Shown piece by piece: positions 1-57,624 of a DNA stretch of 57,624 bases. The notes beneath the pieces were generated by a model that was given only the letters and a program-made list of their open reading frames with translations, was not told the origin of the DNA and made no database searches. This DNA comes from a virus. The translations under genes and the position numbers were made by a program. The stretch is from the IMG/VR virus record IMGVR_UViG_3300045588_000058, positions 1 to 57,624 of that record. The stretch is one strand, 5' to 3'. Position 1 is the first letter of the stretch. The number at the start of each line of letters is the position of its first letter.

Positions 1-113
1 CATTTATAACCTAGCAAATATAAATTTTATATTTCATATAATAAAATACAGAAATTATATATTTTTCATAATATAGCATAAGACAAATATATTTTAAGTT
101 TAACTAATTTATA
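1..113. other. AT-rich non-coding left edge
   Basis: This stretch follows the stop codon of the last leftward gene and is almost entirely A and T. No open frame is supported. Two minus-strand octamers, at 15-22 and 84-91, read TATATTTG and fit the Bacteroidota -7 box TAnnTTTG. Neither has a TTTG element at the right distance upstream, and such octamers are frequent by chance in DNA this rich in A and T. I therefore do not call a promoter. No strong terminator hairpin is visible before the window ends. Confidence 0.5.
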
Positions 114-3100
114 CTATCTTATACCAAATTTTGATTGCATTCTAATATCAAGATCTTTGGCAAGTTCTGGAGAAAATAATGGTAGAAGAGCTGCCATTTG
201 ATTAGTAAATTTAAAAGACTTCATCCAGTATTTAATAACTTTGTTTTTTTCTTCTAGTTTTTCATCTCCTATTGCAATTGCATAATTTTCAATTAAAAAA
301 TTACTTAATGCTTTTCTGTAATTAGTTAACAATTGTACTGAAGGAAATATTCCTCCTGATACTAATGTACCAATACTAGTTGGATCATAAAAATATCCAA
401 TCTCATCTTTAAGTTTATCGATTGCTTTTAATGCAAACTTATGTTGATTTCTTACTAAAGGATCTTCATCAGGATCAGGAGCAAGTGCTTTTACTCCTAA
501 GTATAATGCAAACAAACCTGCATAAAACAATAAATCTACTAATTGATTTTTTAAATTTTGTTTAACAAGATCAGTAAATTCAGATTCCGTCATTTGAAAC
601 TCTTTGTTAGTATCAGTTTCATAATCAGCTTTCTTTTTTTCATAAAGCTCTCTGACAAATGACATTCCTTTATCATTTCCTTGTAATGTGTTAATAATAT
701 TTCCTAAAGATCCCATTAGATCTTCAGATATAACTCTAACAAACATTCTAGTTCTTCCCCATTCATATGCATCAGATGCAGCATTATATTTAACATTACC
801 CATACGTACATCTACAAGTCTTGGTATCCAGTTTTTAAACACCATGAATGATTTTCCATATACATTTAAATTAATTAAACGTTTATTCTCTTCTGTTAAA
901 TTTCCTAATGCATCACTAGTAAATTGTTGAACTTTTCTTCTAAGTTCAATTACAGAATCAGACTTTCTTTCAACGTTAGGGATAATAAACTCACCATCTA
1001 CAACTTTTCCTAATTCTAAAACACCTTTTTCTTTATTAAGTTTTTTAACATCTTCTTCAAACTTTTCAGATCTAGCATCTCTTTCACTTTGTGTCCCAGC
1101 ATAAAAGTCTTTATATTCATTAGTTGATTTTAAATATTCTCTAGTGTTAACCACTTCTCCATTTAAAACAATTGAGTTTTTTATAAAACTAAAGAAGTTG
1201 GTAGTCTGTACAGATTCCTCACCACTTCTCATCATTACCATTAAGAAATTTTGAACAGCTTCATCACTCAATTTATTAAGTGAAAGTTTTACATCAGCAT
1301 CTCTATTATAATTATCTGTAAATGGAATAAAATAATCTAAAGCAGCTAATGCTTTTTGTTTGTCTTCTCCCCCCATTTTATTTCCTAATAACCACATTTC
1401 TGTAGTTACAAAATCTGTTTTAGTAAAATACTTACCTGAATTTATAAAAGATTGTGTTTTACCACCAAATAAATTTGATATAGAAGATAAAGGATTCAAT
1501 CCTAATGTCATTACCTGGTATGAATTATTTAATTGTGTAATAACTTTATTTACAGAAACCTGTCGTCCATCTAATTCTTCAGGAAGTATTTTCATTCCTA
1601 ACTTTTTATTAACTCTTTCACCTAATTTACCAAATGTTCCTAATACTTGATCAAACGTATCACTCTGTATATATTGTTGTTGATAAATAATGGCTTTAAC
1701 CATATCTTCTACTAGTTTAGTATTCTCCGTATTATCTGGATTGTATTGCAATACACCATCTTTATATTCAGTTTTACCAAAATATGATGTTGCTATAGCT
1801 TTTTTATTTCTTTCTAGTCTAATAAGAGCTCTACCCTGAGCCTCTATATCAGAAAGATATTTAAACTTAATAGCAAACTCATTATACATTGCCATAGTTT
1901 TAAATAGATCTGTAGATACTTCTCCTTTTATCTTACCTGTTAAATATCTAGGTATAGTATCAATTGGCTTACCTGTGTTAGGATCAATTGCTCCATATCC
2001 TGTATCTCCTTCATCAACAGATATATTTCTTAAGAATTGTTCTCCTATTGTTACATCTCCTCCAAATATAAGTTTTTCTGTAAATCCTTTTCTAACCCAC
2101 GGAAGAAATGTTCTAGCATCTGCTGCATTTATATATCCTATACTTTGGTAGTATTGATTTCTTTCTTTAATGTAATTATAAAATTCTTTAGCTGGAACAT
2201 TTTCTGGTTTATTTAATTCTTTCCAATCAGAAGATTCCCAAGTTTCTCTTTTAGGGAACTTTTTTATTTCATTTTCAAGCAGCCATCCTACAGATTTATC
2301 TGATAAAATATTATAAAGATCACTAACTTTAGATTTCTCTCTAGCTATATCTTTGTTAATTTGTTCTTCTGTACCTACTCTATATGCAGCCTTATCATCA
2401 ATTCTTTGATACTCTTCTTCTCTTTTTTCCTCAAGGTGTTTTCTGTATGCCTCTACATCTACATTATCTTTAATCCAACTAATGTCTTTATCTTTAATTT
2501 TTTCTCTTAATGTAGAATAGAACTTAGGACCAAATTCATCAATTAATTCATTAGATTCTTTTTTCTTAAGCAAATCAAATTGGTTCTTAGCACTAAGTCC
2601 TTTACTAGATGCCCATTTTTGAAATGAATCTTTAATAGTAACAAGTTTCTTAACTTCTGTTTGAACATCCATTCCAGCTAAAGCATATGCTTTATTAGAT
2701 TTTTTAAACAACACTTCTAATGCTTTTAATTGAATTGTAGCAGTGTTACCAAACCATTTAGTTAATCCTTTTACTATCTTTTCAGCAGTGGCAGAACCAC
2801 CAACAAAGTTTTCTATATATTCTATATCAACATCTTTTAATTGGTCTTTATACTCTCTAGCATTATCAACAGTATCTCTAAGATCTTCTTTTAATTTTTT
2901 ATCTTCTTCAGATAATTCACCTTGAAATAAGAATTTTAATTCTGTATCTAGATTTATATAAGAATCCAAAGCTTGCTGTATAACTTCTAATGTATTAGAA
3001 AACTCACTAATCTCAGCTTCAGTGAACTTAGATTTATCTTCACCCTTAAATTTAGTATTATATATATCTATGGTAGATTGTATTTGTTTGTTTAATATTT

Positions 3101-4934
3101 TTGCTTGATACAATAATGGAGCAATGTTTTGTTTCATTTGCAATTGTCTAATTGCAGAAAATAAAGCATTCAATTGCTCAGCTTTATTTATTTTTTCTGA
3201 AGGAAGAGCTTTTTCTGAAGAAAGTTTTTTATAAATACCATTTAGTTTTTCTAATAAACCATCAATCTTTTTATTTCCAGTTTTTTCAGCTTCAAGTCCA
3301 ACAGGAATTAAATAATCTTCTGTTATGTTCTTAACATTTACATCACCAATTTTTATACTTAATAATTCAGGCATTGCTCCTGTCTTTCTATTAGCTTCTG
3401 AATAAACAGCTTTAATAGGAATCATCCTTGTTTGCTCAAAGTTTTCATTCTTAACATTATATACACGACTAATCATGTACTTATATTGTTCCATTTGAAT
3501 ATTCCACGCATTAATTTTATACCAAGGAATATCTTCATATTTATCTGTATTAAGATCCATAAACTTCCAGTCAAGAATATTTACCTTTCCTTCTGGTGTA
3601 ATAGCTAAGAAATCCACAGTACCAGCCATATCTCTTTTAGCATCATATAATGTAGCTTCAGACATAAATATAGTTCCTTTAGGAAATGTAGCAAGTCTAT
3701 CTTGAAGATTTTTTTTCAAAATATTATACATAGTCTTATCATTAGGATTTAATTGAGAAACATACCCATCATCATTTAATATTTCATCTCTTAATTTTCC
3801 ATTCTCATCAACAAATATTTCAAATGCATGCTCAAGATCAGCATGTCCTGCTGTACCTTTAGTTGCTTTTAAATCATTCACAGCTGTTGTGAACTCATCA
3901 TTAGTTAAGGATCCTTCACCTAGTCTTCTTTTATACCAATCTGATACAATATCAGAAACCCTTCTACTTATCTTTTTACCATCTATAGAATAGCCATCTT
4001 CTTCTTTTTGTATCTTATTAGCTATTTCTTTTATTGAATTATAGATTTGTTCTTGTTTAGTTGGTGCAGTTTGTTGTAAATAAATATCTTCACTTACTAT
4101 ATCTTTAGCTGTACCAATATCTTTACCAGAAAGTATATTCATAGAAGCTTGATCAAATCCACTTGTAATAAATAAGTTTCTTAAGTATTCAACTATTTCA
4201 GACCACCAATTTTCAACTTTAGCAATTTTCTCTGGACTCTCTGTAAGACCTTCAGATTGATTAATAACTACTTCAGCTAACACTTTACCTATAGCTTCTT
4301 TCTTTAGCTTACGAATGTCTGGTTTGCCTTCTGGAGTTTGATAATTAGGATCATCTGAGTAATCTCTAAGTACATCATTATAAATAGTATATCCACTAAT
4401 TTCTTTGAGTAATTGATTGAATAGTTTAGGATTTTTTTGTTCAATTATTTCCACAGCAAAGTGCATAGCTTCTTCAGGAAGAGCTTGCGCTTCTTTACCC
4501 TCTACTACTTGAATAAGCTTCTGCATCATTATAGCAGCACCATTAGCATCTTGCTTGATACCATCTATCACTATATTTTTTACATTTTTTATATCTACAC
4601 CAATACGTTTAGTGAAATCTTTTAATGCAGCAATAGTCTTTGGAGCAGCAGCTTTTGTTTCTGTTCCTACTTTTTGTTTGTAAACTATACCTTTAGCTTT
4701 ATCTATTTGTCTAAATACTAATCTATTAGGAATAGCTTTGTCATTTTCTTCTAAAAATAAATTTCCTTTAACATTGAACTTATTCCTAGCATACTCAGAC
4801 CATCTCTTATTTAATTTTCTAAATAAATTAGTATCCTTGATATTCAAATATTTATCTATAGCACCTTTAGTTCTTAAAGATGCTTTAGACGATGCTTCTG
4901 ATGTTACAAATTTTTTCTTATCGTTACAAGCCAT
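114..4934 (-). CDS. Giant crAss-like virion protein with RecB/Cas4-type PD-(D/E)XK nuclease domain
   Basis: This 1606-aa protein is the last gene of the leftward arm and starts 21 bases after the stop of the RNA polymerase polyprotein, so the two are probably co-transcribed. Residues about 360-490 carry a full PD-(D/E)XK signature of the RecB/Cas4 type: H364 with E368, D441 in AGTVDFLAI, D455-W-K457 in NILDWK, and a QxxxY motif at Q480-Y484. That predicts a metal-dependent DNA nuclease. Long charged helical regions flank it. A hydrophobic segment around residues 1480-1500 (NQLVDLLFYAGLFALYLGV) could insert in a membrane. In crAss-like phages the genes next to the virion RNA polymerase encode very large packaged proteins, so I infer an ejected cargo protein. 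A possible degenerate zincin-like stretch (EEAMHFAVEII, about residue 155) is too weak to call. The family is likely; the nuclease assignment rests on motifs alone. Confidence 0.8.
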   Translation of the reverse strand: MACNDKKKFVTSEASSKASLRTKGAIDKYLNIKDTNLFRKLNKRWSEYARNKFNVKGNLFLEENDKAIPNRLVFRQIDKAKGIVYKQKVGTETKAAAPKTIAALKDFTKRIGVDIKNVKNIVIDGIKQDANGAAIMMQKLIQVVEGKEAQALPEEAMHFAVEIIEQKNPKLFNQLLKEISGYTIYNDVLRDYSDDPNYQTPEGKPDIRKLKKEAIGKVLAEVVINQSEGLTESPEKIAKVENWWSEIVEYLRNLFITSGFDQASMNILSGKDIGTAKDIVSEDIYLQQTAPTKQEQIYNSIKEIANKIQKEEDGYSIDGKKISRRVSDIVSDWYKRRLGEGSLTNDEFTTAVNDLKATKGTAGHADLEHAFEIFVDENGKLRDEILNDDGYVSQLNPNDKTMYNILKKNLQDRLATFPKGTIFMSEATLYDAKRDMAGTVDFLAITPEGKVNILDWKFMDLNTDKYEDIPWYKINAWNIQMEQYKYMISRVYNVKNENFEQTRMIPIKAVYSEANRKTGAMPELLSIKIGDVNVKNITEDYLIPVGLEAEKTGNKKIDGLLEKLNGIYKKLSSEKALPSEKINKAEQLNALFSAIRQLQMKQNIAPLLYQAKILNKQIQSTIDIYNTKFKGEDKSKFTEAEISEFSNTLEVIQQALDSYINLDTELKFLFQGELSEEDKKLKEDLRDTVDNAREYKDQLKDVDIEYIENFVGGSATAEKIVKGLTKWFGNTATIQLKALEVLFKKSNKAYALAGMDVQTEVKKLVTIKDSFQKWASSKGLSAKNQFDLLKKKESNELIDEFGPKFYSTLREKIKDKDISWIKDNVDVEAYRKHLEEKREEEYQRIDDKAAYRVGTEEQINKDIAREKSKVSDLYNILSDKSVGWLLENEIKKFPKRETWESSDWKELNKPENVPAKEFYNYIKERNQYYQSIGYINAADARTFLPWVRKGFTEKLIFGGDVTIGEQFLRNISVDEGDTGYGAIDPNTGKPIDTIPRYLTGKIKGEVSTDLFKTMAMYNEFAIKFKYLSDIEAQGRALIRLERNKKAIATSYFGKTEYKDGVLQYNPDNTENTKLVEDMVKAIIYQQQYIQSDTFDQVLGTFGKLGERVNKKLGMKILPEELDGRQVSVNKVITQLNNSYQVMTLGLNPLSSISNLFGGKTQSFINSGKYFTKTDFVTTEMWLLGNKMGGEDKQKALAALDYFIPFTDNYNRDADVKLSLNKLSDEAVQNFLMVMMRSGEESVQTTNFFSFIKNSIVLNGEVVNTREYLKSTNEYKDFYAGTQSERDARSEKFEEDVKKLNKEKGVLELGKVVDGEFIIPNVERKSDSVIELRRKVQQFTSDALGNLTEENKRLINLNVYGKSFMVFKNWIPRLVDVRMGNVKYNAASDAYEWGRTRMFVRVISEDLMGSLGNIINTLQGNDKGMSFVRELYEKKKADYETDTNKEFQMTESEFTDLVKQNLKNQLVDLLFYAGLFALYLGVKALAPDPDEDPLVRNQHKFALKAIDKLKDEIGYFYDPTSIGTLVSGGIFPSVQLLTNYRKALSNFLIENYAIAIGDEKLEEKNKVIKYWMKSFKFTNQMAALLPLFSPELAKDLDIRMQSKFGIR

Positions 4935-4955
4935 TGTTAGTTTTATTTATTTTTA

Positions 4956-7900
4956 TTAAAAAGGTTCACAAGTATCATTATTTTCTTCTTGCTCCCATGT
5001 TTCATCACTGAACAAAGATAGTTGATTTGGATCTACAAATTCTTTTTCTGAAAGATCTATTCCATATTGTTTTAAATATTCTATAGCACTTAATTTTTCT
5101 TCTGCAGATAGGTATTTGTTACTTTCATCAGAAACATCTGATAATATATCTTCTATTGATTCATATTCAATACTACCAGATTTTGAAGGTATATTATATA
5201 CAGCATTAGGAACAACAGCTATAAAGAACTTATTACTAAACCCTTTAGTTACTAACTCAGCATCACCTTTTAAGTTTAAAGCATCTTCTACATTGTTCTC
5301 ATCAACTTTAACATTTTTTTCATTTACACCTTTTCCAGTAGAAATGTAATACTCTTGATTGATTAATTGATCTCTTACATTTTGTTTATCAATAGCTTTA
5401 TATTCATTTGATAATTCAGCAGCATCAACCTTAACTGAAACATTATAGTTTTTATTTAAATCCGTTATTGCAGCTTGATTGATTCTATCTTCATATTGAC
5501 CTGTAGTTTCACCTTCTTGTTTAAGAATGGTATCATGCTTCACTTCATGAATTAATGCAAATGTAAACCACTCATCCATTGTACTAAATTGATTTTCAGC
5601 AAGAGGAGTTGCAAAAGATCCATCTAATTGTTTAGCAGGTTTAGTCCAAGCTTTATCTTCAAACTTCTGAGCCATTGCTTTTTGATTAATACTTATAATG
5701 CCTGTTTTTTTACTATTACTCATTGCCACTACAGTTTCTTTTGTTGTAGCAATGTTATCTACAAAGTTAAGAGTTTTTTTTCTGAATGATTTCTGAGCCA
5801 TACCTTTTTCAAAAGTAAATAATTCTCTTTGTTTAACTACAGGTTTATCTAATGCCAACCATTCTTTCAATCCTTCTTTAGCCTCTTCAGGACTATTATA
5901 TTCATCAGCAGTTGAACCATCCTCAGTACGAATAACTTCATTACCCATCAATTTGAATTTTGGTTGTATTTCTTCAGGTACTAAATCATCACTCACTTCT
6001 TCAAACTCAGTATATTCTTTTTTTGATACTGGAGCTTCAATTGCTGGTAAAGGTACAACATCTTCTTTTACTAAACCAGCACCATAATAATTAATAATGT
6101 CAGCATTAGGAATTTCTGTATCAATTTTTATTGAACCATTATCAATAACTGATGGTTTGAAATATTCATAGTTTTCTGTAGCCCTATCACCATCTCCATA
6201 CAGATTGATAAGTTTGTATACATGATGACCTATTATCTCCTTTTTAATTTTCTTATATACAATCAATGGTTGTCCATACTCATTCTTAACTTTTACATAT
6301 CCAAAATAATCTTTTAATGAATAATCCCCTTTAGCTTTTCTTCTAGCATAATCAGCTGAACTAACCTCTCTACCAGTAACCATGTCTATACCACCTATAA
6401 CTCTAGGAATTTTAACATAATCATTTTTCAAATCCATAAAGTTATATTTCTCACTAAGAAATAAGATTTTTCTATCTTCAGATTTTATACCAAGACCTTC
6501 TGCTGATGGAAATGAGTAAGAGAAGTATTTATACAGATCTCCTTCTGGTGTGCGTATAGGTTCTTCTGTAAATGATTGGAAGAACTTGATATTTTCTACA
6601 ATAGAAAATACATCAGAGTTTCTAAAATTGTTTCTTTGGTACCATCCTTTAGTAAACTCATCAAGACTTTGATTAGCTACAAGTCCAGAAATAATTGGTT
6701 CAACTATGGCACTATAATCTTCTATTGGAATAATCTCTCTAATAGATAACGGAGAAGCATATGTTCCTTGTAATATAGATAGTTCTACAATATCTTTATA
6801 TAATTGATTTGTTGCAGGAGTATCTCTAAGTTCTCTCATCATTCCTGTATACATATTCTTATCAGTAGCATTTTCAGGTCTTGTTTTTAGTCTAATAGTT
6901 TTTACACCATCAGGTCTTTCTCCTGTATCAGCTTGTAACTCTTTGAGAATTTGTAAACTTGGATTAGTCTTTTTAGCTACCTCTAGTCTAACTGCTACAG
7001 AAGTGTTATCATCTATAAGCAATTCTTTTATTCTATCACTATATTTAGTATCATTCTGTACAACATAGTCAATGAATGCAGCTTTGATCTCCACTGCTAT
7101 TTTCTCAAACTTATCATTAGCTAAATACTCATTGTCACCAAAACTTCTAAGAACAGTGTTAGTTATTTCTTTAAACTCAAGTTGATCAAGTTTAAGAACA
7201 GCTCCCATTGCTTCTGTAGATTTATCTAAAAATTTAGACTGCGGTCCAATGAATGTAGAATTTAATATATTATCAACAGAACTTATTATATTTGTGTCTA
7301 TTGCAGTTTGTGTTCTCCATTGTTTCTTAGAAAGTGTTTCTGCACTTCTTAATTTAATAGTGTCATAGTTTGTAGCTTGTGTAAATTTAAAATTAAACTC
7401 AGCCATCTTAGCATATTTTAAGAACTCATCAAGAATTTTATGCTGTTCAGCATTTCTTATAGTATTAAATTCAATTCCTGCATAATAATCTTTAATGTTA
7501 CCATCTAAATTTGTAATATTAAGTGATGTTGATTCAAGATTAGCTTCAGTAGTTACAAATCTATCTTTAATTGCTCCAATATTTTTTTGATTGAATAAAC
7601 CCTTAGCACTTATACTATTTAAATATTTTAAATATTGTGAAATAATTGGTTGATTTACGAACATTGCTGCTTGTTCACCTGCACCAATATTTTCAAGAAA
7701 CATAAATGTACCAATAGCAAGATCTGATTGTATAATCTTTGTTATATAATCATCTTTAGCTACATCCACAAAAGATGTAGCATATCCAGAAAGTCTATCA
7801 GAAATAAGTTCAGTTGAATCTTTTACTGTTGTTCCAGATAAAGAAATTCTTTCTTCTCCATCAATCAAGACTGTGTTATGTTTCAATGCAATCTCTCCAT

Positions 7901-10900
7901 CTCCTAAGAATTTTTCATCTTGTATAGATAATCCTGAAAACCTTAAAGGATCAATGTACACTTCACTCTTTTGTTTCAACGAAAGATTTGTAATATTAAC
8001 AGCTGCAATACCTACCCAACGTTTAGCTGTAACAAATGAGTTTCTAAGACTAGTCAAATAATTTCTATTAAGCATTCTATTCTTAATAGTTGTTTCATCA
8101 TATCCTCTTAACTCATCTAATTTAATAGATAATGCTTTAAGTCCAGCATCACCAATAGGAGCAATAAGTCTATCAAAGTTTTCTGGTAATGTTATAAGTT
8201 TCTCAAGAGAATCATAATATTCATTCTCTAAGGATTTTTTATACATCTCATTTATAATAGTTTCTTTTATTCCTTGTTCAGTTAATGATTTAGTAAAGTC
8301 ATCAATAATATCTTCATCGGAGAATACACCAAGATTACTAAACATACTCTTAACAAGTCTATCTTCGTACTCAGAATCTTTACTAAAAGCAAGTTCTTCT
8401 TCTAGTTGTTTAGATTGTTCTTTAGTAAAAAGTAATCCTTTATCAAACATATCACCATAGTGCTCTTTAGTAGCTTCTTCAGATCCCATGTATTTGATTA
8501 GTCTAACATCTCCATTCTTATCTAGGTAAGTAGATTTAAGATACATGTTTAACTTATCAATATCAAAATCCGATCCTGCTTTAGTTGTAATTTCTGAGGG
8601 AACAACAACAGTTGCTCCCATATATTGTGGAAGAAACCCTTTTACTCTAATTGCTTCTACAGAAGATAATGCTTGTGTAGGAATACGGAAACCAATTCCT
8701 TGTAACAAAGCTTTTCCATCGGGTGTAGTATTTAAATATTCTATTAACTCTGTATCTGTTTTACCTACATGTTGACCAAGTTTACCTTTAAACCAATGAG
8801 GAAGTAGTATTTCACAATAAGGATCTTGTTTAGTGTAAAACTTAAGTGTATCATCAGTTAACATCACTTTCTTTTTATCTGCATCAGAAAGAGCATTGTA
8901 AGCTTCCTTAGATATTTTTTTCCAACCCTCTGCTGTTTTAATAGCAAGACTTCTTCCTTTAGTTGCTTGCTCAAACATTGTTGCAGGAACCTGCACATGA
9001 GCACCACCATTCATTTTAGGAGAGATGATAGCTTTATCAATTAATGAATAAAGAATATTTCTTATCTCAATATAAGAAGGAGATGCTTCAAATGGAATTC
9101 TAAATTGTTCATTCTCATCAAGTTGCAATGTATCAATTGTATTATCTGATACTTCTCTTCTTAACATTTCATACATAAGAGTTTCAGATACAGCTCTACC
9201 ATTTTTAAGTGTAAACCCATTTCCATTATCTACAACACCAAGTTTTCTTAAAAGAGTGTTGTACCCATTTTGATGTAAATCATTTAAGATTTTTACATTA
9301 CGATTGTACTCATCTCTAATAGCTTTTTGTCTTTCAAGTGTAGCTCCAATAGTCTGACCATTATCAAATAAATCCATACTTGATAACTTAGTAAGCTGAG
9401 AACCTCTAGTTTGTTCTTTAGGCCCTTCTGTTGTAGTTTCTACCTGAATCCCGTAAGCTTTCCAAGGAATTTGAACATTATTATTAAATGCTTCATCATT
9501 GAAGTCACCATTACTATTATATAATGAATGCAACTCTTCAGCTCCAGCCTTTCTACCAGACTCAACAATAGCATACCCTATACCAGCATTAAACATTTTA
9601 GTATAAAGTTTCTCCATAGTAGTTCCTTCTACCATACTGTAATAAATAGGCATTTGTGAAAATTTATCTAATACAATATCTAAATTGTTTTTACCATATT
9701 TATTACCAGATACAATAGGTTTTAATATTTCAATTACATGTTTAGGTTGTTTAGTCTTCATTAAATCAACATCATGTCTCTCAAGATTATTACTAGTGTA
9801 GTTATAACTAGGAAAATTTTGTCTGGTATAAGCCATTTGCCATTGATGCCAAGCTTCAGCTTCTTGACTCCATTGACCATTTTTAAGTTTAATCTCTCTA
9901 TACGTACCATCCATTAACCAAGACATTGCATCTGCCTCATTTGTTTTACCATAAACAGATATAACATTACTAAGACTTCCTGCAATAGTTATATCTTTAA
10001 ATGTAACAGTGTTTGTGTAAGCTTTGAATTGTTGGTATCCAGGATCTCCAGGTTTTAAATTAATCTCACCAATTTTATTTAAGTTTTGATTCAAGAATGT
10101 ATTAAACTCAGGAGTATCAAATGTAGTTCTTCTAGGAGATAGAAAAGATTTAATACGTTTAGGTTCATCTAAAGAACCATCTTTCTTAATAGCAAATTGA
10201 TAAGGATCTCCAAATAAAACTTTATGATACTCAATATTATTAATAATGTAATTAACATTAGCAAAAGTTAATATATCATTTACTGTTTTATCAGAAAGAG
10301 CAGATTTATTTAATGATTCATCTTTTACAAATGAATCAATTAACCCAACGTAAGAAAATGTATCAGGCTTAACTAATACAATTTGTTTATTTTCTTCAAG
10401 TATAGCTCTTGTTTCAGCAACAGTTGACTCTATGTACTCTTTTATAGAAGCATTAATATCTTCTGAATTATTACTAATATACTCATCAATTGTTTCCATA
10501 GAAGCATTATCTTCTATAAGTTCATTTATATCAGTTAGTGCTTTTTCAGAAAGTATATCTTTGAAGAATCTTAGTTCTTTAGCTTTATCTTTAACACTTT
10601 TTAATTTTTCTCTATTTGCAAAATCCAAAGCAAGAGCTATATCATCTTTTAAATATCCTTTAAATATCTTATTGATTTTACTCCAAGCTCTACCACCTTC
10701 AATCTCTTTTAGTTTTATGTTATTACCAAGATTCATCATCCATTCTGTAGAACCATCTGCAGGAATCAATACGTAATAATTACCATCAAGATTTTGATTT
10801 ATCTCTTGTGTAAATCTTTCCCCTAAAGATAGTTTACTTGTAACAATACCTTTATTAGTATCAATAAGTTTTGTTCCCTGTATGTAAGAAACTTTCATTT

Positions 10901-13900
10901 CTTTAATTCTCACACCATTGTCATCAAAAAATAATCCACCTTTCTTCAAGACTTGACTTCCTTTAGAATAAACATCTTTTAATTCAGGTCTTCTTTCTAA
11001 CAACTCATCAAGTGTATTAGATTCGTTGAATTCATTTTCAAATAATGAAGGAGCATTGTTCTCAGCAAAGGCACCCATCTTCTGTCCTTCTACTCCTGAG
11101 TATGTACTTTCTTGATTAGGGTTAGTCACCTTGTTATATAGTTCTGCTAACTTAGATAACTGACCATTAATATTACCAAGAGTTTTTCCTGTTATAGTCA
11201 TTATATTTTTCTCAGCACCTAGATATGTTTTAATAGCACTTATTGCTTTCTCAAAGGAAACTTGTTCAATATCTTTTAATTTATTATAAACTTCTAATGA
11301 AAAGTCAATACCTATCTCTTTTAAGAAATCAACTTTTTCTTGTGGAAATTTAATTGGTAGATTTTGTATTTTTTCAGTATCAACTTGATATGTTTTATTA
11401 GTTTTATTATAACTAATCAATGATGCATCAGATGAAGCTAACATTTTAATGTTCTCCATCCAACCTTTTTGAGTTTGTTTAATTGCTGTATATAAATTAG
11501 CAGGAGCTACATAAACTTCTTGTCCTTCTTTATATTGAATTAACGCATCAGGTTTTTGTTTAGTGAACGTTTGTGTAAATTGAATAAAATATCTCCAATC
11601 ATTTACATCAAAATCAATAAATGGAACACTTCTATTAGATAACTTACCACCAACACGTTGAAACAATCTAACGTAGTTAGAATCATCTTTAGCTAAGTCA
11701 CTAAGTTTATTTACCATCTTTGTAACAGATGTAGTATTTGAAAGTTTATCTAACACTGTAGCAAATGCTCTAGTAAAGTTTAAAAGTTTAAATCCAACTA
11801 CACTAGACACTTTAGGAGCAGGTAGTTTGAATGAAAGAGCATTCTCTTGATTAGTTGCTTGTACTTCTAATAATGTAGCTAATGAAAACTTAATGGCTCC
11901 TGTAGAATTCTTTTTCCAATCTGTTGAAAAAGGTTCTGGAGCATAATCATTTTTATTTGTAGCTTCATCATTAATGCTAACTTTATCTTCTTCATTGAAA
12001 CTTATACCTAATGTACGTAAAGATATTGTTGTTTTTTCTTTAAGTTGAGTCCATGCAACATCTCCTAATAGTTCTATTTTACTAAAACCATTAGCATAAC
12101 GCTCATTACTATATTGTGTTTTTATTTTATCATACATAGAATTACTAGTAATCCCATCAGGAGAAAATAATAAACCTTTCTCTCCTTCACTATATAATAT
12201 ACCTGCAGCTCTAGCTGTCATATCTTGAACAAACTCTCTTGTTTGTTGTTCAGTTAAACCTTCTACAGCTCTATATTCAGCAGCTTCATTAATTACATTT
12301 GGTGATAATGTTCTTTCTTTAAATTTACCTGTATCAATTGCTTTAAATAAATCTTGTTTTAATGAAGGGTTACTTATAAATGATCTAAAGAAATTTATTA
12401 TCTTAGCAAAGAAATTACGAATAGCTTCTCCTAATGATCTAGCTGGAAGTTTTCCTTTTCTAAAATCAGAGAAGTCATCTGCTATTCTTTCTTTAGCTTG
12501 AAGATCTGTAGCATCTGCATAGTTTATCTTCTTACCAGATTGTCTATCTGTAAATACACCTGGTTTAGCTTTAAATTCATCAAGTAATGCTTGTTGTTCT
12601 TCAGGAGATAGCATACCTTTATATATACCTTCAAATACCTCATGATATTCTGTACCTCTTAATCCACCTCTTACAAATTTAGCAACACCTTCTTCAAATA
12701 CACCCCATGCTTTTATGTCTCCTCTTTCAATGATATTTTCTAATATCTGAAAAGGAATATTTGGTACATTATCAGCATGCCATGTTTTGAATAATTGAAT
12801 CTCTGCATCAGTCATTCTTTCATTACCATCAGCACCAACAGCTCTATACCCAGGAAGATTAGCAGGTCCTCCACTAAATCTATCTGCACCTGTAGGTATT
12901 TCTTTTTTCTCTTCTTCAACAACTGGAGCTTCTTCAACAACTGTTTCTTCTACTACAGGAGCTGCAGCTGCATCTTTCTTATTCTGTAAATCACTAGCAA
13001 TAGTGTTTGCTAAATAATCAAATACATATTCCTCATCAGTTTTGGTGAGGTCAAATTCTTGTTCTTTTTCTAATGCAATATTTTTAAGTGCAGGAATAAT
13101 AACTTGATCAACAACTTTTTTACCATCAGCAGTTTTGTTTGTTGCTATTGCTTTTGTTGTATCATTACTTTCTATTTGTACAGCCACTTTACCATTCTCA
13201 TCATATGCTGCTGTAAAGCTCACAGGACGATCTCCAGATAATGTATATGTATTTGGTGTATCATTACCAATAGTATATTCTCCTATCTTCTCAGTACCAG
13301 GTGCTGATGGTTCAGCAGCTTTAACTTCAACCGTAGGAGTAGGAATAGATAATCCCATACTCTCTATTGTAGCATATCTTTGTTTGAATGAATAAGGAAG
13401 ATCTGCAGTTGGTGCAGCTACAGACGTTGTTAATGGTGTACTATCTACTGCTCTTGCAGATCCATCAGGATTCTTATCTGATAGTAAATATGTTTGATAG
13501 TTCTTCCATTCAATTGGTTCTTTGTTTAATTCTCCATTCTTATCTAATGTATATTCTAAGAACTCATCATCGAATTTTTTAGTAAGTGTAGTGTTATTAA
13601 TTGCATTGAATGCCTCTTTCAAGTTATCAACTATCTCTTTCTCATTATTTGCTATTTCAGACATAGAGTATTCTTTCCCTCCTATCTGAATAGTCATTGC
13701 ACTTGTATTAATGTTTATCTGATTGTTAGTCTTTGTTTGACCTACTCTCCAATATAAAACATTCTGTAAGTAATCACTATAGTCTCTGTTAAGTCTGATA
13801 GGAGCTCCTGATTCAGATTGAGCAACAGTATCTGCAGCAAACGCTTTTACCACTTGAAATATAGTGGAAGCTTCTTTAGTATTAAACTTCTTGTTGTTTA

Positions 13901-16900
13901 AGAATTGTAATGTAGAACCATATTGTAATACAGGCGTACCATCAGGGAACTTTATACTTTGTCCATTATGAAATATACTTCCTGTTGTTGGTATAACAAT
14001 TAGATTCTCTTGAGAACCTATCTTATCTTTATCAATAAGAATACCTCCTACATGATTTCTTTCTTTAACTCCACTAGCATCTTTATTCTCCATTGGAATA
14101 CCTCTAGATACAGCAAACTCAAAAGGTGCAGGCATTTGATCCTGATTAGCAATTAAGTCTTCTCTAAATTTAATGTATTCTTTTTTATATGCTTCAAATA
14201 GTTCTTGTTGCTTTCCTCTGAAACGTGGGTTACCTTTACTATCAGTGGTCTTGGTAGTACGCATTGTTTGGAAGATAACTTTCTTCATATCTTCTTCACT
14301 CAATTGCTTACCAACTTCTCCTAGTTGTGCACCAGTCTTATCAATAAAATAAGATTTACCACCCTCTTGTACAATAAACACTTGACCTATGAATCCATTC
14401 TCAACATCTAATACATTAGACATATCATAACTACCATATGATAACTTAACAAGTCCTTCTAGTCCTACTAATGCTTCTTGACCTGGAGTTACAAGAATAG
14501 CTCTCATGTTACCTTTATTAGGTAATGAGTCTATATTATTTAAAAACTCTCTTGAGTTCTTAACATGTTGTGCAGATAACGTAGGATCATTATAATCCTC
14601 TGATTCAGTAATACCTGATTGAAAGAATATATTAGCATCAATGATAGCACCTGCCTCATCCATAGGGGTAAAGGAAGTGTCTGTGGTAATAACAACTGTA
14701 CCAGAATTGTTTTCTATGTCAGATTGTTCTTTGGTTAACTGCTCTTTATTCTGAACAAGTTGTTTTTGTTGTGCTACTTGTTTTTCTTTTTTTGCAATAA
14801 GATCTCCAGCTTGTTTATTGAATTCTTTTTCAATAGCATCAATTAACTTTTGATTATCAAGATCATTTATAAAAGCTCTTTTATCTAATACATCTTCAAG
14901 CTTTGCTGTCTTTAGTTCAATATTATAACTAAGATATTCTTCTCTGTCCAATACAGTGTCAATAGCTTTATTTAATATATCAGCCATTTCTTCAGAAGTA
15001 TTATTTTCATCTGAAATGTTATATTCTTTAAACTCTGTCGGTGTAATAAATTTTATTTGACCATTAGGAAGTCTCACTTCAAACTCACCACCTAATGTTT
15101 GAGAGAGTACTGTAATCTTTGGAGCAAGTTGTAATGTGGTTCCTTCTTTTCTTAAAGGTTCTTTTAAAGAATATTCTTTATTAACTTCTAATTCCTTCTC
15201 TGTTATTAAAGGTTTTCTTTTTCCTGGAACTTTTTCTTGTTGTTCCACTTTAACATCTAGTTCTTCAGACTCACCAAATTCAAATTCTGGATTGTATTCA
15301 TAATTTAATGGGTTCTTTGTTATATCAGCATGCTCTTGTAAGAATAGTTTTCTACGTAAAGATAATTCAATAACATCTGATAGATCTGCTTTAAGTTGAT
15401 CTTTCAAGTCAGAACGTATGTCAAGTTCATTAATTTGTTTTAATGCTGCATCTGTAGCTTCTCTGCTAGGTTTATTATTTAATATAATACTTTGTAATAC
15501 ATTATAAGTGTCTATACCTGCTGCAGCTAAAGATTGATTAGCTAATGGTATACGAAGATCGTAATCAGCTATCTTGCTAGCTGCATACACCATCTTATCA
15601 ATAACTAAAGGAGAATATTTTCTAAGTTGTTTACCATCAGGAGATAATATTGGATTACCTTCTTCATCTTTTAATACTTCTCCAGAAAATCGTAAGTTAG
15701 TAGACTTAATTATTTCATTTGTATTTTTTGCTACTTGTTCAAAACTATTAAGTCTTTTTTGAAATGACTCAACAGTATCTTCTACATTACCTATACCTTG
15801 TTCTTTTAATGTAGCAAGTCCTTCTTCAGATATTCCCATTTGTTTTAAATCAACAATATCCTCTATAACCATATTAAACCTTCCGTAGTTTATACGAGAA
15901 GTTAAATAGTTATGCATTAAATCAGTTTGTGCATCTAAAGCCTCTAATTTATCCCCTTGTACAACAGCATCTTGATATTGTCCTTGTAATGCTACACCTC
16001 TATTAATACTTTCCATTCTTTGTAAGAATGCTTGTTGAAAGGTTGGTGCATCATTTAGTCCATTTATAAAAGTTTCAGTATTTGTTTTCTTTTGTTTGTT
16101 TTGAGTAATTGTTCCACTAGGACCAAAACTTTGCATAACTCCTCCAGTAAGAGCTCCCATGATACCTCCTTCAATTCCTTCTTTAGATCTTAATGCTCCT
16201 TTTTTTTCATCAAAAAGACTATATTGTGCACTTTCTAGAATAGCATCTAATACATCAGAAGAACTTCTATTTTGTCTTCCTTTTTCAAAATAATGTTGTG
16301 TACCAACTTGTAAAGCATATTGCCCTATTTCTTGTGCACCTTCTTTTGGATCAAACATATACCCTCCCACTCTTTTTGCAGAACTGTATAATTTTCCAAA
16401 TTTTGTTGTAGGAACTACTACATCAGCTACATATTTTCCATTTTTTAATACAGCATCTTCTACATTTCCTAATAAACCATTAGCAGCATTCTTTGTTGTT
16501 TTATATGATGAACCTAATAAGTTAGGTAATTGTTGAAACTCAGTAATTGTAAGCAATGCCATATTTCCTAAAAAAGAAGTTGCTCCCACACTTGCAGTTA
16601 AGTCATTGATATTTTCTAATTCTATTCCCGTAGGAGCATACCCATGTTCATTAGTATATTTCTGAATTAAAGATTTTTTATATTCATTAGATGTCTGTAA
16701 TGCTTCAAATGAAGCTTCTCCTGCAGATGAATAAGCAGCAATAGCAGTTCTTCTAGCAGCATCATTGAATCCTGCAAAAGCATTTGTAGATTTAGCTAAA
16801 TTTGCTAATTTAGAAGACTTAGTTGCTAAGTCAGCAATAGATGATAATTCTTTTTCTAATATAGCAGCTGCCTCAATATTTTTAGCAGAACTAAAAGCTC

Positions 16901-17654
16901 TTGATGTATTCCTCAACAATGGAGTGAATAATTTAAAAGCTTGAGAAGCTTCTGCAAGAATTGCTCCTTCAGCCGCTAATCCACCTAATGCAGCACCAGC
17001 TGCTCCTAATACACCATTAGCTATATTACCAGAAACCATTGCTCCAACAGCAAATCCTGAATTCTTAATTAACTTATCAAAAAGAAAATTTGTTGTCATC
17101 CAGTTATCTCTCTCATACCAATCAGCATTTTTTTCTTTATCTGTATAGTAATTAGGAAGATATTCTTGATCAACTTTAGTATTCCATTCATCAAGTCCTT
17201 GCATAATAGGATTATCCCATATATCAGAAAACTTACCACCAGGTAGTATTGCTTTTCCTGCACCATATAACATACCAAATCCACCTGCAATTGTAGTACC
17301 TACAAGATTGGCTCCTTTAAGAACACCGTTAAATGCTTTCTCAACTGATCCTTGACTATATGCTGCAAAGTCTTCTTGGTTTGCTATTATAGGATTATAT
17401 TCTTTATATCTTTGATTTGCTTTTAATGTAGCACTTGTAACAAATACTCCTTTTTCATTAAAGTCTGTAGTCTTTGAAATATTATCTAATATTGCAAAAA
17501 CATCTTTATCATTACGAGCAAGAGTTGGCAAATTAAAATCACTACTACCTACATTAATAGGAGCAGCAGGTCTAGGTGCCCCAATATTAATATGTTCAAA
17601 AGGAATAGAACTATCTTTTATTATAGGTTGTAAGTTTTTATCAAAATCTGGCAT
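4956..17654 (-). CDS. Giant polyprotein containing the crAss-like virion DNA-directed RNA polymerase
   Basis: This is one uninterrupted frame of 4232 codons. Residues 2988-3035 hold the double-psi beta-barrel signature: GFRIPTQALSS, then about 30 residues on, AGSDFDIDKLNMYL, with the Mg-binding aspartates D3029, D3031 and D3033. It corresponds to the R-x-P...DFDGD arrangement of cellular beta-prime subunits and of the phi14:2-type phage polymerase. That enzyme is packaged in the virion and transcribes early genes. The first 1560 residues are a separate region with glycine/alanine-rich hydrophobic stretches (about 105-135 and 195-235) that could contact membrane. An acidic valine/glutamate linker (about 1561-1585) follows. 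Next is a zincin-like segment with HEVFE at 1671-1675, where the second zinc histidine is glutamate. A complete HEVKH motif lies near the C-terminus at 4036-4040. From memory, the phi14:2 polymerase is about half this length, so this looks like a fusion of neighbouring cargo proteins that may be cut by a protease. Confidence 0.9.
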   Translation of the reverse strand: MPDFDKNLQPIIKDSSIPFEHINIGAPRPAAPINVGSSDFNLPTLARNDKDVFAILDNISKTTDFNEKGVFVTSATLKANQRYKEYNPIIANQEDFAAYSQGSVEKAFNGVLKGANLVGTTIAGGFGMLYGAGKAILPGGKFSDIWDNPIMQGLDEWNTKVDQEYLPNYYTDKEKNADWYERDNWMTTNFLFDKLIKNSGFAVGAMVSGNIANGVLGAAGAALGGLAAEGAILAEASQAFKLFTPLLRNTSRAFSSAKNIEAAAILEKELSSIADLATKSSKLANLAKSTNAFAGFNDAARRTAIAAYSSAGEASFEALQTSNEYKKSLIQKYTNEHGYAPTGIELENINDLTASVGATSFLGNMALLTITEFQQLPNLLGSSYKTTKNAANGLLGNVEDAVLKNGKYVADVVVPTTKFGKLYSSAKRVGGYMFDPKEGAQEIGQYALQVGTQHYFEKGRQNRSSSDVLDAILESAQYSLFDEKKGALRSKEGIEGGIMGALTGGVMQSFGPSGTITQNKQKKTNTETFINGLNDAPTFQQAFLQRMESINRGVALQGQYQDAVVQGDKLEALDAQTDLMHNYLTSRINYGRFNMVIEDIVDLKQMGISEEGLATLKEQGIGNVEDTVESFQKRLNSFEQVAKNTNEIIKSTNLRFSGEVLKDEEGNPILSPDGKQLRKYSPLVIDKMVYAASKIADYDLRIPLANQSLAAAGIDTYNVLQSIILNNKPSREATDAALKQINELDIRSDLKDQLKADLSDVIELSLRRKLFLQEHADITKNPLNYEYNPEFEFGESEELDVKVEQQEKVPGKRKPLITEKELEVNKEYSLKEPLRKEGTTLQLAPKITVLSQTLGGEFEVRLPNGQIKFITPTEFKEYNISDENNTSEEMADILNKAIDTVLDREEYLSYNIELKTAKLEDVLDKRAFINDLDNQKLIDAIEKEFNKQAGDLIAKKEKQVAQQKQLVQNKEQLTKEQSDIENNSGTVVITTDTSFTPMDEAGAIIDANIFFQSGITESEDYNDPTLSAQHVKNSREFLNNIDSLPNKGNMRAILVTPGQEALVGLEGLVKLSYGSYDMSNVLDVENGFIGQVFIVQEGGKSYFIDKTGAQLGEVGKQLSEEDMKKVIFQTMRTTKTTDSKGNPRFRGKQQELFEAYKKEYIKFREDLIANQDQMPAPFEFAVSRGIPMENKDASGVKERNHVGGILIDKDKIGSQENLIVIPTTGSIFHNGQSIKFPDGTPVLQYGSTLQFLNNKKFNTKEASTIFQVVKAFAADTVAQSESGAPIRLNRDYSDYLQNVLYWRVGQTKTNNQININTSAMTIQIGGKEYSMSEIANNEKEIVDNLKEAFNAINNTTLTKKFDDEFLEYTLDKNGELNKEPIEWKNYQTYLLSDKNPDGSARAVDSTPLTTSVAAPTADLPYSFKQRYATIESMGLSIPTPTVEVKAAEPSAPGTEKIGEYTIGNDTPNTYTLSGDRPVSFTAAYDENGKVAVQIESNDTTKAIATNKTADGKKVVDQVIIPALKNIALEKEQEFDLTKTDEEYVFDYLANTIASDLQNKKDAAAAPVVEETVVEEAPVVEEEKKEIPTGADRFSGGPANLPGYRAVGADGNERMTDAEIQLFKTWHADNVPNIPFQILENIIERGDIKAWGVFEEGVAKFVRGGLRGTEYHEVFEGIYKGMLSPEEQQALLDEFKAKPGVFTDRQSGKKINYADATDLQAKERIADDFSDFRKGKLPARSLGEAIRNFFAKIINFFRSFISNPSLKQDLFKAIDTGKFKERTLSPNVINEAAEYRAVEGLTEQQTREFVQDMTARAAGILYSEGEKGLLFSPDGITSNSMYDKIKTQYSNERYANGFSKIELLGDVAWTQLKEKTTISLRTLGISFNEEDKVSINDEATNKNDYAPEPFSTDWKKNSTGAIKFSLATLLEVQATNQENALSFKLPAPKVSSVVGFKLLNFTRAFATVLDKLSNTTSVTKMVNKLSDLAKDDSNYVRLFQRVGGKLSNRSVPFIDFDVNDWRYFIQFTQTFTKQKPDALIQYKEGQEVYVAPANLYTAIKQTQKGWMENIKMLASSDASLISYNKTNKTYQVDTEKIQNLPIKFPQEKVDFLKEIGIDFSLEVYNKLKDIEQVSFEKAISAIKTYLGAEKNIMTITGKTLGNINGQLSKLAELYNKVTNPNQESTYSGVEGQKMGAFAENNAPSLFENEFNESNTLDELLERRPELKDVYSKGSQVLKKGGLFFDDNGVRIKEMKVSYIQGTKLIDTNKGIVTSKLSLGERFTQEINQNLDGNYYVLIPADGSTEWMMNLGNNIKLKEIEGGRAWSKINKIFKGYLKDDIALALDFANREKLKSVKDKAKELRFFKDILSEKALTDINELIEDNASMETIDEYISNNSEDINASIKEYIESTVAETRAILEENKQIVLVKPDTFSYVGLIDSFVKDESLNKSALSDKTVNDILTFANVNYIINNIEYHKVLFGDPYQFAIKKDGSLDEPKRIKSFLSPRRTTFDTPEFNTFLNQNLNKIGEINLKPGDPGYQQFKAYTNTVTFKDITIAGSLSNVISVYGKTNEADAMSWLMDGTYREIKLKNGQWSQEAEAWHQWQMAYTRQNFPSYNYTSNNLERHDVDLMKTKQPKHVIEILKPIVSGNKYGKNNLDIVLDKFSQMPIYYSMVEGTTMEKLYTKMFNAGIGYAIVESGRKAGAEELHSLYNSNGDFNDEAFNNNVQIPWKAYGIQVETTTEGPKEQTRGSQLTKLSSMDLFDNGQTIGATLERQKAIRDEYNRNVKILNDLHQNGYNTLLRKLGVVDNGNGFTLKNGRAVSETLMYEMLRREVSDNTIDTLQLDENEQFRIPFEASPSYIEIRNILYSLIDKAIISPKMNGGAHVQVPATMFEQATKGRSLAIKTAEGWKKISKEAYNALSDADKKKVMLTDDTLKFYTKQDPYCEILLPHWFKGKLGQHVGKTDTELIEYLNTTPDGKALLQGIGFRIPTQALSSVEAIRVKGFLPQYMGATVVVPSEITTKAGSDFDIDKLNMYLKSTYLDKNGDVRLIKYMGSEEATKEHYGDMFDKGLLFTKEQSKQLEEELAFSKDSEYEDRLVKSMFSNLGVFSDEDIIDDFTKSLTEQGIKETIINEMYKKSLENEYYDSLEKLITLPENFDRLIAPIGDAGLKALSIKLDELRGYDETTIKNRMLNRNYLTSLRNSFVTAKRWVGIAAVNITNLSLKQKSEVYIDPLRFSGLSIQDEKFLGDGEIALKHNTVLIDGEERISLSGTTVKDSTELISDRLSGYATSFVDVAKDDYITKIIQSDLAIGTFMFLENIGAGEQAAMFVNQPIISQYLKYLNSISAKGLFNQKNIGAIKDRFVTTEANLESTSLNITNLDGNIKDYYAGIEFNTIRNAEQHKILDEFLKYAKMAEFNFKFTQATNYDTIKLRSAETLSKKQWRTQTAIDTNIISSVDNILNSTFIGPQSKFLDKSTEAMGAVLKLDQLEFKEITNTVLRSFGDNEYLANDKFEKIAVEIKAAFIDYVVQNDTKYSDRIKELLIDDNTSVAVRLEVAKKTNPSLQILKELQADTGERPDGVKTIRLKTRPENATDKNMYTGMMRELRDTPATNQLYKDIVELSILQGTYASPLSIREIIPIEDYSAIVEPIISGLVANQSLDEFTKGWYQRNNFRNSDVFSIVENIKFFQSFTEEPIRTPEGDLYKYFSYSFPSAEGLGIKSEDRKILFLSEKYNFMDLKNDYVKIPRVIGGIDMVTGREVSSADYARRKAKGDYSLKDYFGYVKVKNEYGQPLIVYKKIKKEIIGHHVYKLINLYGDGDRATENYEYFKPSVIDNGSIKIDTEIPNADIINYYGAGLVKEDVVPLPAIEAPVSKKEYTEFEEVSDDLVPEEIQPKFKLMGNEVIRTEDGSTADEYNSPEEAKEGLKEWLALDKPVVKQRELFTFEKGMAQKSFRKKTLNFVDNIATTKETVVAMSNSKKTGIISINQKAMAQKFEDKAWTKPAKQLDGSFATPLAENQFSTMDEWFTFALIHEVKHDTILKQEGETTGQYEDRINQAAITDLNKNYNVSVKVDAAELSNEYKAIDKQNVRDQLINQEYYISTGKGVNEKNVKVDENNVEDALNLKGDAELVTKGFSNKFFIAVVPNAVYNIPSKSGSIEYESIEDILSDVSDESNKYLSAEEKLSAIEYLKQYGIDLSEKEFVDPNQLSLFSDETWEQEENNDTCEPF

Positions 17655-17665
17655 ACTAATTTATT

Positions 17666-20239
17666 TTAAAGATTTTTAATTGCTTCTTTATCAGCAGCAT
17701 TAACTGATAAATTATTTAAATACAATTGTTTGATTTGTGCTTTTGTTAGTTGTCCTAAAAAAGACATAGCATCTTGTCTAGACATTGGATTATTATCTAA
17801 TTGAAGAGGAACTACACCATTAGCTGTATTTAATTTTAATTGTATATATTGTTTAGCATTATTAGATTTATTCCAACTTAAGTCTGCTTTTATATCTAAT
17901 CCTGTATTAGGCATTTGAGATCTTCCAAAATAAGAATCTTTATATTTACCTGTTGGATTAGTATTACCATCTCCTAAATATTGTGCTTCAACTATCTCTT
18001 TATATTGTTGAGTTGGTTCATTAGGATCACTAATAGGTAATTGTTGAACTTCTCTACTTTCTAAAGGTATAGTTATTTCTTTACCATCTTTATTTAATAT
18101 TAAATAAGTCTTGTCTCCTTGAGTTAATTTTTTATAATTTATATTACCTTTTCCTTCACTACTAACCCATGATTTACCTAAAGCAATATCATCTTTACTT
18201 AATTTTTCATCACCACCTTTACCTTCAAATCTAGTTAATACAGTACTAGCAATTCCTTCCCATCTTCTTCTAGCTATATCTCCACCTTCACTACTAAATG
18301 TAATTGATGTAACTCTAGGAATATATGTTCCAGCACGTTCTAATAATTTAGCTTGAACTTGTTCATCTTTTCTATTTCCAGAAGTTCTTTTATACTCACT
18401 AACTTTTGATACAATTTTAGAAAAATTATCAAATGTTCCCGAACTTATACTTATTTTAGATAGTAATTTTTCTTTGGCAGTTAAAGGAGCGTTATAAGTA
18501 TCCTCTGATGTAAATGCAGAACCTTCTATATTTTTTCCAGGTTTAATAACTCTTTTTTCAGCAAAGTTAGCAACTTCTTGAGGTGAGAATGTTACAATTC
18601 TCCCATTATTATCTTTCATAGAAACAGGTGCAAAAGTTTTAATCTCTTGATCTAATTTCTTTTTACCTTGAATAAATTCTGGAGAATTATTTACTTCATT
18701 TATTACTTTAGTTCTAGCAGCAGTTAATCTATTAGCTTTATTTTGATTTTCTATAATTCCATCAACTTGTTCTCTCCATTCAACAGGAATAGCTTTCACG
18801 GTACTACCATCTCCTAGTTTGTACCAGTTAGGATCACCATTTTTATATTTCTCAATAGCATTCTTTATTTGGGTTGAATTAGTTCCAGGAATACCTTTTA
18901 CCATGTCAACTATTCCTGTGCTAGCAGATTGACGATATGAAGTTTCATCTTCTATCATTGCAGACATAGGATCTTTAACATTTGTATTTTCTCCTAAATA
19001 AGTTTCAAAAGGATTATCTACTCCATAAAGATCAGCATGTTGTTTAGCCACTTTTAGTTGATAATCTTTATTAGACATATCCATATCAAATTTTCCTTTG
19101 TATTCTGTCCAATTTTGACCTCTTACATCTAAGTTAAATTTTGCAAGATCAAGTGCTTGTTTCTTTTCCCAATGCTCTGCTTCTAATACAACATTAGTTA
19201 AAAGGTTTTCTTTATTATGTTCCCAAGCATAAGTATTTGAAAATTCAGCAATTGCTCCATTTTTATAAATAGTAGCTTTGGCTTGATCTGGATCTGATTT
19301 TATTGATTCTAATTCATCATTAAGTTGTACACCTAATTCTTTATTTTTAAGTTCTAAACTATCAATTGCATCTTGTGCTTTTTTTTGATACTCTGGATTA
19401 GAAGTACTTAAATTACATAAACCATTTAATTCTTCTATACGTTTATTATTTAATTCAACTTGTTTACCGAATCTAGTTTGAGAATAAACTGCCAATTTAT
19501 CTGGTGTATCAAATTGTCTAAATGTATATCTACCACTAATAGATAATTGATTTAATTCATCTGGAGATAAACTAGACCTTAATGCATTTTCTATTTTTGC
19601 AGATGATACAGTTTCTTTACTTATACGTTGCATTGCTGCAGCAGTCTTATTATAATTTATAGACCCATCATCATTTCTTGCATATGGAATATCTTGTTCA
19701 GCAAGATCTGAATGTAATGACTTCATTACATCCATCCACTTTTTATTTACATCTATATATTGAGTATATCGACCATTAAATTTATCACCTACCTTAGTAG
19801 AAGTTAAATATCTATTTGCTTTTTCTCCAAAGTCCCATTGATTTTCTTGAGAAGATTTTCCTTCTGAAATAGCTTTTTCCATTTCAGCTTGTTGTTTTCT
19901 TAACCAAGCAGTAGAACTTACAGCATTTCTTACATTTTCATCTTTAGTAATTTGATTAGTCATTCCATTAACAGAGTTAACTAATTGAAAATTAGAAAAA
20001 TCTCCAGCAGCTACAGCAGTGAGGTTATTACCTAGTTGATTAAGTTTAGATTGTAAGTATGCTTTATCAACATCATTAGCAATATCCATACCTGCAACAT
20101 TGTCAATATTAGTTTGTATTTTTTGAATACCCTCATCATATTGCTGTTGTTTAGCCATACCAACCTTTACCATTGCTTCCACTGGTAGTTGTTGTACGTA
20201 AGGATTAAATTGGGGAATTTTATCAGTGAACGAGCCCAT
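17666..20239 (-). CDS. Predicted crAss-like virion cargo protein (857 aa)
   Basis: The protein is 857 aa, mostly predicted helix, polar and rich in Gln, Asn and Lys, with no recognisable catalytic motif, signal peptide or membrane segment. Its N-terminus (MGSFTDKIPQFNPYVQQLP) resembles what I remember of crAss-like proteins encoded just before the RNA polymerase. It is separated from the polymerase gene by 11 bases and follows the only clear promoter in this part of the arm (20278-20309). That promoter is therefore placed to drive this gene, the polymerase and the 1606-aa protein together. The likely role is a packaged protein ejected with the DNA or lining the tail barrel. This is inferred from gene order only. 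Its exact function is unknown. Confidence 0.65.
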   Translation of the reverse strand: MGSFTDKIPQFNPYVQQLPVEAMVKVGMAKQQQYDEGIQKIQTNIDNVAGMDIANDVDKAYLQSKLNQLGNNLTAVAAGDFSNFQLVNSVNGMTNQITKDENVRNAVSSTAWLRKQQAEMEKAISEGKSSQENQWDFGEKANRYLTSTKVGDKFNGRYTQYIDVNKKWMDVMKSLHSDLAEQDIPYARNDDGSINYNKTAAAMQRISKETVSSAKIENALRSSLSPDELNQLSISGRYTFRQFDTPDKLAVYSQTRFGKQVELNNKRIEELNGLCNLSTSNPEYQKKAQDAIDSLELKNKELGVQLNDELESIKSDPDQAKATIYKNGAIAEFSNTYAWEHNKENLLTNVVLEAEHWEKKQALDLAKFNLDVRGQNWTEYKGKFDMDMSNKDYQLKVAKQHADLYGVDNPFETYLGENTNVKDPMSAMIEDETSYRQSASTGIVDMVKGIPGTNSTQIKNAIEKYKNGDPNWYKLGDGSTVKAIPVEWREQVDGIIENQNKANRLTAARTKVINEVNNSPEFIQGKKKLDQEIKTFAPVSMKDNNGRIVTFSPQEVANFAEKRVIKPGKNIEGSAFTSEDTYNAPLTAKEKLLSKISISSGTFDNFSKIVSKVSEYKRTSGNRKDEQVQAKLLERAGTYIPRVTSITFSSEGGDIARRRWEGIASTVLTRFEGKGGDEKLSKDDIALGKSWVSSEGKGNINYKKLTQGDKTYLILNKDGKEITIPLESREVQQLPISDPNEPTQQYKEIVEAQYLGDGNTNPTGKYKDSYFGRSQMPNTGLDIKADLSWNKSNNAKQYIQLKLNTANGVVPLQLDNNPMSRQDAMSFLGQLTKAQIKQLYLNNLSVNAADKEAIKNL

Positions 20240-20254
20240 ATATTCTTATATTTT

Positions 20255-20270
20255 ACATGCCTTAGCATGT
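20255..20270 (-). other. Small hairpin in the leader of the 857-aa gene
   Basis: The arms ACATGC and GCATGT form a 6-bp stem with a 4-base loop just upstream of the start codon at 20239. It would lie at the predicted 5-prime end of the leader RNA and could stabilise it. No U-run follows, so it is not a terminator. Confidence 0.35.
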
Positions 20271-20277
20271 TGGTTAA

Positions 20278-20309
20278 CAAATGTAATATGAATTATTAGA
20301 ACTACCAAA
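20278..20309 (-). promoter_or_regulatory. Bacteroidota-type promoter for the cargo/RNA polymerase block
   Basis: On the minus strand TTTG (20309-20306) is followed after exactly 20 bases by TACATTTG (20285-20278). This matches the known Bacteroidota primary-sigma promoter (-33 TTTG, about 20 bases, -7 TAnnTTTG). Transcription would start near 20270, some 30 bases before the start codon at 20239. It implies that the host polymerase can transcribe the gene that encodes the phage polymerase. The -33 element lies inside the hairpin at 20299-20333. Confidence 0.6.
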
Positions 20310-20333
20310 ATTAATAATCAATTCTGGTAATTC
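20299..20333 (-). terminator. 14-bp hairpin downstream of the 1061-aa gene (possible terminator)
   Basis: GAACTACCAAAATT (20299-20312) pairs with AATTCTGGTAATTC (20320-20333) over 14 positions, with two G-U pairs when transcribed leftward and a 7-base loop. It begins 17 bases past the stop codon of the 1061-aa gene. The following bases are AT-rich but not a clean U-run, so termination may be partial. It overlaps the -33 element of the next promoter, so read-through and initiation could interfere with each other. Confidence 0.45.
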
Positions 20334-20356
20334 TTTATAATTAAATTAGTTATAAA
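20330..20356. repeat. 27-base palindromic element, copy 1
   Basis: The 27 bases ATTCTTTATAAT...TAGTTATAAA match the sequence at 35209-35235 with only two differences. Both copies are near-palindromes (TTTATAA/TTATAAA arms) and both lie at a junction where one leftward block ends and a promoter for the next follows. This copy overlaps the stop codon of the 1061-aa gene. It may be a regulator binding site or a terminator/processing hairpin. Confidence 0.6.
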
Positions 20357-23300
20357 TTTTTGTATGATTTAACAATAGAACCATTTTTAGCTGGTTTAGT
20401 TTTTTCTTTTTCTTTGGAAGTTTTACCTTCTAAAGCAGATTTATACATTTCTAACTCTTCAGGATTAGCATTAGCAATCATTTCTTTAAAGTTTACTAAA
20501 GGATTCATATTAATAGCTCTTCCTTTATTGTCAAATCTGTAATTATACATATTCTCCATTACCCCAAGAGTTCTATTTTCAAGTTTGTTCTTAGCATATT
20601 TATCAGCTATAGAATTAAGGGCAGCTTGTGTTGTAGCTTTTGTATTAGACATGGCTTCAGCTTGTCTTGTGTATTGCTGATCTGCAATAGCAAGGTTTTT
20701 AAGTTTAGCATCGTTAAGAATATTTCTATTTTCTCCATACACTCTATCTTTCATCTCTTGGTTAGCTCTGAATTGATTAGCTAATACAGATTGATTAGCT
20801 TGATACTTTTGCGCATTTAGATTAGCTTGAGCTGCTGGGTTATATCCCATCATTCTTTGTGCTGCTCTATAATCTGATTGATTAGCATTCAATTGATCTT
20901 GTAAAGAAATATCATAAGGTACTCCTAACTCTGGTCTATAGAAGTTAGCTTGTACAGGTTCTAATTGATTAGTAGCCATAGCATACATTTCTGGATACAA
21001 TTGTGAGGCATCTAAATCTTCTACATCACTTGGTCTAAAATTAGGAAGTACAGCATTAGCAAATAAAGTAGCTTTATCCCACCAATCTTTATTCTTACCA
21101 GATTTTGTTGATGATTTTTTATTAGATGGAGTATCAGATTCATCATCACGCATATAGTAATCAAATATATCATCTTCTTCTTCTATTTGCCCAGATTCAT
21201 CACCCCACATATATGACTGTCTTTCTTCTGGTTCAACTTGCAAACTTTTTTTAGGTCTGATAACTACTTCATCAAGTTCTCCACCTTGCATATCTGCTTG
21301 TTTCATTAAATCTTCATCACTTAATTTATTAAGACCATCTTGTGCTTGTGTAAACTTACCACCAAACTTAGCATATTGTTTCTGGGCTTTTTTATCTATC
21401 TTTACTTTACCTCTTGCAAGATCATCAGCAACTAAACCATTTTCTTCTGCTGTATCATTGATAGCATTCTGAAGAGAAGCTGCATTTATTTTCTTATCAG
21501 CTAAATCTTTAAGTTTCATATTAGCTCCTTGTATGCTAGCTTGTAATGCTGTAAGTTTTAGTTTATCAAAAGAGTTTTTTGGATCTAATGCATTAAGTTC
21601 TTTTGTAGATTTATCTATTAATGTATTTTGTTTACTTTCTATCTTAGATAGATCATTTACATAGTTTTTAAACTTTTTACCTTTTGCATTTTTATCTCCT
21701 AACATATCTATATATTGATTAGGTATTTTTAAATTACCAAACACTACACCTGATTTTTGTACTTCACCAGTCATTGGATCTACTACACCACCTTCTTCTA
21801 ATTCAACCATAGGTTCTCCTCTTTCTACTTCTACTGGATTACCACCGTAAGTAACACCAATACCTGTTTCTCCATTAGGAGAATATTCTTCGTGACTCTT
21901 ACCTCTAAACATAACTGTTTCTCCTGTACCAGGTAAATAAGGATTACGTGATATAGTTTCAGCTCCTCCACCCCAATGTGTTTGTAACTCTCCACCTAAT
22001 CCATAAGATTTAACATCTCCACCATTCTTATAACTTTCCATAGCTCTATCACTAGGAGGTGTGTAATCTCTTAGATGTCCACCAGCTCTTAATGTATTCA
22101 TTCCTTCATGTGCATAGTCATAAACTTCTTGTTCATCAAGACCACCAAATGATGCTATAACTTGTGGTTGCCAATCATTAGATACCCATCCACCATCTTC
22201 CATAAAAGATTGATTTTGAGATTGAATTCCTTTAGCCATACCAACATTTGCCATTCCTTGCATATTTCTTTGTGTAGCAGCATTATCTTTCTTTATTCTT
22301 TTAGCATAAGGATCTAATGCATTACCAGCTATACCTCCAACAAATTCTCCAATAGCTCCACCAACAGGTCCACCAAAAGCTGAACCAATTGCTTTACCTG
22401 CTGTACCACCTATTTGTCCACCAGCATTTTGACCACCCATTAATTCTTGTCCCATACCTGTAGCTTTACTTGATATAGCTCCCCAAGGAGTTCCTCCACC
22501 ATCTTGCATTTGGTGCATTCTTCCACCATGATAATATTGTTTTACATTACTATCATTTAATGGTTCATATCCACTATCTGTATATATATCATTTGGATCA
22601 TATGTATTTTGTATTTCTGATGGGTTACCTCCTACATATCCACCATCTTGTAATCTCGTACCATTTCTAGCAAGAACATTTGTACCAACACCATTAACAG
22701 GAAATAAGTTTTCTCCTGTCATAGGTTGCATCATAGCATTTCTTTGTTTAGAAAATGTATCTTGCATTTGTCTACGTGCATCCACATCTGTACTTTGTGC
22801 TGCTTGTAAAGAAACATCACTTACTAGTTTTGTTTGTTTAGCTGCTTTAGCTGCTTCTTTCTCAGCTTTTAATGCTCCTATACCTCCAATAATTTCACCA
22901 ATAGGTCCAGCTTGTTTACCTAATGCTTTAGATGTTTTAGTCCATCCATTTTCTTGTGGTGCTGAGCCTTGAGCACCTAATTTAGAAACATCAAATCCTC
23001 CTATACCACCAGTAGCTAAAGGGTTTGTAGAACCTGCAGGTTTTAATTGATTTACAGGTTGCAATTGTCCATAATTAGTTGCTCCTGCTGGAGGGTTGTT
23101 AGAATACCAATCTCCATTTTGTGCTCTAGGAATAGCAGTTCCATATCTAGCACCTCCTAACGAAGAAGCTATATCACCCATACCTTCCATACCCTCTCCT
23201 CCTTCCATTGCACCACCAAACATTTTCATAAGACCACCAATATCAAAACCACCTCCACCACTGTCTTTTTGTGCAGCAGCTGCAGCTTGTTGTTTTTCTA

Positions 23301-23535
23301 AAGCTAATTGTCTTTCTGCACCAGTAGATCCTGTAATCATTTTATCAGCTTGGTCAAATTGATCTGAATAACTTATAGGTTTAAATCCTGATGAACCACC
23401 AGTTACTGCAGCACCCATTTGTGCTTTTTTAAACTCTTTACCATGTTGTTTCATGAATGCTTCTTCTGATGGATATTTCTTGTAAAACTCCTTTTCAGAT
23501 TTAACACCAGCGATTTTTAAAATTTGTGCTTTCAT
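20350..23535 (-). CDS. Glycine-motif cargo protein, 1061 aa
   Basis: This 1061-aa protein begins MKAQILKIAGVKSEKEFYKK, a start that resembles crAss-like proteins lying between the tail hub and the RNA polymerase. A short motif ending in NG or DGG recurs throughout: RAQNGDW, ARNGTRLQDGG, MHQMQDGG, MEDGGWV, SYKNGGDV, AKFGGKF, and PAKNG near the C-terminus. A glycine/alanine-rich hydrophobic tract around residues 370-410 could interact with membrane. The C-terminal third is helical and rich in Gln, Asn and Ala. It sits one base from the 498-aa gene, which shares the motif, so they form a pair. I infer a packaged or ejected tail protein. There is no enzymatic motif. Confidence 0.65.
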   Translation of the reverse strand: MKAQILKIAGVKSEKEFYKKYPSEEAFMKQHGKEFKKAQMGAAVTGGSSGFKPISYSDQFDQADKMITGSTGAERQLALEKQQAAAAAQKDSGGGGFDIGGLMKMFGGAMEGGEGMEGMGDIASSLGGARYGTAIPRAQNGDWYSNNPPAGATNYGQLQPVNQLKPAGSTNPLATGGIGGFDVSKLGAQGSAPQENGWTKTSKALGKQAGPIGEIIGGIGALKAEKEAAKAAKQTKLVSDVSLQAAQSTDVDARRQMQDTFSKQRNAMMQPMTGENLFPVNGVGTNVLARNGTRLQDGGYVGGNPSEIQNTYDPNDIYTDSGYEPLNDSNVKQYYHGGRMHQMQDGGGTPWGAISSKATGMGQELMGGQNAGGQIGGTAGKAIGSAFGGPVGGAIGEFVGGIAGNALDPYAKRIKKDNAATQRNMQGMANVGMAKGIQSQNQSFMEDGGWVSNDWQPQVIASFGGLDEQEVYDYAHEGMNTLRAGGHLRDYTPPSDRAMESYKNGGDVKSYGLGGELQTHWGGGAETISRNPYLPGTGETVMFRGKSHEEYSPNGETGIGVTYGGNPVEVERGEPMVELEEGGVVDPMTGEVQKSGVVFGNLKIPNQYIDMLGDKNAKGKKFKNYVNDLSKIESKQNTLIDKSTKELNALDPKNSFDKLKLTALQASIQGANMKLKDLADKKINAASLQNAINDTAEENGLVADDLARGKVKIDKKAQKQYAKFGGKFTQAQDGLNKLSDEDLMKQADMQGGELDEVVIRPKKSLQVEPEERQSYMWGDESGQIEEEDDIFDYYMRDDESDTPSNKKSSTKSGKNKDWWDKATLFANAVLPNFRPSDVEDLDASQLYPEMYAMATNQLEPVQANFYRPELGVPYDISLQDQLNANQSDYRAAQRMMGYNPAAQANLNAQKYQANQSVLANQFRANQEMKDRVYGENRNILNDAKLKNLAIADQQYTRQAEAMSNTKATTQAALNSIADKYAKNKLENRTLGVMENMYNYRFDNKGRAINMNPLVNFKEMIANANPEELEMYKSALEGKTSKEKEKTKPAKNGSIVKSYKNL

Positions 23536-23536
23536 A

Positions 23537-25033
23537 TTAATTGTATTTGTTTAGCCAGCCTCCTGGTTGTGGTTTATTGTAATTGGTAAAGTTAGTCAAT
23601 TGATCTAATTGTTGCAAAGTTTTTTGATCTTGTTGGTTCACACCATTCTTAGCCATAGGATATTCTGTCACCTTCTTACCCTTGAACTTATAATTCTTTC
23701 CTGGTTTCATTAGTTTTGTATCTCCTGTATCAGATATTCCTAATAAAGGTTCATACACTCCTTCCATTGTTATATCAGTAGATCCTATCTCAACAACCTT
23801 TCCCCAGTTATCAGGATTCCAATATCCCATATCATCTTTGATAACTGAACCATCTCTACTAATAGTCTTTGGTTTCCAATCTAATCCTTGTTGATAGTAT
23901 TGCATTTCTTTACCATTCTGTGCAGAAGCATCTGTCTTATCAGTTTGATTTCTACGTGGTCCTTTACTAGGAATACTTCCTGTGCGTGCGTATGAGAAAC
24001 CTGTAGCTCCAGGGAATGATCCTCCTGTTTGTGCTTCAGGAACATAATTAACTGGATAGACAGAACCACCCATTTGATAATGAGGAATCGCAGTTCTTGT
24101 ATTATAAGGACTAGGTGCTATGTTTGGTAAATCTCCATTCTCAGGATAGTATTTATATTTACTTTCTGTTCCTCCAAAGTTTTGATTTACTGTGTCAGTT
24201 ACATCATAATATTTAGGTGTTCTAACAGGAACTCTAATATTTGGATCTGCTTCTATATCATTATCTGGATAAACTAATCCTGCTGGTTGTAAATTATTTT
24301 GTATTGGTAAATCCAAAAGAGTTTCTATGTTTTGCTTAGGTTTAGCATAAACAGGACTAACTGCATAACCATCATAATACTCTGAAATTGGTTTTATTTT
24401 TGCATCATACACATCAGGAGATGTATAAAAATTAATATTTTCATCTTTTATTCCAAGACTTTTGTAATAATTTATTACTTTTTTTGATTTATTTATTACA
24501 TGTTTATCTTCTCCACCACTTATTGCTCTTTTTTCAAAACCAGGAACTGTTGTTGCAGTATATGCATTTATATTAGGATTTTGTTTTGAAAAAGCAGCAT
24601 ACTCTTTATATGCTTTTCCAGAATAATTACCTTTTTTTGTTTCATTTAATTGTTTATTATATAATACTTTTTCTTTAGCTAGCAGTTTTTCTATTTTTTC
24701 ATAATCCATTTTTAAAGGTTTATAAGAACTTAAATTAGTGATACCTAAGTCTTTTTGTTTATTTGATGTAATAGGATTATTTTTTTGAAATTGATAAGCT
24801 TTATAAAGTCTTAAACTATCTTGATAAGCTTTATATCTAGGATCGTTTTTTGATTTTACATATATAGGTTTCTTTGTTCCACCTTGAGCAATAGGAATCT
24901 CTCCTCCTTCTTGAAACTGTCCTCCCCATGCAGGAGAACTATTTCTTCCTACATTGCTGTATCCATCTCCTTGAAATCCTTCAGGAGCAGATACTTCATA
25001 ATCATTATAATTATCTAACCACTTATTTTTCAT
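23537..25033 (-). CDS. Glycine-motif cargo/tail protein, 498 aa
   Basis: A 498-aa protein with the same recurring short motif as the following 1061-aa protein: QEGGEIPIAQGG near the N-terminus, then YQMGGSV, AQTGGSF, SAQNGKEM and MAKNGVN. Its ends are alike: KWLDNYNDY at the start and GGWLNKYN at the stop. The middle is Lys/Tyr-rich and without clear domains. Its start overlaps the end of the GIY-YIG gene by 11 bases, and its stop is one base from the next start, so the genes are translated from one message. No function can be assigned beyond a likely virion cargo or tail protein inferred from position. Confidence 0.6.
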   Translation of the reverse strand: MKNKWLDNYNDYEVSAPEGFQGDGYSNVGRNSSPAWGGQFQEGGEIPIAQGGTKKPIYVKSKNDPRYKAYQDSLRLYKAYQFQKNNPITSNKQKDLGITNLSSYKPLKMDYEKIEKLLAKEKVLYNKQLNETKKGNYSGKAYKEYAAFSKQNPNINAYTATTVPGFEKRAISGGEDKHVINKSKKVINYYKSLGIKDENINFYTSPDVYDAKIKPISEYYDGYAVSPVYAKPKQNIETLLDLPIQNNLQPAGLVYPDNDIEADPNIRVPVRTPKYYDVTDTVNQNFGGTESKYKYYPENGDLPNIAPSPYNTRTAIPHYQMGGSVYPVNYVPEAQTGGSFPGATGFSYARTGSIPSKGPRRNQTDKTDASAQNGKEMQYYQQGLDWKPKTISRDGSVIKDDMGYWNPDNWGKVVEIGSTDITMEGVYEPLLGISDTGDTKLMKPGKNYKFKGKKVTEYPMAKNGVNQQDQKTLQQLDQLTNFTNYNKPQPGGWLNKYN

Positions 25034-25655
25034 AATTTATATCTTTATATTTCCATATAAATCCTCCACATGTTTTTGTAATTTTCTTTAATGCAAAAGT
25101 TATATTACTAGTACTTAAATTTAAACTAATAGAAGCAGATTTACCTGACTCCCACTCTTTTATAAATATACCATCTAAACTATATTGTAAAATAGATTTA
25201 TATTTTCCTTTTGCAGCTTTATGTTTATGCTCTTCAGAATGTTTTTTACCTAGTTTGCTTTGTTTAAATAGTTGTTTATATTCTTCTGACCATTTTCTAC
25301 CAGTTGCTTTGGTTCTAATTTTATCTCTAGTCTCTAGCGATGTTAACGATACATTATTAGGATGTGTTGGTTTTAAATTATATCCATACTTTCTATTATG
25401 GACATTTAATAATGTAGCCCAATAGTGTTCTTCAGAATACAAATACTCTTCTTTACATTCTTCTAAAATTTCAAATAAAAAATTTTCTTCACCATACATA
25501 TCCCAAGCTCTTTGTAAATATGTATTATTATGTATTCCTGTTTTTAACTGTCTTTTATGAAGCCCCCATCTAACATTAAAAGTTCTTTTAGTACAACCTA
25601 CATATATATGTCTAGTTATAATATTAGTTATGGTATATACACCTATACTGTTCAT
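25023..25655 (-). CDS. GIY-YIG homing endonuclease with NUMOD-type DNA-binding tail
   Basis: The 210-aa protein opens with a GIY-YIG nuclease domain: GVYTI at residues 5-9, YVGCT at about 18-22, arginines further on, and the acidic residue within SEEHYW near residue 75. The C-terminal half has two short repeats of the NUMOD3 type (WSEEYKQ and GKKHSEEHKHKAAKG). A NUMOD1/IENR1-like segment then ends with CGGFIWKYKD. Such free-standing enzymes cut a specific site and spread by repair. It overlaps the stop of the muzzle C-terminal gene (TAATG) and the start of the next gene, so it has been inserted tightly into the tail operon, next to the muzzle gene that is itself broken. It may be a selfish element only. 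Confidence 0.92.
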   Translation of the reverse strand: MNSIGVYTITNIITRHIYVGCTKRTFNVRWGLHKRQLKTGIHNNTYLQRAWDMYGEENFLFEILEECKEEYLYSEEHYWATLLNVHNRKYGYNLKPTHPNNVSLTSLETRDKIRTKATGRKWSEEYKQLFKQSKLGKKHSEEHKHKAAKGKYKSILQYSLDGIFIKEWESGKSASISLNLSTSNITFALKKITKTCGGFIWKYKDINYEK

Positions 25656-26521
25656 TACTTATAACTTATTTGGGCTGGAGCTGTCAAAAACTGGCTCACC
25701 AAATGAACGTTTGATTGATCGTCTAAAATATGTCTCACTTTTAATTCTTTTGCTCTTAGAGGAGCTTTCTTAAAGCTTCTTGAACCATAATCCATATTGT
25801 CTTGATTAACTACCTTATCAATAGAAAGACTCTCGCATGATGTAAGAAATAATGGAACTTGAGAACTTTTTTGAAGAGCCCAGAATGTATTATATTGATA
25901 GAAGTTATCACTCTTAGTATATGTGATTGTTTTGCTATCTGTATTGAATATCGGATATTGCATATATGCTCTCATATTATTAAGAGGTTTTGCTACTAAG
26001 TTTATTACTCCTGAACTTTGTTGATTGTTATAAAGAATTACTTTATTAAACCATTTATTGTTTGTTTCTATTCTTGAGTTATAACTAAACACACCATCAG
26101 GTATATTTAGATATTCATATGCTTTTGTATAATCTTTTACATTCTGAAGAATTTCATCTTGAAATTGATAAGCAAATGGATATTCAATAATATATGGTGC
26201 TATGTTTCCATAGTAAGAGTTATACAATTGTATATTAGTTAAATGTCTCCATATACATCCTGTTACAGTTTGTACTAATTTAATATTTGCATACTCTTGC
26301 TCAGTAATATCTTTTAAAGATAATGTTTTTTCTGATTTACATGTACCAGTAGATTTTATTGTAACCATAGTTACATTGTCATTTACAATATAACTTATTC
26401 CTCTTGTTAAAACTTTTTTAGTAACTCCCTCTGCTATTACATTCCCAAACTGATCAAAGATTAAGAATGGACCTGCAGTAGGGTTTACTTGAGTTAATTT
26501 TATTGTTATTGTTTTTGACAT
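25655..26521 (-). CDS. Muzzle/tail-hub C-terminal domain as a separate gene, with swapped N-terminal module
   Basis: Residues 1-72 form a module also found at the N-terminus of the 169-aa protein at 35310-35819 (GPF at 18-20, GVTKKVLTRG, IKSTGTC). From about residue 89 (GCIWRHLTN, then IIEYPFAYQFQDEILQ, NKWFNKVILYNNQQSSG, RSFKKAPLRAKELKVRHILD and the end APAQISYK) the sequence is what I recall as the C-terminal region of crAss-like muzzle/tail-stabilisation proteins. There it is normally fused to the body of that protein. Here the body is the preceding 1724-aa gene. The start lies 9 bases after that gene's double stop. I read this as one ancestral gene split in two, with both products probably assembling in the tail tip. 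A homology search would settle it. Confidence 0.75.
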   Translation of the reverse strand: MSKTITIKLTQVNPTAGPFLIFDQFGNVIAEGVTKKVLTRGISYIVNDNVTMVTIKSTGTCKSEKTLSLKDITEQEYANIKLVQTVTGCIWRHLTNIQLYNSYYGNIAPYIIEYPFAYQFQDEILQNVKDYTKAYEYLNIPDGVFSYNSRIETNNKWFNKVILYNNQQSSGVINLVAKPLNNMRAYMQYPIFNTDSKTITYTKSDNFYQYNTFWALQKSSQVPLFLTSCESLSIDKVVNQDNMDYGSRSFKKAPLRAKELKVRHILDDQSNVHLVSQFLTAPAQISYK

Positions 26522-26530
26522 ATTAATTTA

Positions 26531-29500
26531 TTAACAAGGTCCGTTATTAATTAATGTTACTTCAGGAGGTGTAACTACACTTCCACTTCGTGCACAGAAT
26601 GTTTGAGTTGAAGGTCCTCCTTCTACATTACCAATGTTTACAGATTGTGGATTTTCTGAACAATCAGTATATGTTACTGTTACAACACCCACTGTTGTTT
26701 TACTTATTGTATATGAAAAACAATTTAATGTTGTACTAGTTGTAGTGGTAGTTGTAACACATATTGCTGTTTCAGTAATTATTCCTGATACAACATGATA
26801 AACTTCTGTAGTAGTGTTTGCACTTTCATCTGTAAAATACCAACCATCTGCTATTGTTGTACAATCTGTTGTACCATTATTAACATATATAATTTGTCCA
26901 ACTGTTAAACTTACAGCACTTATATTAATTAAAGTATATTCATAACCTACATTTGTTGTAATATAAGCAATTGCTGCACATGCATCAACTTGACTTCCTG
27001 TAGATACTACTGTTGATGGAGGGGCTATTATATTATATCCTGTAATAAATTGATAGTTGTTCACGGTGTTTGGTCTTTGGCATGGTGGTGGTACAGTTAT
27101 AACTCCTGTTCCTACAAGAGTACAATCAGTTAATATTACTTCTCCAGCTAATGTACAATCTAATGGAATTTCTGTAGTAGTAGTAGTGGTAGTTGAAGAT
27201 GTACTACTAGTAGTAGTAGTAGTTGTTGTACTTGGTGTAGGAATTAATTCTCCTACAACAAAATCAAAATCATCACAACATCCATTAATACCAGAATAAA
27301 AGAAATTGTTTTCTGCTATATACCAATTAGGAATATAACTATGAAAACTTATCCATGTTTTTGTATTTACATTAAATGAAAGTGTCCAAGATTTATTGCA
27401 AAAGTATTCAGAATCTTTTAAATCAACAACTGTTGTTAATACTAAGCTATTAATAACTTCCTCTATATAAAATTCTTTTGTTGTAGAATTGTATTTAATA
27501 TCTTTATTTAATGGAATGTAATCTAGTTTACTAATTATAACTCTATCAAATTTGCTATCATATACAGCATGTAAACCTACTCCATTAAAATGATTATCTG
27601 TATCTACATTTGGAAACCATCTTAATATTTCAAAAGCTAAATGGTCTGTAAAGAATCTATTCATTCCAGAACCAAATGCAGATAAATCGTCTACTTGTGT
27701 TCCTTGTATAAGAAACACTTGTCCTCTTTTAGCATCTACAGTTATTTGTCCTTGAGGAATCTTCAATAACATTTTGTTTTGACTTCCTACATACCCAAGA
27801 TCTGTTTCAGCAAAATCAATAGGAGGTGCTCCTTTAAACATATTAGGATTACCTACATATGCAGCTTGAGGATTACTTGTATCAATTGTTAATAGATTAT
27901 TATACAATAATGATTTGTTTTCAAATCTAGCAAGAATTGCTCTATTTTGTATACCATCTAATGATATAAGATTACCATAGTTTTGGGGAAAATCAAAATA
28001 AGAAATTGCTCTATATGTCAACCAGCTATTAACTCTATTATCTGCATCTGTATTTTGACTATCAGAGTATATTGCTCTAAATGGATAATTTGTATAACAA
28101 GCTTTTCCATCCCAATCAGGAGGAAGGTGTGTAAATGTATTTTCTTTATTTTGTTTAGAAAATGTTACATTATATGTATATGTATTATCATTAGCAATAC
28201 TTACAAAATCTTCTTGTAACCAATCATCAGGAATACTTGTAGATACATGTGGCCAAAAGTCTCCTTCTTTATTATTAAATGCTTGCCTAAGATCTGTATT
28301 GTAAGAACTTTCACAATAAAAATTAGGAATACCATATGCAAACAAATAAAAATATCCATCATAGAATGTTCTATTAGGATTAGTATCTGCTTTAGCAGTT
28401 GATGGTATTAACTCTTGACTATTTTTACAATCAAATTCATGTGCTTTATAAGAAATAATATTTGAAAGTTCTCCTGAATCATTTCCACTATAATTGCTTA
28501 ATATAGATCTAGCAGAATGCCAATATTTAGGATAAGCTATATTTCCTATTTCATCATAGAATACATCTGAATCATCAGGAGCATTAACTCTATTATCTAT
28601 AAAGAATGGAAGTTTAGTTTTAAATGCAAAACGAGAAATAAATGTATCTCCTCCAAATATTGTAGCACTTCCTGTAGTTTTAATATTTTTTTGAAACCCT
28701 GTATCAATTGTATCATAAGAATATATTTGTCCCCATTGATTTACAAATGTATTTTTCAATGAAGCATAGTATGATAAAACTTGTATATCTTTTTCTTTTG
28801 CTGGTGTAGCGCATGAACTACCACCACTTATAGTCATTCTAGATTTATCCGTTATTCCTAAAGCAGAAACACTAACACTATTACTAGGAAATGGAAGTGG
28901 AGATAAATATTGTTCAGAATTGTTTAATTCATTAGTTTTTATAAATACAGAAGTTTCTCTTTGATAGTTATTTATAGGAATATTATCATCTCCTACTGCT
29001 TGAACTCCAGGTATTAAATATTTTGCTAAATCAATAGTTCGTTGTTTAATACCTAGATCATTTGGTATAAATGTATTATAATCATAACTAGCAATTGAAT
29101 TATATGAATATGCATAATTCTTTCTAGTTATACCATTTATATATATCTGTAAATATGCTTGATATGCTGTAAACATAGCAGTGGCACTAAAATCACTAGT
29201 TATATTACCTAATCTACTAGAGCTATCAAGAGCATCTTCTTGTGCTTCTTTTGTAAGTAATCTATATTTAGCATTACTTTTAACTTGTACAAAATGTGCT
29301 TTACCAGCACCAAACATTACATTTTCTAATTTAAGTACATCTCCTAAAAAAGGTTGTCCAAAAGAAGTTTCTGGAGAATTAAATATTTGTCTATATCCAA
29401 GATTAGTATCAGTATCAATTGATGGTTGTGGTATAGGAATTTTACATTGATTTGCTGCACGTACATTTTGATCAGGTAAAGCTTGAATAGTTACTCCACA

Positions 29501-31705
29501 TACATCCTTTGTACTAATTTTAATAGGTTCTGTTCCAACTTTTACATGAATAATATAACTAGAATTAGTTGGCGATCCTTCTACCCATTCTTGTTGTTTT
29601 TCTCCAAACTCATCTGTCCATTCTGCTGTCCATCCAGCACATGCTTGAATAACTGTACCAGTAGAAGCAATTCTCCAAACATTATAATTACCATATGCAG
29701 ATGTACCTTTACCAGATATAATAGTTGGTTTTGCTATAGCACAAATTGAATGAGCACCTAAATCATTTAATTTTTCTTTTATTGATTTATTAGAATTACA
29801 ACTAATATATTCTATTTCAGCATATCCATCTATTCCAAATTCTGTAATGGTTACAACAAATGGTTCACATAATTGTGTCCATGCATTATTAGATGCATTT
29901 AAAAATGGATCTTCACCTAAGTCATTATATGGATAATTAGGAAAATAAAAATCTTGATCTTCTCTCGAATATTTATTTACATTTCTAAGTATACCTTTTG
30001 CTACAATAGATTTATTTGTTCCTCTATCTCCTCTTAATATTTTAAATCCTATTATAGATGATTTTTCTTCTTGCGTTAAATTAGAAGATAATATTAATGA
30101 TTTTACTTGATCAACATCTATTTTTACACCAATAGGAAATACAGAATTATTTTGCATCACCATAGAGGATGCTCCTGTGTACAATACAGTTGATTCTGTT
30201 ATTGGAGAAATTAATACATCTGGAAACTTATGATGTCTAATAGGTTCACCTGCAAGGTCTCCCCATACATTAACATTACAAGGATAAGTTTCTTCTGACT
30301 CCCAATATGCAAAGTTTCCATAATTAAATGCAGTGGCATTACCAATGTTAGTTGTTGGATCTACTGGAGATGCACCAATTAAAGAAGCAGTGTTATATAT
30401 TTTCCAATATGGTGCACTTGTTCCTTCACCAATAAAATCTTGATTTGTATTAGGAACACTAACTAAATCACTACTTACTGATTGTCTACCAGGAATATGA
30501 AAACCATCTGTTTGTTTTCCATTATCTAAAAGAAATGCAATTTCAAATGCATACACTTCATCTCTAAGATACCCTCTTAAATTAGTAGCATTTAATTCAT
30601 TTGAATAATCTTCATTAGCAGGTAATTTATATGTTTCCCATTTAAGATTTATTTGTGATGCTATTGATTGATAATTAATTCTATCTACAGATATAAGACC
30701 ATCCCATATAAGAACATCTTGAGCTGTAGTTAAATCTTCCGCTATATCATAATAAGGAAACTTTTCAAATATATCATTAATAGATAGTTTTATAGCAGAA
30801 ACATCTTGTCCTGTATAAGTAATTTGTTTTGACACATTGTCAATAAAGTATGTACCTACTAATTCTACTGAACTAATATCATTAATAGTTTTAATTACAG
30901 CAAGATTAAAATATTGAAATCCTCCTGTAACATCAAGATTATCAACGTTTATAATAATTGATTTACCTACATTATAGTTATAATTAACTGTTGTTATATT
31001 TATATCTGCAATAGGTGTAGGGTTTGTAATAGAATAATATGATGTGTACGGATTACCAGATGCATCAGAGTATTGTGCAGCAAATTGATATGTTCCTGCA
31101 AGCAATGCTCCTCCTGTAGTAATATCTACTATAGCAAGATCAGGAATATTAAAATTAGGTTGTATTTTTAATTGATTACAATCTAATATATCTGTATAAA
31201 CAGGATCACAAAGCTCTGAGGTAGGTGTTAATAAATATGGAATATTATTAATATCCAAATATCTTCTTTGATTAAAACCATCTGTCCAATATATTTCTGT
31301 TGTACAATTTGTAATTTTATGTACAGTTTTATGTATAGGATGATCAATATTAAAATTAAGACAAGAACTATTAACTAGTTTATGATATATACAATCGTTA
31401 TTATCCATATATCCTATCTCTGAACCACCATCTAGTGGGTTAGTAATAAAGAATATATGTTTGTTTTTTTCGTTAATAAAATGCGTTCCTATTAACACAT
31501 AGCTTTTTGGAAATGTTAAACAAAGTTCATTACCTTGTTCATTTTGATAATTAACAGAACTAGAATCAAAGTTTTCTAAAGCAGCATTTAATGCATAAGT
31601 TAAAGTACCTGATTTAACTTGGTTCAAAGTTTGATCCATGTTTAATCCAATATTGGCACTGTTAAATTCTATTTTAATATTTCCTTGTGATTGTTCTTCA
31701 GCCAT
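26531..31705 (-). CDS. Tail hub/muzzle (tail stabilisation) protein with C-terminal poly-Thr modules
   Basis: The 1724-aa protein has a beta-rich body of about 1475 residues. It starts with IKIEFNSANIGLNMDQ and ends with WTLSFNVNTKTWISFHSY and NNFFYSGING (N1474-G1475), features I recall from crAss-like muzzle proteins, the large protein closing the tail tip. Instead of continuing into the usual C-terminal domain, the frame runs into CCDD, a threonine/serine tract (about 1493-1513) and two DCTL motifs (LDCTLAGEV and TDCTLVGTGVITVPPP). Cys-flanked beta modules (GWYFTD...HVVSGIITETAIC) and a second short Thr tract follow before the stop TAA TAA. The missing domain is the next gene. The added region makes this a likely variable surface. 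Confidence 0.8.
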   Translation of the reverse strand: MAEEQSQGNIKIEFNSANIGLNMDQTLNQVKSGTLTYALNAALENFDSSSVNYQNEQGNELCLTFPKSYVLIGTHFINEKNKHIFFITNPLDGGSEIGYMDNNDCIYHKLVNSSCLNFNIDHPIHKTVHKITNCTTEIYWTDGFNQRRYLDINNIPYLLTPTSELCDPVYTDILDCNQLKIQPNFNIPDLAIVDITTGGALLAGTYQFAAQYSDASGNPYTSYYSITNPTPIADINITTVNYNYNVGKSIIINVDNLDVTGGFQYFNLAVIKTINDISSVELVGTYFIDNVSKQITYTGQDVSAIKLSINDIFEKFPYYDIAEDLTTAQDVLIWDGLISVDRINYQSIASQINLKWETYKLPANEDYSNELNATNLRGYLRDEVYAFEIAFLLDNGKQTDGFHIPGRQSVSSDLVSVPNTNQDFIGEGTSAPYWKIYNTASLIGASPVDPTTNIGNATAFNYGNFAYWESEETYPCNVNVWGDLAGEPIRHHKFPDVLISPITESTVLYTGASSMVMQNNSVFPIGVKIDVDQVKSLILSSNLTQEEKSSIIGFKILRGDRGTNKSIVAKGILRNVNKYSREDQDFYFPNYPYNDLGEDPFLNASNNAWTQLCEPFVVTITEFGIDGYAEIEYISCNSNKSIKEKLNDLGAHSICAIAKPTIISGKGTSAYGNYNVWRIASTGTVIQACAGWTAEWTDEFGEKQQEWVEGSPTNSSYIIHVKVGTEPIKISTKDVCGVTIQALPDQNVRAANQCKIPIPQPSIDTDTNLGYRQIFNSPETSFGQPFLGDVLKLENVMFGAGKAHFVQVKSNAKYRLLTKEAQEDALDSSSRLGNITSDFSATAMFTAYQAYLQIYINGITRKNYAYSYNSIASYDYNTFIPNDLGIKQRTIDLAKYLIPGVQAVGDDNIPINNYQRETSVFIKTNELNNSEQYLSPLPFPSNSVSVSALGITDKSRMTISGGSSCATPAKEKDIQVLSYYASLKNTFVNQWGQIYSYDTIDTGFQKNIKTTGSATIFGGDTFISRFAFKTKLPFFIDNRVNAPDDSDVFYDEIGNIAYPKYWHSARSILSNYSGNDSGELSNIISYKAHEFDCKNSQELIPSTAKADTNPNRTFYDGYFYLFAYGIPNFYCESSYNTDLRQAFNNKEGDFWPHVSTSIPDDWLQEDFVSIANDNTYTYNVTFSKQNKENTFTHLPPDWDGKACYTNYPFRAIYSDSQNTDADNRVNSWLTYRAISYFDFPQNYGNLISLDGIQNRAILARFENKSLLYNNLLTIDTSNPQAAYVGNPNMFKGAPPIDFAETDLGYVGSQNKMLLKIPQGQITVDAKRGQVFLIQGTQVDDLSAFGSGMNRFFTDHLAFEILRWFPNVDTDNHFNGVGLHAVYDSKFDRVIISKLDYIPLNKDIKYNSTTKEFYIEEVINSLVLTTVVDLKDSEYFCNKSWTLSFNVNTKTWISFHSYIPNWYIAENNFFYSGINGCCDDFDFVVGELIPTPSTTTTTTTSSTSSTTTTTTTEIPLDCTLAGEVILTDCTLVGTGVITVPPPCQRPNTVNNYQFITGYNIIAPPSTVVSTGSQVDACAAIAYITTNVGYEYTLINISAVSLTVGQIIYVNNGTTDCTTIADGWYFTDESANTTTEVYHVVSGIITETAICVTTTTTTSTTLNCFSYTISKTTVGVVTVTYTDCSENPQSVNIGNVEGGPSTQTFCARSGSVVTPPEVTLINNGPC

Positions 31706-31713
31706 GATATATA

Positions 31714-32688
31714 TTAATTGTTACGTCTTCTACCATATCTATTAGTACGGTTAGGAAGTTCATACATATTAAATCTATTAAGATCATTTTTTATTCTTCT
31801 TTGCTTTTCTTCAGCAGTTTGTTTTTTAATCTCAATACTAGCCATAATAAAAGCTTCTTCATATAATTGCTTATGATACATTAACTTCTGTTGTAACTGA
31901 TTAAAAGTTTCATCATTAGTTTGATTTGTAAGCATCTCAAACACTTTAAACTTAAGGAATGCTTCTACATATTCTCTTATACGATAGTTATCAGGAATCA
32001 ATTGGTTTCCTATTTCATCATACTCTGTAGCATAAAATATTAAATGTACAACACCATTTCTGAAGTTAGTTACAAATTTATTATCTCGTATATCAAATGA
32101 ATCAATACTAGAACTACCAGGTGTAAAATTATTTACAGGAATAGGCTGATTATTAAAATCCCAGTTATTTGTATATTCAACATCACAATGTTGTTTTGCA
32201 GATATATTTCCAGGTTTAAGTAAATAATTATGAGTAAATCCTCTTGTAACGCTATTGTTTGTTTTATACACAGCTTGTACAAGCACAGGCATACATGTAC
32301 CCTCACATCCTGGATCTTGACAACCAACATTATTACAGGCAGTTCCTGCAATAGTCAATGGACTTACTTGTATTGTAGTTGCACTTGATGCTTGTGAATA
32401 AAATGAATTAGCTGATTGATAGGGATAAGCTGCTACTTCTGTAGTCATCCATGCTTCTCTTACAGCATAAAAGTTATCAGGAAGTCTAGCTTGGAAGTCT
32501 TCTACAAAAAGAATCTCATCAGTAATTACATAAGTTGTTCTTCCTAACTTTTTTAAAGCTTTGTCTAAATAAGTAGGGAATAATAAATCATCTACAGCAG
32601 CAGTATCGAAATAACTTTTAAGTTCTTCTTTAACAGTTGAGTAAACAGGTTCTGGGCTTATAAAAGCGTATTTATAGTAGTAGCTCAT
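31714..32688 (-). CDS. Tail tubular/ring protein of the neck
   Basis: A 324-aa protein beginning MSYYYKYAFISPEPVYSTVK. It combines an N-terminal alpha-helical part, a beta-rich centre with a Cys-rich loop (CNNVGCQDPGCEGTC) and a long basic C-terminal helix ending in TNRYGRRRNN. The pattern EEL...FP.YL.KALKKLG and the position directly before the muzzle gene suit the T7 gp11-like tail tubular proteins of crAss-like phages, which form a ring between portal and tail tip. The Cys loop may bind a metal or form disulfides. It starts 8 bases before the muzzle gene. The assignment rests on position and remembered family features. Confidence 0.65.
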   Translation of the reverse strand: MSYYYKYAFISPEPVYSTVKEELKSYFDTAAVDDLLFPTYLDKALKKLGRTTYVITDEILFVEDFQARLPDNFYAVREAWMTTEVAAYPYQSANSFYSQASSATTIQVSPLTIAGTACNNVGCQDPGCEGTCMPVLVQAVYKTNNSVTRGFTHNYLLKPGNISAKQHCDVEYTNNWDFNNQPIPVNNFTPGSSSIDSFDIRDNKFVTNFRNGVVHLIFYATEYDEIGNQLIPDNYRIREYVEAFLKFKVFEMLTNQTNDETFNQLQQKLMYHKQLYEEAFIMASIEIKKQTAEEKQRRIKNDLNRFNMYELPNRTNRYGRRRNN

Positions 32689-32691
32689 AAT

Positions 32692-33171
32692 TTATTTTTT
32701 CCATTCGATGTATAAATGTTGATACTTATCGTTGGTCTTTAAGTAATGCGATAATAGTCTTGATGTAAGTCTGGAAGGTTTAAAATACCAAAGATCAGAG
32801 TTTTTAAAACGTGCTGTAGATTTAAACCACATCCAACCAAAAAAATATCCTTCTGTGTGATAGTTAAAGTTATATATAACCTTTCCTTTTTCTTTAGTTT
32901 TTTGCCAATCAATAGGAAGATTAACAAACTCTTTGCCATCAATCCCTTTCATTTTTCTTCTTTTCTTTTTATTAATAGAAAATTCTCCAAATCCAAAAGG
33001 TAGTTTTGCTTTAAGGCCTGTTTCTAATATATACTCTTTAAACATTTCATTGTAAGTGTATATTATATTTCTCCAAGCATCGTAATTAATTATTATAGAT
33101 GGGTGTTTTTTACAAAAATTATTATAATTTTCTTTACTAGAAGATCTCCAATCTATTTTTGTCCTACTCAT
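32692..33171 (-). CDS. Basic conserved neck protein with GFGEF motif
   Basis: A strongly basic 159-aa protein with the segment KAKLPFGFGEFSINKKKRRK (about residues 54-73), followed by INLPxDWxK-like and HTEGYFFGWMW stretches and a C-terminus with FKPSRLTSRLLSHYL. The GFGxF and Lys/Arg-rich arm recall the DNA-binding arm of HU/IHF proteins. The rest is of a type I associate with conserved proteins encoded near tail-tube genes of crAss-like and related phages. It lies 3 bases from the tail tubular gene. A DNA-contacting neck or head-completion role is plausible. The HU/IHF relationship is uncertain. Confidence 0.55.
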   Translation of the reverse strand: MSRTKIDWRSSSKENYNNFCKKHPSIIINYDAWRNIIYTYNEMFKEYILETGLKAKLPFGFGEFSINKKKRRKMKGIDGKEFVNLPIDWQKTKEKGKVIYNFNYHTEGYFFGWMWFKSTARFKNSDLWYFKPSRLTSRLLSHYLKTNDKYQHLYIEWKK

Positions 33172-33177
33172 ATTTTA

Positions 33178-33900
33178 TTATTTTGGAGAATTAGGGGCTT
33201 GACCATCTAATCCTTCTTGAGCTAAATCAGTTTTAATATTAAAATAAGTAGATAAAAGTTTTTGAGAAGTAAGTTGTAACACTTGTTGTTCTAAATATCC
33301 TGGAAGAGGAAACTCTTTATCTAAAGGATTTTTACAGATTTCTTCTGTAGTGTATTCTGGTGTACCACATCCACATTCTGGATACATAATATCATTGGTT
33401 ACATCTTCTTCAAAAAATGCTACAAATCTAATTGCTTTAAGCATTGGATTGTTTACATATAGATATCCATTAGATATCCAGAAGTATTCTTCATTTTTAA
33501 TTACAGGAAGTTTAAGTAAGTTTAAATATCTATTAATAGAAATTTCTTTTAACTTCTTTCCTTTACCACTCATAGCATTAATAGAATAAACTCCTTGTAT
33601 TACATACTGATAATTACCTTCTGATATACGTGGGAGTTTAAATTTAGTTCTTGCTATTGTACATTCATCTACATAATCACAACATTCAGAAATTGATACT
33701 TCACACATCTCAAGACATGGTATAGTAGTAAACAATGTATCAGTAGCCCAAAGCTTTCTAAGATTTGTTTCACGTTTAATAAGCAATAAAGAATTATTTC
33801 TTATTTCGCTAGCTATTGCTCTATCTGTTATCAAAGAGTCAGTCGAAAGTATCTTGTGGACACTTCTAACATCTGATACTAATTTCCTTAATGTTGCCAT
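33178..33900 (-). CDS. Conserved neck/tail structural protein (240 aa)
   Basis: A 240-aa protein with several cysteines (CLEMCEVSISECCDYVDEC, later CGCGTPEY) and a C-terminal helix LEQQVLQLTSQKLLSTYF followed by a polar tail ending QAPNSPK. No enzymatic motif is present. It lies between the phosphoesterase and the basic neck protein in a tight run of genes (gaps of 5-6 bases). I place it among the ring or connector proteins of the crAss-like neck by position. A precise role cannot be read from the sequence. Confidence 0.55.
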   Translation of the reverse strand: MATLRKLVSDVRSVHKILSTDSLITDRAIASEIRNNSLLLIKRETNLRKLWATDTLFTTIPCLEMCEVSISECCDYVDECTIARTKFKLPRISEGNYQYVIQGVYSINAMSGKGKKLKEISINRYLNLLKLPVIKNEEYFWISNGYLYVNNPMLKAIRFVAFFEEDVTNDIMYPECGCGTPEYTTEEICKNPLDKEFPLPGYLEQQVLQLTSQKLLSTYFNIKTDLAQEGLDGQAPNSPK

Positions 33901-33905
33901 GTTAT

Positions 33906-35129
33906 TTATATTCTTGATTCAAATTCTGCAATTTTTCCTGTTTCTTTATCATAAACAAGTGCTAATGCAGCTCTAATTGAATGCACAAAGTTATTATCTT
34001 CATGCCATCTATCTGTAAATGAAAGACTTGGCATTTGTTGTATTCTTACTCCTTTAATTTCTTTAGCCATATAATGATGCTTATCTCCTGTATGGATTTC
34101 TCTATATTTAGCTTCTCCAAAATAAGAACTATATTCAGGATGAGTTGCAAATAATAAAGGTAAATCATCTATTTTACAATTACCATGATGATAACCAATG
34201 AAAGTATTTCCTAATACTACTGCTTTTACTACACTATGTTCTCTTATAAAGTTTACATCATAATCTTTTTTAAAGAAAACTTCTAATGCGTGAGCTAAAT
34301 AAAAAGATTTAGTTCTATCATGATTACCTTGTACTAAAACTACTGTAACACTTTTACAATGATCTCTTAATGTATTAATAGTATCTACTAATAAAGAAAA
34401 TCCTAATTCATATTCAGAATGATATTCAAGAATTGTATCTTGAGGAGTTCCGTTTGTAGTTTGGTTTTGATAATTGTCGGTGTGAAAAAAATCGTTACTT
34501 ATAGGAAAAACTATATGTTCAATACTATAATTTTTTATTATTTTAGTAATTAAATCTTCCACTATTTTTAAGTAGTTTGAAGCTCTTTTAAATGGACAAT
34601 TGTCTCCATCTACAACTTTTTTAGCTAAGTGAAAATCAGATAAAGATAATTCAACATCCACTAAACTTTCTTCATCTAATACTGGTTTATTAATAACTTT
34701 TATGTTATTAGGAATATAATTTTCTAAAAACTTAGCAAAGTCTTCAGGGGAGTAATCTTGTGGTTGTTTTCTTTTACTAAATATTGAAGAAGTAAAATCT
34801 CCATTTGGTTGTAGTTTAGACCAGTAGTTTGTTATAACGTATTTATCTAAATTTATTTTATGTAATGCAGCTAGTTCAATATCATCTTTTGGTTCAAACT
34901 TTGTAGTGATTGTACTTTCTATTGTACCTTTTTCAACATTTACTTTTCTAATTTCTCCTATAGGAATGTTAACTATAACAGGAGTTTCTACATCTTTTTC
35001 TCTTAGTTCTTTAAGAAGTTCATTCACTTCAAATTCACTAATTCCTAATCTTTCAGCATAGAATTTTTTACTTTTCTTTTGACTTAATAACTCTTCTAAC
35101 TTAAATAATAAATCTTGATTTTCAGACAT
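33906..35129 (-). CDS. Calcineurin-like metallophosphoesterase with N-terminal helix-turn-helix-like region
   Basis: The 407-aa protein carries the ordered metal-binding motifs of calcineurin-like phosphoesterases: SDFHLA (D-x-H, about residue 169), SNDFFHTDN, VQGNHDR (about 270), YHHGN and HTGDKHH. All expected Asp/Asn/His ligands can be seen, so an active two-metal enzyme is predicted. The substrate could be DNA ends, nucleotides or phosphoproteins. Residues 1-45 (KKFYAERLGISEFEVNELLK) look like a helix-turn-helix, which would favour DNA. It is the first gene after a terminator (35242-35265) and a promoter candidate (35157-35188), so it heads the neck-tail block. A nuclease-like enzyme within the tail genes is notable. 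Confidence 0.85.
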   Translation of the reverse strand: MSENQDLLFKLEELLSQKKSKKFYAERLGISEFEVNELLKELREKDVETPVIVNIPIGEIRKVNVEKGTIESTITTKFEPKDDIELAALHKINLDKYVITNYWSKLQPNGDFTSSIFSKRKQPQDYSPEDFAKFLENYIPNNIKVINKPVLDEESLVDVELSLSDFHLAKKVVDGDNCPFKRASNYLKIVEDLITKIIKNYSIEHIVFPISNDFFHTDNYQNQTTNGTPQDTILEYHSEYELGFSLLVDTINTLRDHCKSVTVVLVQGNHDRTKSFYLAHALEVFFKKDYDVNFIREHSVVKAVVLGNTFIGYHHGNCKIDDLPLLFATHPEYSSYFGEAKYREIHTGDKHHYMAKEIKGVRIQQMPSLSFTDRWHEDNNFVHSIRAALALVYDKETGKIAEFESRI

Positions 35130-35156
35130 AAGTAGTTTAATTTAATTAAATTAGGG

Positions 35157-35188
35157 TAAAGATAAAAATAGTTTTCTTACTATCCAAA
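35157..35188 (-). promoter_or_regulatory. Bacteroidota-type promoter upstream of the phosphoesterase gene
   Basis: On the minus strand TTTG (35188-35185) is followed after 20 bases by TATCTTTA (35164-35157). Only the last base departs from the TAnnTTTG consensus. It lies about 28 bases before the start codon at 35129 and downstream of the terminator at 35242-35265. The spacing equals that of the promoter at 20278-20309. Confidence 0.5.
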
Positions 35189-35208
35189 TAAATTTAATTA
35201 AATAGGTT

Positions 35209-35235
35209 ATTCTTTATAACTAAAATAGTTATAAA
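35209..35235. repeat. 27-base palindromic element, copy 2
   Basis: ATTCTTTATAACTAAAATAG with its following bases differs from 20330-20356 at only two positions. Here the palindrome is perfect: TTTATAACTA, three A, TAGTTATAAA (35213-35235). It lies between a terminator and a promoter, as copy 1 lies between a gene end and a promoter, which suggests a regulatory site rather than chance. Confidence 0.6.
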
Positions 35236-35241
35236 ACAAAA

Positions 35242-35265
35242 ACTCCCCTAGTAAACTAGAGGAGT
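35242..35265 (-). terminator. Rho-independent terminator after the 169-aa gene
   Basis: Read leftward, ACTCCTCTAGT pairs with ACTAGGGGAGT over 11 positions with one G-U pair and a very short loop. It is followed by TTTTTGTTTT (35241-35232). It lies 45 bases past the stop of the 169-aa protein gene and ahead of the phosphoesterase promoter. Confidence 0.8.
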
Positions 35266-35309
35266 AAAAACTCTCGGAAAACCAACAAACCTTGAATTTT
35301 TATATTATA

Positions 35310-35819
35310 TTATTCTATTGTTGGGCAAGTTACAGCACTACCAATAAATTCTGTTCCGCCCCATAGTCTTGCATATTGACCATCGCAATACCAAAATCCT
35401 CCTGGTGCAAAAAGAGTCTCATTAATATCTTGGTACAGACCAGTAGATATATACCAAATTGGATCATCTAGATAATAGTAGACTTCATTACCTGGATCAC
35501 CATAAAAAGCACACGCCTGTGCGGCACTATCATTTGATACTGATAAGGTTATACCTGCTTCGGGTGGAGCAGTTGTAGTGGTTGTAGTGGTGGTGGTTGG
35601 ACTAACTAATGGAATATCTATATAGTTTACACAATTTCCTGTAGACTTTACTCTAATTGTAGTAGTAAAATCTAAAACTGCGGAAGAAGAATATCCTGCA
35701 AGCAATGCAGATTTACTTACTCCTGTAGCAAATGCTGATACATAGCCATCAAAATTTGTATAAAGATCAAAAGGACCTGAATCTGTCCCTGCTGTTGTTA
35801 ATGTTATTAATACTGTCAT
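35310..35819 (-). CDS. Small modular virion protein with poly-Thr linker
   Basis: The 169-aa protein has three parts. Residues 1-72 form a beta module (GPF at 15-17, ATGVSKSALLAGY, IRVKSTGNC) that is clearly related to the N-terminus of the muzzle C-terminal protein at 25655-26521. Residues 75-83 are a run of nine threonines. Residues 89-169 form a Cys-flanked module (QACAFYGD, IWYISTGLYQDINE, FWYCDGQYARLWGG) similar in pattern to the modules at the end of the 1724-aa muzzle. It is the last gene of the fibre cluster and is followed by a terminator. I infer a virion surface or adhesion accessory protein. Confidence 0.65.
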   Translation of the reverse strand: MTVLITLTTAGTDSGPFDLYTNFDGYVSAFATGVSKSALLAGYSSSAVLDFTTTIRVKSTGNCVNYIDIPLVSPTTTTTTTTTAPPEAGITLSVSNDSAAQACAFYGDPGNEVYYYLDDPIWYISTGLYQDINETLFAPGGFWYCDGQYARLWGGTEFIGSAVTCPTIE

Positions 35820-35850
35820 TGTATATAATATTTAAAAGTTATAATAATAG

Positions 35851-36174
35851 TTATTGTTCAATAGCTGTTCCAGCAAGTGTACAATCTAAAACAACAGGTG
35901 TTGTTGTAGTAGTAGTTGTTGGTGTTACAGTAGTTGTACTTGTTGTTGTGCTTGTACTACTACTTGTTGTAGTTGTAGTAGTAGGTATTACAGTTGTTGT
36001 AGTTGTAGAAGTTGATGCACTTGTTGATGTTGTTGTTGTTAAAGGTAATGTAGTGGTAGTGGTAGTAGTTGTTGGTGGAGGAATTGTTATTACTCCTGTA
36101 CCAATAAGTGTACAATCAAATATAGGAATTGGTGTTTTTGATCCCCCGTAAATGTGCCAAGATATCTGATTCAT
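35851..36174 (-). CDS. Threonine-tract protein with DCTL blocks at both ends
   Basis: More than half of this 107-aa protein is threonine and serine runs interrupted by proline and valine. FDCTLIGTGVITIPPP lies near the N-terminus and LDCTLAGTAIEQ at the C-terminus. The same two blocks occur in the 1724-aa muzzle protein around its own Thr tract but in the opposite order. The start codon overlaps the stop of the 638-aa fibre gene (TAATG), supporting real translation. The opposite strand shows long valine-rich frames here that are only shadows of the ACT/ACA repeats. The function is unknown. It may be a linker cassette or donor sequence. Confidence 0.6.
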   Translation of the reverse strand: MNQISWHIYGGSKTPIPIFDCTLIGTGVITIPPPTTTTTTTTLPLTTTTSTSASTSTTTTTVIPTTTTTTSSSTSTTTSTTTVTPTTTTTTTPVVLDCTLAGTAIEQ

Positions 36175-38090
36175 TATAATCCTACTGTTATATATTCGTT
36201 TAAAACTCCCGTATTGGTTATTGTGTGCGATAGCTTTTCAGCCATAGTGGTTGCATCGTTGTTTATCAACACTATTGAACCCCCAAGGGCATATGTCATT
36301 GTCACACCTGCTGATGTTACAAAACTGCAATTCCATCCTAATGATAAACCATTTGGTAAAGTCACCGTGCAAGATGCTGTAAGTAGTATAACAGTACCAT
36401 TATCACTTTCAGCAAGAGTTATGTTTGTGGCTATTTTTCTAACGGTAATAGCTATGTTTGCTTTTGCGTCTAATTGACTTTTAATAACAACTTGATTTGC
36501 TGTTGTTGAGGCACTTGCACTAATTGTTCCGTTTACTTGCAATCTGTCTACATCATTATCTGTTGTAGTTCCTAATAATAAGTTACCATAAATAATAGCT
36601 GTACGTAATGTACTTATATTTCCTATTACGGTAGTATTTGAACCTAAACCAACTGCTGCATTCCCTATAACTATTGAATTGGTATTAGTTATTCCAAGAG
36701 TACTTGTTCCTTGTCCAATTGCAATATTACTACCTCCAGATGTATTATTTTGTAATGCGTTTAATCCAATTGCAACATTATTATTACCTGTTGCATTTAA
36801 TAATGCATTTGAGCCGATTGCTACATTTCCACTACCAAGTATATTGTTTTGTAATGCAAAATAGCCAAATGCAGCATTGTTATTACCATTGATATTCACA
36901 GACATAGAACCACGACCAACTGCTGTATTATTAAAACCTATTGTATTTGCTTTTAAGGATTCTCTACCAATTGCTGTATTGTTATTGCCAATTGTGTTTG
37001 AATTTAATGCTTCAGCACCTACTGCAACACCTGCAGAACCTGTTGTATTTGAATATAATGCTCCTTGACCAATAGCAACAAGTGAAGATGCATTTGTTGT
37101 TGTAAATAAAGCTTGAGACCCAATAGCAACATTATTATTACCATTTATGTTATTTCTTAATGCACCATTACCCATAAGTACACTAGTAATACTACCACCT
37201 CTACCTACATTAATTCCCTGTACTACTAAATCACTACTGAAGTCTTTAATTCCTGCAATAGTTTCATTGCCTGTTTTGTGAACAACAGTAGAATCAATTG
37301 CATAAGTATTATTATCTATTAACCCATTTGCTTTTAAAAATTGAGTGGATGTACCTCCTGGTATTCTTAATGATGCAGCAATAAAATCGCAATTTGCAGT
37401 AATTTGTCCAATTTGATCATCTATTATCAATGAAGTGTTCGCTACCTCTAAGGTTAAAAAATCTGAATTTGCAGATATTACATCAACTCTTATTGAATCA
37501 TTAAAAGTTTTAATTCCTGCAATAGTTTCATTTCCTGTTTTATGAACTAAGTTTTCATCTAATGCCATTGTACCTGTAGCATCAGGTAAAGTATATTTTC
37601 TATTTACGGTTAAATTTTGTGGGTAAAAGTTAGCAGTAATAAGATTTGTCTTAAAAATTAAAATTCCTTGTCCAGTTTCAGTATAAAATTGAGTATTGTT
37701 ATTATAATCTCTAATAGTGAATGTGCTATCAGATGCAGTTATTGATGCATAACCATCATTAGCACTATCTAATATATTAATAGATCCTGAATTAAATCTT
37801 GGAGTCGAAACGAAACTTTTTATACCATCAATAGTTTCATTTCCTGTCTTGTGAACTAAGTTTGCATCATTTATATCAATTTTCACCACAAGCCCTCCAT
37901 CAGTAGTATTATCTTTATACCAATACTCTTGATTAGCAATGTTTACAGTCAATCCTATACTTCTAATTCCTACTGGTAATAAACTATTTACCTGTGCTAT
38001 ACTTGTGTATGGTATTGTGCCATTTAAATACTTTTCATCTAATGATTCTGTACTTAAAACTTTTATTGAATATGGTAATTCTAAACTCAT
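36174..38090 (-). CDS. Trimeric fibre/adhesin with YadA-like head repeats
   Basis: The 638-aa protein has three copies of a fibre motif, VHKTGNETIxGIKxF (near residues 78, 182 and 269), typical of phage fibre shafts. It then has a long array of about 14-residue repeats of the YadA/Hia head type (NNNVAIGSQAL, NNTAIGRESL, NNAAFGYFAL, SNIAIGQGT) over about residues 310-490. The C-terminal 100 residues are beta-rich and end EYITVGL. This architecture predicts a trimeric, elongated fibre that binds a cell surface or glycan. Its start overlaps the upstream fibre gene (ATGA) and its stop overlaps the poly-Thr gene. Head or tail attachment cannot be decided. Confidence 0.8.
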   Translation of the reverse strand: MSLELPYSIKVLSTESLDEKYLNGTIPYTSIAQVNSLLPVGIRSIGLTVNIANQEYWYKDNTTDGGLVVKIDINDANLVHKTGNETIDGIKSFVSTPRFNSGSINILDSANDGYASITASDSTFTIRDYNNNTQFYTETGQGILIFKTNLITANFYPQNLTVNRKYTLPDATGTMALDENLVHKTGNETIAGIKTFNDSIRVDVISANSDFLTLEVANTSLIIDDQIGQITANCDFIAASLRIPGGTSTQFLKANGLIDNNTYAIDSTVVHKTGNETIAGIKDFSSDLVVQGINVGRGGSITSVLMGNGALRNNINGNNNVAIGSQALFTTTNASSLVAIGQGALYSNTTGSAGVAVGAEALNSNTIGNNNTAIGRESLKANTIGFNNTAVGRGSMSVNINGNNNAAFGYFALQNNILGSGNVAIGSNALLNATGNNNVAIGLNALQNNTSGGSNIAIGQGTSTLGITNTNSIVIGNAAVGLGSNTTVIGNISTLRTAIIYGNLLLGTTTDNDVDRLQVNGTISASASTTANQVVIKSQLDAKANIAITVRKIATNITLAESDNGTVILLTASCTVTLPNGLSLGWNCSFVTSAGVTMTYALGGSIVLINNDATTMAEKLSHTITNTGVLNEYITVGL

Positions 38091-39145
38091 ATTGTTGTTA
38101 TTTGATGTCTGTGATTAGAAGAATAAGGCGCACCTATATTCATTTCGTATAAATTGTAAGTTCTTGGTGTACCCCCTATATCATTTACTATTATTGTACC
38201 TAATAAAACATAATTTGCTGTAATAACAGCATTTAAAGCATCTAAATCAATTACACTTGCAATATTTATTCCTGGAGGTAAAGCTACAGAAAATTTAGTA
38301 AGTGTTGATCCTGTATTTAAAATAAAAGTTTGAGAATTTGAAATTTGAAATTCATTTGTTAAACTTCTAACAGTTGCTGTTGTAGGTGTTAAAGATGTTG
38401 CGCCAAAAAACCTTTTAAACTTTGCAATTACAGTTATATTGTTAGATTCAAATAATACATCTTCTGTATTTAACCCTCTAATTTTCCAGTTTTGAACTGC
38501 ATTTAATGTGTTTAATAAATTATTGTTTACTGTTGCAGATTCTGTCCCATCATTAGCTAAATTACTTGCTATTAATGTAGCAGTATTTACATCAAATATT
38601 GATAAACTGTTAACCTTTACATTAGTACTATTTGATGTTGTCCAATTAAAAATTACACTACCACTAACTGTAGTACCTACTTCTACTGTACTTGCATAGT
38701 TTGACGATTGAGAAGTAAAACTAGGATTTAAATAAACAATAAGCATTTCTTTAAATAAATTTTCAAATGTTTTTCCATTTAAATCAGTACCTGCAGGTAT
38801 TCCTCCTACTGTAACTGTACTAATGCTGCTTTCATCTACAAAATTCATTTCCAAACTATTAATAACTGCATCTACTGTTGGATATTTAATACCAGATCCA
38901 TCAGGATTTAAATTATTTTGTTTATTTGCTACATTTTCAGGTGTATATCCTAACGCTTCAATTATGTCAACACTAGGGATAGGCTCACACATTACTGCAT
39001 TTATTTTTTGTAGAGCTACTGATAATGTATCATTTTGATTAACCCCTATACAAGATAGATTTGATCCTGTATAACAAATAGAGCTTGCTGGTGTACAATA
39101 ATTTTGTTCACAAGTAGTAGTAATGTTATTTAAAAATGGCCACAT
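38087..39145 (-). CDS. Fibre-associated virion protein (352 aa)
   Basis: The N-terminal 65 residues contain paired cysteines (CEQNYCTPASSICYTG, SCIGVN) like the starts of the neighbouring Cys-rich fibre proteins. VDIIEALGYTPENVANK (about 60-76) is a motif that often marks the attachment or joint part of phage tail fibres. The rest is Ser/Thr/Asn-rich beta structure. The gene overlaps the next fibre by four bases (ATGA), so the two are probably coupled subunits. A fibre-base or adaptor role is inferred. Confidence 0.6.
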   Translation of the reverse strand: MWPFLNNITTTCEQNYCTPASSICYTGSNLSCIGVNQNDTLSVALQKINAVMCEPIPSVDIIEALGYTPENVANKQNNLNPDGSGIKYPTVDAVINSLEMNFVDESSISTVTVGGIPAGTDLNGKTFENLFKEMLIVYLNPSFTSQSSNYASTVEVGTTVSGSVIFNWTTSNSTNVKVNSLSIFDVNTATLIASNLANDGTESATVNNNLLNTLNAVQNWKIRGLNTEDVLFESNNITVIAKFKRFFGATSLTPTTATVRSLTNEFQISNSQTFILNTGSTLTKFSVALPPGINIASVIDLDALNAVITANYVLLGTIIVNDIGGTPRTYNLYEMNIGAPYSSNHRHQITTI

Positions 39146-39149
39146 ATAT

Positions 39150-40223
39150 TTAAGGGATATAAATTATATAATAAACAGAAATAACTGGTTGAATATTTGA
39201 GTGTGCTAATCCTCCGCCTTCAGAAGATATAGTTACTGGGTGTGTATGAGATCCTGCAGATGTAGTAGGAACAGTTCCAAAATATCCAGCAGGTTCTCCA
39301 CCAGAACCATCATTACTTCCAGATTCAATATATCCTAATACAGTATGAGTATGTTCTCCTGCAGCAATAGTAGCTCCCACGTGTGTATGAAGAGGCATTT
39401 GTGTAGCATTTAATGTAACTTGATTAGCTCCAAATGTAGTAATACCTTTTGTATTATAATCAGGATTACCATTAAGTCCTGGTTGAGTTTGGGCTGGGAA
39501 TCCTGCCCCAGACATTGCTGTAACTCCTACAGGAACTCTGCCTCTAAGATCTGGTGTTGTGTTTAATCCATTACATAAAAATATTCTAGCCCAATCTCCT
39601 AATCCTGCTCCTGTACCATCAAATTTTCCTGTTAAATCTCCATAAAAAGGAAGAATAGAATAAGGAACCATTTTAGAACTAATTAATGTAGAAGTTCCAA
39701 TACTAGCTAAATAAGCAGCAATATAACTATCAATAGTATCTACAGATACATAATTAGTTTCAAGGTCTAAAGCTAATGCTGTAACATCTAATTGTAATGC
39801 ACAAAGTTTATTAATAGTAGCTTGAACAATTGCATGTGTATCTGAAGAAGCTGTAACTCCTGTTAAACATCCAATTGTATAATCAGCATTTAATGCAGCA
39901 AGTGTACCATCAATAACATCAACTTGTTCTTGAAGATCACAAGCAGCTTGTATAAGAGCTTTTGATATATCTACAATAGTTAAGTCTCCACATGTAGGAA
40001 GATATTTCTGTACAAGAGTACATATATCAACATCACTAACATTTATTTTTATTCCTGTACCATTTAGTGCAGATAAAAGAAATGTAGACAATGCTTGTTC
40101 TACAAATGATAATGTATCACCTGTTTGAATTCCTAAACCAGGAATAGCTATTCCTGTGTATTTGACACATCTGTCAGAAACAATTTCTGTACATCCGTTA
40201 AAACAATTTTGACAATCGCTCAT
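39150..40223 (-). CDS. Tail fibre with phage tail-collar domain
   Basis: The 357-aa protein starts with a Cys-rich segment (MSDCQNCFNGCTEIVSDRC) and helical repeats. It ends with a tail-collar/microcystin-dependent-protein type domain (about residues 200-357). That domain has GDWARIFLCNG, PDLRGRVPVGV, the metal-binding HTH pairs (LHTHVG, EHTHTV, SHTHPV) and NIQPVISVYYIIYIP at the end. Such domains form the tips of trimeric fibres with His-coordinated iron. It is in the middle of the fibre cluster, 20 bases from the upstream gene and 4 bases from the downstream one. Receptor binding is the likely role. Confidence 0.85.
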   Translation of the reverse strand: MSDCQNCFNGCTEIVSDRCVKYTGIAIPGLGIQTGDTLSFVEQALSTFLLSALNGTGIKINVSDVDICTLVQKYLPTCGDLTIVDISKALIQAACDLQEQVDVIDGTLAALNADYTIGCLTGVTASSDTHAIVQATINKLCALQLDVTALALDLETNYVSVDTIDSYIAAYLASIGTSTLISSKMVPYSILPFYGDLTGKFDGTGAGLGDWARIFLCNGLNTTPDLRGRVPVGVTAMSGAGFPAQTQPGLNGNPDYNTKGITTFGANQVTLNATQMPLHTHVGATIAAGEHTHTVLGYIESGSNDGSGGEPAGYFGTVPTTSAGSHTHPVTISSEGGGLAHSNIQPVISVYYIIYIP

Positions 40224-40242
40224 ATTTTTTATTTTTAAAAGA

Positions 40243-40866
40243 TTATACTACTGTTGTTGTAGTGGTTGTTGGACAAATTACTTCTTCACAAGTATCTTTT
40301 CCACTAAGATTTGATATATTATTTGGAGATACATCTGCATAACATGCTGTGTAAGTTTCAATTAACATTTTAAATCCTTGATAATAATACCATTTTCCAA
40401 TAGTCAATGGTTCTGAATTTGAAACACTACCTCCACCTGCTCGTGTACAACTGTCACAATAATATAAATCTATATTATAATACCATGAAGTGCAATCTTC
40501 TGGTGCTATAGTTGTTGTAGTTGTTGTTGTAGTAGGACAAGGAGTAGTAGTGGTAGTTGTTGTCACTCTCACTGTAGGTGTATACATAGGTTTAGACTCA
40601 CAACCTAAAGTTAATAATATAACTTTACTAGCTATCTTAGATATAGAATAGTGGTAAACATAATTTGGATTAATGTTTTTATACATTAATATTCTTTTAT
40701 ATGCTATTAATTGCAACATATCAGTAGCAGGTACAGATTGATTTAACATAAATGATATATTATTATACAAACTATTACCAAGTTCTGCTAACTTACAATC
40801 TATTCTTTTAAGTAATTCTGGAATGTTTACACATTCTGGACAATTAGTTAATCTAGTATATAACAT
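40243..40866 (-). CDS. Virion-associated protein with two poly-Thr runs
   Basis: I start this 207-aa protein at 40866, one base after the stop of the small Cys-rich gene, rather than at a Met 13 codons upstream that would overlap it. The N-terminal half is helical (MLYTRLTNCPECVNIPELLKRIDC...). Threonine runs flank PCP around residues 110-125. A Cys-rich module follows (EDCTSWYYN, YYCDSCTRAGG, IGKWYYYQGFKMLIETYTAC), then CEEVICP and a final Thr run ending at the stop. The Thr runs and Cys modules resemble those at 35310-36174 and in the muzzle protein, so it belongs to the same set of modular surface proteins. Confidence 0.65.
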   Translation of the reverse strand: MLYTRLTNCPECVNIPELLKRIDCKLAELGNSLYNNISFMLNQSVPATDMLQLIAYKRILMYKNINPNYVYHYSISKIASKVILLTLGCESKPMYTPTVRVTTTTTTTPCPTTTTTTTTIAPEDCTSWYYNIDLYYCDSCTRAGGGSVSNSEPLTIGKWYYYQGFKMLIETYTACYADVSPNNISNLSGKDTCEEVICPTTTTTTVV

Positions 40867-40867
40867 A

Positions 40868-40960
40868 TTATTTATTTTTAGCTGCGCAATGTGCACATAA
40901 TCCATTAGTCAATTGACAACCACATCCCACATTAGCTCCACATGCTGTACATTGTGCCAT
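40868..40960 (-). CDS. 30-aa Cys-rich zinc-ribbon-like protein
   Basis: A short frame encodes MAQCTACGANVGCGCQLTNG followed by LCAHCAAKNK. Two Cys pairs (CTAC and CAHC) and a CGC between them suggest binding of a zinc ion. It fits exactly between two genes, 2 bases after the 187-aa gene and 1 base before the 207-aa gene, with an A/T-rich leader. That fit supports a real gene. It may help fold or attach the Cys-rich fibre proteins encoded around it. Its function is not known. Confidence 0.65.
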   Translation of the reverse strand: MAQCTACGANVGCGCQLTNGLCAHCAAKNK

Positions 40961-40962
40961 AA

Positions 40963-41526
40963 TTAATAAAAGTTTAATTGATAATTATTACCTGAACATC
41001 CACAATTTGATTTTAAAAAACTATTTAACATATTATCTGCTTGAATATACAATTTATTTGACTCATATTCTGCGCAATTGTTAGCTGCAGCAATAGCTCC
41101 TTGAATAAAAAAGTTAATTGTATTCAAATCTACACTAGATTGCGTTTTAATAGCTCTATCACATTCCATCATATTTAATTGAAGAAAAGCATTGTCAAAT
41201 TTTTCTTGAAGCTTATCAACACGTAATATTGTTTTTTCTACATAGTTTGTAGCGGCAGGAGCAATAGAATATTTTAATCTATATATTCCATCAGGTAGAG
41301 CTTGGTCATTACCAGCTTCTGTAATCCCTAAATTAGAAGATGTAAATATATTAAGATCGTTAAAATCAAAAGGTAATACTGTTACTCCAAATCCTGGAAC
41401 ATCAATCTCTATAAGAGGAGATACTACAGCTGGTGGAGTATCTGGATATATAGAAGCATCTGCAATAGCAAGTGTAAGTAAATTATATGTAGGAATTACT
41501 AATATGTCTAATTTTAAATCTGCCAT
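40963..41526 (-). CDS. Conserved structural protein, 187 aa (neck/ring candidate)
   Basis: The N-terminal half is a beta domain (MADLKLDILVIPTYNLLTLA, then YRLKYSI). The C-terminal half is helical with several Cys and ends CGCSGNNYQLNFY. It lies between the 383-aa capsid-associated gene and the fibre cluster. The position is what I would expect for a ring or adaptor protein to which fibres attach. There is no enzymatic motif, and the exact role is unknown. Confidence 0.5.
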   Translation of the reverse strand: MADLKLDILVIPTYNLLTLAIADASIYPDTPPAVVSPLIEIDVPGFGVTVLPFDFNDLNIFTSSNLGITEAGNDQALPDGIYRLKYSIAPAATNYVEKTILRVDKLQEKFDNAFLQLNMMECDRAIKTQSSVDLNTINFFIQGAIAAANNCAEYESNKLYIQADNMLNSFLKSNCGCSGNNYQLNFY

Positions 41527-41540
41527 GTGTTTATAATAAA

Positions 41541-41581
41541 TATGCCAGAGGAATATGAGTTATCCTCTTTCCCCTGGCATA
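41541..41581 (-). terminator. Two-tier hairpin after the 383-aa gene
   Basis: Outer arms TATGCCA/TGGCATA (41541-41547 and 41575-41581) enclose inner arms AGAGGA/TCCTCT (41547-41552 and 41563-41568). Read leftward it is followed by an AT-rich stretch, TTTATTATAA. It may act as a terminator or as an RNA-processing/stability element that lowers expression of the fibre genes relative to the capsid proteins. Confidence 0.5.
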
Positions 41582-41613
41582 GGTTATTTAATAATATTTA
41601 CTATTCTGTATTC

Positions 41614-42765
41614 TTAAGGAATTTGAGTAGTAGAAGAAGTTGTTGTTGTTGTAGGAGCACCAGAAGTAGTAGTAGTTGTAGTGATACAATCATTATTATC
41701 AACTAAAGTTCCTAAAGCAGCTTCCAATACAGTTTCAATTGCAGCAGCAATACCACTTGTTGAAGCATTTGGTGCAGAAATAATCACTGTACTATCTTCT
41801 TGGATATAATCACCCCATTGGTAAGCAGATTTATCAAGTTCATTGAATTTGATATAATAGCTATCGTAAGTTACTCCATTAGATACCCAAGACTCAAAGT
41901 TCTCATTGTATCCATTCATTCTGTAAAGGTGTTTCAAATACCCAGCTTGGTAGCTGTAGAAATTTTTCTCTAGTTGAGCAATTTCTCCAGATTGTCCTGA
42001 AGCATAAGAAGAACGTTGTGTAATTGCAGAGTTAGCAACAATGTTACAAGAATCAGCAACAATAAAGTCAGCAGTAGTAGCTGGACCAGAATATACAAAA
42101 GTTCTAAAAGACATTCTGTCATATTCAAAAGGGAAAGCAGCAATATCACAAGGTTGACCATATTTAGTTAATGGTTTTCCTGTAATACGTAAAATTGTAC
42201 CACCTATATTTTCAAATGTATAGAATGTGTTGAAACTAATGTTATCAGGATTAATACCAGGAGCTTGTGCAGTCAATTTACCAATCAATTGGTTAATCAA
42301 TGCATTTGTATCAACATCTACACATGGATCAGATCCACAATCACAACAAGGTGCTTGTACAGTTACTGAACGTGTAAATCCATTGAAATACAATGTATTA
42401 ATGTAAGAAGAACTAGCACGTAGTGTTAGTGTTAGTGTATCACCACATTGAACAGAAAAATCAGTTACATCAGTAATTTGATTAGCAGCAGTTGGACAAC
42501 CAATTACTTTGTACCATTCAGATACATTGGATCCATTTGAAGCAATTCTGTCAGATCTTTTTGATCCTTGTAAATACGTGTTAACTCTACCTTGAGCAAC
42601 ATAGAAATAAGGCTTAGCAGCAATATTAGCAGCAGTTGCTAATGAGTAATCGCTTCTAAAAATACCCACTGTACCTGCAGATAGGTCTTGGGTTGAACCA
42701 GAGCTAGGAAGAGCAGTCTGTCCTACTGGAACCACGAATAACGTGGTTAATGAAAAATCAGCCAT
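41614..42765 (-). CDS. Capsid/neck-associated structural protein with C-terminal Thr tail
   Basis: The 383-aa protein begins MADFSLTTLFVVPVGQTALP and is beta-rich with a Cys cluster (CCDCGSDPC, about 145). It ends in a threonine-rich tail after DCITTTTTTSGAP. The body looks like a conserved virion protein; an auxiliary capsid or tail-attachment role is possible. The Thr tail is the same kind of tract that joins modules in other genes here, but nothing is attached after it. Codon use is somewhat richer in G and C than its neighbours, like that of the major capsid gene, consistent with high expression. Confidence 0.6.
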   Translation of the reverse strand: MADFSLTTLFVVPVGQTALPSSGSTQDLSAGTVGIFRSDYSLATAANIAAKPYFYVAQGRVNTYLQGSKRSDRIASNGSNVSEWYKVIGCPTAANQITDVTDFSVQCGDTLTLTLRASSSYINTLYFNGFTRSVTVQAPCCDCGSDPCVDVDTNALINQLIGKLTAQAPGINPDNISFNTFYTFENIGGTILRITGKPLTKYGQPCDIAAFPFEYDRMSFRTFVYSGPATTADFIVADSCNIVANSAITQRSSYASGQSGEIAQLEKNFYSYQAGYLKHLYRMNGYNENFESWVSNGVTYDSYYIKFNELDKSAYQWGDYIQEDSTVIISAPNASTSGIAAAIETVLEAALGTLVDNNDCITTTTTTSGAPTTTTTSSTTQIP

Positions 42766-42789
42766 TTTTTATTTATTTAAATTAATAGT

Positions 42790-43521
42790 TTATTCGTTTG
42801 TTTGAATCCTATATGCTGCGCTTTGAACAGCAGATTGATTCTCTGTATACATTGCTAAATTTTGAACTGTTAAATCTAGTAATTCATCTTCTAGATATAA
42901 TTCTAATTCGCAATCTGTATTAATTGATGGTTTACCATCTAACATTATATATCCTTCTTTATTAATATATTGAGGATAACGCATGTACATTATATTTAAT
43001 GTAACTGGTGTAAAAGTTCCATCGGTAAATATACTTATTTCATCAGATGCAAGAATATTAAATGTTTCTTGATATTCAAATGATGGTTTGTAATGATCAT
43101 TATTTAATATAAATTGTAGATCCCCATGTTTAGCTAAGTCTCTATTAATCCATATTTTTCTATTCTTACATCTTCCTTTATCTGCTAATAGATAACTATC
43201 TACATAAAACATATATTTTGGAAGAAAATCATGAACACTAGCAACCCATTGATTTATATTTGGATCTTTTAGTTCTAATGATAATGGTTGATGATTATAA
43301 TCCATTACAAGACTTTGTAAATCTTCATAACGTTTTTTGAATGAATCCATTCCCATTCCATTAGCAACTGATATACCATCAACTTTTTGTTTTATCAACT
43401 TAATCTGAGCCTCATTCAAAGCTAAGATTTTGTCTTCTAATTGAATCTGTTGATGCTCATTAGTTGATAGTTTATTTAGTTTTTGATCAATCTTATATAA
43501 TAAACTATCTACTGGTATCAT
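42790..43521 (-). CDS. Conserved neck/head-completion protein (243 aa)
   Basis: The protein has an N-terminal helical hairpin (MIPVDSLLYKIDQKLNKLST, up to about residue 65), a mixed beta domain in the centre and a C-terminal helix LDLTVQNLAMYTENQSAVQS. I associate this N-terminus with proteins encoded shortly after the capsid gene in environmental crAss-like phages such as phi14:2. A role as a ring or connector protein at the portal vertex is likely, but this is memory-based and unverified. Confidence 0.6.
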   Translation of the reverse strand: MIPVDSLLYKIDQKLNKLSTNEHQQIQLEDKILALNEAQIKLIKQKVDGISVANGMGMDSFKKRYEDLQSLVMDYNHQPLSLELKDPNINQWVASVHDFLPKYMFYVDSYLLADKGRCKNRKIWINRDLAKHGDLQFILNNDHYKPSFEYQETFNILASDEISIFTDGTFTPVTLNIMYMRYPQYINKEGYIMLDGKPSINTDCELELYLEDELLDLTVQNLAMYTENQSAVQSAAYRIQTNE

Positions 43522-43547
43522 ATGCTTTTATATTTTTAAACTAGCTA

Positions 43548-44516
43548 CTAAATAGCAGCTAGTTTTTTAGTTTTTAATTTACCTTCTAATATCAACAACT
43601 CATCTTGGTTATCATCATCAGCTAGGAATCTAATTAAATCTTCTTCATCTTTAGCAATTTCATATTCACCTTCATAAACTTTACCATTAGGTTTAATTCT
43701 ATATACTGAATGTGCTGTTGCTTGTTTGACTAAATCTTTAATATGTAATAAGTCATCTTTCATATTAGCAAACCTATTAAATACTTCAACTGGATTTAAG
43801 CCTGAATATTTACCATTCTTAAATTCTGTTTGTTTTAATACATTATCTACTTGATTGTAAACAACTTCTTCTTTTGTTTCTTCTGTTACTGGTAAACCTA
43901 AAAGTCTTGCAACTTTTTTCTTTTTATCAGGAGTCATTGAATCAAACATTACAATTGCTTTATTAATCAATTGTTTTTTCTTGTATATTACAGCGTTTTC
44001 TATCTCATCATCTACAACATAAAATTGTGTATCTGCAGCATATTCTCCTCTTTCCCAAGCTTGGTGTGAAGATGCAATTGTTGGATGTACTCTTAACCAG
44101 GAAAATGCTATCTCTTGAAAAGGTACAGATAGATCAAAATAATTATCACCATCTAATAACTTAACTGATTGTACGTGTGATTGATCATCTGTAGAAGTTG
44201 ATAAACCATAGTTCCAGAATTGTGAACGAGGCCCTAAATCAATATCACCTAATTCATATTCAAGTTTCTTTTTAAGATTTGCAACTCTTTCAGTTTCTAG
44301 TTCTCTTTCTAGAGGATCTTGAATTCTTCTGATATACGCAGCATCTGGATCTAATCCTGTTCTGTATTTACCATCTAATTCTTTATAAGGATATTTGAAT
44401 ACTCCTGTTCCAGGGATTCTTGTCATTCCTTTTTGTGCTAATCCACTATCCATTGTTTGAAGTTGTGAACTATTAAACTCACGTTTTATCGTAGAGATTT
44501 TTCCTAATTTTGCCAT
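43548..44516 (-). CDS. Conserved structural protein next to the major capsid gene (322 aa)
   Basis: A charged, mainly helical 322-aa protein with a proline/glycine-containing start (MAKLGKISTIKREFNSSQLQ, then RIPGTGVFKYPY) and an acidic C-terminus with DDDNQDELLILEGKLKTKK. It is the first protein gene after the tRNA and structured RNA that follow the capsid gene. No enzyme motif can be seen. By position it is a head or neck protein of the crAss-like conserved block. Confidence 0.55.
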   Translation of the reverse strand: MAKLGKISTIKREFNSSQLQTMDSGLAQKGMTRIPGTGVFKYPYKELDGKYRTGLDPDAAYIRRIQDPLERELETERVANLKKKLEYELGDIDLGPRSQFWNYGLSTSTDDQSHVQSVKLLDGDNYFDLSVPFQEIAFSWLRVHPTIASSHQAWERGEYAADTQFYVVDDEIENAVIYKKKQLINKAIVMFDSMTPDKKKKVARLLGLPVTEETKEEVVYNQVDNVLKQTEFKNGKYSGLNPVEVFNRFANMKDDLLHIKDLVKQATAHSVYRIKPNGKVYEGEYEIAKDEEDLIRFLADDDNQDELLILEGKLKTKKLAAI

Positions 44517-44550
44517 AATGTAGTTTAATTTAATAATTGGTTTTAATTTG

Positions 44551-44623
44551 TTGCGGTGATTGGACTCGAACCAATGACTGTCAGCTTATGAGGCTGCTGA
44601 GCTACCAACTGCTCTACACCACG
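44551..44623 (-). tRNA. tRNA-Met (CAT), initiator-like
   Basis: A complete 73-base cloverleaf on the minus strand starts with CGTGGTG and ends with CACCGCA plus discriminator A. The D stem is GAGC/GCTC, the loop AGTTGGTA, the anticodon loop CTCATAA (anticodon CAT), the T stem ATTGG/CCAAT and the T loop TTCGAGT. C1 faces A72 unpaired, and the D stem has an A11-U24 pair. Both are marks of bacterial initiator tRNA-fMet. The three G-C pairs of a normal initiator anticodon stem are missing (GCAGC/GCTGA, with a G27-A43 mismatch). CCA is not encoded. It lies 35 bases upstream of the start of the 322-aa gene. Confidence 0.92.
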
Positions 44624-44630
44624 ATTTAGT

Positions 44631-44850
44631 AGAGTGGTTCCACCGAAGGAACCTGAACCTGGATACTATCCATTTCAAACACTCTGACACTTAGTTACGT
44701 TGCTATGCAAGAGGCTTGACTAAGTATTTTTTAAAGCTGTCCAAACTAAATCCTGCTTTCGCTGTCTAGATTTTATTCTGCTTTAGGATTGAGATCAACC
44801 CCCTCTAGGAGGGAGAGGAGGTGAGGGGATCTTTCTCAGAAAAATGAGTT
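44631..44850 (-). ncRNA. Candidate structured RNA between capsid gene and tRNA-Met
   Basis: This stretch carries no gene but several complementary segments. They are AGAGTG/CACTCT (44631-44636, 44680-44685) enclosing GGTTCC/GGAACC and GGAT/ATCC; ACTTAGT/ACTAAGT (44689-44695, 44719-44725) enclosing TTGC/GCAA; AATCCT/AGGATT (44749-44754, 44785-44790); CCCCTC/GAGGGG (44800-44805, 44823-44828); and CTCA/TGAG (44835-44838, 44845-44848). It is visibly richer in G and C than the flanks. Read-through from the capsid gene would produce it joined to the tRNA, 7 bases away, so tRNA processing could release its 3-prime end. I know no family that it matches. The transcribed strand is assumed from the neighbouring genes. 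Confidence 0.55.
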
Positions 44851-44915
44851 ACTCTGGTACGCCTACAACTAGTAAAAAGTAATTATTCTTCTTGGCGTAG
44901 TAACTACTGTTATTA

Positions 44916-46490
44916 TTAGAATTGTGGCATTTCCTCAATCAACACAGTTCTAGACAAATCTTCAATAAATACATCACATCTGTCTTTCATCCAGATTTCG
45001 TATCCTGGGAATTTGTTAGCACTTGACATACCTTGAGATTTTGCAAATCCTAAGTGATGACGAGTTCCATCAATATAACCCCAAGTCATAGAAGGAGCAC
45101 CTTTCATACGTACTTCTCTAATGTTATTCACCATACTACCATCACCCATTGGAGAAACATCAAACACCATAAATACAGGAGTAGATTTTTTGTTTTGTCC
45201 AAATTCTAGGTTAGATTGTGGTAAATCCAATTCTTTCAAGTGAATAAGTTCAACACGACCAGTCTCACGTGTAACCATTGCATCAAATGCAAAGTTGTAA
45301 GTAATGTGTTGTCCTTCACCTTGCATATATCTGTTTCCAGAATCTGCCATAAATGTAAGACCACTGTTAAGAGCATCTGTTTTCAAAGCTTGTTGGAATA
45401 CATCAAATCCAGCTTCGTTAGTATACATTTTAACACGTCTGTCTTTTACATCCACTCTTCTGTAGAACAAATCTCCAAAAACTGAACGAATCAAGTTAGC
45501 AGAAAATTCTCCACGGTTATATTGTACCAAGTTACCGTTGTTACGCATTCTGTGATAAACACCAGCAGATGTACGTTTAACTTCTTGTTTAGACCCACCA
45601 GATTTAACTGTACCTGGTTTAGCCCAAATCATACGTTTAACTTTAAGTTCAAGCATAGATTTACGCATCCAGAATTCAATAAACGGTTCCCATTTAACAT
45701 CATTACGAGTAAGTGGTAATTGGTTACGTCTTTGTGGAGCATATACCAAAATATCAAGAGGTTTACCTGAAGCATCTCTCATCATTTTATCATCAGCCCA
45801 TTCAGTGATTTTGTGCTCATAACCATATGCAGAACCCAAAGATTCAAACATTGTGATTTGCTCACCCAATCTTGGAAGACCCAATAAATCTTGATCGAAT
45901 TCTCCAATTGCAGCATCAACTAATTCTAGTTCAATACCATGTTGTAAAAACAAAGGATTAACAAAGTCAACAGTTGGGTTATCAGTTACAAGTGTAAATG
46001 AATACAAATAACCTGCATTCCATGGCAATGGATCTTTGATCACGTAGAAACGTGGACCATATTGACGTGTACCTACAGAAATGATAGCATTTTTAGAAAA
46101 TTCATTAGTATCCAATACTAATTGAAATTCTTGACCATCAATACCAACTTTACCAGAACCAGTAATACCTTCAATGATATCTGTAGTAGAGCTAGGAACA
46201 TCAATAATTTTTGGGAATTTGTAAGGAACTGCTACTTGCCATTTCCATGCATCACTATTATTATCTATGTAATAAGGTGTGCTTTTGTTGATCATGTCTA
46301 AGAAGTCATTACTGTACAACGAGCTCTGGGTATAAAGACTGATGATTTTTTTATCATAGTCCGCAGGCTCAGTAGAGTGAAAACTCTCTAAGTGATTTGA
46401 GTCTGTAAGTTTACCTACAGCACGTTTGTCCATAGACGCTACTCGTGCATAAGTAAAACCAGTTAACCCAGGGATTGTTTGAATACTCAT
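44916..46490 (-). CDS. Major capsid protein
   Basis: The 524-aa protein has the expected length and position (directly after a scaffold-like gene and portal) for the HK97-fold major capsid protein of crAss-like phages. Its sequence is mixed alpha/beta without enzyme motifs. Stretches such as GTRQYGPRFYVIKDP and PVFMVFDVSPMGDG suit the fold. Codon use is richer in C and G at third positions than in neighbouring genes, as expected for the most abundant protein. The start MSIQTIPGLTGFTYARVAS has an A/T-rich leader without Shine-Dalgarno, usual for Bacteroidota. It is followed by the structured RNA and the tRNA. Confidence 0.85.
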   Translation of the reverse strand: MSIQTIPGLTGFTYARVASMDKRAVGKLTDSNHLESFHSTEPADYDKKIISLYTQSSLYSNDFLDMINKSTPYYIDNNSDAWKWQVAVPYKFPKIIDVPSSTTDIIEGITGSGKVGIDGQEFQLVLDTNEFSKNAIISVGTRQYGPRFYVIKDPLPWNAGYLYSFTLVTDNPTVDFVNPLFLQHGIELELVDAAIGEFDQDLLGLPRLGEQITMFESLGSAYGYEHKITEWADDKMMRDASGKPLDILVYAPQRRNQLPLTRNDVKWEPFIEFWMRKSMLELKVKRMIWAKPGTVKSGGSKQEVKRTSAGVYHRMRNNGNLVQYNRGEFSANLIRSVFGDLFYRRVDVKDRRVKMYTNEAGFDVFQQALKTDALNSGLTFMADSGNRYMQGEGQHITYNFAFDAMVTRETGRVELIHLKELDLPQSNLEFGQNKKSTPVFMVFDVSPMGDGSMVNNIREVRMKGAPSMTWGYIDGTRHHLGFAKSQGMSSANKFPGYEIWMKDRCDVFIEDLSRTVLIEEMPQF

Positions 46491-46519
46491 TTTATTTAAA
46501 TTTATTAATTATTAATTTG

Positions 46520-47776
46520 TTATGAAAACCATGATTTAGGGTGAGCACCTGCTTGTGAACCACCAGATATTTTAGCTTTAGTGACTTGTCTTGCAACTTC
46601 TCCAAACAGTTCGTTAGATTTTTTTGTAACGCCTGTTCTTTGTATAGTGGATAATGTTGGATCTTTTTCTAACATTTTTAAAAGAAGTCCCACTTTTACT
46701 TTCATTGCGTGATTCTCAGGTCTTTTCATATCCAAGATAGCACGATCAAAATCAGTTAAGGTTTCTCCTGTTGGAGTTTTCCACTTATCTACTAATAAGA
46801 AGTCTTGTAGTTCATTAGCTAATTTTGGATTGATGGGAATACCGTCAAACTCTTTTGCTTTCACCTTATCATTTAAGATGGTTTGTACATTATTTATGTA
46901 CTGATTTCTGATTTGAGCTTTTTGTTGTAGCTCAGCTGCAGATTTATTTTCTAATTCTTGTAATTTAGATGCTTCATTTTTAACTAACACTTTGTGATGT
47001 TTTGTTGCAACGCTTTCTAAATCACCATAATTTTTAAGTCTTTCAATTTCTGTCTCAACATCTTCAGGATCAAATCCTTGGTTTGTTAAAGCTTGCTTCA
47101 TTATTCTTTCTTGATTATTTTCATCAGAAAGATCCATTTCAGCAAATCCTACTACATTATTATATGTAGTGAAATAGTCTTTAGGATTAACTCCTTTTAC
47201 AAATATGGCATCAAATGCTTCTTGATAGTCTTCTCCAAACTGTCCAATAAAATTTTGTACTATTTCACTAGCACCTTTTTTCTTTTCATTGTTGAATCTT
47301 TCTAAGAATTCTTCAGCTGTAGATACAGGTTCTTGTTCATCATCATCAGATGTAAATACACCTAATTTATAAAGATCATTTGCAAGTGCAGTAAACTGTG
47401 TAGTCTCTGGTGCATCATCATCTTCTGAATTGTCATTATCAACACTTGCAGATTTTGCAGTTTTTAATACTGGTGCATCATCTTCTTCATCATCAGGATT
47501 ATCACTTAAGAAATCCGAAATCATTGATTGTCCTTCTAATTTTTCCTCATCTGTTTTACCATCAACACTTTTTGGGGGAACAATGTCCTTACCTTTAGGG
47601 ATTGCTGGTGCAACTGGTGCAGCAGGAGCTTCTGCATCTTTAATAATAGCAGTAACATCTTCTGGATTAGAAGTTGATGTTTCAGGAGAAAATAAATCAT
47701 TTAATAATTCTTGATTTCCCATTCCCATTTCCATAGTATCCTGGATACTAAAGTTTGTATCTAATTCGTTAGCCAT
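46520..47776 (-). CDS. Probable capsid scaffolding protein
   Basis: The 418-aa protein lies between portal and major capsid genes, the usual place for scaffold. The N-terminal 150 residues are acidic and disordered, with Pro/Ala stretches (APAAPVAPAIPKG) and Asp/Glu runs (DNPDDEEDDAP, NSEDDDAPE). The centre is a long coiled-coil-like helix (KNEASKLQELENKSAAELQQ). The C-terminus is basic and ends HPKSWFS, as scaffolds often contact the shell through a short basic end. No protease motif is visible. Confidence 0.75.
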   Translation of the reverse strand: MANELDTNFSIQDTMEMGMGNQELLNDLFSPETSTSNPEDVTAIIKDAEAPAAPVAPAIPKGKDIVPPKSVDGKTDEEKLEGQSMISDFLSDNPDDEEDDAPVLKTAKSASVDNDNSEDDDAPETTQFTALANDLYKLGVFTSDDDEQEPVSTAEEFLERFNNEKKKGASEIVQNFIGQFGEDYQEAFDAIFVKGVNPKDYFTTYNNVVGFAEMDLSDENNQERIMKQALTNQGFDPEDVETEIERLKNYGDLESVATKHHKVLVKNEASKLQELENKSAAELQQKAQIRNQYINNVQTILNDKVKAKEFDGIPINPKLANELQDFLLVDKWKTPTGETLTDFDRAILDMKRPENHAMKVKVGLLLKMLEKDPTLSTIQRTGVTKKSNELFGEVARQVTKAKISGGSQAGAHPKSWFS

Positions 47777-47919
47777 ATGTAGTTGTATTTTTGTTTGGTT
47801 TATTTAGTGTAAATGTATAATAAGAGTTTATAATATCAAAGCATTATGAATCAATGTAGTCCAATTTTGTTGATAATATAGCATTAAAATTTTTATCTCC
47901 CCCGAAGAGGAGAAGTTTT
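47777..47919. other. Spacer between portal and scaffold genes
   Basis: This 143-base gap holds the portal terminator at its right side and an A/T-rich leader for the scaffold gene. The best promoter-like sequence is ATGCTTTG on the minus strand (47844-47837), which departs from TAnnTTTG at the first two positions and has no TTTG at the proper spacing. A phage-specific promoter, read by the phage polymerase, could lie here but I cannot recognise it. Confidence 0.4.
47896..47913 (-). terminator. UUCG-capped hairpin after the portal gene
   Basis: Read leftward, TCTCCTC and GGGGAGA form a 7-bp stem (one G-U pair) closed by a TTCG tetraloop, followed by TAAAAATTTT. It begins 6 bases after the portal stop codon. 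A partial terminator or RNA-stability element that separates portal expression from scaffold/capsid expression is likely. Confidence 0.7.
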
Positions 47920-50505
47920 TTAACCTTTTTTGTTATTACGTCCCTTAGCATTTTCTTTTGCAATTTGTAAATCATTAACCATATTCTCTCTTTGCACTGC
48001 TAATTTTTCTTTTTCTATAGACATTTTATCATTAGCTTGTTTATTCTTAGATTGAATATCAGCCATCTTTATTCCATAATCTTTATTAGCTTTATTTTCA
48101 GCTTGTGTTAACTTGCTCATCTCTAATACATCAGGGATAGCATTAGCATTTACATCTTCACTTTCAACATTACCAAATCCTGTAGCTTGAATAATAGCAA
48201 TTTTTTCTTTAGACAATCTATCAAGTTCTTTTTGATAATTTTCATTTGCTTGTTGCTCTTGTGCCATTTGCATAGCTTGTTGCAACTGAGCTTGAGATTG
48301 TTCTTGTTGTTGTTGAAGTTTTTGTTGTTCAAGTTGTTGAACTTGTTGTTGTTGAGCAATTTGATTATCTCTAAGGTCTTTAAATGTTTTTTTCATTTCT
48401 CTCATAGACTTAGTAGAATACAATTCTATTACATCATAAAGCGTACCACCATTTTGTATAATAGCTTGAGATAATTGTCTAAGTTCATTAAACATTTGTG
48501 TATCTTCTGGTCTATTAGTAAGGAACACTTTTAAATCACGGAATGAAAGATCAGTACCATTTACTTGTACAAATGCTGATTCTCCCTCAGATGTAATATA
48601 AGATAGTGTAGATTGTGGTTTTGATGATTCTACATAAAGTGCAGCATCTATAATACTTTGATATAATTGTCCAAGCACATATTCATGAGCTACAAAAAGA
48701 GGCTCTGTTTGCGAATAACTTTGTTGCATGGCAGTATTTGTCCCTGTAGCACTTTCAGAGGCAGAAACAGAGCCCATACGTTGTTTAGACATACCTACAA
48801 GTTCCCAACACTCTTGTTTCATTTGTTGTGCAAGAGTATATCTTGACTGTATCTCTTGTGTACGTGTAAGATCAAGAGCTGTAAATTGATTAAATGAACT
48901 TGGAGATTTTAAATTCTCTGGGCTATCATCAATAAATACTACTCCTCTGTTACGTGCTTCCATTTCCCATATATCAAGAGCATCTTGTGCATCTCCATCT
49001 TTAGGTATAGGAATATGTCTTAATGACATTAGTTGTACTTTACCAACTTCTTTTTCAAGTAGTTTATATAATTGGTTCATACACACATTATATATCACTT
49101 GGAAAGGTTTCATTAAATCAACAAGTGACTTTGCCTCTGTATTCTTAACCTCATATGTTGTTCCTATAATAGGACAATAGTTTAATAATTTAAATGGTTT
49201 AATATGATAGATGTCTGGACCAATTTTTGTTCCTTGATACCATTGGTTAATCCATCCCCATTCTAATGATTGTTGTGTAGGAATTGTTTTTGATTTATAT
49301 GATTCATCAACAAGCATTGATTGCTCATTACCCATTTCATCTATATAAATCAATTTTCCAATTTTCTTTTTAGATATCCAGTAACTACGTACAACAACAT
49401 ACTTATATCCAAATGAACTAACGTTATTGGTAAGACCTAAGAAATCTTTAAGTCCATCGTTGTTTTCTTTCATTTCTGATTCAATCATCATTCTTGTTTG
49501 TAGAACAAGAGGGTCAAATGTATCATAGTTTACAGAATCAATACCTTCTGGTGCATTAGGATTTCCAAGATTGGATTCACGTACATTAATCAATCCATAA
49601 TCTTGTAAGGATGATCTAAGGTGATCTATTTCTTCTTTAGAAAGATCTGGTATAGATTCAATAATTTCAGATAGTTCCATAACTTGCACAGTACCAGCAG
49701 CATATGCTCCTTGTGCTCTACCTGTAGGATCTGATATATATTTTCTATCTGGTGTAGATAAAAACCAAGTGTTTTTTGGATTAGCCACTTCAACATTAAA
49801 TCCAAGTTTACTATTGTCTTCATATATGTGATAGAATTCTCTAGCTGATACTAACATATCTCTAAATGCATCTTCACTCTTTTCTTTAATATTGAATTCA
49901 GCTTTCTGACAAGTAAGAACATGATTAGCCCATTTCTCAGCAACAGATGTATAACTATCTAACTGATCCTTAACTTGTTCCATTGTCATTTGTTCTAATT
50001 GCTCAGGATCAATTTCTTCCCCTTGCATTGCTGCTTTAGCTGTAAGTTGTTGTTTTACTTGACTAATAACATATTGCTGAAGAGTGTCTGTTTTAAATTG
50101 AAGTTCTTCTGCTTGGCTATCATCATCAAAAGCTTTTACTCTAAATGAATCTGGACGTTTGCTTATTTCTCCTACTAACTCATTAATAGGGGTGGTAATA
50201 ATTGAATACATTTTTACATAAGCAGGCAAATCAAGATCAGCTGTAAGAACATCTGTAAAACTTTTTACTTCTGGTTCTTGATAGAAATCTTCCATACGAA
50301 GGATTCCTTTCATAAGATCATAATTTTTTACAAATGTGTCTCTATTTTTTACGTATTCAGCATAAGCTTTATTAGAAAAATAATCCATGGTGTTTTTAAT
50401 CCAGCTCTCATCTTCCTTTTCCTTTTCTGTTTTGAACTGATCAGGAAAAATGTTTAAGTATGCATATCGTATTGTAGCATCTTTTGTATATCTAATTATT
50501 GCCAT
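47920..50505 (-). CDS. Portal protein
   Basis: The 861-aa protein directly follows terminase (one base gap) and precedes scaffold and capsid genes. It has the features of crAss-like portals: a long alpha/beta body with LKDFLGLTNNVSSFGYKYVV and KPFKLLNYCPIIGTTYEV, a helical stem region, and a C-terminal part of about 150 residues very rich in Gln and predicted coiled coil (about 710-770). The C-terminus is basic (NAKGRNNKKG). It would form the dodecameric channel at one vertex, to which terminase docks and through which cargo proteins and DNA leave. Confidence 0.85.
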   Translation of the reverse strand: MAIIRYTKDATIRYAYLNIFPDQFKTEKEKEDESWIKNTMDYFSNKAYAEYVKNRDTFVKNYDLMKGILRMEDFYQEPEVKSFTDVLTADLDLPAYVKMYSIITTPINELVGEISKRPDSFRVKAFDDDSQAEELQFKTDTLQQYVISQVKQQLTAKAAMQGEEIDPEQLEQMTMEQVKDQLDSYTSVAEKWANHVLTCQKAEFNIKEKSEDAFRDMLVSAREFYHIYEDNSKLGFNVEVANPKNTWFLSTPDRKYISDPTGRAQGAYAAGTVQVMELSEIIESIPDLSKEEIDHLRSSLQDYGLINVRESNLGNPNAPEGIDSVNYDTFDPLVLQTRMMIESEMKENNDGLKDFLGLTNNVSSFGYKYVVVRSYWISKKKIGKLIYIDEMGNEQSMLVDESYKSKTIPTQQSLEWGWINQWYQGTKIGPDIYHIKPFKLLNYCPIIGTTYEVKNTEAKSLVDLMKPFQVIYNVCMNQLYKLLEKEVGKVQLMSLRHIPIPKDGDAQDALDIWEMEARNRGVVFIDDSPENLKSPSSFNQFTALDLTRTQEIQSRYTLAQQMKQECWELVGMSKQRMGSVSASESATGTNTAMQQSYSQTEPLFVAHEYVLGQLYQSIIDAALYVESSKPQSTLSYITSEGESAFVQVNGTDLSFRDLKVFLTNRPEDTQMFNELRQLSQAIIQNGGTLYDVIELYSTKSMREMKKTFKDLRDNQIAQQQQVQQLEQQKLQQQQEQSQAQLQQAMQMAQEQQANENYQKELDRLSKEKIAIIQATGFGNVESEDVNANAIPDVLEMSKLTQAENKANKDYGIKMADIQSKNKQANDKMSIEKEKLAVQRENMVNDLQIAKENAKGRNNKKG

Positions 50506-50506
50506 G

Positions 50507-52531
50507 TTATCTAAATATTTTATTTTTTGGTGTGTTAAACATTGATCTGCTTTCTGTAAACAGAGTATTCTTTTTGTTCTTCTTGAACATTGATTGTATT
50601 CTTACATCTTGTTCTCCTCCTATTTTTCCCATAATGGGATCTAGTTTCATTGCTAAAGCTATTGCAAGCTCTGCAGCAATAATTCTATCAAAGTTACCTG
50701 ATTCATTATATTGAATCATTTCCTCAAGTAGAACAGGATCAAATATCTTAGCCATACCTTTTATCTCAGACTTGATGTTACCATCATCATCTTTTTCTGT
50801 ATGTATCACTTCTTCTGTATATTTCTTAAGACATCCATGTAAGAAGTCTCTAATCTTTTCAGAAGATCTATGTATTCCGTAATCCCTTCTAACTGTGGTG
50901 TTTGGAACTATTTCTTTTAACCAATCTGGTTGTCTCTCTAAATAATGTGCATCTCCTTTAGCTATCATGTAGTCAATAAAGCTGATCTCATCATTCTCAC
51001 ATAAAGCTCTAGCGTTGTAATACTTGATAAGGTAACGAGCTTGTTCTTCCCATGTTTCTTTTTTCTCTGGTCTAGCACAATAACTAGCAACAAACATATC
51101 TTGATACTTTTCTCCAGATATAGCATGCATACGTTTGTATATATATACAGACCCTAATGAACTTGAATATGCAGACTTACCTTGTCTATAAGGGTCAATC
51201 CCTGCTACGTATAATCCATATGGAGGAGCTTCAATTGGAAACTCATATATCACTATAGGAGCTTCTTTGTTATCTGTATTCTTTAATGGAAAATTTGATA
51301 TAGGCATTTTATCTGTAAACTCATGTTTTACACCATCACCATCATCATAAAGTACAACAGGAGTTCCTGTTCTCTCTTGTGATAACAATCTACTCTTCTG
51401 TCTTTTAGAAGCTTCTATATCAAATATGTTTGTATCTTCATTTAAGAATATATCATCTACCTCTTGTGGGTAATACATCTTCTCTTTTAAATAAGCTAGT
51501 CTATCACCAGCTTTCTTTAATCTGTCAAGGTTATCATTTGTAATCTTATCTGCTTTCTTTTCATTAGATACTAACATCTTTACATTATGCAGTTCTGATT
51601 TTGCTGGTTGATCAAGATAGGCTCCAAGTGTAGAATCTTCTTTAGCTTCCATTCTATACTTATGTGAGATAAATAGTCCATGGATTCTTTGATCATCTTT
51701 TGCACTATTATATTCTAGGAAGTTAAAGTTTTGAACATCAAACATTAAACTTTTTGCATCCATGAAGTTCTGCATATCCCCACCTGTACCTGTAAGGATA
51801 GGGCTACATCCCCATCCAAATGGTGTTGTAAAACCTGGTGTAGCAGCTTGTAATCCTCGTAAAAAGTTACCCTTACCTATCTCATCAATAATAAGCCTTC
51901 TAGGTTTTGTACCTGCAATAGCTTCTTCATTGTTACCACCATCTAAGTTACGAATAAGGATCTGAGAAAAGGGGATTCTCTCTCCTGCTTTTGTCTTGAT
52001 CCCTAATGTAACTTGGTTTTTCCAATTGTCTTCTACCCTCTGCCATCTCCAGGCTTCTGGTAAGAAGTTTAATCCTTTGTCAATCTTATCTGTAATAAGC
52101 TTTATATCGGGAGCATTCAATCCTGCTATAATGTTTTGGGAGTTCTCATCAAACGTTGCCCCATGACCTATATAACTACTCTCAATTACTGACTTAGCTA
52201 AACGACGAATGCCTAGTATCACTAGACCTTTTTTCTCGTTGTGTGCTCTATCTATTTCATTTGTGATTATCCATTCATTATCACGTAGATAAGGATTAGC
52301 ATATTTTTGTGATATTCTTCCTCGTTCATCTATCATATCAACTTCTGTATTCCAAAAGTTTAAATGCCAATATAGAAAAGGGTTAATATATACTCCTCCC
52401 ATTGTACAACCATCAATACATAGTTGTTTATGAAAAGCATAAAATGCTTTATACTCTTCTGAGTCTTTTGATGGAATTCTTTTTTGATTGATAAACCATT
52501 CATTGTAATCAATGCTTTGTAAACCATCCAT
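50507..52531 (-). CDS. Terminase large subunit
   Basis: The 674-aa protein has the two terminase domains. The ATPase has a Walker-A-like GIRRLAKS (residues 107-114, with the GxRRxxKS form seen in terminases) and Walker B LIIDE with D216-E217. The RNase-H-like nuclease has D446 in AGIDPYRQG, E512 in LCENDEISF and a C-terminal acidic patch within FDRIIAAEL. It packages DNA into the procapsid and cuts it. Its start overlaps the stop of the preceding 110-aa gene and its stop is one base from the portal start, so the packaging genes are translated together. Confidence 0.95.
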   Translation of the reverse strand: MDGLQSIDYNEWFINQKRIPSKDSEEYKAFYAFHKQLCIDGCTMGGVYINPFLYWHLNFWNTEVDMIDERGRISQKYANPYLRDNEWIITNEIDRAHNEKKGLVILGIRRLAKSVIESSYIGHGATFDENSQNIIAGLNAPDIKLITDKIDKGLNFLPEAWRWQRVEDNWKNQVTLGIKTKAGERIPFSQILIRNLDGGNNEEAIAGTKPRRLIIDEIGKGNFLRGLQAATPGFTTPFGWGCSPILTGTGGDMQNFMDAKSLMFDVQNFNFLEYNSAKDDQRIHGLFISHKYRMEAKEDSTLGAYLDQPAKSELHNVKMLVSNEKKADKITNDNLDRLKKAGDRLAYLKEKMYYPQEVDDIFLNEDTNIFDIEASKRQKSRLLSQERTGTPVVLYDDGDGVKHEFTDKMPISNFPLKNTDNKEAPIVIYEFPIEAPPYGLYVAGIDPYRQGKSAYSSSLGSVYIYKRMHAISGEKYQDMFVASYCARPEKKETWEEQARYLIKYYNARALCENDEISFIDYMIAKGDAHYLERQPDWLKEIVPNTTVRRDYGIHRSSEKIRDFLHGCLKKYTEEVIHTEKDDDGNIKSEIKGMAKIFDPVLLEEMIQYNESGNFDRIIAAELAIALAMKLDPIMGKIGGEQDVRIQSMFKKNKKNTLFTESRSMFNTPKNKIFR

Positions 52532-52863
52532 TATTTTCTACCCTTTAAGAAATCTTCTGCCATAGATCCAAGCTCAACACCACCTCTTACAGGCACCACT
52601 TTTGCTTCTTCTTTTTCTCTAAGCTTTTCAACTTGTTCAAGAAGAGCTAAATAGTTCTTCATTGTTTCTTGTACAAACTTACCCTGAGCTTCAATACTTG
52701 CAATCACCATAGGCATAGCACCACCAGCTTTGGTTTCTTTCCATTTTATTCTATCCTCTAATGTATGTAAGGGATTAGCATCAACGTATTGTTTCCAGCT
52801 TGATAATTGTTCTTCAGCCCAATCCAGTTCTGCTGTTATGTATGTAGTTTTCTTTACTGCCAT
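52531..52863 (-). CDS. Small helical protein upstream of terminase (possible small subunit)
   Basis: A 110-aa protein, nearly all helix, with a Trp-containing start (AELDWAEEQLSSWKQYVDAN), a coiled-coil centre (LLEQVEKLREKEEAKV) and a basic end FLKGRK. The last base of its stop region overlaps the terminase start, indicating translational coupling. Size, helix content and position would fit a terminase small subunit, but no DNA-binding motif is recognised and crAss-like small subunits are poorly defined. The function is therefore a suggestion. Confidence 0.5.
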   Translation of the reverse strand: MAVKKTTYITAELDWAEEQLSSWKQYVDANPLHTLEDRIKWKETKAGGAMPMVIASIEAQGKFVQETMKNYLALLEQVEKLREKEEAKVVPVRGGVELGSMAEDFLKGRK

Positions 52864-52874
52864 TTTGTAGTTAT

Positions 52875-53147
52875 TTAATCTTCCTCCTCTTCAAATAATG
52901 TTCTTTCCAAATTCATACCATCTTTTATAATAGCATCTATTTCTTCCTCATCTATATGATTGACATCCATTTCTAGTTCTGTTTCATACTTTTTTAACAA
53001 TGTAAAAAGTTCTTTATCAGAAACTCCCCATAAATCAGAAGCATCTACTGCTGTTGATATATGTCTTCCCATATTGTATGTAGGATGGGCTTTATGTAAA
53101 TGTTCTAGGATTTGTATAATTTGCCGATAGTGATTTAATCTTTTCAT
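52875..53147 (-). CDS. Hypothetical acidic protein, 90 aa
   Basis: A 90-aa protein with a basic start (MKRLNHYRQIIQILEHLHKA) and a very acidic C-terminus (HIDEEEIDAIIKDGMNLERT, then EEEED). It has no known domain. It lies in the tight run of small genes before terminase, 5 bases after the 72-aa gene and 11 bases before the 110-aa gene. The acidic tail could mimic DNA or bind a basic partner, but this is a guess. Confidence 0.5.
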   Translation of the reverse strand: MKRLNHYRQIIQILEHLHKAHPTYNMGRHISTAVDASDLWGVSDKELFTLLKKYETELEMDVNHIDEEEIDAIIKDGMNLERTLFEEEED

Positions 53148-53152
53148 TTGTG

Positions 53153-53371
53153 TTATATTAAATCATTTATATCTCCTTCAAATATACTTCTTTCTGTTGC
53201 ATCATCTTCTTCTTCATTATAAAACATATATTCTTCTTTAATAGTTATGTGTATAATGTCTCTGTTTTTTTCATCATTCTTTCCTGATATGTCAATATAA
53301 TCTGCACCACTTTCATATAAATCTTGAAGAATTTCTATAAGGGATTCTAAAGGTATTTTACGTAGTTTCAT
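53153..53371 (-). CDS. Hypothetical acidic protein, 72 aa
   Basis: A 72-aa acidic protein with a beta-strand-rich middle (ADYIDISGKNDEKNRDIIHI) and a Glu/Asp-rich second half (YNEEEDDATERSIFEGD). The start overlaps the stop of the zinc-ribbon gene by 14 bases, which suggests coupled translation. I do not recognise a family. Confidence 0.5.
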   Translation of the reverse strand: MKLRKIPLESLIEILQDLYESGADYIDISGKNDEKNRDIIHITIKEEYMFYNEEEDDATERSIFEGDINDLI

Positions 53372-53639
53372 TATCTGTAAGTGTTTGTGCAGACATCCAT
53401 TTTCTTAATGGGCATTCACATGTTAGACATTTAGTTTTTGCAGCTAATGTACAACCACAATTTGTGCAATGTGCATCTGGTCTTATTGTTTTATAATCTT
53501 TTTTATTGGAAGAATGTTCTTCACAAGAATTACATATAGACATTCTTTCTTTTGCAACTTTAATTATATCAGTATGTAAATATTGAGAAGGCGTGAGATT
53601 GTTTTTCCATCCTTCAACTATTTGGCTAATCTTAGACAT
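53358..53639 (-). CDS. Small multi-zinc-ribbon protein
   Basis: The 93-aa protein has seven well-spaced cysteines: CNSC at about 36-39, then CTNCGC and CLTCECPLRKW near residues 58-82. CxxC pairs spaced like this form one or two zinc ribbons. The final CPLRKW is common in small phage zinc proteins. The helix before it (IIKVAKERMSICNSCEEH) may contact a partner. It overlaps both neighbours by 8-14 bases. The role is probably DNA or protein binding in packaging or gene regulation; no enzyme motif is seen. Confidence 0.65.
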   Translation of the reverse strand: MSKISQIVEGWKNNLTPSQYLHTDIIKVAKERMSICNSCEEHSSNKKDYKTIRPDAHCTNCGCTLAAKTKCLTCECPLRKWMSAQTLTDNETT

Positions 53640-53979
53640 TGACTTTTGGTTTTAAAGTTTTTATACTTGTAGCTATTATCTGTAACTTAAGTGTAACAGC
53701 ATTTTTTTTAACTTCTGTAATGTTCTCATCTAACAACATATTATTATAAGCTTTCTCAATAGCAAGTAATTTATTATATTGTGTAACAGCTTTCTTTTGA
53801 TTAAAAAAGAATTTACCAAACCCAGAAATCTCAACACTCTTATTAATATTAAGAGCATCATTAGCAGAATCAAATTGATGATTAATAACTTGATCAATAA
53901 TCTTCTCTGATATAACTAATTGAATAGACATTCTTTTAGTAATCCATTCCTTAACAGACATTGTTGCTGGTTTATTCAT
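53632..53979 (-). CDS. IHF/HU-like DNA-binding protein
   Basis: The 115-aa protein has the order of the IHF/HU fold: N-terminal helices (LVISEKIIDQVINHQFDSAN) followed by the strand-turn NKSVEISGFGKFFFNQKKAV. There GFGKF matches the conserved GFGxF of HU/IHF before the DNA-binding arm. After the arm, the C-terminus is two helices rather than the usual short one. crAss-like genomes carry an IHF-like gene near the packaging genes, which supports the call. It could bend DNA during packaging or in the virion. It overlaps the preceding gene by 8 bases. Confidence 0.75.
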   Translation of the reverse strand: MNKPATMSVKEWITKRMSIQLVISEKIIDQVINHQFDSANDALNINKSVEISGFGKFFFNQKKAVTQYNKLLAIEKAYNNMLLDENITEVKKNAVTLKLQIIATSIKTLKPKVNV

Positions 53980-54328
53980 GTGTAAGCTTTATATCTAATG
54001 TAACATCTTTACTAAAATTAATAACAATCTTTGGATTAACTTTCACTTTACCAGCTTCTTTAATAAATATACCTATCTTCTTAAGCTTGCTTATAATGTT
54101 ATTAATCGTAGGACTTGTTGTGTTATGTAGTTTACAAAACTCTTCTCTTACATTAGCATATGTAATGTTTCCTTTAACTGCTGTAAAAGCTATAAGTTGA
54201 ATTTCTCTTTCTGTTAATTGTAAAGAATTTATAACAGATAGAATAGAATAATACTTTTCAGCTAGTTGTATATCTGTAGATATACTCTTCTTTAGTCTTT
54301 GTATTACTATATTATTTGTTGGTTCCAT
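53972..54328 (-). CDS. Winged-helix-like DNA-binding protein, first gene of the leftward arm
   Basis: A 118-aa basic protein with helix-turn-helix character: LTEREIQLIAFTAVKGNITY at about 37-56, then ANVREEFCKLHNTTSPTINN and IISKLKKIGIFIKEAGKVKV. A recognition helix is followed by strands like a wing. It is the first gene after the strand switch, 24 bases from a promoter-like -7 box, so it should be made earliest in this arm. It is a good candidate for a regulator of the divergent region or a terminase small subunit. Confidence 0.6.
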   Translation of the reverse strand: MEPTNNIVIQRLKKSISTDIQLAEKYYSILSVINSLQLTEREIQLIAFTAVKGNITYANVREEFCKLHNTTSPTINNIISKLKKIGIFIKEAGKVKVNPKIVINFSKDVTLDIKLTHE

Positions 54329-54679
54329 AATTTAGTTTTATATTCTATTGACAAAGATATATAAAAAATATATATAAAAAACAAATTATATACATATTTT
54401 TATTTCATTGCTATATTATGAGCTTTTTTCTCTATATATGCTTATAGGATAGATAGTGAAAAAACCCATATTATCATTACCAAGCCCAACCACCGCCCCA
54501 AAGGTATAGAGTATTTATAACATACACAAGTTTTAAAAAAAATTTTTTTTTCAAAATTTTAGAAACCTATTGTATGTGTGCCTTTTATGACCACTCCATC
54601 TCAAGACCCCCACAACAATTTGAGCGGTTGAGGATATTCCCCCATTAAACGTAACGCTCAATTAAAAAACAGAAACACC
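54329..54679. promoter_or_regulatory. Divergent regulatory region at the strand switch
   Basis: The 351 bases separate the leftward virion arm from the rightward arm. No gene is supported. The left third is almost purely A/T and holds the leftward promoter. The centre has the A/T run AAAAAAAATTTTTTTTT (54534-54550). The right third is richer in C (CAAGCCCAACCACCGCCCCA and CAAGACCCCCACAA). Such a mix of bendable A-tracts and C-rich segments is typical of control or replication-origin regions. I see no clear -33/-7 promoter for the rightward gene at 54680. It may use a phage-specific promoter. Confidence 0.55.
54352..54385 (-). promoter_or_regulatory. Promoter candidate for the leftward arm
   Basis: TATCTTTG on the minus strand (54359-54352) matches the Bacteroidota -7 box TAnnTTTG exactly. 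A TTTG lies at 54385-54382, but the spacer is 22 bases, two more than in the other candidates here. Transcription would start near 54344, about 16 bases before the first start codon. Confidence 0.45.
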
Positions 54680-55081
54680 ATGAGATCACTTAAAATTGTT
54701 AAAGCCAACTTCACGCCTGCAGGAAATGCTTACTTTGTTGATAAAGCTAAAGAATCTTACTTCTGCCCAAAAGCAGTGTTAGTAGAAAAAGGTTGGACCA
54801 AAGCGGAGGACATCACATTCCCATTGTACTGTAATGTTAACACATTCACATACAACAACGTTAACCCTGACACTAAAGAAGTATTGCTTAACGCTGATGG
54901 AACAGCAAGCACGTTCACAAGAGTTGACATCATTGATGCATTCACAAGTGCACAAGCATTGGCTGATGATTATGCTGACGATTTTGCATTGGACATCCTT
55001 AAAGCACAAGCAGTGAAATCAACTGCAGTGAGCGCAGGATTATCACAAGCAAACGTTGATGCATTGTTAGCACAAATCTAA
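54680..55081 (+). CDS. Hypothetical protein, probably highly expressed (133 aa)
   Basis: The first rightward gene encodes a 133-aa acidic protein, MRSLKIVKANFTPAGNAYFV and so on. A beta-rich first half is followed by an alanine-rich helical second half (AQALADDYADDFALDILKAQ, then NVDALLAQI). Codon use has more C and G than nearly every other gene in the window, as in the capsid gene, and the gene has its own hairpin terminator. Both suggest strong expression. I do not recognise the family. A small DNA-binding or decoration protein would fit the size and acidity, but nothing shows this directly. Confidence 0.7.
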   Translation: MRSLKIVKANFTPAGNAYFVDKAKESYFCPKAVLVEKGWTKAEDITFPLYCNVNTFTYNNVNPDTKEVLLNADGTASTFTRVDIIDAFTSAQALADDYADDFALDILKAQAVKSTAVSAGLSQANVDALLAQI

Positions 55082-55091
55082 ACTGGATCAC

Positions 55092-55115
55092 GAGCCTCTC
55101 AATTATGGGAGGCTC
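55092..55115 (+). terminator. Hairpin terminator after the 133-aa gene
   Basis: GAGCCTC and GAGGCTC form a perfect 7-bp stem with a 10-base loop, 10 bases past the stop codon. No long U-run follows (AACATTCAACTT), so termination may be partial or the hairpin may protect the 3-prime end. Confidence 0.6.
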
Positions 55116-55214
55116 AACATTCAACTTAGTGTTAAGCTTAACGTGACACAAACATTAGACTTATATATAAGGGTGGGAGTGTAACGTTTGGTTGGGTATA
55201 ACTAACGACGAACT

Positions 55215-55232
55215 TTTACTCCTATATATATA
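55215..55232. repeat. 18-base direct repeat, copy 1
   Basis: TTTACTCCTATATATATA occurs here and, identically, at 55262-55279, 47 bases further on. An inverted copy of the first part follows at 55314-55327. The set lies in a gene-free region between the 133-aa and 62-aa genes. Confidence 0.75.
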
Positions 55233-55261
55233 CTAAAATTTTATTATCCTTAATAGAAAAG

Positions 55262-55279
55262 TTTACTCCTATATATATA
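55262..55279. repeat. 18-base direct repeat, copy 2
   Basis: Identical to copy 1 at 55215-55232. TACTCCTATATATA within it is also perfectly complementary to TATATATAGGAGTA at 55314-55327, so an RNA from here could form a 14-bp stem with a 35-base loop. Copy 1 could form the same pairing, making two alternative structures. Confidence 0.75.
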
Positions 55280-55313
55280 AGAATATTATCAGCTCACAGA
55301 GAAGCAAATAGTT

Positions 55314-55327
55314 TATATATAGGAGTA
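55314..55327. repeat. Inverted partner of the 18-base repeats
   Basis: TATATATAGGAGTA is the exact reverse complement of the 14-base core of both direct repeats. It is followed by TTATTTTTTG, so the stem formed with copy 2 would precede a U-rich run like a terminator. Confidence 0.7.
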
Positions 55328-55517
55328 TTATTTTTTGTAGGAAGAAATAAAACTTTTTACGAGGGAGAAATAAACTTCTTGTAAGAATATTACATAGGAA
55401 TGTTATGTTTTTGTGTGAAATGTGTGTGTAAATGTATTAACGTGTAGACCTTCAAGACATAATAGAGCTTACTAACTAAGCAATAATAACGTAAAATAAA
55501 CAAATACATATAGCATT

Positions 55518-55706
55518 ATGAAACAATTAACCTATGCAGAGATAGAACTATTACAATATACATTACTTATACATATGAGAGATAGTGGTAATCAAAGTTC
55601 TAATCTTAAATCATTATATAATAAACTTACTGTTATGAGAGCTCAGTTAGAATCTACTAAGTATTATAAAGATATTTTAGAAGAAGATATAGTTAACTCT
55701 ATATAG
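55518..55706 (+). CDS. Hypothetical small helical protein (62 aa)
   Basis: A 62-aa protein of two predicted helices (MKQLTYAEIELLQYTLLIHM and NLKSLYNKLTVMRAQLESTK) joined by a short polar loop. The leader is A/T-rich without Shine-Dalgarno, as in other genes here. It is bounded by the repeat region on the left and a terminator-like hairpin on the right. I do not recognise a family; a helical-hairpin regulatory protein is possible. Confidence 0.6.
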   Translation: MKQLTYAEIELLQYTLLIHMRDSGNQSSNLKSLYNKLTVMRAQLESTKYYKDILEEDIVNSI

Positions 55707-55718
55707 AATAATAATAAT

Positions 55719-55736
55719 GGGCTCTTCTTAGGGCCC
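55719..55736 (+). terminator. Hairpin after the 62-aa gene
   Basis: GGGCTC pairs with GGGCCC (five Watson-Crick pairs and one G-U) around the loop TTCTTA, 12 bases past the stop codon, and is followed by TTTATAATA. This is a likely rho-independent terminator. Confidence 0.65.
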
Positions 55737-55744
55737 TTTATAAT

Positions 55745-55819
55745 ACAATCAACTACCAAGTGATATTTGGTGTAATATTAGAAGAGCATTAGAAGTATGC
55801 TATAGTTGATTGTTTTTTT
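55745..55819 (+). ncRNA. Candidate small RNA with three-way junction and U-run
   Basis: ACAATCAACTA (55745-55755) and TAGTTGATTGT (55803-55813) form a perfect 11-bp closing stem. Inside are CCAA/TTGG (55756-55759, 55767-55770; 7-base loop) and AGCAT/ATGCT (55785-55789, 55797-55801; 7-base loop). A run of U follows the closing stem (55813-55819). This looks like a compact branched RNA ending in its own terminator. It lies in a gap between two small genes with no open frame. Which promoter makes it is not visible; it may also be only an elaborate terminator. Confidence 0.5.
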
Positions 55820-55854
55820 ACAAAAAAATTATTAACTGACTAAATAACAAAATT

Positions 55855-56058
55855 ATGACTGATAAATCAGCAATTACTCAACAAGAGTTAAATAGATACG
55901 GAATGGATAGCGTAGACAATATGTCAATAACTAAATTTAAACTTTTACTTGATAGAAGAGTAAATTTAAAAGATAGTGATTATACTACTATGTCAGATAG
56001 CGAATGGATTAAACATTTAAAAAATTCTCTTGTAGAATTATTAAATAGTAGAGATTAA
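55855..56058 (+). CDS. Hypothetical small protein (67 aa)
   Basis: A 67-aa polar, helical protein (MTDKSAITQQELNRYGMDSV and so on, ending LVELLNSRD). It contains DNMSITKFKLLLDRRVNLKD, with a basic amphipathic helix. It is flanked by the structured RNA on the left and an inverted repeat on the right. I do not recognise a family. It may bind nucleic acid or another protein through the central helix. Confidence 0.55.
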   Translation: MTDKSAITQQELNRYGMDSVDNMSITKFKLLLDRRVNLKDSDYTTMSDSEWIKHLKNSLVELLNSRD

Positions 56059-56069
56059 CAACACTTTAG

Positions 56070-56102
56070 TCAGTCAATTACAGATAATGCTGGGTTGACT
56101 GA
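56070..56102 (+). terminator. Inverted repeat after the 67-aa gene
   Basis: TCAGTCAA (56070-56077) and TTGACTGA (56095-56102) form an 8-bp stem with a 17-base loop, 11 bases past the stop codon. TTATATTAA follows rather than a run of U. It may be a weak terminator or an RNA-processing site, like the hairpins in the other gaps of this cluster. Confidence 0.5.
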
Positions 56103-56129
56103 TTATATTAACATTAAATAATATACATT

Positions 56130-56447
56130 ATGAAAAATACTAAAGAAGAATTTTTAAGACATATTAAAGAAAGAAAAGTATTATGTGCTGAAATATCTTA
56201 TAAAGATTGTTGGGATTATGAATCAGATACAAAAGAATGTAAACTACATGTTGGTTATACAGAAGAACAATATAATGCATTTGTTGAATCATTAGATTTT
56301 AAGTATGATGCAGGATATGGTGGACAAGAACTATTTGGTACTATTTGGTATAAAGATGGTACATGGTCTGATAGAGGTGAATATGATGGAAGTGAATGGT
56401 GGGAATATCATGAATGTCCTATTGTTCCTAAATCATTATTATTTTAG
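56130..56447 (+). CDS. Conserved small protein rich in Trp and Tyr (105 aa)
   Basis: A 105-aa protein whose C-terminal part is dense in aromatic and acidic residues: GTIWYKDGTWSDRGEYDGSE, then WWEYHECPIVPKSLLF. The first half is charged and contains SYKDCWDYESDTKECKLHVG. I have seen this GTIWYKDGTWS...WWEYHxCP pattern in small hypothetical proteins of Bacteroidota phages but know no function. The compact aromatic core suggests a stable soluble fold. It lies alone between an inverted repeat and a short membrane protein gene. Confidence 0.7.
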   Translation: MKNTKEEFLRHIKERKVLCAEISYKDCWDYESDTKECKLHVGYTEEQYNAFVESLDFKYDAGYGGQELFGTIWYKDGTWSDRGEYDGSEWWEYHECPIVPKSLLF

Positions 56448-56459
56448 TTTTTTAATAAT

Positions 56460-56558
56460 ATGTATCACAGCAACAAACACAATCAAAGAATAACTAATAT
56501 ATTATGGATTATTATTATATTCTTTGTATTTTTAATTAAATTTATATTAACTCCTTAA
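56460..56558 (+). CDS. Very small membrane protein (32 aa)
   Basis: ATG at 56460 opens a frame of 32 codons: a polar N-terminus (MYHSNKHNQRITNILW) and then a single hydrophobic segment (IIIIFFVFLIKFILTP). It fits between the 105-aa gene and the next small gene (11 bases before its start), with an A/T-rich leader. The arrangement and the neighbouring small membrane proteins make it a plausible gene. Its short length limits confidence. A membrane-active or membrane-anchored role in the early phase is possible. Confidence 0.45.
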   Translation: MYHSNKHNQRITNILWIIIIFFVFLIKFILTP

Positions 56559-56569
56559 TAATAAACAAA

Positions 56570-56701
56570 ATGAAGAAAATTAAACAAGAATTAGCCTATG
56601 CTTGGAAGCATAAAGAAGCAGTATTAACAATAACATTAATATTTATTGTTATGTTTTTTAGTTTACTAATTATAGAACAAGTAATAGATAAAACATTATG
56701 A
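56570..56701 (+). CDS. Small single-pass membrane protein (43 aa)
   Basis: The frame has 43 codons with a basic N-terminus (MKKIKQELAYAWKHKEA), then a membrane segment (VLTITLIFIVMFFSLLII, about residues 18-35) and a short charged end EQVIDKTL. Its stop overlaps the next start as ATGA, a strong sign of coupled translation with the 68-aa membrane protein. Both probably act together in the inner membrane. The function is unknown. Confidence 0.6.
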   Translation: MKKIKQELAYAWKHKEAVLTITLIFIVMFFSLLIIEQVIDKTL

Positions 56702-56904
56702 AAGCAACAAAACTTATGTTAGCAGCAATAGCTTCATTTATTACTACATGGAGCTCAATTAGTCTTATTGGATATGCATTATCTGATATGTCCTTACGTG
56801 AATGTTTCATTAATAATGGAACAATAATGTTTATGTTATTATTTGGTTGGATACCAGCATTTATAATAACATGTGATCTTGATACTAAACTTAAAAGATA
56901 TTAA
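56698..56904 (+). CDS. Small two-pass membrane protein (68 aa)
   Basis: Two hydrophobic segments (about residues 6-28, LMLAAIASFITTWSSISLIG; and about 41-59, GTIMFMLLFGWIPAFIITC) are separated by a polar loop with LSDMSLRECFINN. The C-terminus is basic (DTKLKRY). It is coupled by an ATGA overlap to the preceding membrane protein and followed after 3 bases by the 63-aa gene. The two-helix topology would fit a holin-like or superinfection-exclusion protein, but lysis genes are not otherwise seen here, so I leave the function open. Confidence 0.65.
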   Translation: MKATKLMLAAIASFITTWSSISLIGYALSDMSLRECFINNGTIMFMLLFGWIPAFIITCDLDTKLKRY

Positions 56905-56907
56905 ATT

Positions 56908-57099
56908 ATGAAAACAGAACAAATTGAACAAAGGTTATTAGACATCAATAATAAGATATATTTCTTAGATGGTCTTAGAGATGCACATGATGATACAAAC
57001 ATTCATGAGATAGAACAAGAACAAGAAGCATTAATCAATGAGAGATACACATTAACACAATTGTTAGATAGTTGTTTTGATGAAATGATTGGTATATAA
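56908..57099 (+). CDS. Small coiled-coil protein (63 aa)
   Basis: The 63-aa acidic protein is predicted to be two helices (EQIEQRLLDINNKIYFLDGL and HEIEQEQEALINERYTLTQL) linked by a His/Asp-rich turn (RDAHDDTN). It starts 3 bases after the membrane protein gene and ends just before a strong hairpin. The helical-hairpin layout is similar to that of the 62-aa protein at 55518, but sequence similarity is too weak to claim homology. The function is unknown. Confidence 0.6.
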   Translation: MKTEQIEQRLLDINNKIYFLDGLRDAHDDTNIHEIEQEQEALINERYTLTQLLDSCFDEMIGI

Positions 57100-57106
57100 T
57101 TTTTAT

Positions 57107-57131
57107 TCTCTCTTAGTTATGCTAGGAGAGA
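57107..57131 (+). terminator. Hairpin terminator after the 63-aa gene
   Basis: TCTCTCTTAG (57107-57116) pairs with CTAGGAGAGA (57122-57131) over 10 positions, one of them G-U, with the 5-base loop TTATG. TTTTATAAAT follows. It lies 8 bases past the stop codon and looks like a good rho-independent terminator. Confidence 0.7.
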
Positions 57132-57160
57132 TTTTATAAATCCTTAATAAATTAAATATA

Positions 57161-57391
57161 ATGAGTAAAGCTATGGAACAAAAAATTAACAAAGAATTAG
57201 AACTGTTAAAATCAAATATAGATTCATATATGATTAAAACAGAAAAACAACTAATGTTGAAAGATGAAATGATTGATATGTTAGAAGAAATCAATGAATT
57301 GAGTGATAAACAAATCAAATCAATGACATTTGCTTGTGTAATAGTATCAATAGCATTGTTAGTGGTAACATGTATTGCTATATTAACATGA
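57161..57391 (+). CDS. Tail-anchored coiled-coil membrane protein (76 aa)
   Basis: The protein has a long charged coiled-coil region (residues 1-50, MSKAMEQKINKELELLKSNI and MLKDEMIDMLEEINELSDKQ). One hydrophobic segment at the C-terminus (about 53-74, SMTFACVIVSIALLVVTCIA) would anchor it with the coil in the cytoplasm. The stop overlaps the next start as ATGA. Small anchored coiled-coil proteins of this kind occur among phage early and lysis proteins; no function can be given. Confidence 0.65.
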   Translation: MSKAMEQKINKELELLKSNIDSYMIKTEKQLMLKDEMIDMLEEINELSDKQIKSMTFACVIVSIALLVVTCIAILT

Positions 57392-57543
57392 GAGCTAGAG
57401 TTAAAAAAGGAACATTAGTTTGCTCAACTAATCCTTACAGACACACATTGTCTAAAAGACTAATAGTAGAAGTGATATATACCTTCAGAAGAGGTATAAT
57501 AAGACAAAGAACAATAGATGTAAGACAAACACTTAATCAATAA
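57388..57543 (+). CDS. Small basic protein (51 aa)
   Basis: I place the start at 57388, where ATGA overlaps the stop of the preceding gene, rather than at an in-frame Met 18 codons upstream that lies inside that gene. The 51-aa product is strongly basic (MRARVKKGTLVCSTNPYRHT; then YTFRRGIIRQRTIDVRQTL) with beta-strand character, suggestive of nucleic-acid binding. It is followed after 4 bases by another gene. No family is recognised. Confidence 0.55.
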   Translation: MRARVKKGTLVCSTNPYRHTLSKRLIVEVIYTFRRGIIRQRTIDVRQTLNQ

Positions 57544-57547
57544 TAAC

Positions 57548-57624
57548 ATGGAAGTAAAGATTTACAGAGAACCAGAGAATGAAGCTCTTATTCTAAATGA
57601 AGAACAATTAGCTGAATATAATGA
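57548..57624 (+). CDS. Partial gene at the right edge
   Basis: ATG at 57548 opens a frame (MEVKIYREPENEALILNEEQ, then LAEYN) that is still open at the window end. The leader and tight spacing (4 bases after the previous stop) match the other genes in this cluster. Too little is visible to name it. Confidence 0.5.
   Translation, partial: MEVKIYREPENEALILNEEQLAEYN

Follow-up and report, generated by a model that had tools for sequence, protein, structure and literature searches.

How can the muzzle, proposed to serve as a gate in the crAss-like virion and in crAss-type phages a hexamer at the tail tip, be encoded by two neighbouring genes, and what has become of the point at which its chain is interrupted? 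The question is raised by a stretch of viral DNA of 57,624 nucleotides (the window), in which a gene for a 1724-aa muzzle-like protein is followed by one for a 288-aa protein. The relevant features, all on the minus strand, are the following.

31714..32688 (-): homologue of ring protein 1, directly upstream of the muzzle gene as in the crAss gene order (CrAss_Ring_1, E 1.5e-8)
26531-31705 (-): muzzle gene, encoding the 1724-aa protein (ORF list)
27281..31705 (-): body of the muzzle (residues 1-1475 of the 1724-aa protein), of gp44 type but lacking the last ~200 residues (crAss_MUZ, phrog_37948, phrog_15100)
27275..27280 (-): Cys1476-Cys1477, the two residues that follow the break loop (YSGING-CC-DD)
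26534..27274 (-): remainder of the first chain, a variable tail (residues 1478-1724) with Thr tracts, DCTL blocks and Cys-containing stretches
26522..26533 (-): two in-frame TAA stops in succession and ATTAAT ahead of the second start
25655-26521 (-): gene of the 288-aa protein (ORF list)
26306..26521 (-): GPF module, N-terminus of the 288-aa protein, with Cys61 at 26339-26341
26255..26257 (-): Cys89 of the 288-aa protein, two residues ahead of the Trp where the muzzle sequence restarts (TGC-I-WRHL)
25655..26251 (-): muzzle C-terminal domain, the severed muzzle end (residues 91-288 of the 288-aa protein and stop)
25023..25655 (-): gene for a GIY-YIG homing endonuclease, outside the break on its downstream side
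35310..35819 (-): free-standing GPF-module gene, 169 aa, made of the module, a Thr tract and other sequence (E 1e-9; E 5.8e-36 with model A8, which contains this sequence)
35851..36174 (-): 107-aa ORF whose DCTL/Thr elements resemble the ones in the muzzle tail (the two share low-complexity DNA similarity)

As far as residue 1475, the 1724-aa protein is a muzzle of crAss type: it matches Pfam crAss_MUZ (PF25731, E 2.8e-36) and phrog_37948 (E 2e-117), and its muzzle body stops at NNFFYSGING (residues 1466-1475), as had been proposed in an earlier note on this DNA. That note also took the 288-aa protein for the continuation of the muzzle, and from Trp91 onward this protein is indeed the missing C-terminus, as indicated by PHROG profiles, tblastn and alignment to muzzle C-termini. 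Along PHROG 15100 (1783 positions), the 1724-aa protein matches best at positions 12-421, and positions 1589-1776 are matched by residues 89-281 of the 288-aa protein (E 2.4e-10). In tblastn searches both queries match the 1654-aa protein of Lbo-JY46, in consecutive stretches 18 nt apart. In 20 unsplit loci the muzzle chain includes the C-terminal domain, with no second copy of it more than 900 bases away in the sequence stretches around them, and these unsplit relatives have 4-19 residues at the break, which conforms to the earlier description of a mid-chain loop. The break corresponds to the DG hairpin near residues 1233-1238 of phiCrAss001 gp44: an alignment of C-termini from split and unsplit rows matches gp44 at 1234-1303 (hhalign, E 6e-5, though with a probability of 65%). 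The body stretch nearest the break aligned to gp44 (967-1150) at no better than E 0.08. Gene order agrees as well, since the muzzle gene comes straight after ring protein 1, as gp44 does after gp43, named R1, in phiCrAss001 (PMC10172136). Pfam crAss_MUZ matched the window and L004, with no match at E 1 in the unsplit L001, L002 and L003; crAss_MUZ_C (PF25729) matched two of 12 members, the window's member being without a match, and phmmer and hmmsearch against PDB sequences gave no match. A gp44-type muzzle is a single polypeptide, whereas the window has two genes. At the level of sequence, the split of its muzzle gene is confirmed as real, and the interpretation in the earlier note (on homology and order, on where the break lies and on the modules added) is supported.

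Relatives were collected in three scans of viral contigs, two of which used the split proteins as query; because the best 80 of 405, the best 80 of 413 and the best 80 of 462 were taken, the sample leans to close relatives. Among the matches listed, there are 247 records, of which 206 are split (window included), 20 fused and 21 incomplete, the last including phiCrAss001 itself (L166), which is too distant for the tblastn used. Without near-copies, 101 split loci remain among these matches (L-numbers label the relatives' loci, several of which share one contig). Judged from this sample, the split is no oddity of a single genome; it is common to a large clade and conserved there. A scan with the Lbo-JY46 query found no relatives, and neither did a scan of genome contigs, for which reason no host is proposed. 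The group of crAss-like phages with a split muzzle is known here from metagenomic sequence alone, the searched phage collection contained no closely related cultured member of it, and no split muzzle in print was found in the open-licence literature.

Two trees bear on the origin and the reversal of the split. In a large quick tree, for which a similarity filter left 116 of 217 rows (15 of the 20 fused rows were kept; L004 and L167 did not pass), all 101 split rows fall into one clade whose only fused members are L174 and L175, L174 lying inside the split clade (86). A tree of full-length bodies, based on 43 hand-picked rows reduced to 42 when L184 was dropped, places the unsplit L174 as sister to the split clade (96/88) and nests the re-fused L175 in a 15-row clade (100/100); on this tree a split-only clade was rejected (AU test, p-AU 0.031). 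The split was thus reversed at least once, in L175. Given its position inside the split clade in the larger tree, L174 might represent not the primitive state but another re-fusion. For L175, the predicted fold of the 541 residues at the C-terminal end matches 7qol_P (E 5e-9, Z 11.6, 303 aligned, 5.6 A) and 7qok_A (Z 11.3), with low AlphaFold confidence at the hairpin. The C-terminal domain predicted alone also had low AlphaFold confidence, and Foldseek gave no match in the PDB at E 0.001 or better for a model of the 288-aa protein; the match to the phiCrAss001 muzzle fold is that of the re-fused relative L175.

Both ends created by the break carry additions. Beyond residue 1475, the first chain contains two DCTL blocks and numerous Cys besides the Thr tract, in keeping with the gains previously suggested there. 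On the second chain, an N-terminal module of 72 residues had been described; it is an added module, as claimed, but it extends to about residue 84-90, and 72 residues are the core that matches a repeated module. This Cys-bearing 'GPF' module, with which the 288-aa protein starts, belongs to a family that also includes free-standing genes. Its Cys is kept in 133/133 modules, and in our reading its predicted strand order suggests an Ig-like sandwich. In a tree of the family, one branch of weak support (0.59) separates the 101 modules of muzzle C-terminal genes from 32 others; the modules of L066, L202, L228 and L233, first listed as intervening, coincide in position with the C-terminal gene and were counted there. 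ORFs lie between the two chains in 16 of the 101 loci and are mostly GPF genes, extra GPF genes being found within the break in 14 of the 101 non-redundant loci among the matches listed. GPF genes are also present elsewhere in the records of L174 and L175; none was detected at E 0.001 in nine more distant unsplit records, some of them fragments, and tblastn with one GPF gene (L107) against 50,697 phage records returned nothing at E 0.001.

The tail of the first chain is Thr-rich, 17-1012 aa long and hypervariable. Across 144 pairs with bodies at least 90% identical (drawn from 146 distinct loci and pre-filtered for C-terminal identity above 80%), median identity is 93% for the body, 95% for the C-terminal domain, 92% for the GPF module and 57% for the tail. 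Recognisable tail domains are few, with eight Pfam families that each occur in one of 77 sequences (60 of 92 tails and 17 of 18 inter-ORFs). A second break gives rise to three-piece muzzles in 17 of the 101 non-redundant loci among the matches listed. Fib_succ_major was found in 8/19 scanned tails and ORFs, and in L039, at least, the first muzzle piece terminates in this domain where the second break lies.

Taken together, it is quite probable that, after fission of the muzzle at the turn of its C-terminal beta-hairpin, the two chains reassemble and the break serves as an exchange port for surface modules. The sequences show that the gene of this tail-tip gatekeeper was severed in its C-terminal part in the crAss-like clade; most likely a small gene for a GPF module was copied into the hairpin, and the GPF-module family would already have been elsewhere in the ancestor's genome before the cut. 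The upstream half acquired a new, freely evolving C-terminal tail, the downstream half now starts with the GPF module, and the two chains, made from adjacent genes, would reassemble as neighbouring strands of one fold. As the short loop was turned into two free ends, the break could act as a port at which Thr-linked tails, more GPF genes and, at the second break, Fib_succ_major domains are exchanged. The modules may be surface-exposed and act as adhesins, the likely purpose being variable contact with host surfaces.

The cysteines next to the break might hold the two chains together, and a disulfide staple of Cys1476/1477 with Cys89/Cys61 can be envisaged. The Cys match between the chains is perfect in 206/206 split records among the matches listed, and an argument from parity for two disulfides fits 85 of the 101 loci. 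The pattern is different in the other 16 of these non-redundant loci, which have one body Cys and none ahead of WRHL, and simple pairing does not cover them, because at least two Cys are present in the GPF module in 14 of the 16. Both Cys traits change four times on the trees; independent pairs are concordant in 4/4 cases (3/3 on supported branches), and with so few of them sign tests are unable to reach 0.05. A break-to-break cassette that moves in one piece could give the same match as well. In a reading along these lines, to which we give slightly less than even chances, fission is reversible at one or two loops, and the cassette is recombined between phages via conserved flanks, with travelling cysteines joining the chains. 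The cassette would consist of the first-chain tail, optional extra GPF genes and the GPF module. In L130 and L133 the entire cassette resembles another lineage: L130 and L124 are 89% identical in the body and 42% in GPF, versus 64% in GPF between L130 and L152. Such foreign-looking cassettes imply that the Cys match may be hitch-hiking.

A different cause of the cut, a homing endonuclease that split the muzzle gene and was later lost or moved downstream, seems improbable. The GIY-YIG gene directly downstream of the 288-aa gene would fit, as would the T4-type precedents of Aeh1 nrdA, split by mobE, and the T4 topoisomerase gene, split by mobA (excerpts of PMC2988022). However, with this endonuclease as the only query, its relatives were found in 17/226 two-anchor loci and never within the break (downstream of the C-terminal domain in 16 loci, upstream of the break in two), and it is mostly GPF genes that occupy the break. 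Marginally less credible still is the idea that the C-terminal half plays another role, for example in a fibre or as a free protein, and that the muzzle works without it. Its own gene and N-terminal module would be compatible with such independence, but its gene adjoins that of the muzzle, in L175 it shares a reading frame with the body once more, and its domain reaches the median of 95% against 93% for bodies in the pairs pre-filtered on C-terminal identity.

That the stops are recoded, read through or bypassed to yield one long chain is highly improbable. The two ORFs of the window share a frame, and TAG or TGA is reassigned in some crAss-like phages (excerpts of PMC10136315), but the DNA between the chains reads CCT TGT TAA TAA ATT AAT ATG, that is, tandem in-frame stops followed by a new start, and TAA terminates the first chain in 99 of the 101 loci. 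In the 85 non-redundant split loci that lack an extra ORF, the second start is located -80 to +24 nt from the stop, in phases 0/1/2 in 18/40/27 cases; since all three phases are used, neither readthrough nor a fixed frameshift across the break explains the split in most of the clade, and the 16 loci with intervening ORFs speak against a single chain too. An intron with a continuous mature mRNA deserves equally little credence, for although group I introns are reported to be dense in some crAss-like groups (excerpts of PMC10136315), the interval (315 nt to about 4 kb) is made up of coding sequence on either side, with a start codon of its own and a conserved module, and no Rfam family was found in window positions 20000-37000 at E up to 0.1.

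If fission at the hairpin turn followed by reassembly is the right reading, a clade with a split gate and one re-fused member reveals a loop that tolerates free ends and large added domains. Split and re-fused muzzles would form matched pairs for tests of gate assembly and opening, and the break would be a place where these phages may vary their contact with the host.

Among known systems, gp44 of phiCrAss001 (PDB 7qok, 7qol; PMC10172136) resembles the window's muzzle in Pfam and profile matches, in the predicted fold of a relative and in its place after ring protein 1. It is one chain of 1371 aa with a short DG turn, whereas the window has a gene break and about 250 and 90 extra residues. The unsplit muzzles of Leptolyngbya phage Lbo-JY46, Cellulophaga phi4:1, csAssE-Sib and Flavobacterium FpV4 are similarly full length, with a loop of 6-15 residues at the break point, and no GPF module was found in the examined stretches of these four. 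Closer to the split itself are Aeh1 nrdA, the T4 topoisomerase gene and gene 43 of phages 44RR and 25, where, according to excerpts of PMC2988022, one ancestral chain is now two that reassemble, as we infer for the muzzle. Those split genes encode enzymes and, in the same excerpts, were cut by endonucleases or an untranslated insert, whereas here a virion protein carries exchangeable coding modules at the break. Finally, Fib_succ_major domains are targets of diversity-generating retroelements (excerpts of PMC4159848), and the same Pfam domain stands at the second muzzle break, in L039 at least.

The tail-tip muzzle of this crAss-like phage is encoded by two genes, not one. Both open reading frames described in the earlier note were recovered by an ORF call on the window, which is a single virus record of 57,624 bases with a crAss-like structural block:

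25655-26521, minus strand: 288-aa protein, the second, C-terminal muzzle chain
26531-31705, minus strand: 1724-aa protein, the first muzzle chain, Pfam match to crAss_MUZ
31714-32688: domain match to CrAss_Ring_1
44916-46490: domain match to Crass_capsid

At the junction, the window DNA reads the TAA of the first ORF, a second in-frame TAA, ATT, AAT and then the ATG of the second ORF. Among 247 muzzle records, the window included, taken from the best 80 of 405, 413 and 462 matches in three scans, 206 are split at the same point, 20 are fused and 21 are incomplete. The 101 non-redundant split loci end the first chain with TAA (99) or TGA (2), and 16 of them carry extra ORFs between the halves. 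In the 85 others, the second start lies at -80 to +24 nt relative to the first stop, in phases 0, 1 and 2 in 18, 40 and 27 cases, respectively. In four loci (L027, L083, L094, L184) the muzzle has additional stops, 241-746 codons before the break, that could reflect either genuine breaks or sequencing errors. A GIY-YIG endonuclease gene (25023-25655) overlaps the 288-aa gene of the window by one base; its relatives are found downstream of the C-terminal domain, at variable distance, in 16 loci including the window.

That the 288-aa protein continues the muzzle, as the earlier note proposed from sequence alone, is supported by PHROG 15100 (1783 positions), which matches the N-part of the 1724-aa protein and, with positions 1589-1776, the 288-aa protein. 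In tblastn against named phages, both queries match some of the same phages in order, and in Leptolyngbya phage Lbo-JY46 both matches fall inside one gene, 18 nt apart. The 288-aa query did not reach phi4:1 and csAssE-Sib at 1e-5 in this search, although both align with the protein. Its predicted model (mean pLDDT 62.9) has a confident N-terminal β sandwich and a poor C-terminal part.

Both sides of the break have grown. In fused loci the site holds only 4-19 residues, in agreement with the proposed mid-chain loop, while in the 101 split loci the first-chain tail, measured from the loop YSG, spans 17-1012 residues (median 261). The Thr tract said to have been gained there is general, TTTT occurring in 98 of these tails. 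For 144 pairs sharing 90% or more of the body, pre-filtered for C-terminal domain identity >80%, median identity was 57% in the tail versus 95% in the C-terminal domain; L156 and L161 share 92% of the body, 96% of the C-terminal domain, 41% of the GPF module (the Cys-bearing N-terminus of the 288-aa family) and 10% of the tail. Pfam searches of 77 tails and inter-ORFs returned eight families with one member each, including CBM_56 (1.2e-4) and GBD_T9SS_assoc (0.0012). The tail DNA of the window, rich in Thr codons and thus of low complexity, resembles other window sites (73-82% over 38-92 nt):

35869-35954: DNA similarity to the tail
35929-35983: DNA similarity to the tail
36051-36085: DNA similarity to the tail
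36073-36118: DNA similarity to the tail
40490-40563: DNA similarity to the tail
41612-41682: DNA similarity to the tail

The last two, in other genes, are possibly shared recombination patches, though low-complexity.

The module reported at the N-terminus of the 288-aa protein recurs elsewhere: a profile built from that N-terminus in the 288-aa family also matches 35310-35819 in the window and ORFs in many relatives. Of the 16 loci whose break holds extra ORFs, 13 have one or more beginning with a GPF module, judged on printed N-termini; L085 is a fourteenth, its module preceding the script-chosen ATG without leaving the open frame, and L202 has three such ORFs consecutively in the break. Adjoining GPF and DCTL genes in the window is a 638-aa protein (36174-38090) with three stretches matching BppL_N (E 5.6e-22), the N-terminal domain of the lower baseplate protein. 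A weak match to the Gp10_C baseplate domain, under the curated cut-off (E 0.00037), lies at 39150-40223.

One Cys is common to all 133 non-redundant GPF modules. Split bodies carry CC or a single C after the loop, and the C-terminal chain has one Cys before WRHL, the start of its domain, or none. The two counts are two and one in 172 loci and one and none in 34, with no mismatch among 206. Exactly one further GPF-module Cys, for a total of four, is present in all 85 non-redundant loci of the first class, whereas the 16 of the second have one (2), two (12) or three (2). This makes a putative disulfide staple across the break attractive in the first class, but not clearly so in the second. The match between chains may have been inherited with the cassette, the stretch from break to break.

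A further break before YFCNKSW (window residue 1434) yields three chains in 30 of 206 loci, or 17 of 101 non-redundant ones:

Loci with the second break: L038, L039, L040, L041, L046, L053, L060, L068, L138 and others

Most first chains there terminate in a Thr tract, sometimes together with another domain. A scan of 19 sequences (12 second-break tails and 7 other ORFs, three from the window) matched Fib_succ_major in 8, L039 reaching 1.6e-35. The tract is missing at this point from L018 and its copy L096, whose second break could be due to sequencing errors.

In a quick tree of 116 rows, one clade comprised the 101 split rows and fused L174 and L175, the other 13 fused rows lying outside; L174 fell inside it, beside four split rows (support 86). 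In a careful tree of 42 full-length bodies, L174 was sister to the other members of that clade (96/88) and L175 nested in a 15-row clade (100/100); an AU test on this tree rejected a split-only clade, at a modest p-AU of 0.031. We favour a single fission once the L174 lineage had diverged, followed by re-fusion in L175, but L174 may instead be a second re-fusion. The L175 junction, YSGLNDCDGFTSTQQSATSCMWRHL, keeps a Cys on each side, by which it resembles a deletion scar; the other 19 fused loci do not keep such a pair. The predicted model of re-fused L175 (541 residues, pLDDT 67.1, hairpin below 50) has the phiCrAss001 muzzle as its top structural match. Under the preferred single fission, the GPF family appears to have arrived earlier, since whole-record searches found GPF genes elsewhere in L174 (one) and L175 (five) but not in nine further unsplit records. 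One copy would then have become the N-terminus of the C-terminal chain at fission, a reading that leans on L174 being primitively unsplit.

The proposed alignment with gp44, the phiCrAss001 muzzle, held on the C-terminal side, where the domain profile aligned to residues 1234-1303 (E 6e-5, probability 65%), which maps the break to the FYAFKDGK/MWEQF turn, near residues 1233-1238. On the body side the position was read by eye, because the body profile aligned there only at E 0.08. As IG2 spans residues 318-1021 according to PMC10172136, the break lies C-terminal to it, and we infer that the break corresponds to a hairpin either of the C-terminal propeller or of the part joining the ring. The accessible portions of the open-licence crAss-phage literature (PMC10172136, PMC10136315, PMC12386605) contain no description of a split muzzle that we found; split phage genes have precedents, according to PMC2988022.

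Follow-up and report, generated by a model that had tools for sequence, protein, structure and literature searches.

The window analysed here, i.e. the whole stretch of 57,624 bases, is one virus record. It contains members of the PHROG families of the major head protein, the portal and the large terminase, and from these head-gene families and its giant ORFs we take it to be a crAss-like phage. The features considered below lie on the minus strand and are listed in the direction of reading, with the intergenic region given ahead of its contents.

44916–46490, minus strand: major head protein (capsid) gene, PHROG 11589, 524 aa, upstream of the tRNA.
44517–44915, minus strand: intergenic region of 399 bases from the capsid gene to the 322-aa gene, containing the Y-RNA and the tRNA.
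44791–44838, minus strand: strong hairpin with a pyrimidine-rich loop, found by folding, upstream of the Y-RNA and with no T run behind it.
44630–44686, minus strand: conserved three-way-junction RNA, here called Y-RNA, just upstream of the tRNA, supported by covariation.
44551–44623, minus strand: initiator-type tRNA-Met(CAU), positions 1–73, from ARAGORN, Rfam and a base-by-base parse.
43548–44516, minus strand: gene of 322 aa, PHROG 16383, function not assigned, downstream of the tRNA.

A search of 44400–45000 for terminator-like sites on the minus strand found none, so the stretch from the capsid gene to the tRNA is free of them; it does contain one weak promoter-like match (44798–44770). 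Besides tRNA, no Rfam family matched at E < 0.3 in 44480–44930. The gap and its counterparts in relatives form a mosaic of hairpin modules that are present or absent between close relatives. The stem of the hairpin at 44791–44838 is found in relatives' folds and its loop letters vary; in the window the loop is ACCTCCTCTCCCTCCT and includes ACCTCCT, the anti-Shine-Dalgarno letters of 16S rRNA.

ARAGORN places a tRNA-Met(cat) at 44550–44623 on the minus strand, and Rfam matches RF00005 at 44551–44623 with 57.5 bits (cut-off 29, E 7.6e-10); both programs find only this tRNA in the window. Its landmarks are C1 at 44623, G30 at 44594, the anticodon at 44590–44588, C40 at 44584, A72 at 44552 and the discriminator A73 at 44551, and CCA is not encoded. 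In the acceptor stem (CGTGGTG/CACCGCA), an unpaired C1·A72 is followed by G2-C71, U3·G70, G4-C69 and G5-C68; the D stem (GAGC/GCTC) gives A11-U24; and the anticodon stem (GCAGC/GCTGA) consists of a G27·A43 mismatch, C28-G42, A29-U41, G30-C40 and C31-G39, closing on the loop CTCATAA. The parse thereby bears out what an earlier note on this DNA had read from the letters, namely a C1-A72 mismatch together with A11-U24, and an anticodon stem that has a G27-A43 mismatch and lacks the three G-C pairs. Beyond that note's list, the middle pair G30-C40 is kept, the only G-C among 29-41, 30-40 and 31-39, and 3-70 is U·G. The acceptor determinants of bacterial initiator tRNA are G2-C71, C3-G70 and G4-C69, with C3-G70 being a formylation determinant; the window tRNA has the first and the last of these, and U·G at 3-70 instead of C-G. 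Since two of the three G-C pairs are missing and G30-C40 alone remains, we class it as a relaxed viral variant (CAU, 1·72 unpaired, G30-C40, and a pair other than G-C at 29-41, 31-39 or both) and not as a canonical tRNA-fMet.

The CAU anticodon is also that of elongator tRNA-Met and of tRNA-Ile2, which reads AUA after lysidine modification, and the A31-U39 pair of some elongators and of Ile2 occurs in several tRNAs from the same slot in relatives. Either identity is most improbable in view of C1·A72 (elongators pair 1-72), A11-U24 and the likeness to Bacteroidota initiators. The acceptor of tRNA-Ile2 has C4-G69 and C5-G68, where the window tRNA has G4-C69 and G5-C68. Moreover, in Streptomyces phage Wakanda an elongator-like tRNA-Met has C30-G40, whereas the neighbouring initiator-type tRNA has G30-C40. 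An alternative 5′ end that would pair position 1 with 72, a possibility the earlier note had raised, was ruled out: counted from the T arm, position 72 is A, no shifted end pairs position 1 with it, and 18 other distinct tRNAs of the same slot are likewise unpaired at 1·72.

The resemblance to Bacteroidota tRNA-fMet that had been noticed from the letters was also found in genomes: a search of 345 Bacteroidota genomes matched the window tRNA in 77 of them at E ≤ 1e-5, the best with 82% identity over positions 8–74. Of the 25 loci retrieved by this search, 6 contain the D-arm letters GAGCAGTTGGTAGCTC of the window tRNA. Bacteroidota tRNA-fMet and the window tRNA have in common CAU, an unpaired 1·72, G2-C71, G4-C69, A11-U24 and G30-C40, as well as the CTCATAA loop and a TTCGAGT T loop, and many Bacteroidota copies are also without an encoded CCA. 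They differ in the A29-U41 and C31-G39 that stand for G-C in the window tRNA, in its U3·G70 for C3-G70, and in its G27·A43 mismatch. We take the probable source of the window tRNA to be a Bacteroidota tRNA-fMet, judging by this likeness.

Relatives in IMG/VR were retrieved via the capsid protein and the 322-aa protein, and the gap was excised from 147 loci, 93 of them distinct. With two extra scans, queried from other clades, 287 loci with 153 distinct gaps were covered, and no additional slot tRNA appeared. By ARAGORN, 36 of the 153 distinct gaps contain a tRNA (35 Met(CAU), 1 Thr(CGU)) and 117 are without one; within the first 93 the division is 36 to 57. The slot is fixed: in 35 of 36 regions the Y-RNA is followed by the tRNA after 4–7 bases (the exception, L061, has a 414-base spacing), and in 33 of 36 the tRNA ends 31–35 bases ahead of the 322-aa gene (about 500 bases in the other three). 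Across the 93 distinct gaps, a slot tRNA never occurs without the Y-RNA. Read by eye, the regions with exceptional spacing contain HNH-type endonuclease genes, and HNH-like endonuclease genes are inserted at the tRNA slot in L061 and also in L026, L031, L043, L058 and L097. In L061 the endonuclease gene lies within the anticodon loop of a tRNA half of the window's type (group a), followed by a complete tRNA of another type (group c) that reads CGU.

The 36 tRNA-bearing regions hold 19 distinct tRNAs, 18 of which keep CAU, and the counts that follow are not independent because the sequences share kinship. Position 1·72 is unpaired in 19/19 (C·A 11, A·A 3, G·A 3, U·U 2), and G2-C71, G4-C69 and G30-C40 are each present in 19/19, the CTCATAA loop in 18/19; at 3-70, U·G occurs in 14 and C-G in 5. 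Positions 27, 28, 29 and 31 of the anticodon stem vary with compensation, and only 30-40 is constant. Since these same-slot homologues have two-sided paired changes in the acceptor, anticodon and T stems, the window tRNA is not a chance match. Four members of group a (L006, L025, L086 and L099) have an extra T in the D stem. We considered this as decay and rejected it: GTAG at 10-13 is found in 12 of 124 viral initiator-type tRNAs among the matches listed (see below) and in Sinorhizobium phage phiM12, so the type recurs. Group b (5/19) has a different D arm, U-A at 11-24, a U·U acceptor mismatch and a GGG:CCC stem, and group c (2/19) has a D arm without GG, with one member, L061, reading CGU. 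A11-U24 is absent from both groups, whose best-kept parts are the acceptor and the T arm. The parse of group b is ambiguous. An elongator with a shortened acceptor (GCGGTTT/AATCCGC) was dropped for a parse with 1·72 unpaired, G2-C71, C3-G70, 12 stacked pairs and both linker bases kept, at the cost of U6·U67 and C49·A65 mismatches. A search of a group b tRNA against phage records gave no match.

On a tree of the 322-aa gene only, covering 81 of the 93 regions (12 were dropped by a capsid-gene length rule) and with bootstrap not settled, the absence label changes 14 times, at least 8 of these being forced by supported branches. The slot has thus been lost, regained and swapped, with an occupant of the initiator type. 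This patchy presence, together with the G27·A43 mismatch and the loss of two of the three G-C pairs, is what might be left of a captured host tRNA-fMet that is decaying with no present function; yet the stem changes are compensated, 1·72 stays unpaired though its bases change, and the relaxed state recurs in unrelated phages, all of which make a relic distinctly unlikely.

The Y-RNA has about 55 bases, an outer stem AGAGTG/CACTCT and a hairpin loop TTCRRT. It is found in 93/93 distinct gaps, and 24/24 records have one clear copy per genome, with one weak second match. Across 84 aligned copies, 98.2% of cells pair and 9 of 12 pairs change on both sides, a covariation reached by 0 of 500 shuffles; the alignment is fitted to the model, 2 of 86 sources gave no match, and the model (R1) includes one row 8 bases off and its structure contains 2 of the middle-hairpin pairs. 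Judged by its covariation, the Y-RNA is a real structured RNA. It is independent of the tRNA, since 57 of the 93 regions hold the Y-RNA alone, and a non-translational role of the tRNA with this adjacent RNA, which the earlier note had entertained, is for that reason not favoured.

The fixed same-strand position between the Y-RNA and the 322-aa gene would also fit a tRNA kept only as punctuation, that is, as an RNase P/RNase Z signal that splits the capsid mRNA from that of the next gene. The good preservation of the acceptor and T arm in groups b and c points the same way, as do other tRNA-like RNAs of the same phages in which the anticodon domain is replaced. However, such a signal needs neither CAU nor an unpaired 1·72 nor G30-C40, all of which were kept during slot swapping, and 57 of 93 distinct regions manage without a tRNA. 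We therefore regard punctuation as unlikely.

To place the window tRNA among viral tRNAs, IMG/VR was searched for tRNA 3′ halves by two patterns, at least 120 stretches each, with the anticodon stem unconstrained. The patterns fix the 3′ letters of 2-71, 3-70 and 4-69 and admit only A or T at 72, so that conservation at these positions is partly chosen and that of the anticodon stem is not. Among the matches listed there are at least 177 CAU tRNAs (175 distinct), and 124 have 1·72 unpaired, two of these coming from the window's own phage family. G30-C40 is present in 123 of these 124 listed matches and GGG:CCC in 28; the remaining 96, one of which also lacks G30-C40, amount to about three quarters relaxed. 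Also among the matches listed, the pair 29-41 is G-C in 55, A-U in 55, U-A in 10, C-G in 3 and G·U in 1 of the 124, and 31-39 is G-C in 73, U·G in 19, A-U in 16 and C-G in 7, with a few others; the CTCATAA loop occurs in 96 and G27·A43 in 4. Restricting the listed matches to those with G2-C71 and G4-C69 gives G30-C40 in 122 of 123 and GGG:CCC in 27. In contrast, bacterial initiators retrieved by a similar pattern have GGG:CCC in 43/43 distinct sequences, a control of 15 Bacteroidota and 28 Clostridia-side sequences (phylum of a Ruminiclostridium) and not of all phyla; against 28/124 among the viral matches listed, the difference has a Fisher P of 3e-21. A separate set of 90 bacterial 'initiators' was left out as a host control because it had been sorted by GGG:CCC, many members having been fetched by a pattern that holds it.

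G30-C40 is also enriched relative to other viral tRNAs. Among the matches listed, it occurs in 70% of 912 other viral tRNAs and in 51% of 49 other viral CAU tRNAs. When the initiator-type tRNAs are clustered at 80% identity, 63 of 64 clusters have it (P 3.5e-9 vs 70%). The 51 listed viral CAU tRNAs without the 1·72 mismatch have G30-C40 in 48 and GGG:CCC in 4. Being common in tRNAs at large and in these 48 of 51 too, the pair is no proof of initiation alone. Loss of the full GGG:CCC is ordinary among the viral initiator-type tRNAs sampled, and from its sequence features the window tRNA is a real initiator-type tRNA of the relaxed type common in viruses. The earlier note had suggested that the tRNA, with the three G-C pairs missing, may be an initiator diverging to a new use. 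In that form the suggestion is not supported: the window tRNA keeps G30-C40, and 96 of 124 viral initiator-type tRNAs among the matches listed are likewise without full GGG:CCC.

Seven named records, drawn from 19 matches similar to the window tRNA and so not an unbiased sample, all have an initiator-type tRNA with G30-C40, and two of them, Bordetella phage PHB04 and a faecal clone, have GGG:CCC. Wakanda and Sinorhizobium phage NV1.1.1 carry the window's own triplet, A-U/G-C/C-G. Like the window, Wakanda, NV1.1.1, phiM12, Synechococcus phage S-CRM01 and Vibrio phage nt-1 have relaxed 29-41/31-39 with G30-C40 kept, whereas their tRNAs differ from the window tRNA in the acceptor, D and T arms; the acceptor parses of nt-1 and NV1.1.1, in which further mismatches fall on or close to position 2, are less sure. 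Wakanda and S-CRM01 have other tRNA genes beside this one, while the window tRNA is alone behind the capsid gene. Among the open-licence PMC papers listed by the literature searches, titles, abstract openings and selected passages gave no description of a relaxed viral initiator class.

According to passages of PMC11497404, formylation depends on C1-A72, 16S A1339 and G1338 make A-minor contacts with pairs 30-40 and 29-41, with A1339 contacting G30-C40, and changing G30-C40 to C30-G40 cuts translation 20-fold. Passages of PMC7005279 describe the central pair, G30 above all, as the most crucial, and in those of PMC10486304 the inactive E. coli '3GC mutant' is UA/CG/AU, i.e. with the middle pair altered as well. 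An unpaired 1·72, a fixed G30-C40, a mostly purine-pyrimidine 29-41 and a free 31-39 are the pattern that would be expected under formylation and P-site selection. Cellular precedents, not phage ones, are the unusual mycoplasma initiator tRNAs and 'unconventional' E. coli initiators, which function without complete GGG:CCC.

We propose, with a probability of roughly two in three, that the window tRNA is a working phage-encoded initiator derived from a Bacteroidota-like tRNA-fMet, with its outer G-C pairs relaxed. Instead of drift to a non-translational use, the best reading is a tRNA that appears pared to the pair which the ribosomal P site grips most. What the sequence comparisons demonstrate is the tRNA, its fixed slot, its conserved determinants and the virus-versus-host contrast. 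Probably the late transcript of the capsid gene would include the tRNA, which RNase P and RNase Z would release and to which CCA would be added. The tRNA would then be charged with Met and formylated via its unpaired 1·72, G2-C71, G4-C69 and A11-U24, and IF2 would place it in the P site, where 16S A1339 would grip G30-C40; pairs 29-41 and 31-39 have been given up, as they have in most of the viral initiator-type tRNAs sampled among the matches listed. The benefit is the least certain step: most likely the tRNA would serve as extra initiator in late virion-protein synthesis and/or as a host-unlike initiator when that of the host is depleted or cleaved. Altered start selection on phage messages, which had been suggested, is not supported by the window's ORFs: in all 29 on the minus strand of at least 100 aa, the first possible start codon is ATG. 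Several findings count against a working initiator: U3·G70 replaces C3-G70 in 14 of the 19 slot tRNAs, 117 of 153 distinct regions dispense with the tRNA, and the features of group b (U-A at 11-24, acceptor U·U) and group c (no GG in the D arm) affect 5 and 2 of the 19, respectively.

A replacement for a cleaved or attacked host initiator, its altered stem being poorly cut by a nuclease directed at the stem-loop of the host initiator, is possible but rather unlikely. The slot stem differs at several pairs from the host's TCGGG/CCCGA, and also between close phages. Passages of PMC10264068 propose that phage tRNAs evade anticodon nucleases, and name tRNA-fMet as the target of VapC-LT2; as in the window tRNA, the anticodon arm of those phage tRNAs is altered relative to the host. 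However, the phage tRNAs in these passages change the loop, which is the cut site there, whereas the window tRNA keeps the loop and changes the stem: CTCATAA is unchanged in 18/19 slot tRNAs and is also found in 96 of 124 viral initiator-type tRNAs among the matches listed. The same passages state that, in the presence of VapC-LT2, phages as a rule refrain from encoding tRNA-fMet.

It is puzzling that bacterial initiators keep three G-C pairs though most of the work falls to the middle one. If viral loss of the outer pairs has been repeated with the middle pair kept, it amounts to natural mutagenesis, in which each tRNA offers a test of what the outer pairs are for and of whether an infected cell begins translation on another initiator. 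We tentatively suggest, though we would sooner bet against it than for it, that bacterial viruses carry a distinct, convergent class of initiators which keep the formylation marks and G30-C40 and shed the rest of GGG:CCC, since the pairs given up serve a cellular checkpoint that a virus can skip or must avoid. As part of the same tentative suggestion, the checkpoint might be one of ribosome maturation or quality control, or a point at which defences directed at initiators recognise the tRNA. The class contrast between viruses and bacteria is the point of specialist interest here.

Other tRNA-like RNAs were seen in these phages. In the Y-RNA, the outer stem stacked on the TTCRRT hairpin resembles the acceptor/T-arm half of a tRNA. 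A tmRNA occurs in relatives (L508–L524) and not in the window: RF00023 matches 17 of 23 records, 15 of them over the cut-off, and in 12 of the 17 loci fetched a tag, for example ANAQIEANMNKVFSLLGEEVAVAA, is read by ARAGORN. Further relatives (L159–L170) carry RNAs with tRNA-Leu-like acceptor, D and T arms, in which the anticodon domain is mostly swapped for unrelated sequence. The 12 matches, from 11 genomes, have total lengths of 41–144 bases, their acceptor stems covary, and in 8 of the 11 genomes they lie less than 600 bases from a tmRNA.

Follow-up and report, generated by a model that had tools for sequence, protein, structure and literature searches.

A modular RNA cassette behind the capsid gene of crAss-like phages: a probable array of RNA antitoxin mimics related to Bacteroidota AbiF partner RNAs

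Background

AbiF is the proposed ancestor of Cas13. It is a HEPN RNase that is kept inactive by a partner RNA, which binds directly and acts in trans (PMC12373285). The partner RNA of C. difficile AbiF is about 100 nt long and contains two abiF motifs (PMC12373285), and, according to a review, AbiF cleaves and processes its own RNA (PMC12737573). Only a few single examples of phage RNAs that mimic defence RNAs have been described, namely pseudo-ToxI of phage PhiTE, where ToxIN is suppressed by phage RNA imitating a type III antitoxin (PMC3475682), and the RNA anti-CRISPRs (Racr), in which phage RNAs mimic CRISPR repeats (PMC10651486). A solitary abiF RNA has also been noted, without a mechanism, in cyanophage S-CREM1 (PMC9964418).

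The present analysis concerns an IMG/VR phage record of 57.6 kb, the whole of which is called the window hereafter. The original prediction for this DNA had pointed to a structured RNA in a non-coding interval behind the capsid gene, and had named the large ornate phage RNAs GOLLD and ROOL for comparison, noting that this RNA is shorter and shows none of their recognisable motifs. We describe here a string of hairpin modules at this position, two of which match RNA antidotes of Bacteroidota AbiF toxins, so that the virus probably makes decoy antidotes against suicide defences of its host.

Results and Discussion

The phage and the extent of the structured RNA

Terminase, portal and capsid genes related to those of crAss-like phages were found in the window, and sequence comparison of these genes places the phage in this group. 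Its terminase shows 27-40% identity to those of Lbo-JY46, Cellulophaga phi17:2 and uncultured crAss-like records, the closest named ones being from Leptolyngbya phage Lbo-JY46 (40%) and Cellulophaga phi17:2 (32%), and phrog_11589 and phrog_6547 were matched in the window. The host is probably a member of Bacteroidota, as judged from the bacterial twins of modules K and M1 (see below) and the hosts of the phage relatives.

The structured RNA spans positions 44631-44910 on the minus strand, from the major capsid protein (MCP) gene to the tRNA, and has the same sense as the capsid gene and the other genes (Table 1). The prediction is thereby corrected in strand and in extent: the predicted interval, 44631-44850, cuts the element, which reaches 44910 and consists of at least five hairpin modules in the window (C, M1, M2, B and K), together called the cassette. 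Several features of the interval were confirmed: it has no coding sequence and separates the capsid gene from the tRNA, the claimed complementary arm pairs are present, and it is richer in GC than the genome (42.3% versus 30.7%; 0.5% of 220-nt windows are as high). The predicted multi-branch element AGAGTG/CACTCT corresponds to module C, and the nested stem ACTTAGT/ACTAAGT to module M1. The folding z-score was -2.22 for the minus strand versus -0.57 for the plus strand, and -2.15 for the whole 290 nt; folding energy alone is moderate and no proof, and the proof of structure is comparative.

Table 1. Features of the capsid 3' region in the window
Feature	Position	Strand	Basis or remark
Leader AAACCAA..AACTACAT of the next gene	44517-44549	minus	possible promoter or translation start motif
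tRNA-Met (CAT), optional module	44550-44623	minus	tRNA detection; comparison of relatives
Module C, near-universal three-way junction	44631-44685	minus	alignment, covariation, model R1
Module M1, homologue of Bacteroidota sRNA divergent from AbiF-like gene	44689-44725	minus	bacteria-only profile, model R2
Module M2, optional hairpin, inner GACAGC..GCAGGA..GGACAG	44732-44786	minus	fold; 5/236 distinct relatives
Module B, near-universal C-rich hairpin, pyrimidine-rich loop	44790-44838	minus	comparison of relatives
Module K, hairpin with asymmetric internal loop, AbiF-upstream RNA homologue	44846-44910	minus	model R3
MCP gene	44916-46490	minus	phrog_11589 major head protein, E = 1.7e-33

Conservation and exchange of the modules

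The first relatives, 80 sequences with 93-97% capsid identity, were supplemented by pattern searches and more distant capsid queries. About 236 distinct relatives have the cassette at the same position with its modules freely swapped; the interval from the capsid gene to the next gene is mostly 120-400 nt, or 500-800 nt where ORFs are inserted. The order of the modules is fixed: 5' hairpins (K-type or a double hairpin), B, optional M2/M3/M1, C, an optional tRNA and the leader. Only B and C are near-universal, C being absent from L315 and L355 and B from L119. When the fewest changes were counted on a capsid-gene tree of the 236 distinct loci, M1 required 9 changes for 13 carriers, M2 4 for 5, M3 10 for 18, the K-type hairpin 26 for 49, the double hairpin 23 for 36 and the tRNA 13 for 33, all of these counts being approximate because the modules were recognised by regular expressions and a quick tree was used.

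Module C has three helices, P1 (AGAGUG/CACUCU), P2 with a bulged G in most relatives, and P3 with a UUCRRU loop. From an alignment of 59 distinct sequences, RNAalifold recovered the three helices unaided, with 12 of the 15 pairs compensated. In the named structure 90.3% of cells were paired versus 72.7% after shuffling, and double changes numbered 200 versus 50 +- 9. Under a custom phylogeny-preserving null similar to that of R-scape, six pairs, two per arm, reached E <= 0.05, and the top-scoring column pairs were almost all structural. The covariation in module C is therefore strong, also against a phylogeny-aware null. Lack of covariation or conservation among relatives had been set beforehand as the outcome that would speak against a structured RNA; the relatives showed covariation as well as conservation, and covariation together with synteny in about 236 distinct relatives supports a structured RNA from the capsid transcription unit. 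Model R1 matches module C of the window at E = 8e-12 with no other match near, and of the 24 records of 98-119 kb, 23 have a single R1 site each; in a pattern scan the examined loci, among the matches listed, were at the junction of the capsid gene and the next gene. In a tRNA-like reading of module C, which was considered, the T-loop would be UUCRAU; this loop has 6 nt and often a G at position 5.

A search with Rfam at gathering and relaxed thresholds against the window, the relatives and the bacterial loci detected tRNA only, the GOLLD and ROOL covariance models did not match, and no known core of a self-cleaving ribozyme was seen by eye. A single large ornate RNA of the GOLLD/ROOL kind would fit a structured RNA near a tRNA in a phage; since the modules are independent and individually dispensable, and no Rfam family was matched, this reading is extremely improbable, and a resemblance to GOLLD or ROOL is not supported, the architecture being a string of independent hairpins.

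Some of the modules were also found elsewhere in phages. In unrelated phages M1 lies between tRNAs (L417), on a 260-kb contig where a double hairpin and a terminator follow (L422), and before a terminator (L424), and M3 occurs in L589. Unrelated phage contigs (L205, L322, L422, L514 and others) also carry the double-hairpin motif CCYCUAAGGAUAGUAUCCUUAG(A)C-YGAC..GUUUC, either whole or with at least the first hairpin. This is another portable RNA; its pattern gave nothing above chance in 396 Bacteroidota genomes. A blastn search for M2 and K in named phages gave nothing useful. Homing endonuclease-like ORFs were observed inside the cassette interval of several relatives (L060/L061, L025, L030, L042, L057, L169, L220 and L225), and in L060/L061 the insertion falls within the anticodon region of tRNA-Met.

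Module K and RNAs upstream of Bacteroidota AbiF genes

A conserved RNA, for example AATAGTACTTGCCACGCTACCCGTCAGAACAGCGTCCCAGGGCAAGTC (L607), lies upstream of canonical Bacteroidota Abi_2 genes, with a terminator and then the toxin gene behind it. In most of the Bacteroidales AbiF loci fetched, an RNA of this class precedes the Abi_2 domain by about 150-200 nt. Covariance model R3, which was trained on 11 bacterial RNAs upstream of Abi_2/AbiF genes and zero phage sequences, detected module K in the window with 31.9 bits (E = 2.9e-6), the next best match having 12.7 bits (E = 0.44). In the phage relatives, whose 5' module is ACAGTAGTTACTACGCTACCCATAAGAACAGCGTCCCAGAGTAACTC with compensating stem changes, R3 reached E values down to 1.2e-13, with nearly all matches directly behind the capsid stop. 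Module K also follows the capsid genes of L514 and L505, which belong to a different crAss-like lineage with 22% capsid identity. The canonical apical loop of K, UCCC..GAAC, is kept in many relatives and absent in the window, where a longer stem is found instead; a similar replacement occurs in the bacterial AbiF RNA of L601. The window copy is thus a K homologue with a variant apex, and its affinity is uncertain owing to the absence of the canonical loop. RF03085 did not recognise bacterial or phage K at its gathering score; as this model misses the Bacteroidota RNAs, the link between K and AbiF rests on the conserved position next to the gene.

Four further observations concern this class of RNA. 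Two K RNAs about 580 nt apart were found in the bacterial AbiF loci L604 and L626. Downstream of K behind the capsid gene of L505 is another multi-branched, GC-rich non-coding stretch. In other phages (L476 and L484) a K-type hairpin replaces the anticodon arm in tRNA-like sequences, possibly as a decoy on a tRNA scaffold. Finally, L617 and L619 have a third conserved RNA (CCCGGUAGUCCCUGA..UCAAACURYCGGGUUUCG), read divergently upstream of an Abi_2-like gene of about 238 aa; it adjoins AbiF-like genes without K and is probably another class of AbiF partner RNA.

Module M1 and RNAs divergent from AbiF-like genes

A bacteria-only profile identified M1 in the window at E = 1.8e-11 (next best, 1.2), and the score with model R2 was 59.1 bits. 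The G-U pairs in its outer helix agree with an RNA from the minus strand. Scanning GTDB genomes with the M1 core pattern gave 38 bacterial loci, 30 of which, nearly all from Bacteroidota, have the full stem, and in many of these the RNA is preceded by a promoter-like sequence and ends in front of a terminator. An AbiF-like gene was found at 23 of the 30 full-stem loci, the remaining seven having no detectable one, versus 0 of the 8 stem-less chance matches. The linked protein is about 230 aa when complete and is encoded divergently, typically 40-60 nt from the M1 RNA. Each of seven bacterial genomes checked has one copy of M1, and its distribution across Bacteroidota is patchy (4/248 genomes). 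No M1 was found in plasmids, and a 24-nt match in Streptococcus satellite phages was rejected as a chance match without the outer stem.

The M1-linked protein matches PADLOC PD-T4-5/AbiD at E = 6e-16. Its match to Pfam Abi_2, at E = 4e-5, narrowly misses the cut-off, and it retains the HEPN motif RNRINH. Since a PDB sequence search gave no match, a fold search was needed. With the AlphaFold2 model (pLDDT 92), Foldseek returned the PbAbiF dimer with its ncRNA (8vz6) as the only confident PDB match (probability 1.00, E = 0.023, TM 0.58/0.47), the others listed having probabilities of at most 0.13. The model thus has the AbiF fold, and the M1-linked protein is of the same fold as PbAbiF but distant from it.

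The homology to AbiF-linked RNAs indicates that at least two modules, K and M1, are orphan copies of partner RNAs from two different Bacteroidota AbiF/Abi_2 HEPN subfamilies. This homology, which the original prediction of a structured RNA had missed, offers a concrete function for the region. By analogy with the AbiF systems studied elsewhere, both Bacteroidota RNAs would act as antitoxins.

Proposed function and alternatives

The window and 24 related phage records of 98-119 kb gave no match to an Abi_2 toxin gene, so that the phage element is not a toxin-antitoxin locus but an orphan RNA. We propose, with a probability of roughly 0.7, that the cassette supplies, from the capsid 3' UTR, a series of RNA antitoxin mimics disarming AbiF-family abortive infection. 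The cassette would travel on the transcript of the MCP gene as its 3' UTR, and be made in large amount through the high-level transcription of the capsid unit. The hairpins would fold independently, either remaining in the mRNA or being cut out, and would bind AbiF-type toxins that are otherwise freed once transcription in the host declines and its own antitoxin is degraded, thereby blocking abortive infection. Swapping of modules would track the toxin repertoire of local hosts, and the optional tRNA may replace a tRNA damaged by AbiF-type RNases.

Might K and M1 instead be functionless remnants of phage-borne toxin-antitoxin systems or AbiF-type gene carriers that have since been lost? AbiF systems are indeed often found on prophages (PMC12373285), but a trace of the toxin was found in 0 of 25 phage records, the stems are held paired by compensatory change, gains were repeated and independent, and placement behind capsid genes is common to two lineages; this origin is very improbable. 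We give as little credence to a reversed flow, in which the bacterial RNAs copy phage capsid-UTR elements and the phage RNA competes with them, so that the system senses infection. The shared sequences do not tell the direction, and the two directions are hard to separate by sequence alone; a trigger of this kind should however tend to disappear from a phage, whereas the modules were regained repeatedly, and the effect of free AbiF RNA in trans is neutralisation, not activation (PMC12373285).

The cassette could also be an ordinary stack of 3'-UTR hairpins, which ends or stabilises the abundant capsid mRNA and keeps its expression apart from that of the next gene. Relatives with about 40% capsid identity have a plain intrinsic terminator at the same spot, and part of the cassette may accordingly serve ordinary 3'-end functions; module B is terminator-like with a U tract in some relatives (L293 and L311), and a putative leader or promoter motif lies downstream. 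Module B of the window, however, has no U tract, and a terminator or stabiliser needs neither the conserved three-way junction nor homology to two unrelated classes of AbiF-linked RNA. We therefore consider this explanation unlikely for the cassette as a whole, while such a function could be a second role of module B. An anti-Shine-Dalgarno reading of the B loop, CACCUCCU, was dropped, since conservation of this loop breaks down in the L204-type clade. The leader AAACCAA..AACTACAT stands before the ATG of two structural genes, at 47777-47919 (minus) and at the position in Table 1, in one of the two cases after an intrinsic terminator; it is possibly a late promoter or a translation start motif.

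Within the proposed array of antitoxin mimics, only K and M1 were matched to bacterial RNAs in this study, and no counterpart was found for B and C, the two near-universal modules. Bacterial AbiF loci gave no match to simple patterns for M3 and C, and R1 detected no module C among 396 Bacteroidota genomes, although this test was weak and had no positive control. B, C, M2 and the other modules may likewise be anti-defence RNAs. A bolder version is tentative, and we would not yet favour it: each optional hairpin, as well as B and C, would imitate the RNA partner of its own host toxin, HEPN or type III-like, and the phages would reshuffle the modules to keep up with the toxins of their hosts. If this is true, unknown RNA-controlled toxins could be sought with B, C, M2, M3 and the double hairpin as baits.

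Comparison with known systems

If the proposal is true, the cassette is a natural, widespread and combinatorial form of RNA mimicry on a presumably abundant phage transcript. The crAss-like phages concerned, which occur in many IMG/VR metagenomes, are linked here to AbiF. The analysis also defines two classes of Bacteroidota AbiF partner RNA, both unrecognised by Rfam 15, and suggests a route to new RNA-antitoxin systems, from an orphan phage module to its bacterial twin.

Like GOLLD and ROOL, the cassette is structured phage RNA near tRNA genes, whereas its modules are much smaller, independent and without a model match. Its closest known counterparts are the AbiF ncRNAs (AbiFr / RCd22; RF03085), small hairpin RNAs beside the gene of an Abi_2/AbiF HEPN toxin: K corresponds to the RNA that precedes AbiF genes in Bacteroidota, and M1 to the one encoded divergently from an AbiF-like gene. 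Unlike these systems, the phage has no toxin gene and chains different classes in a capsid 3' UTR. The abiF sRNA of S-CREM1 is likewise a solitary abiF-type RNA in a lytic phage, but it is one copy of an Rfam class, concerns another host phylum and forms no array. Racr is also a solitary RNA unit that copies a host defence RNA to occupy its protein; the targets differ, being Cas proteins for Racr and, as we infer, AbiF toxins for the cassette. Pseudo-ToxI, too, is a phage non-coding RNA imitating a bacterial RNA antitoxin, and the cassette would similarly defeat abortive infection. However, pseudo-ToxI is one repeat type directed against ToxN and expanded in laboratory escape mutants (PMC3475682), whereas the cassette combines different AbiF-type RNAs and is kept behind the capsid gene across a large natural clade.
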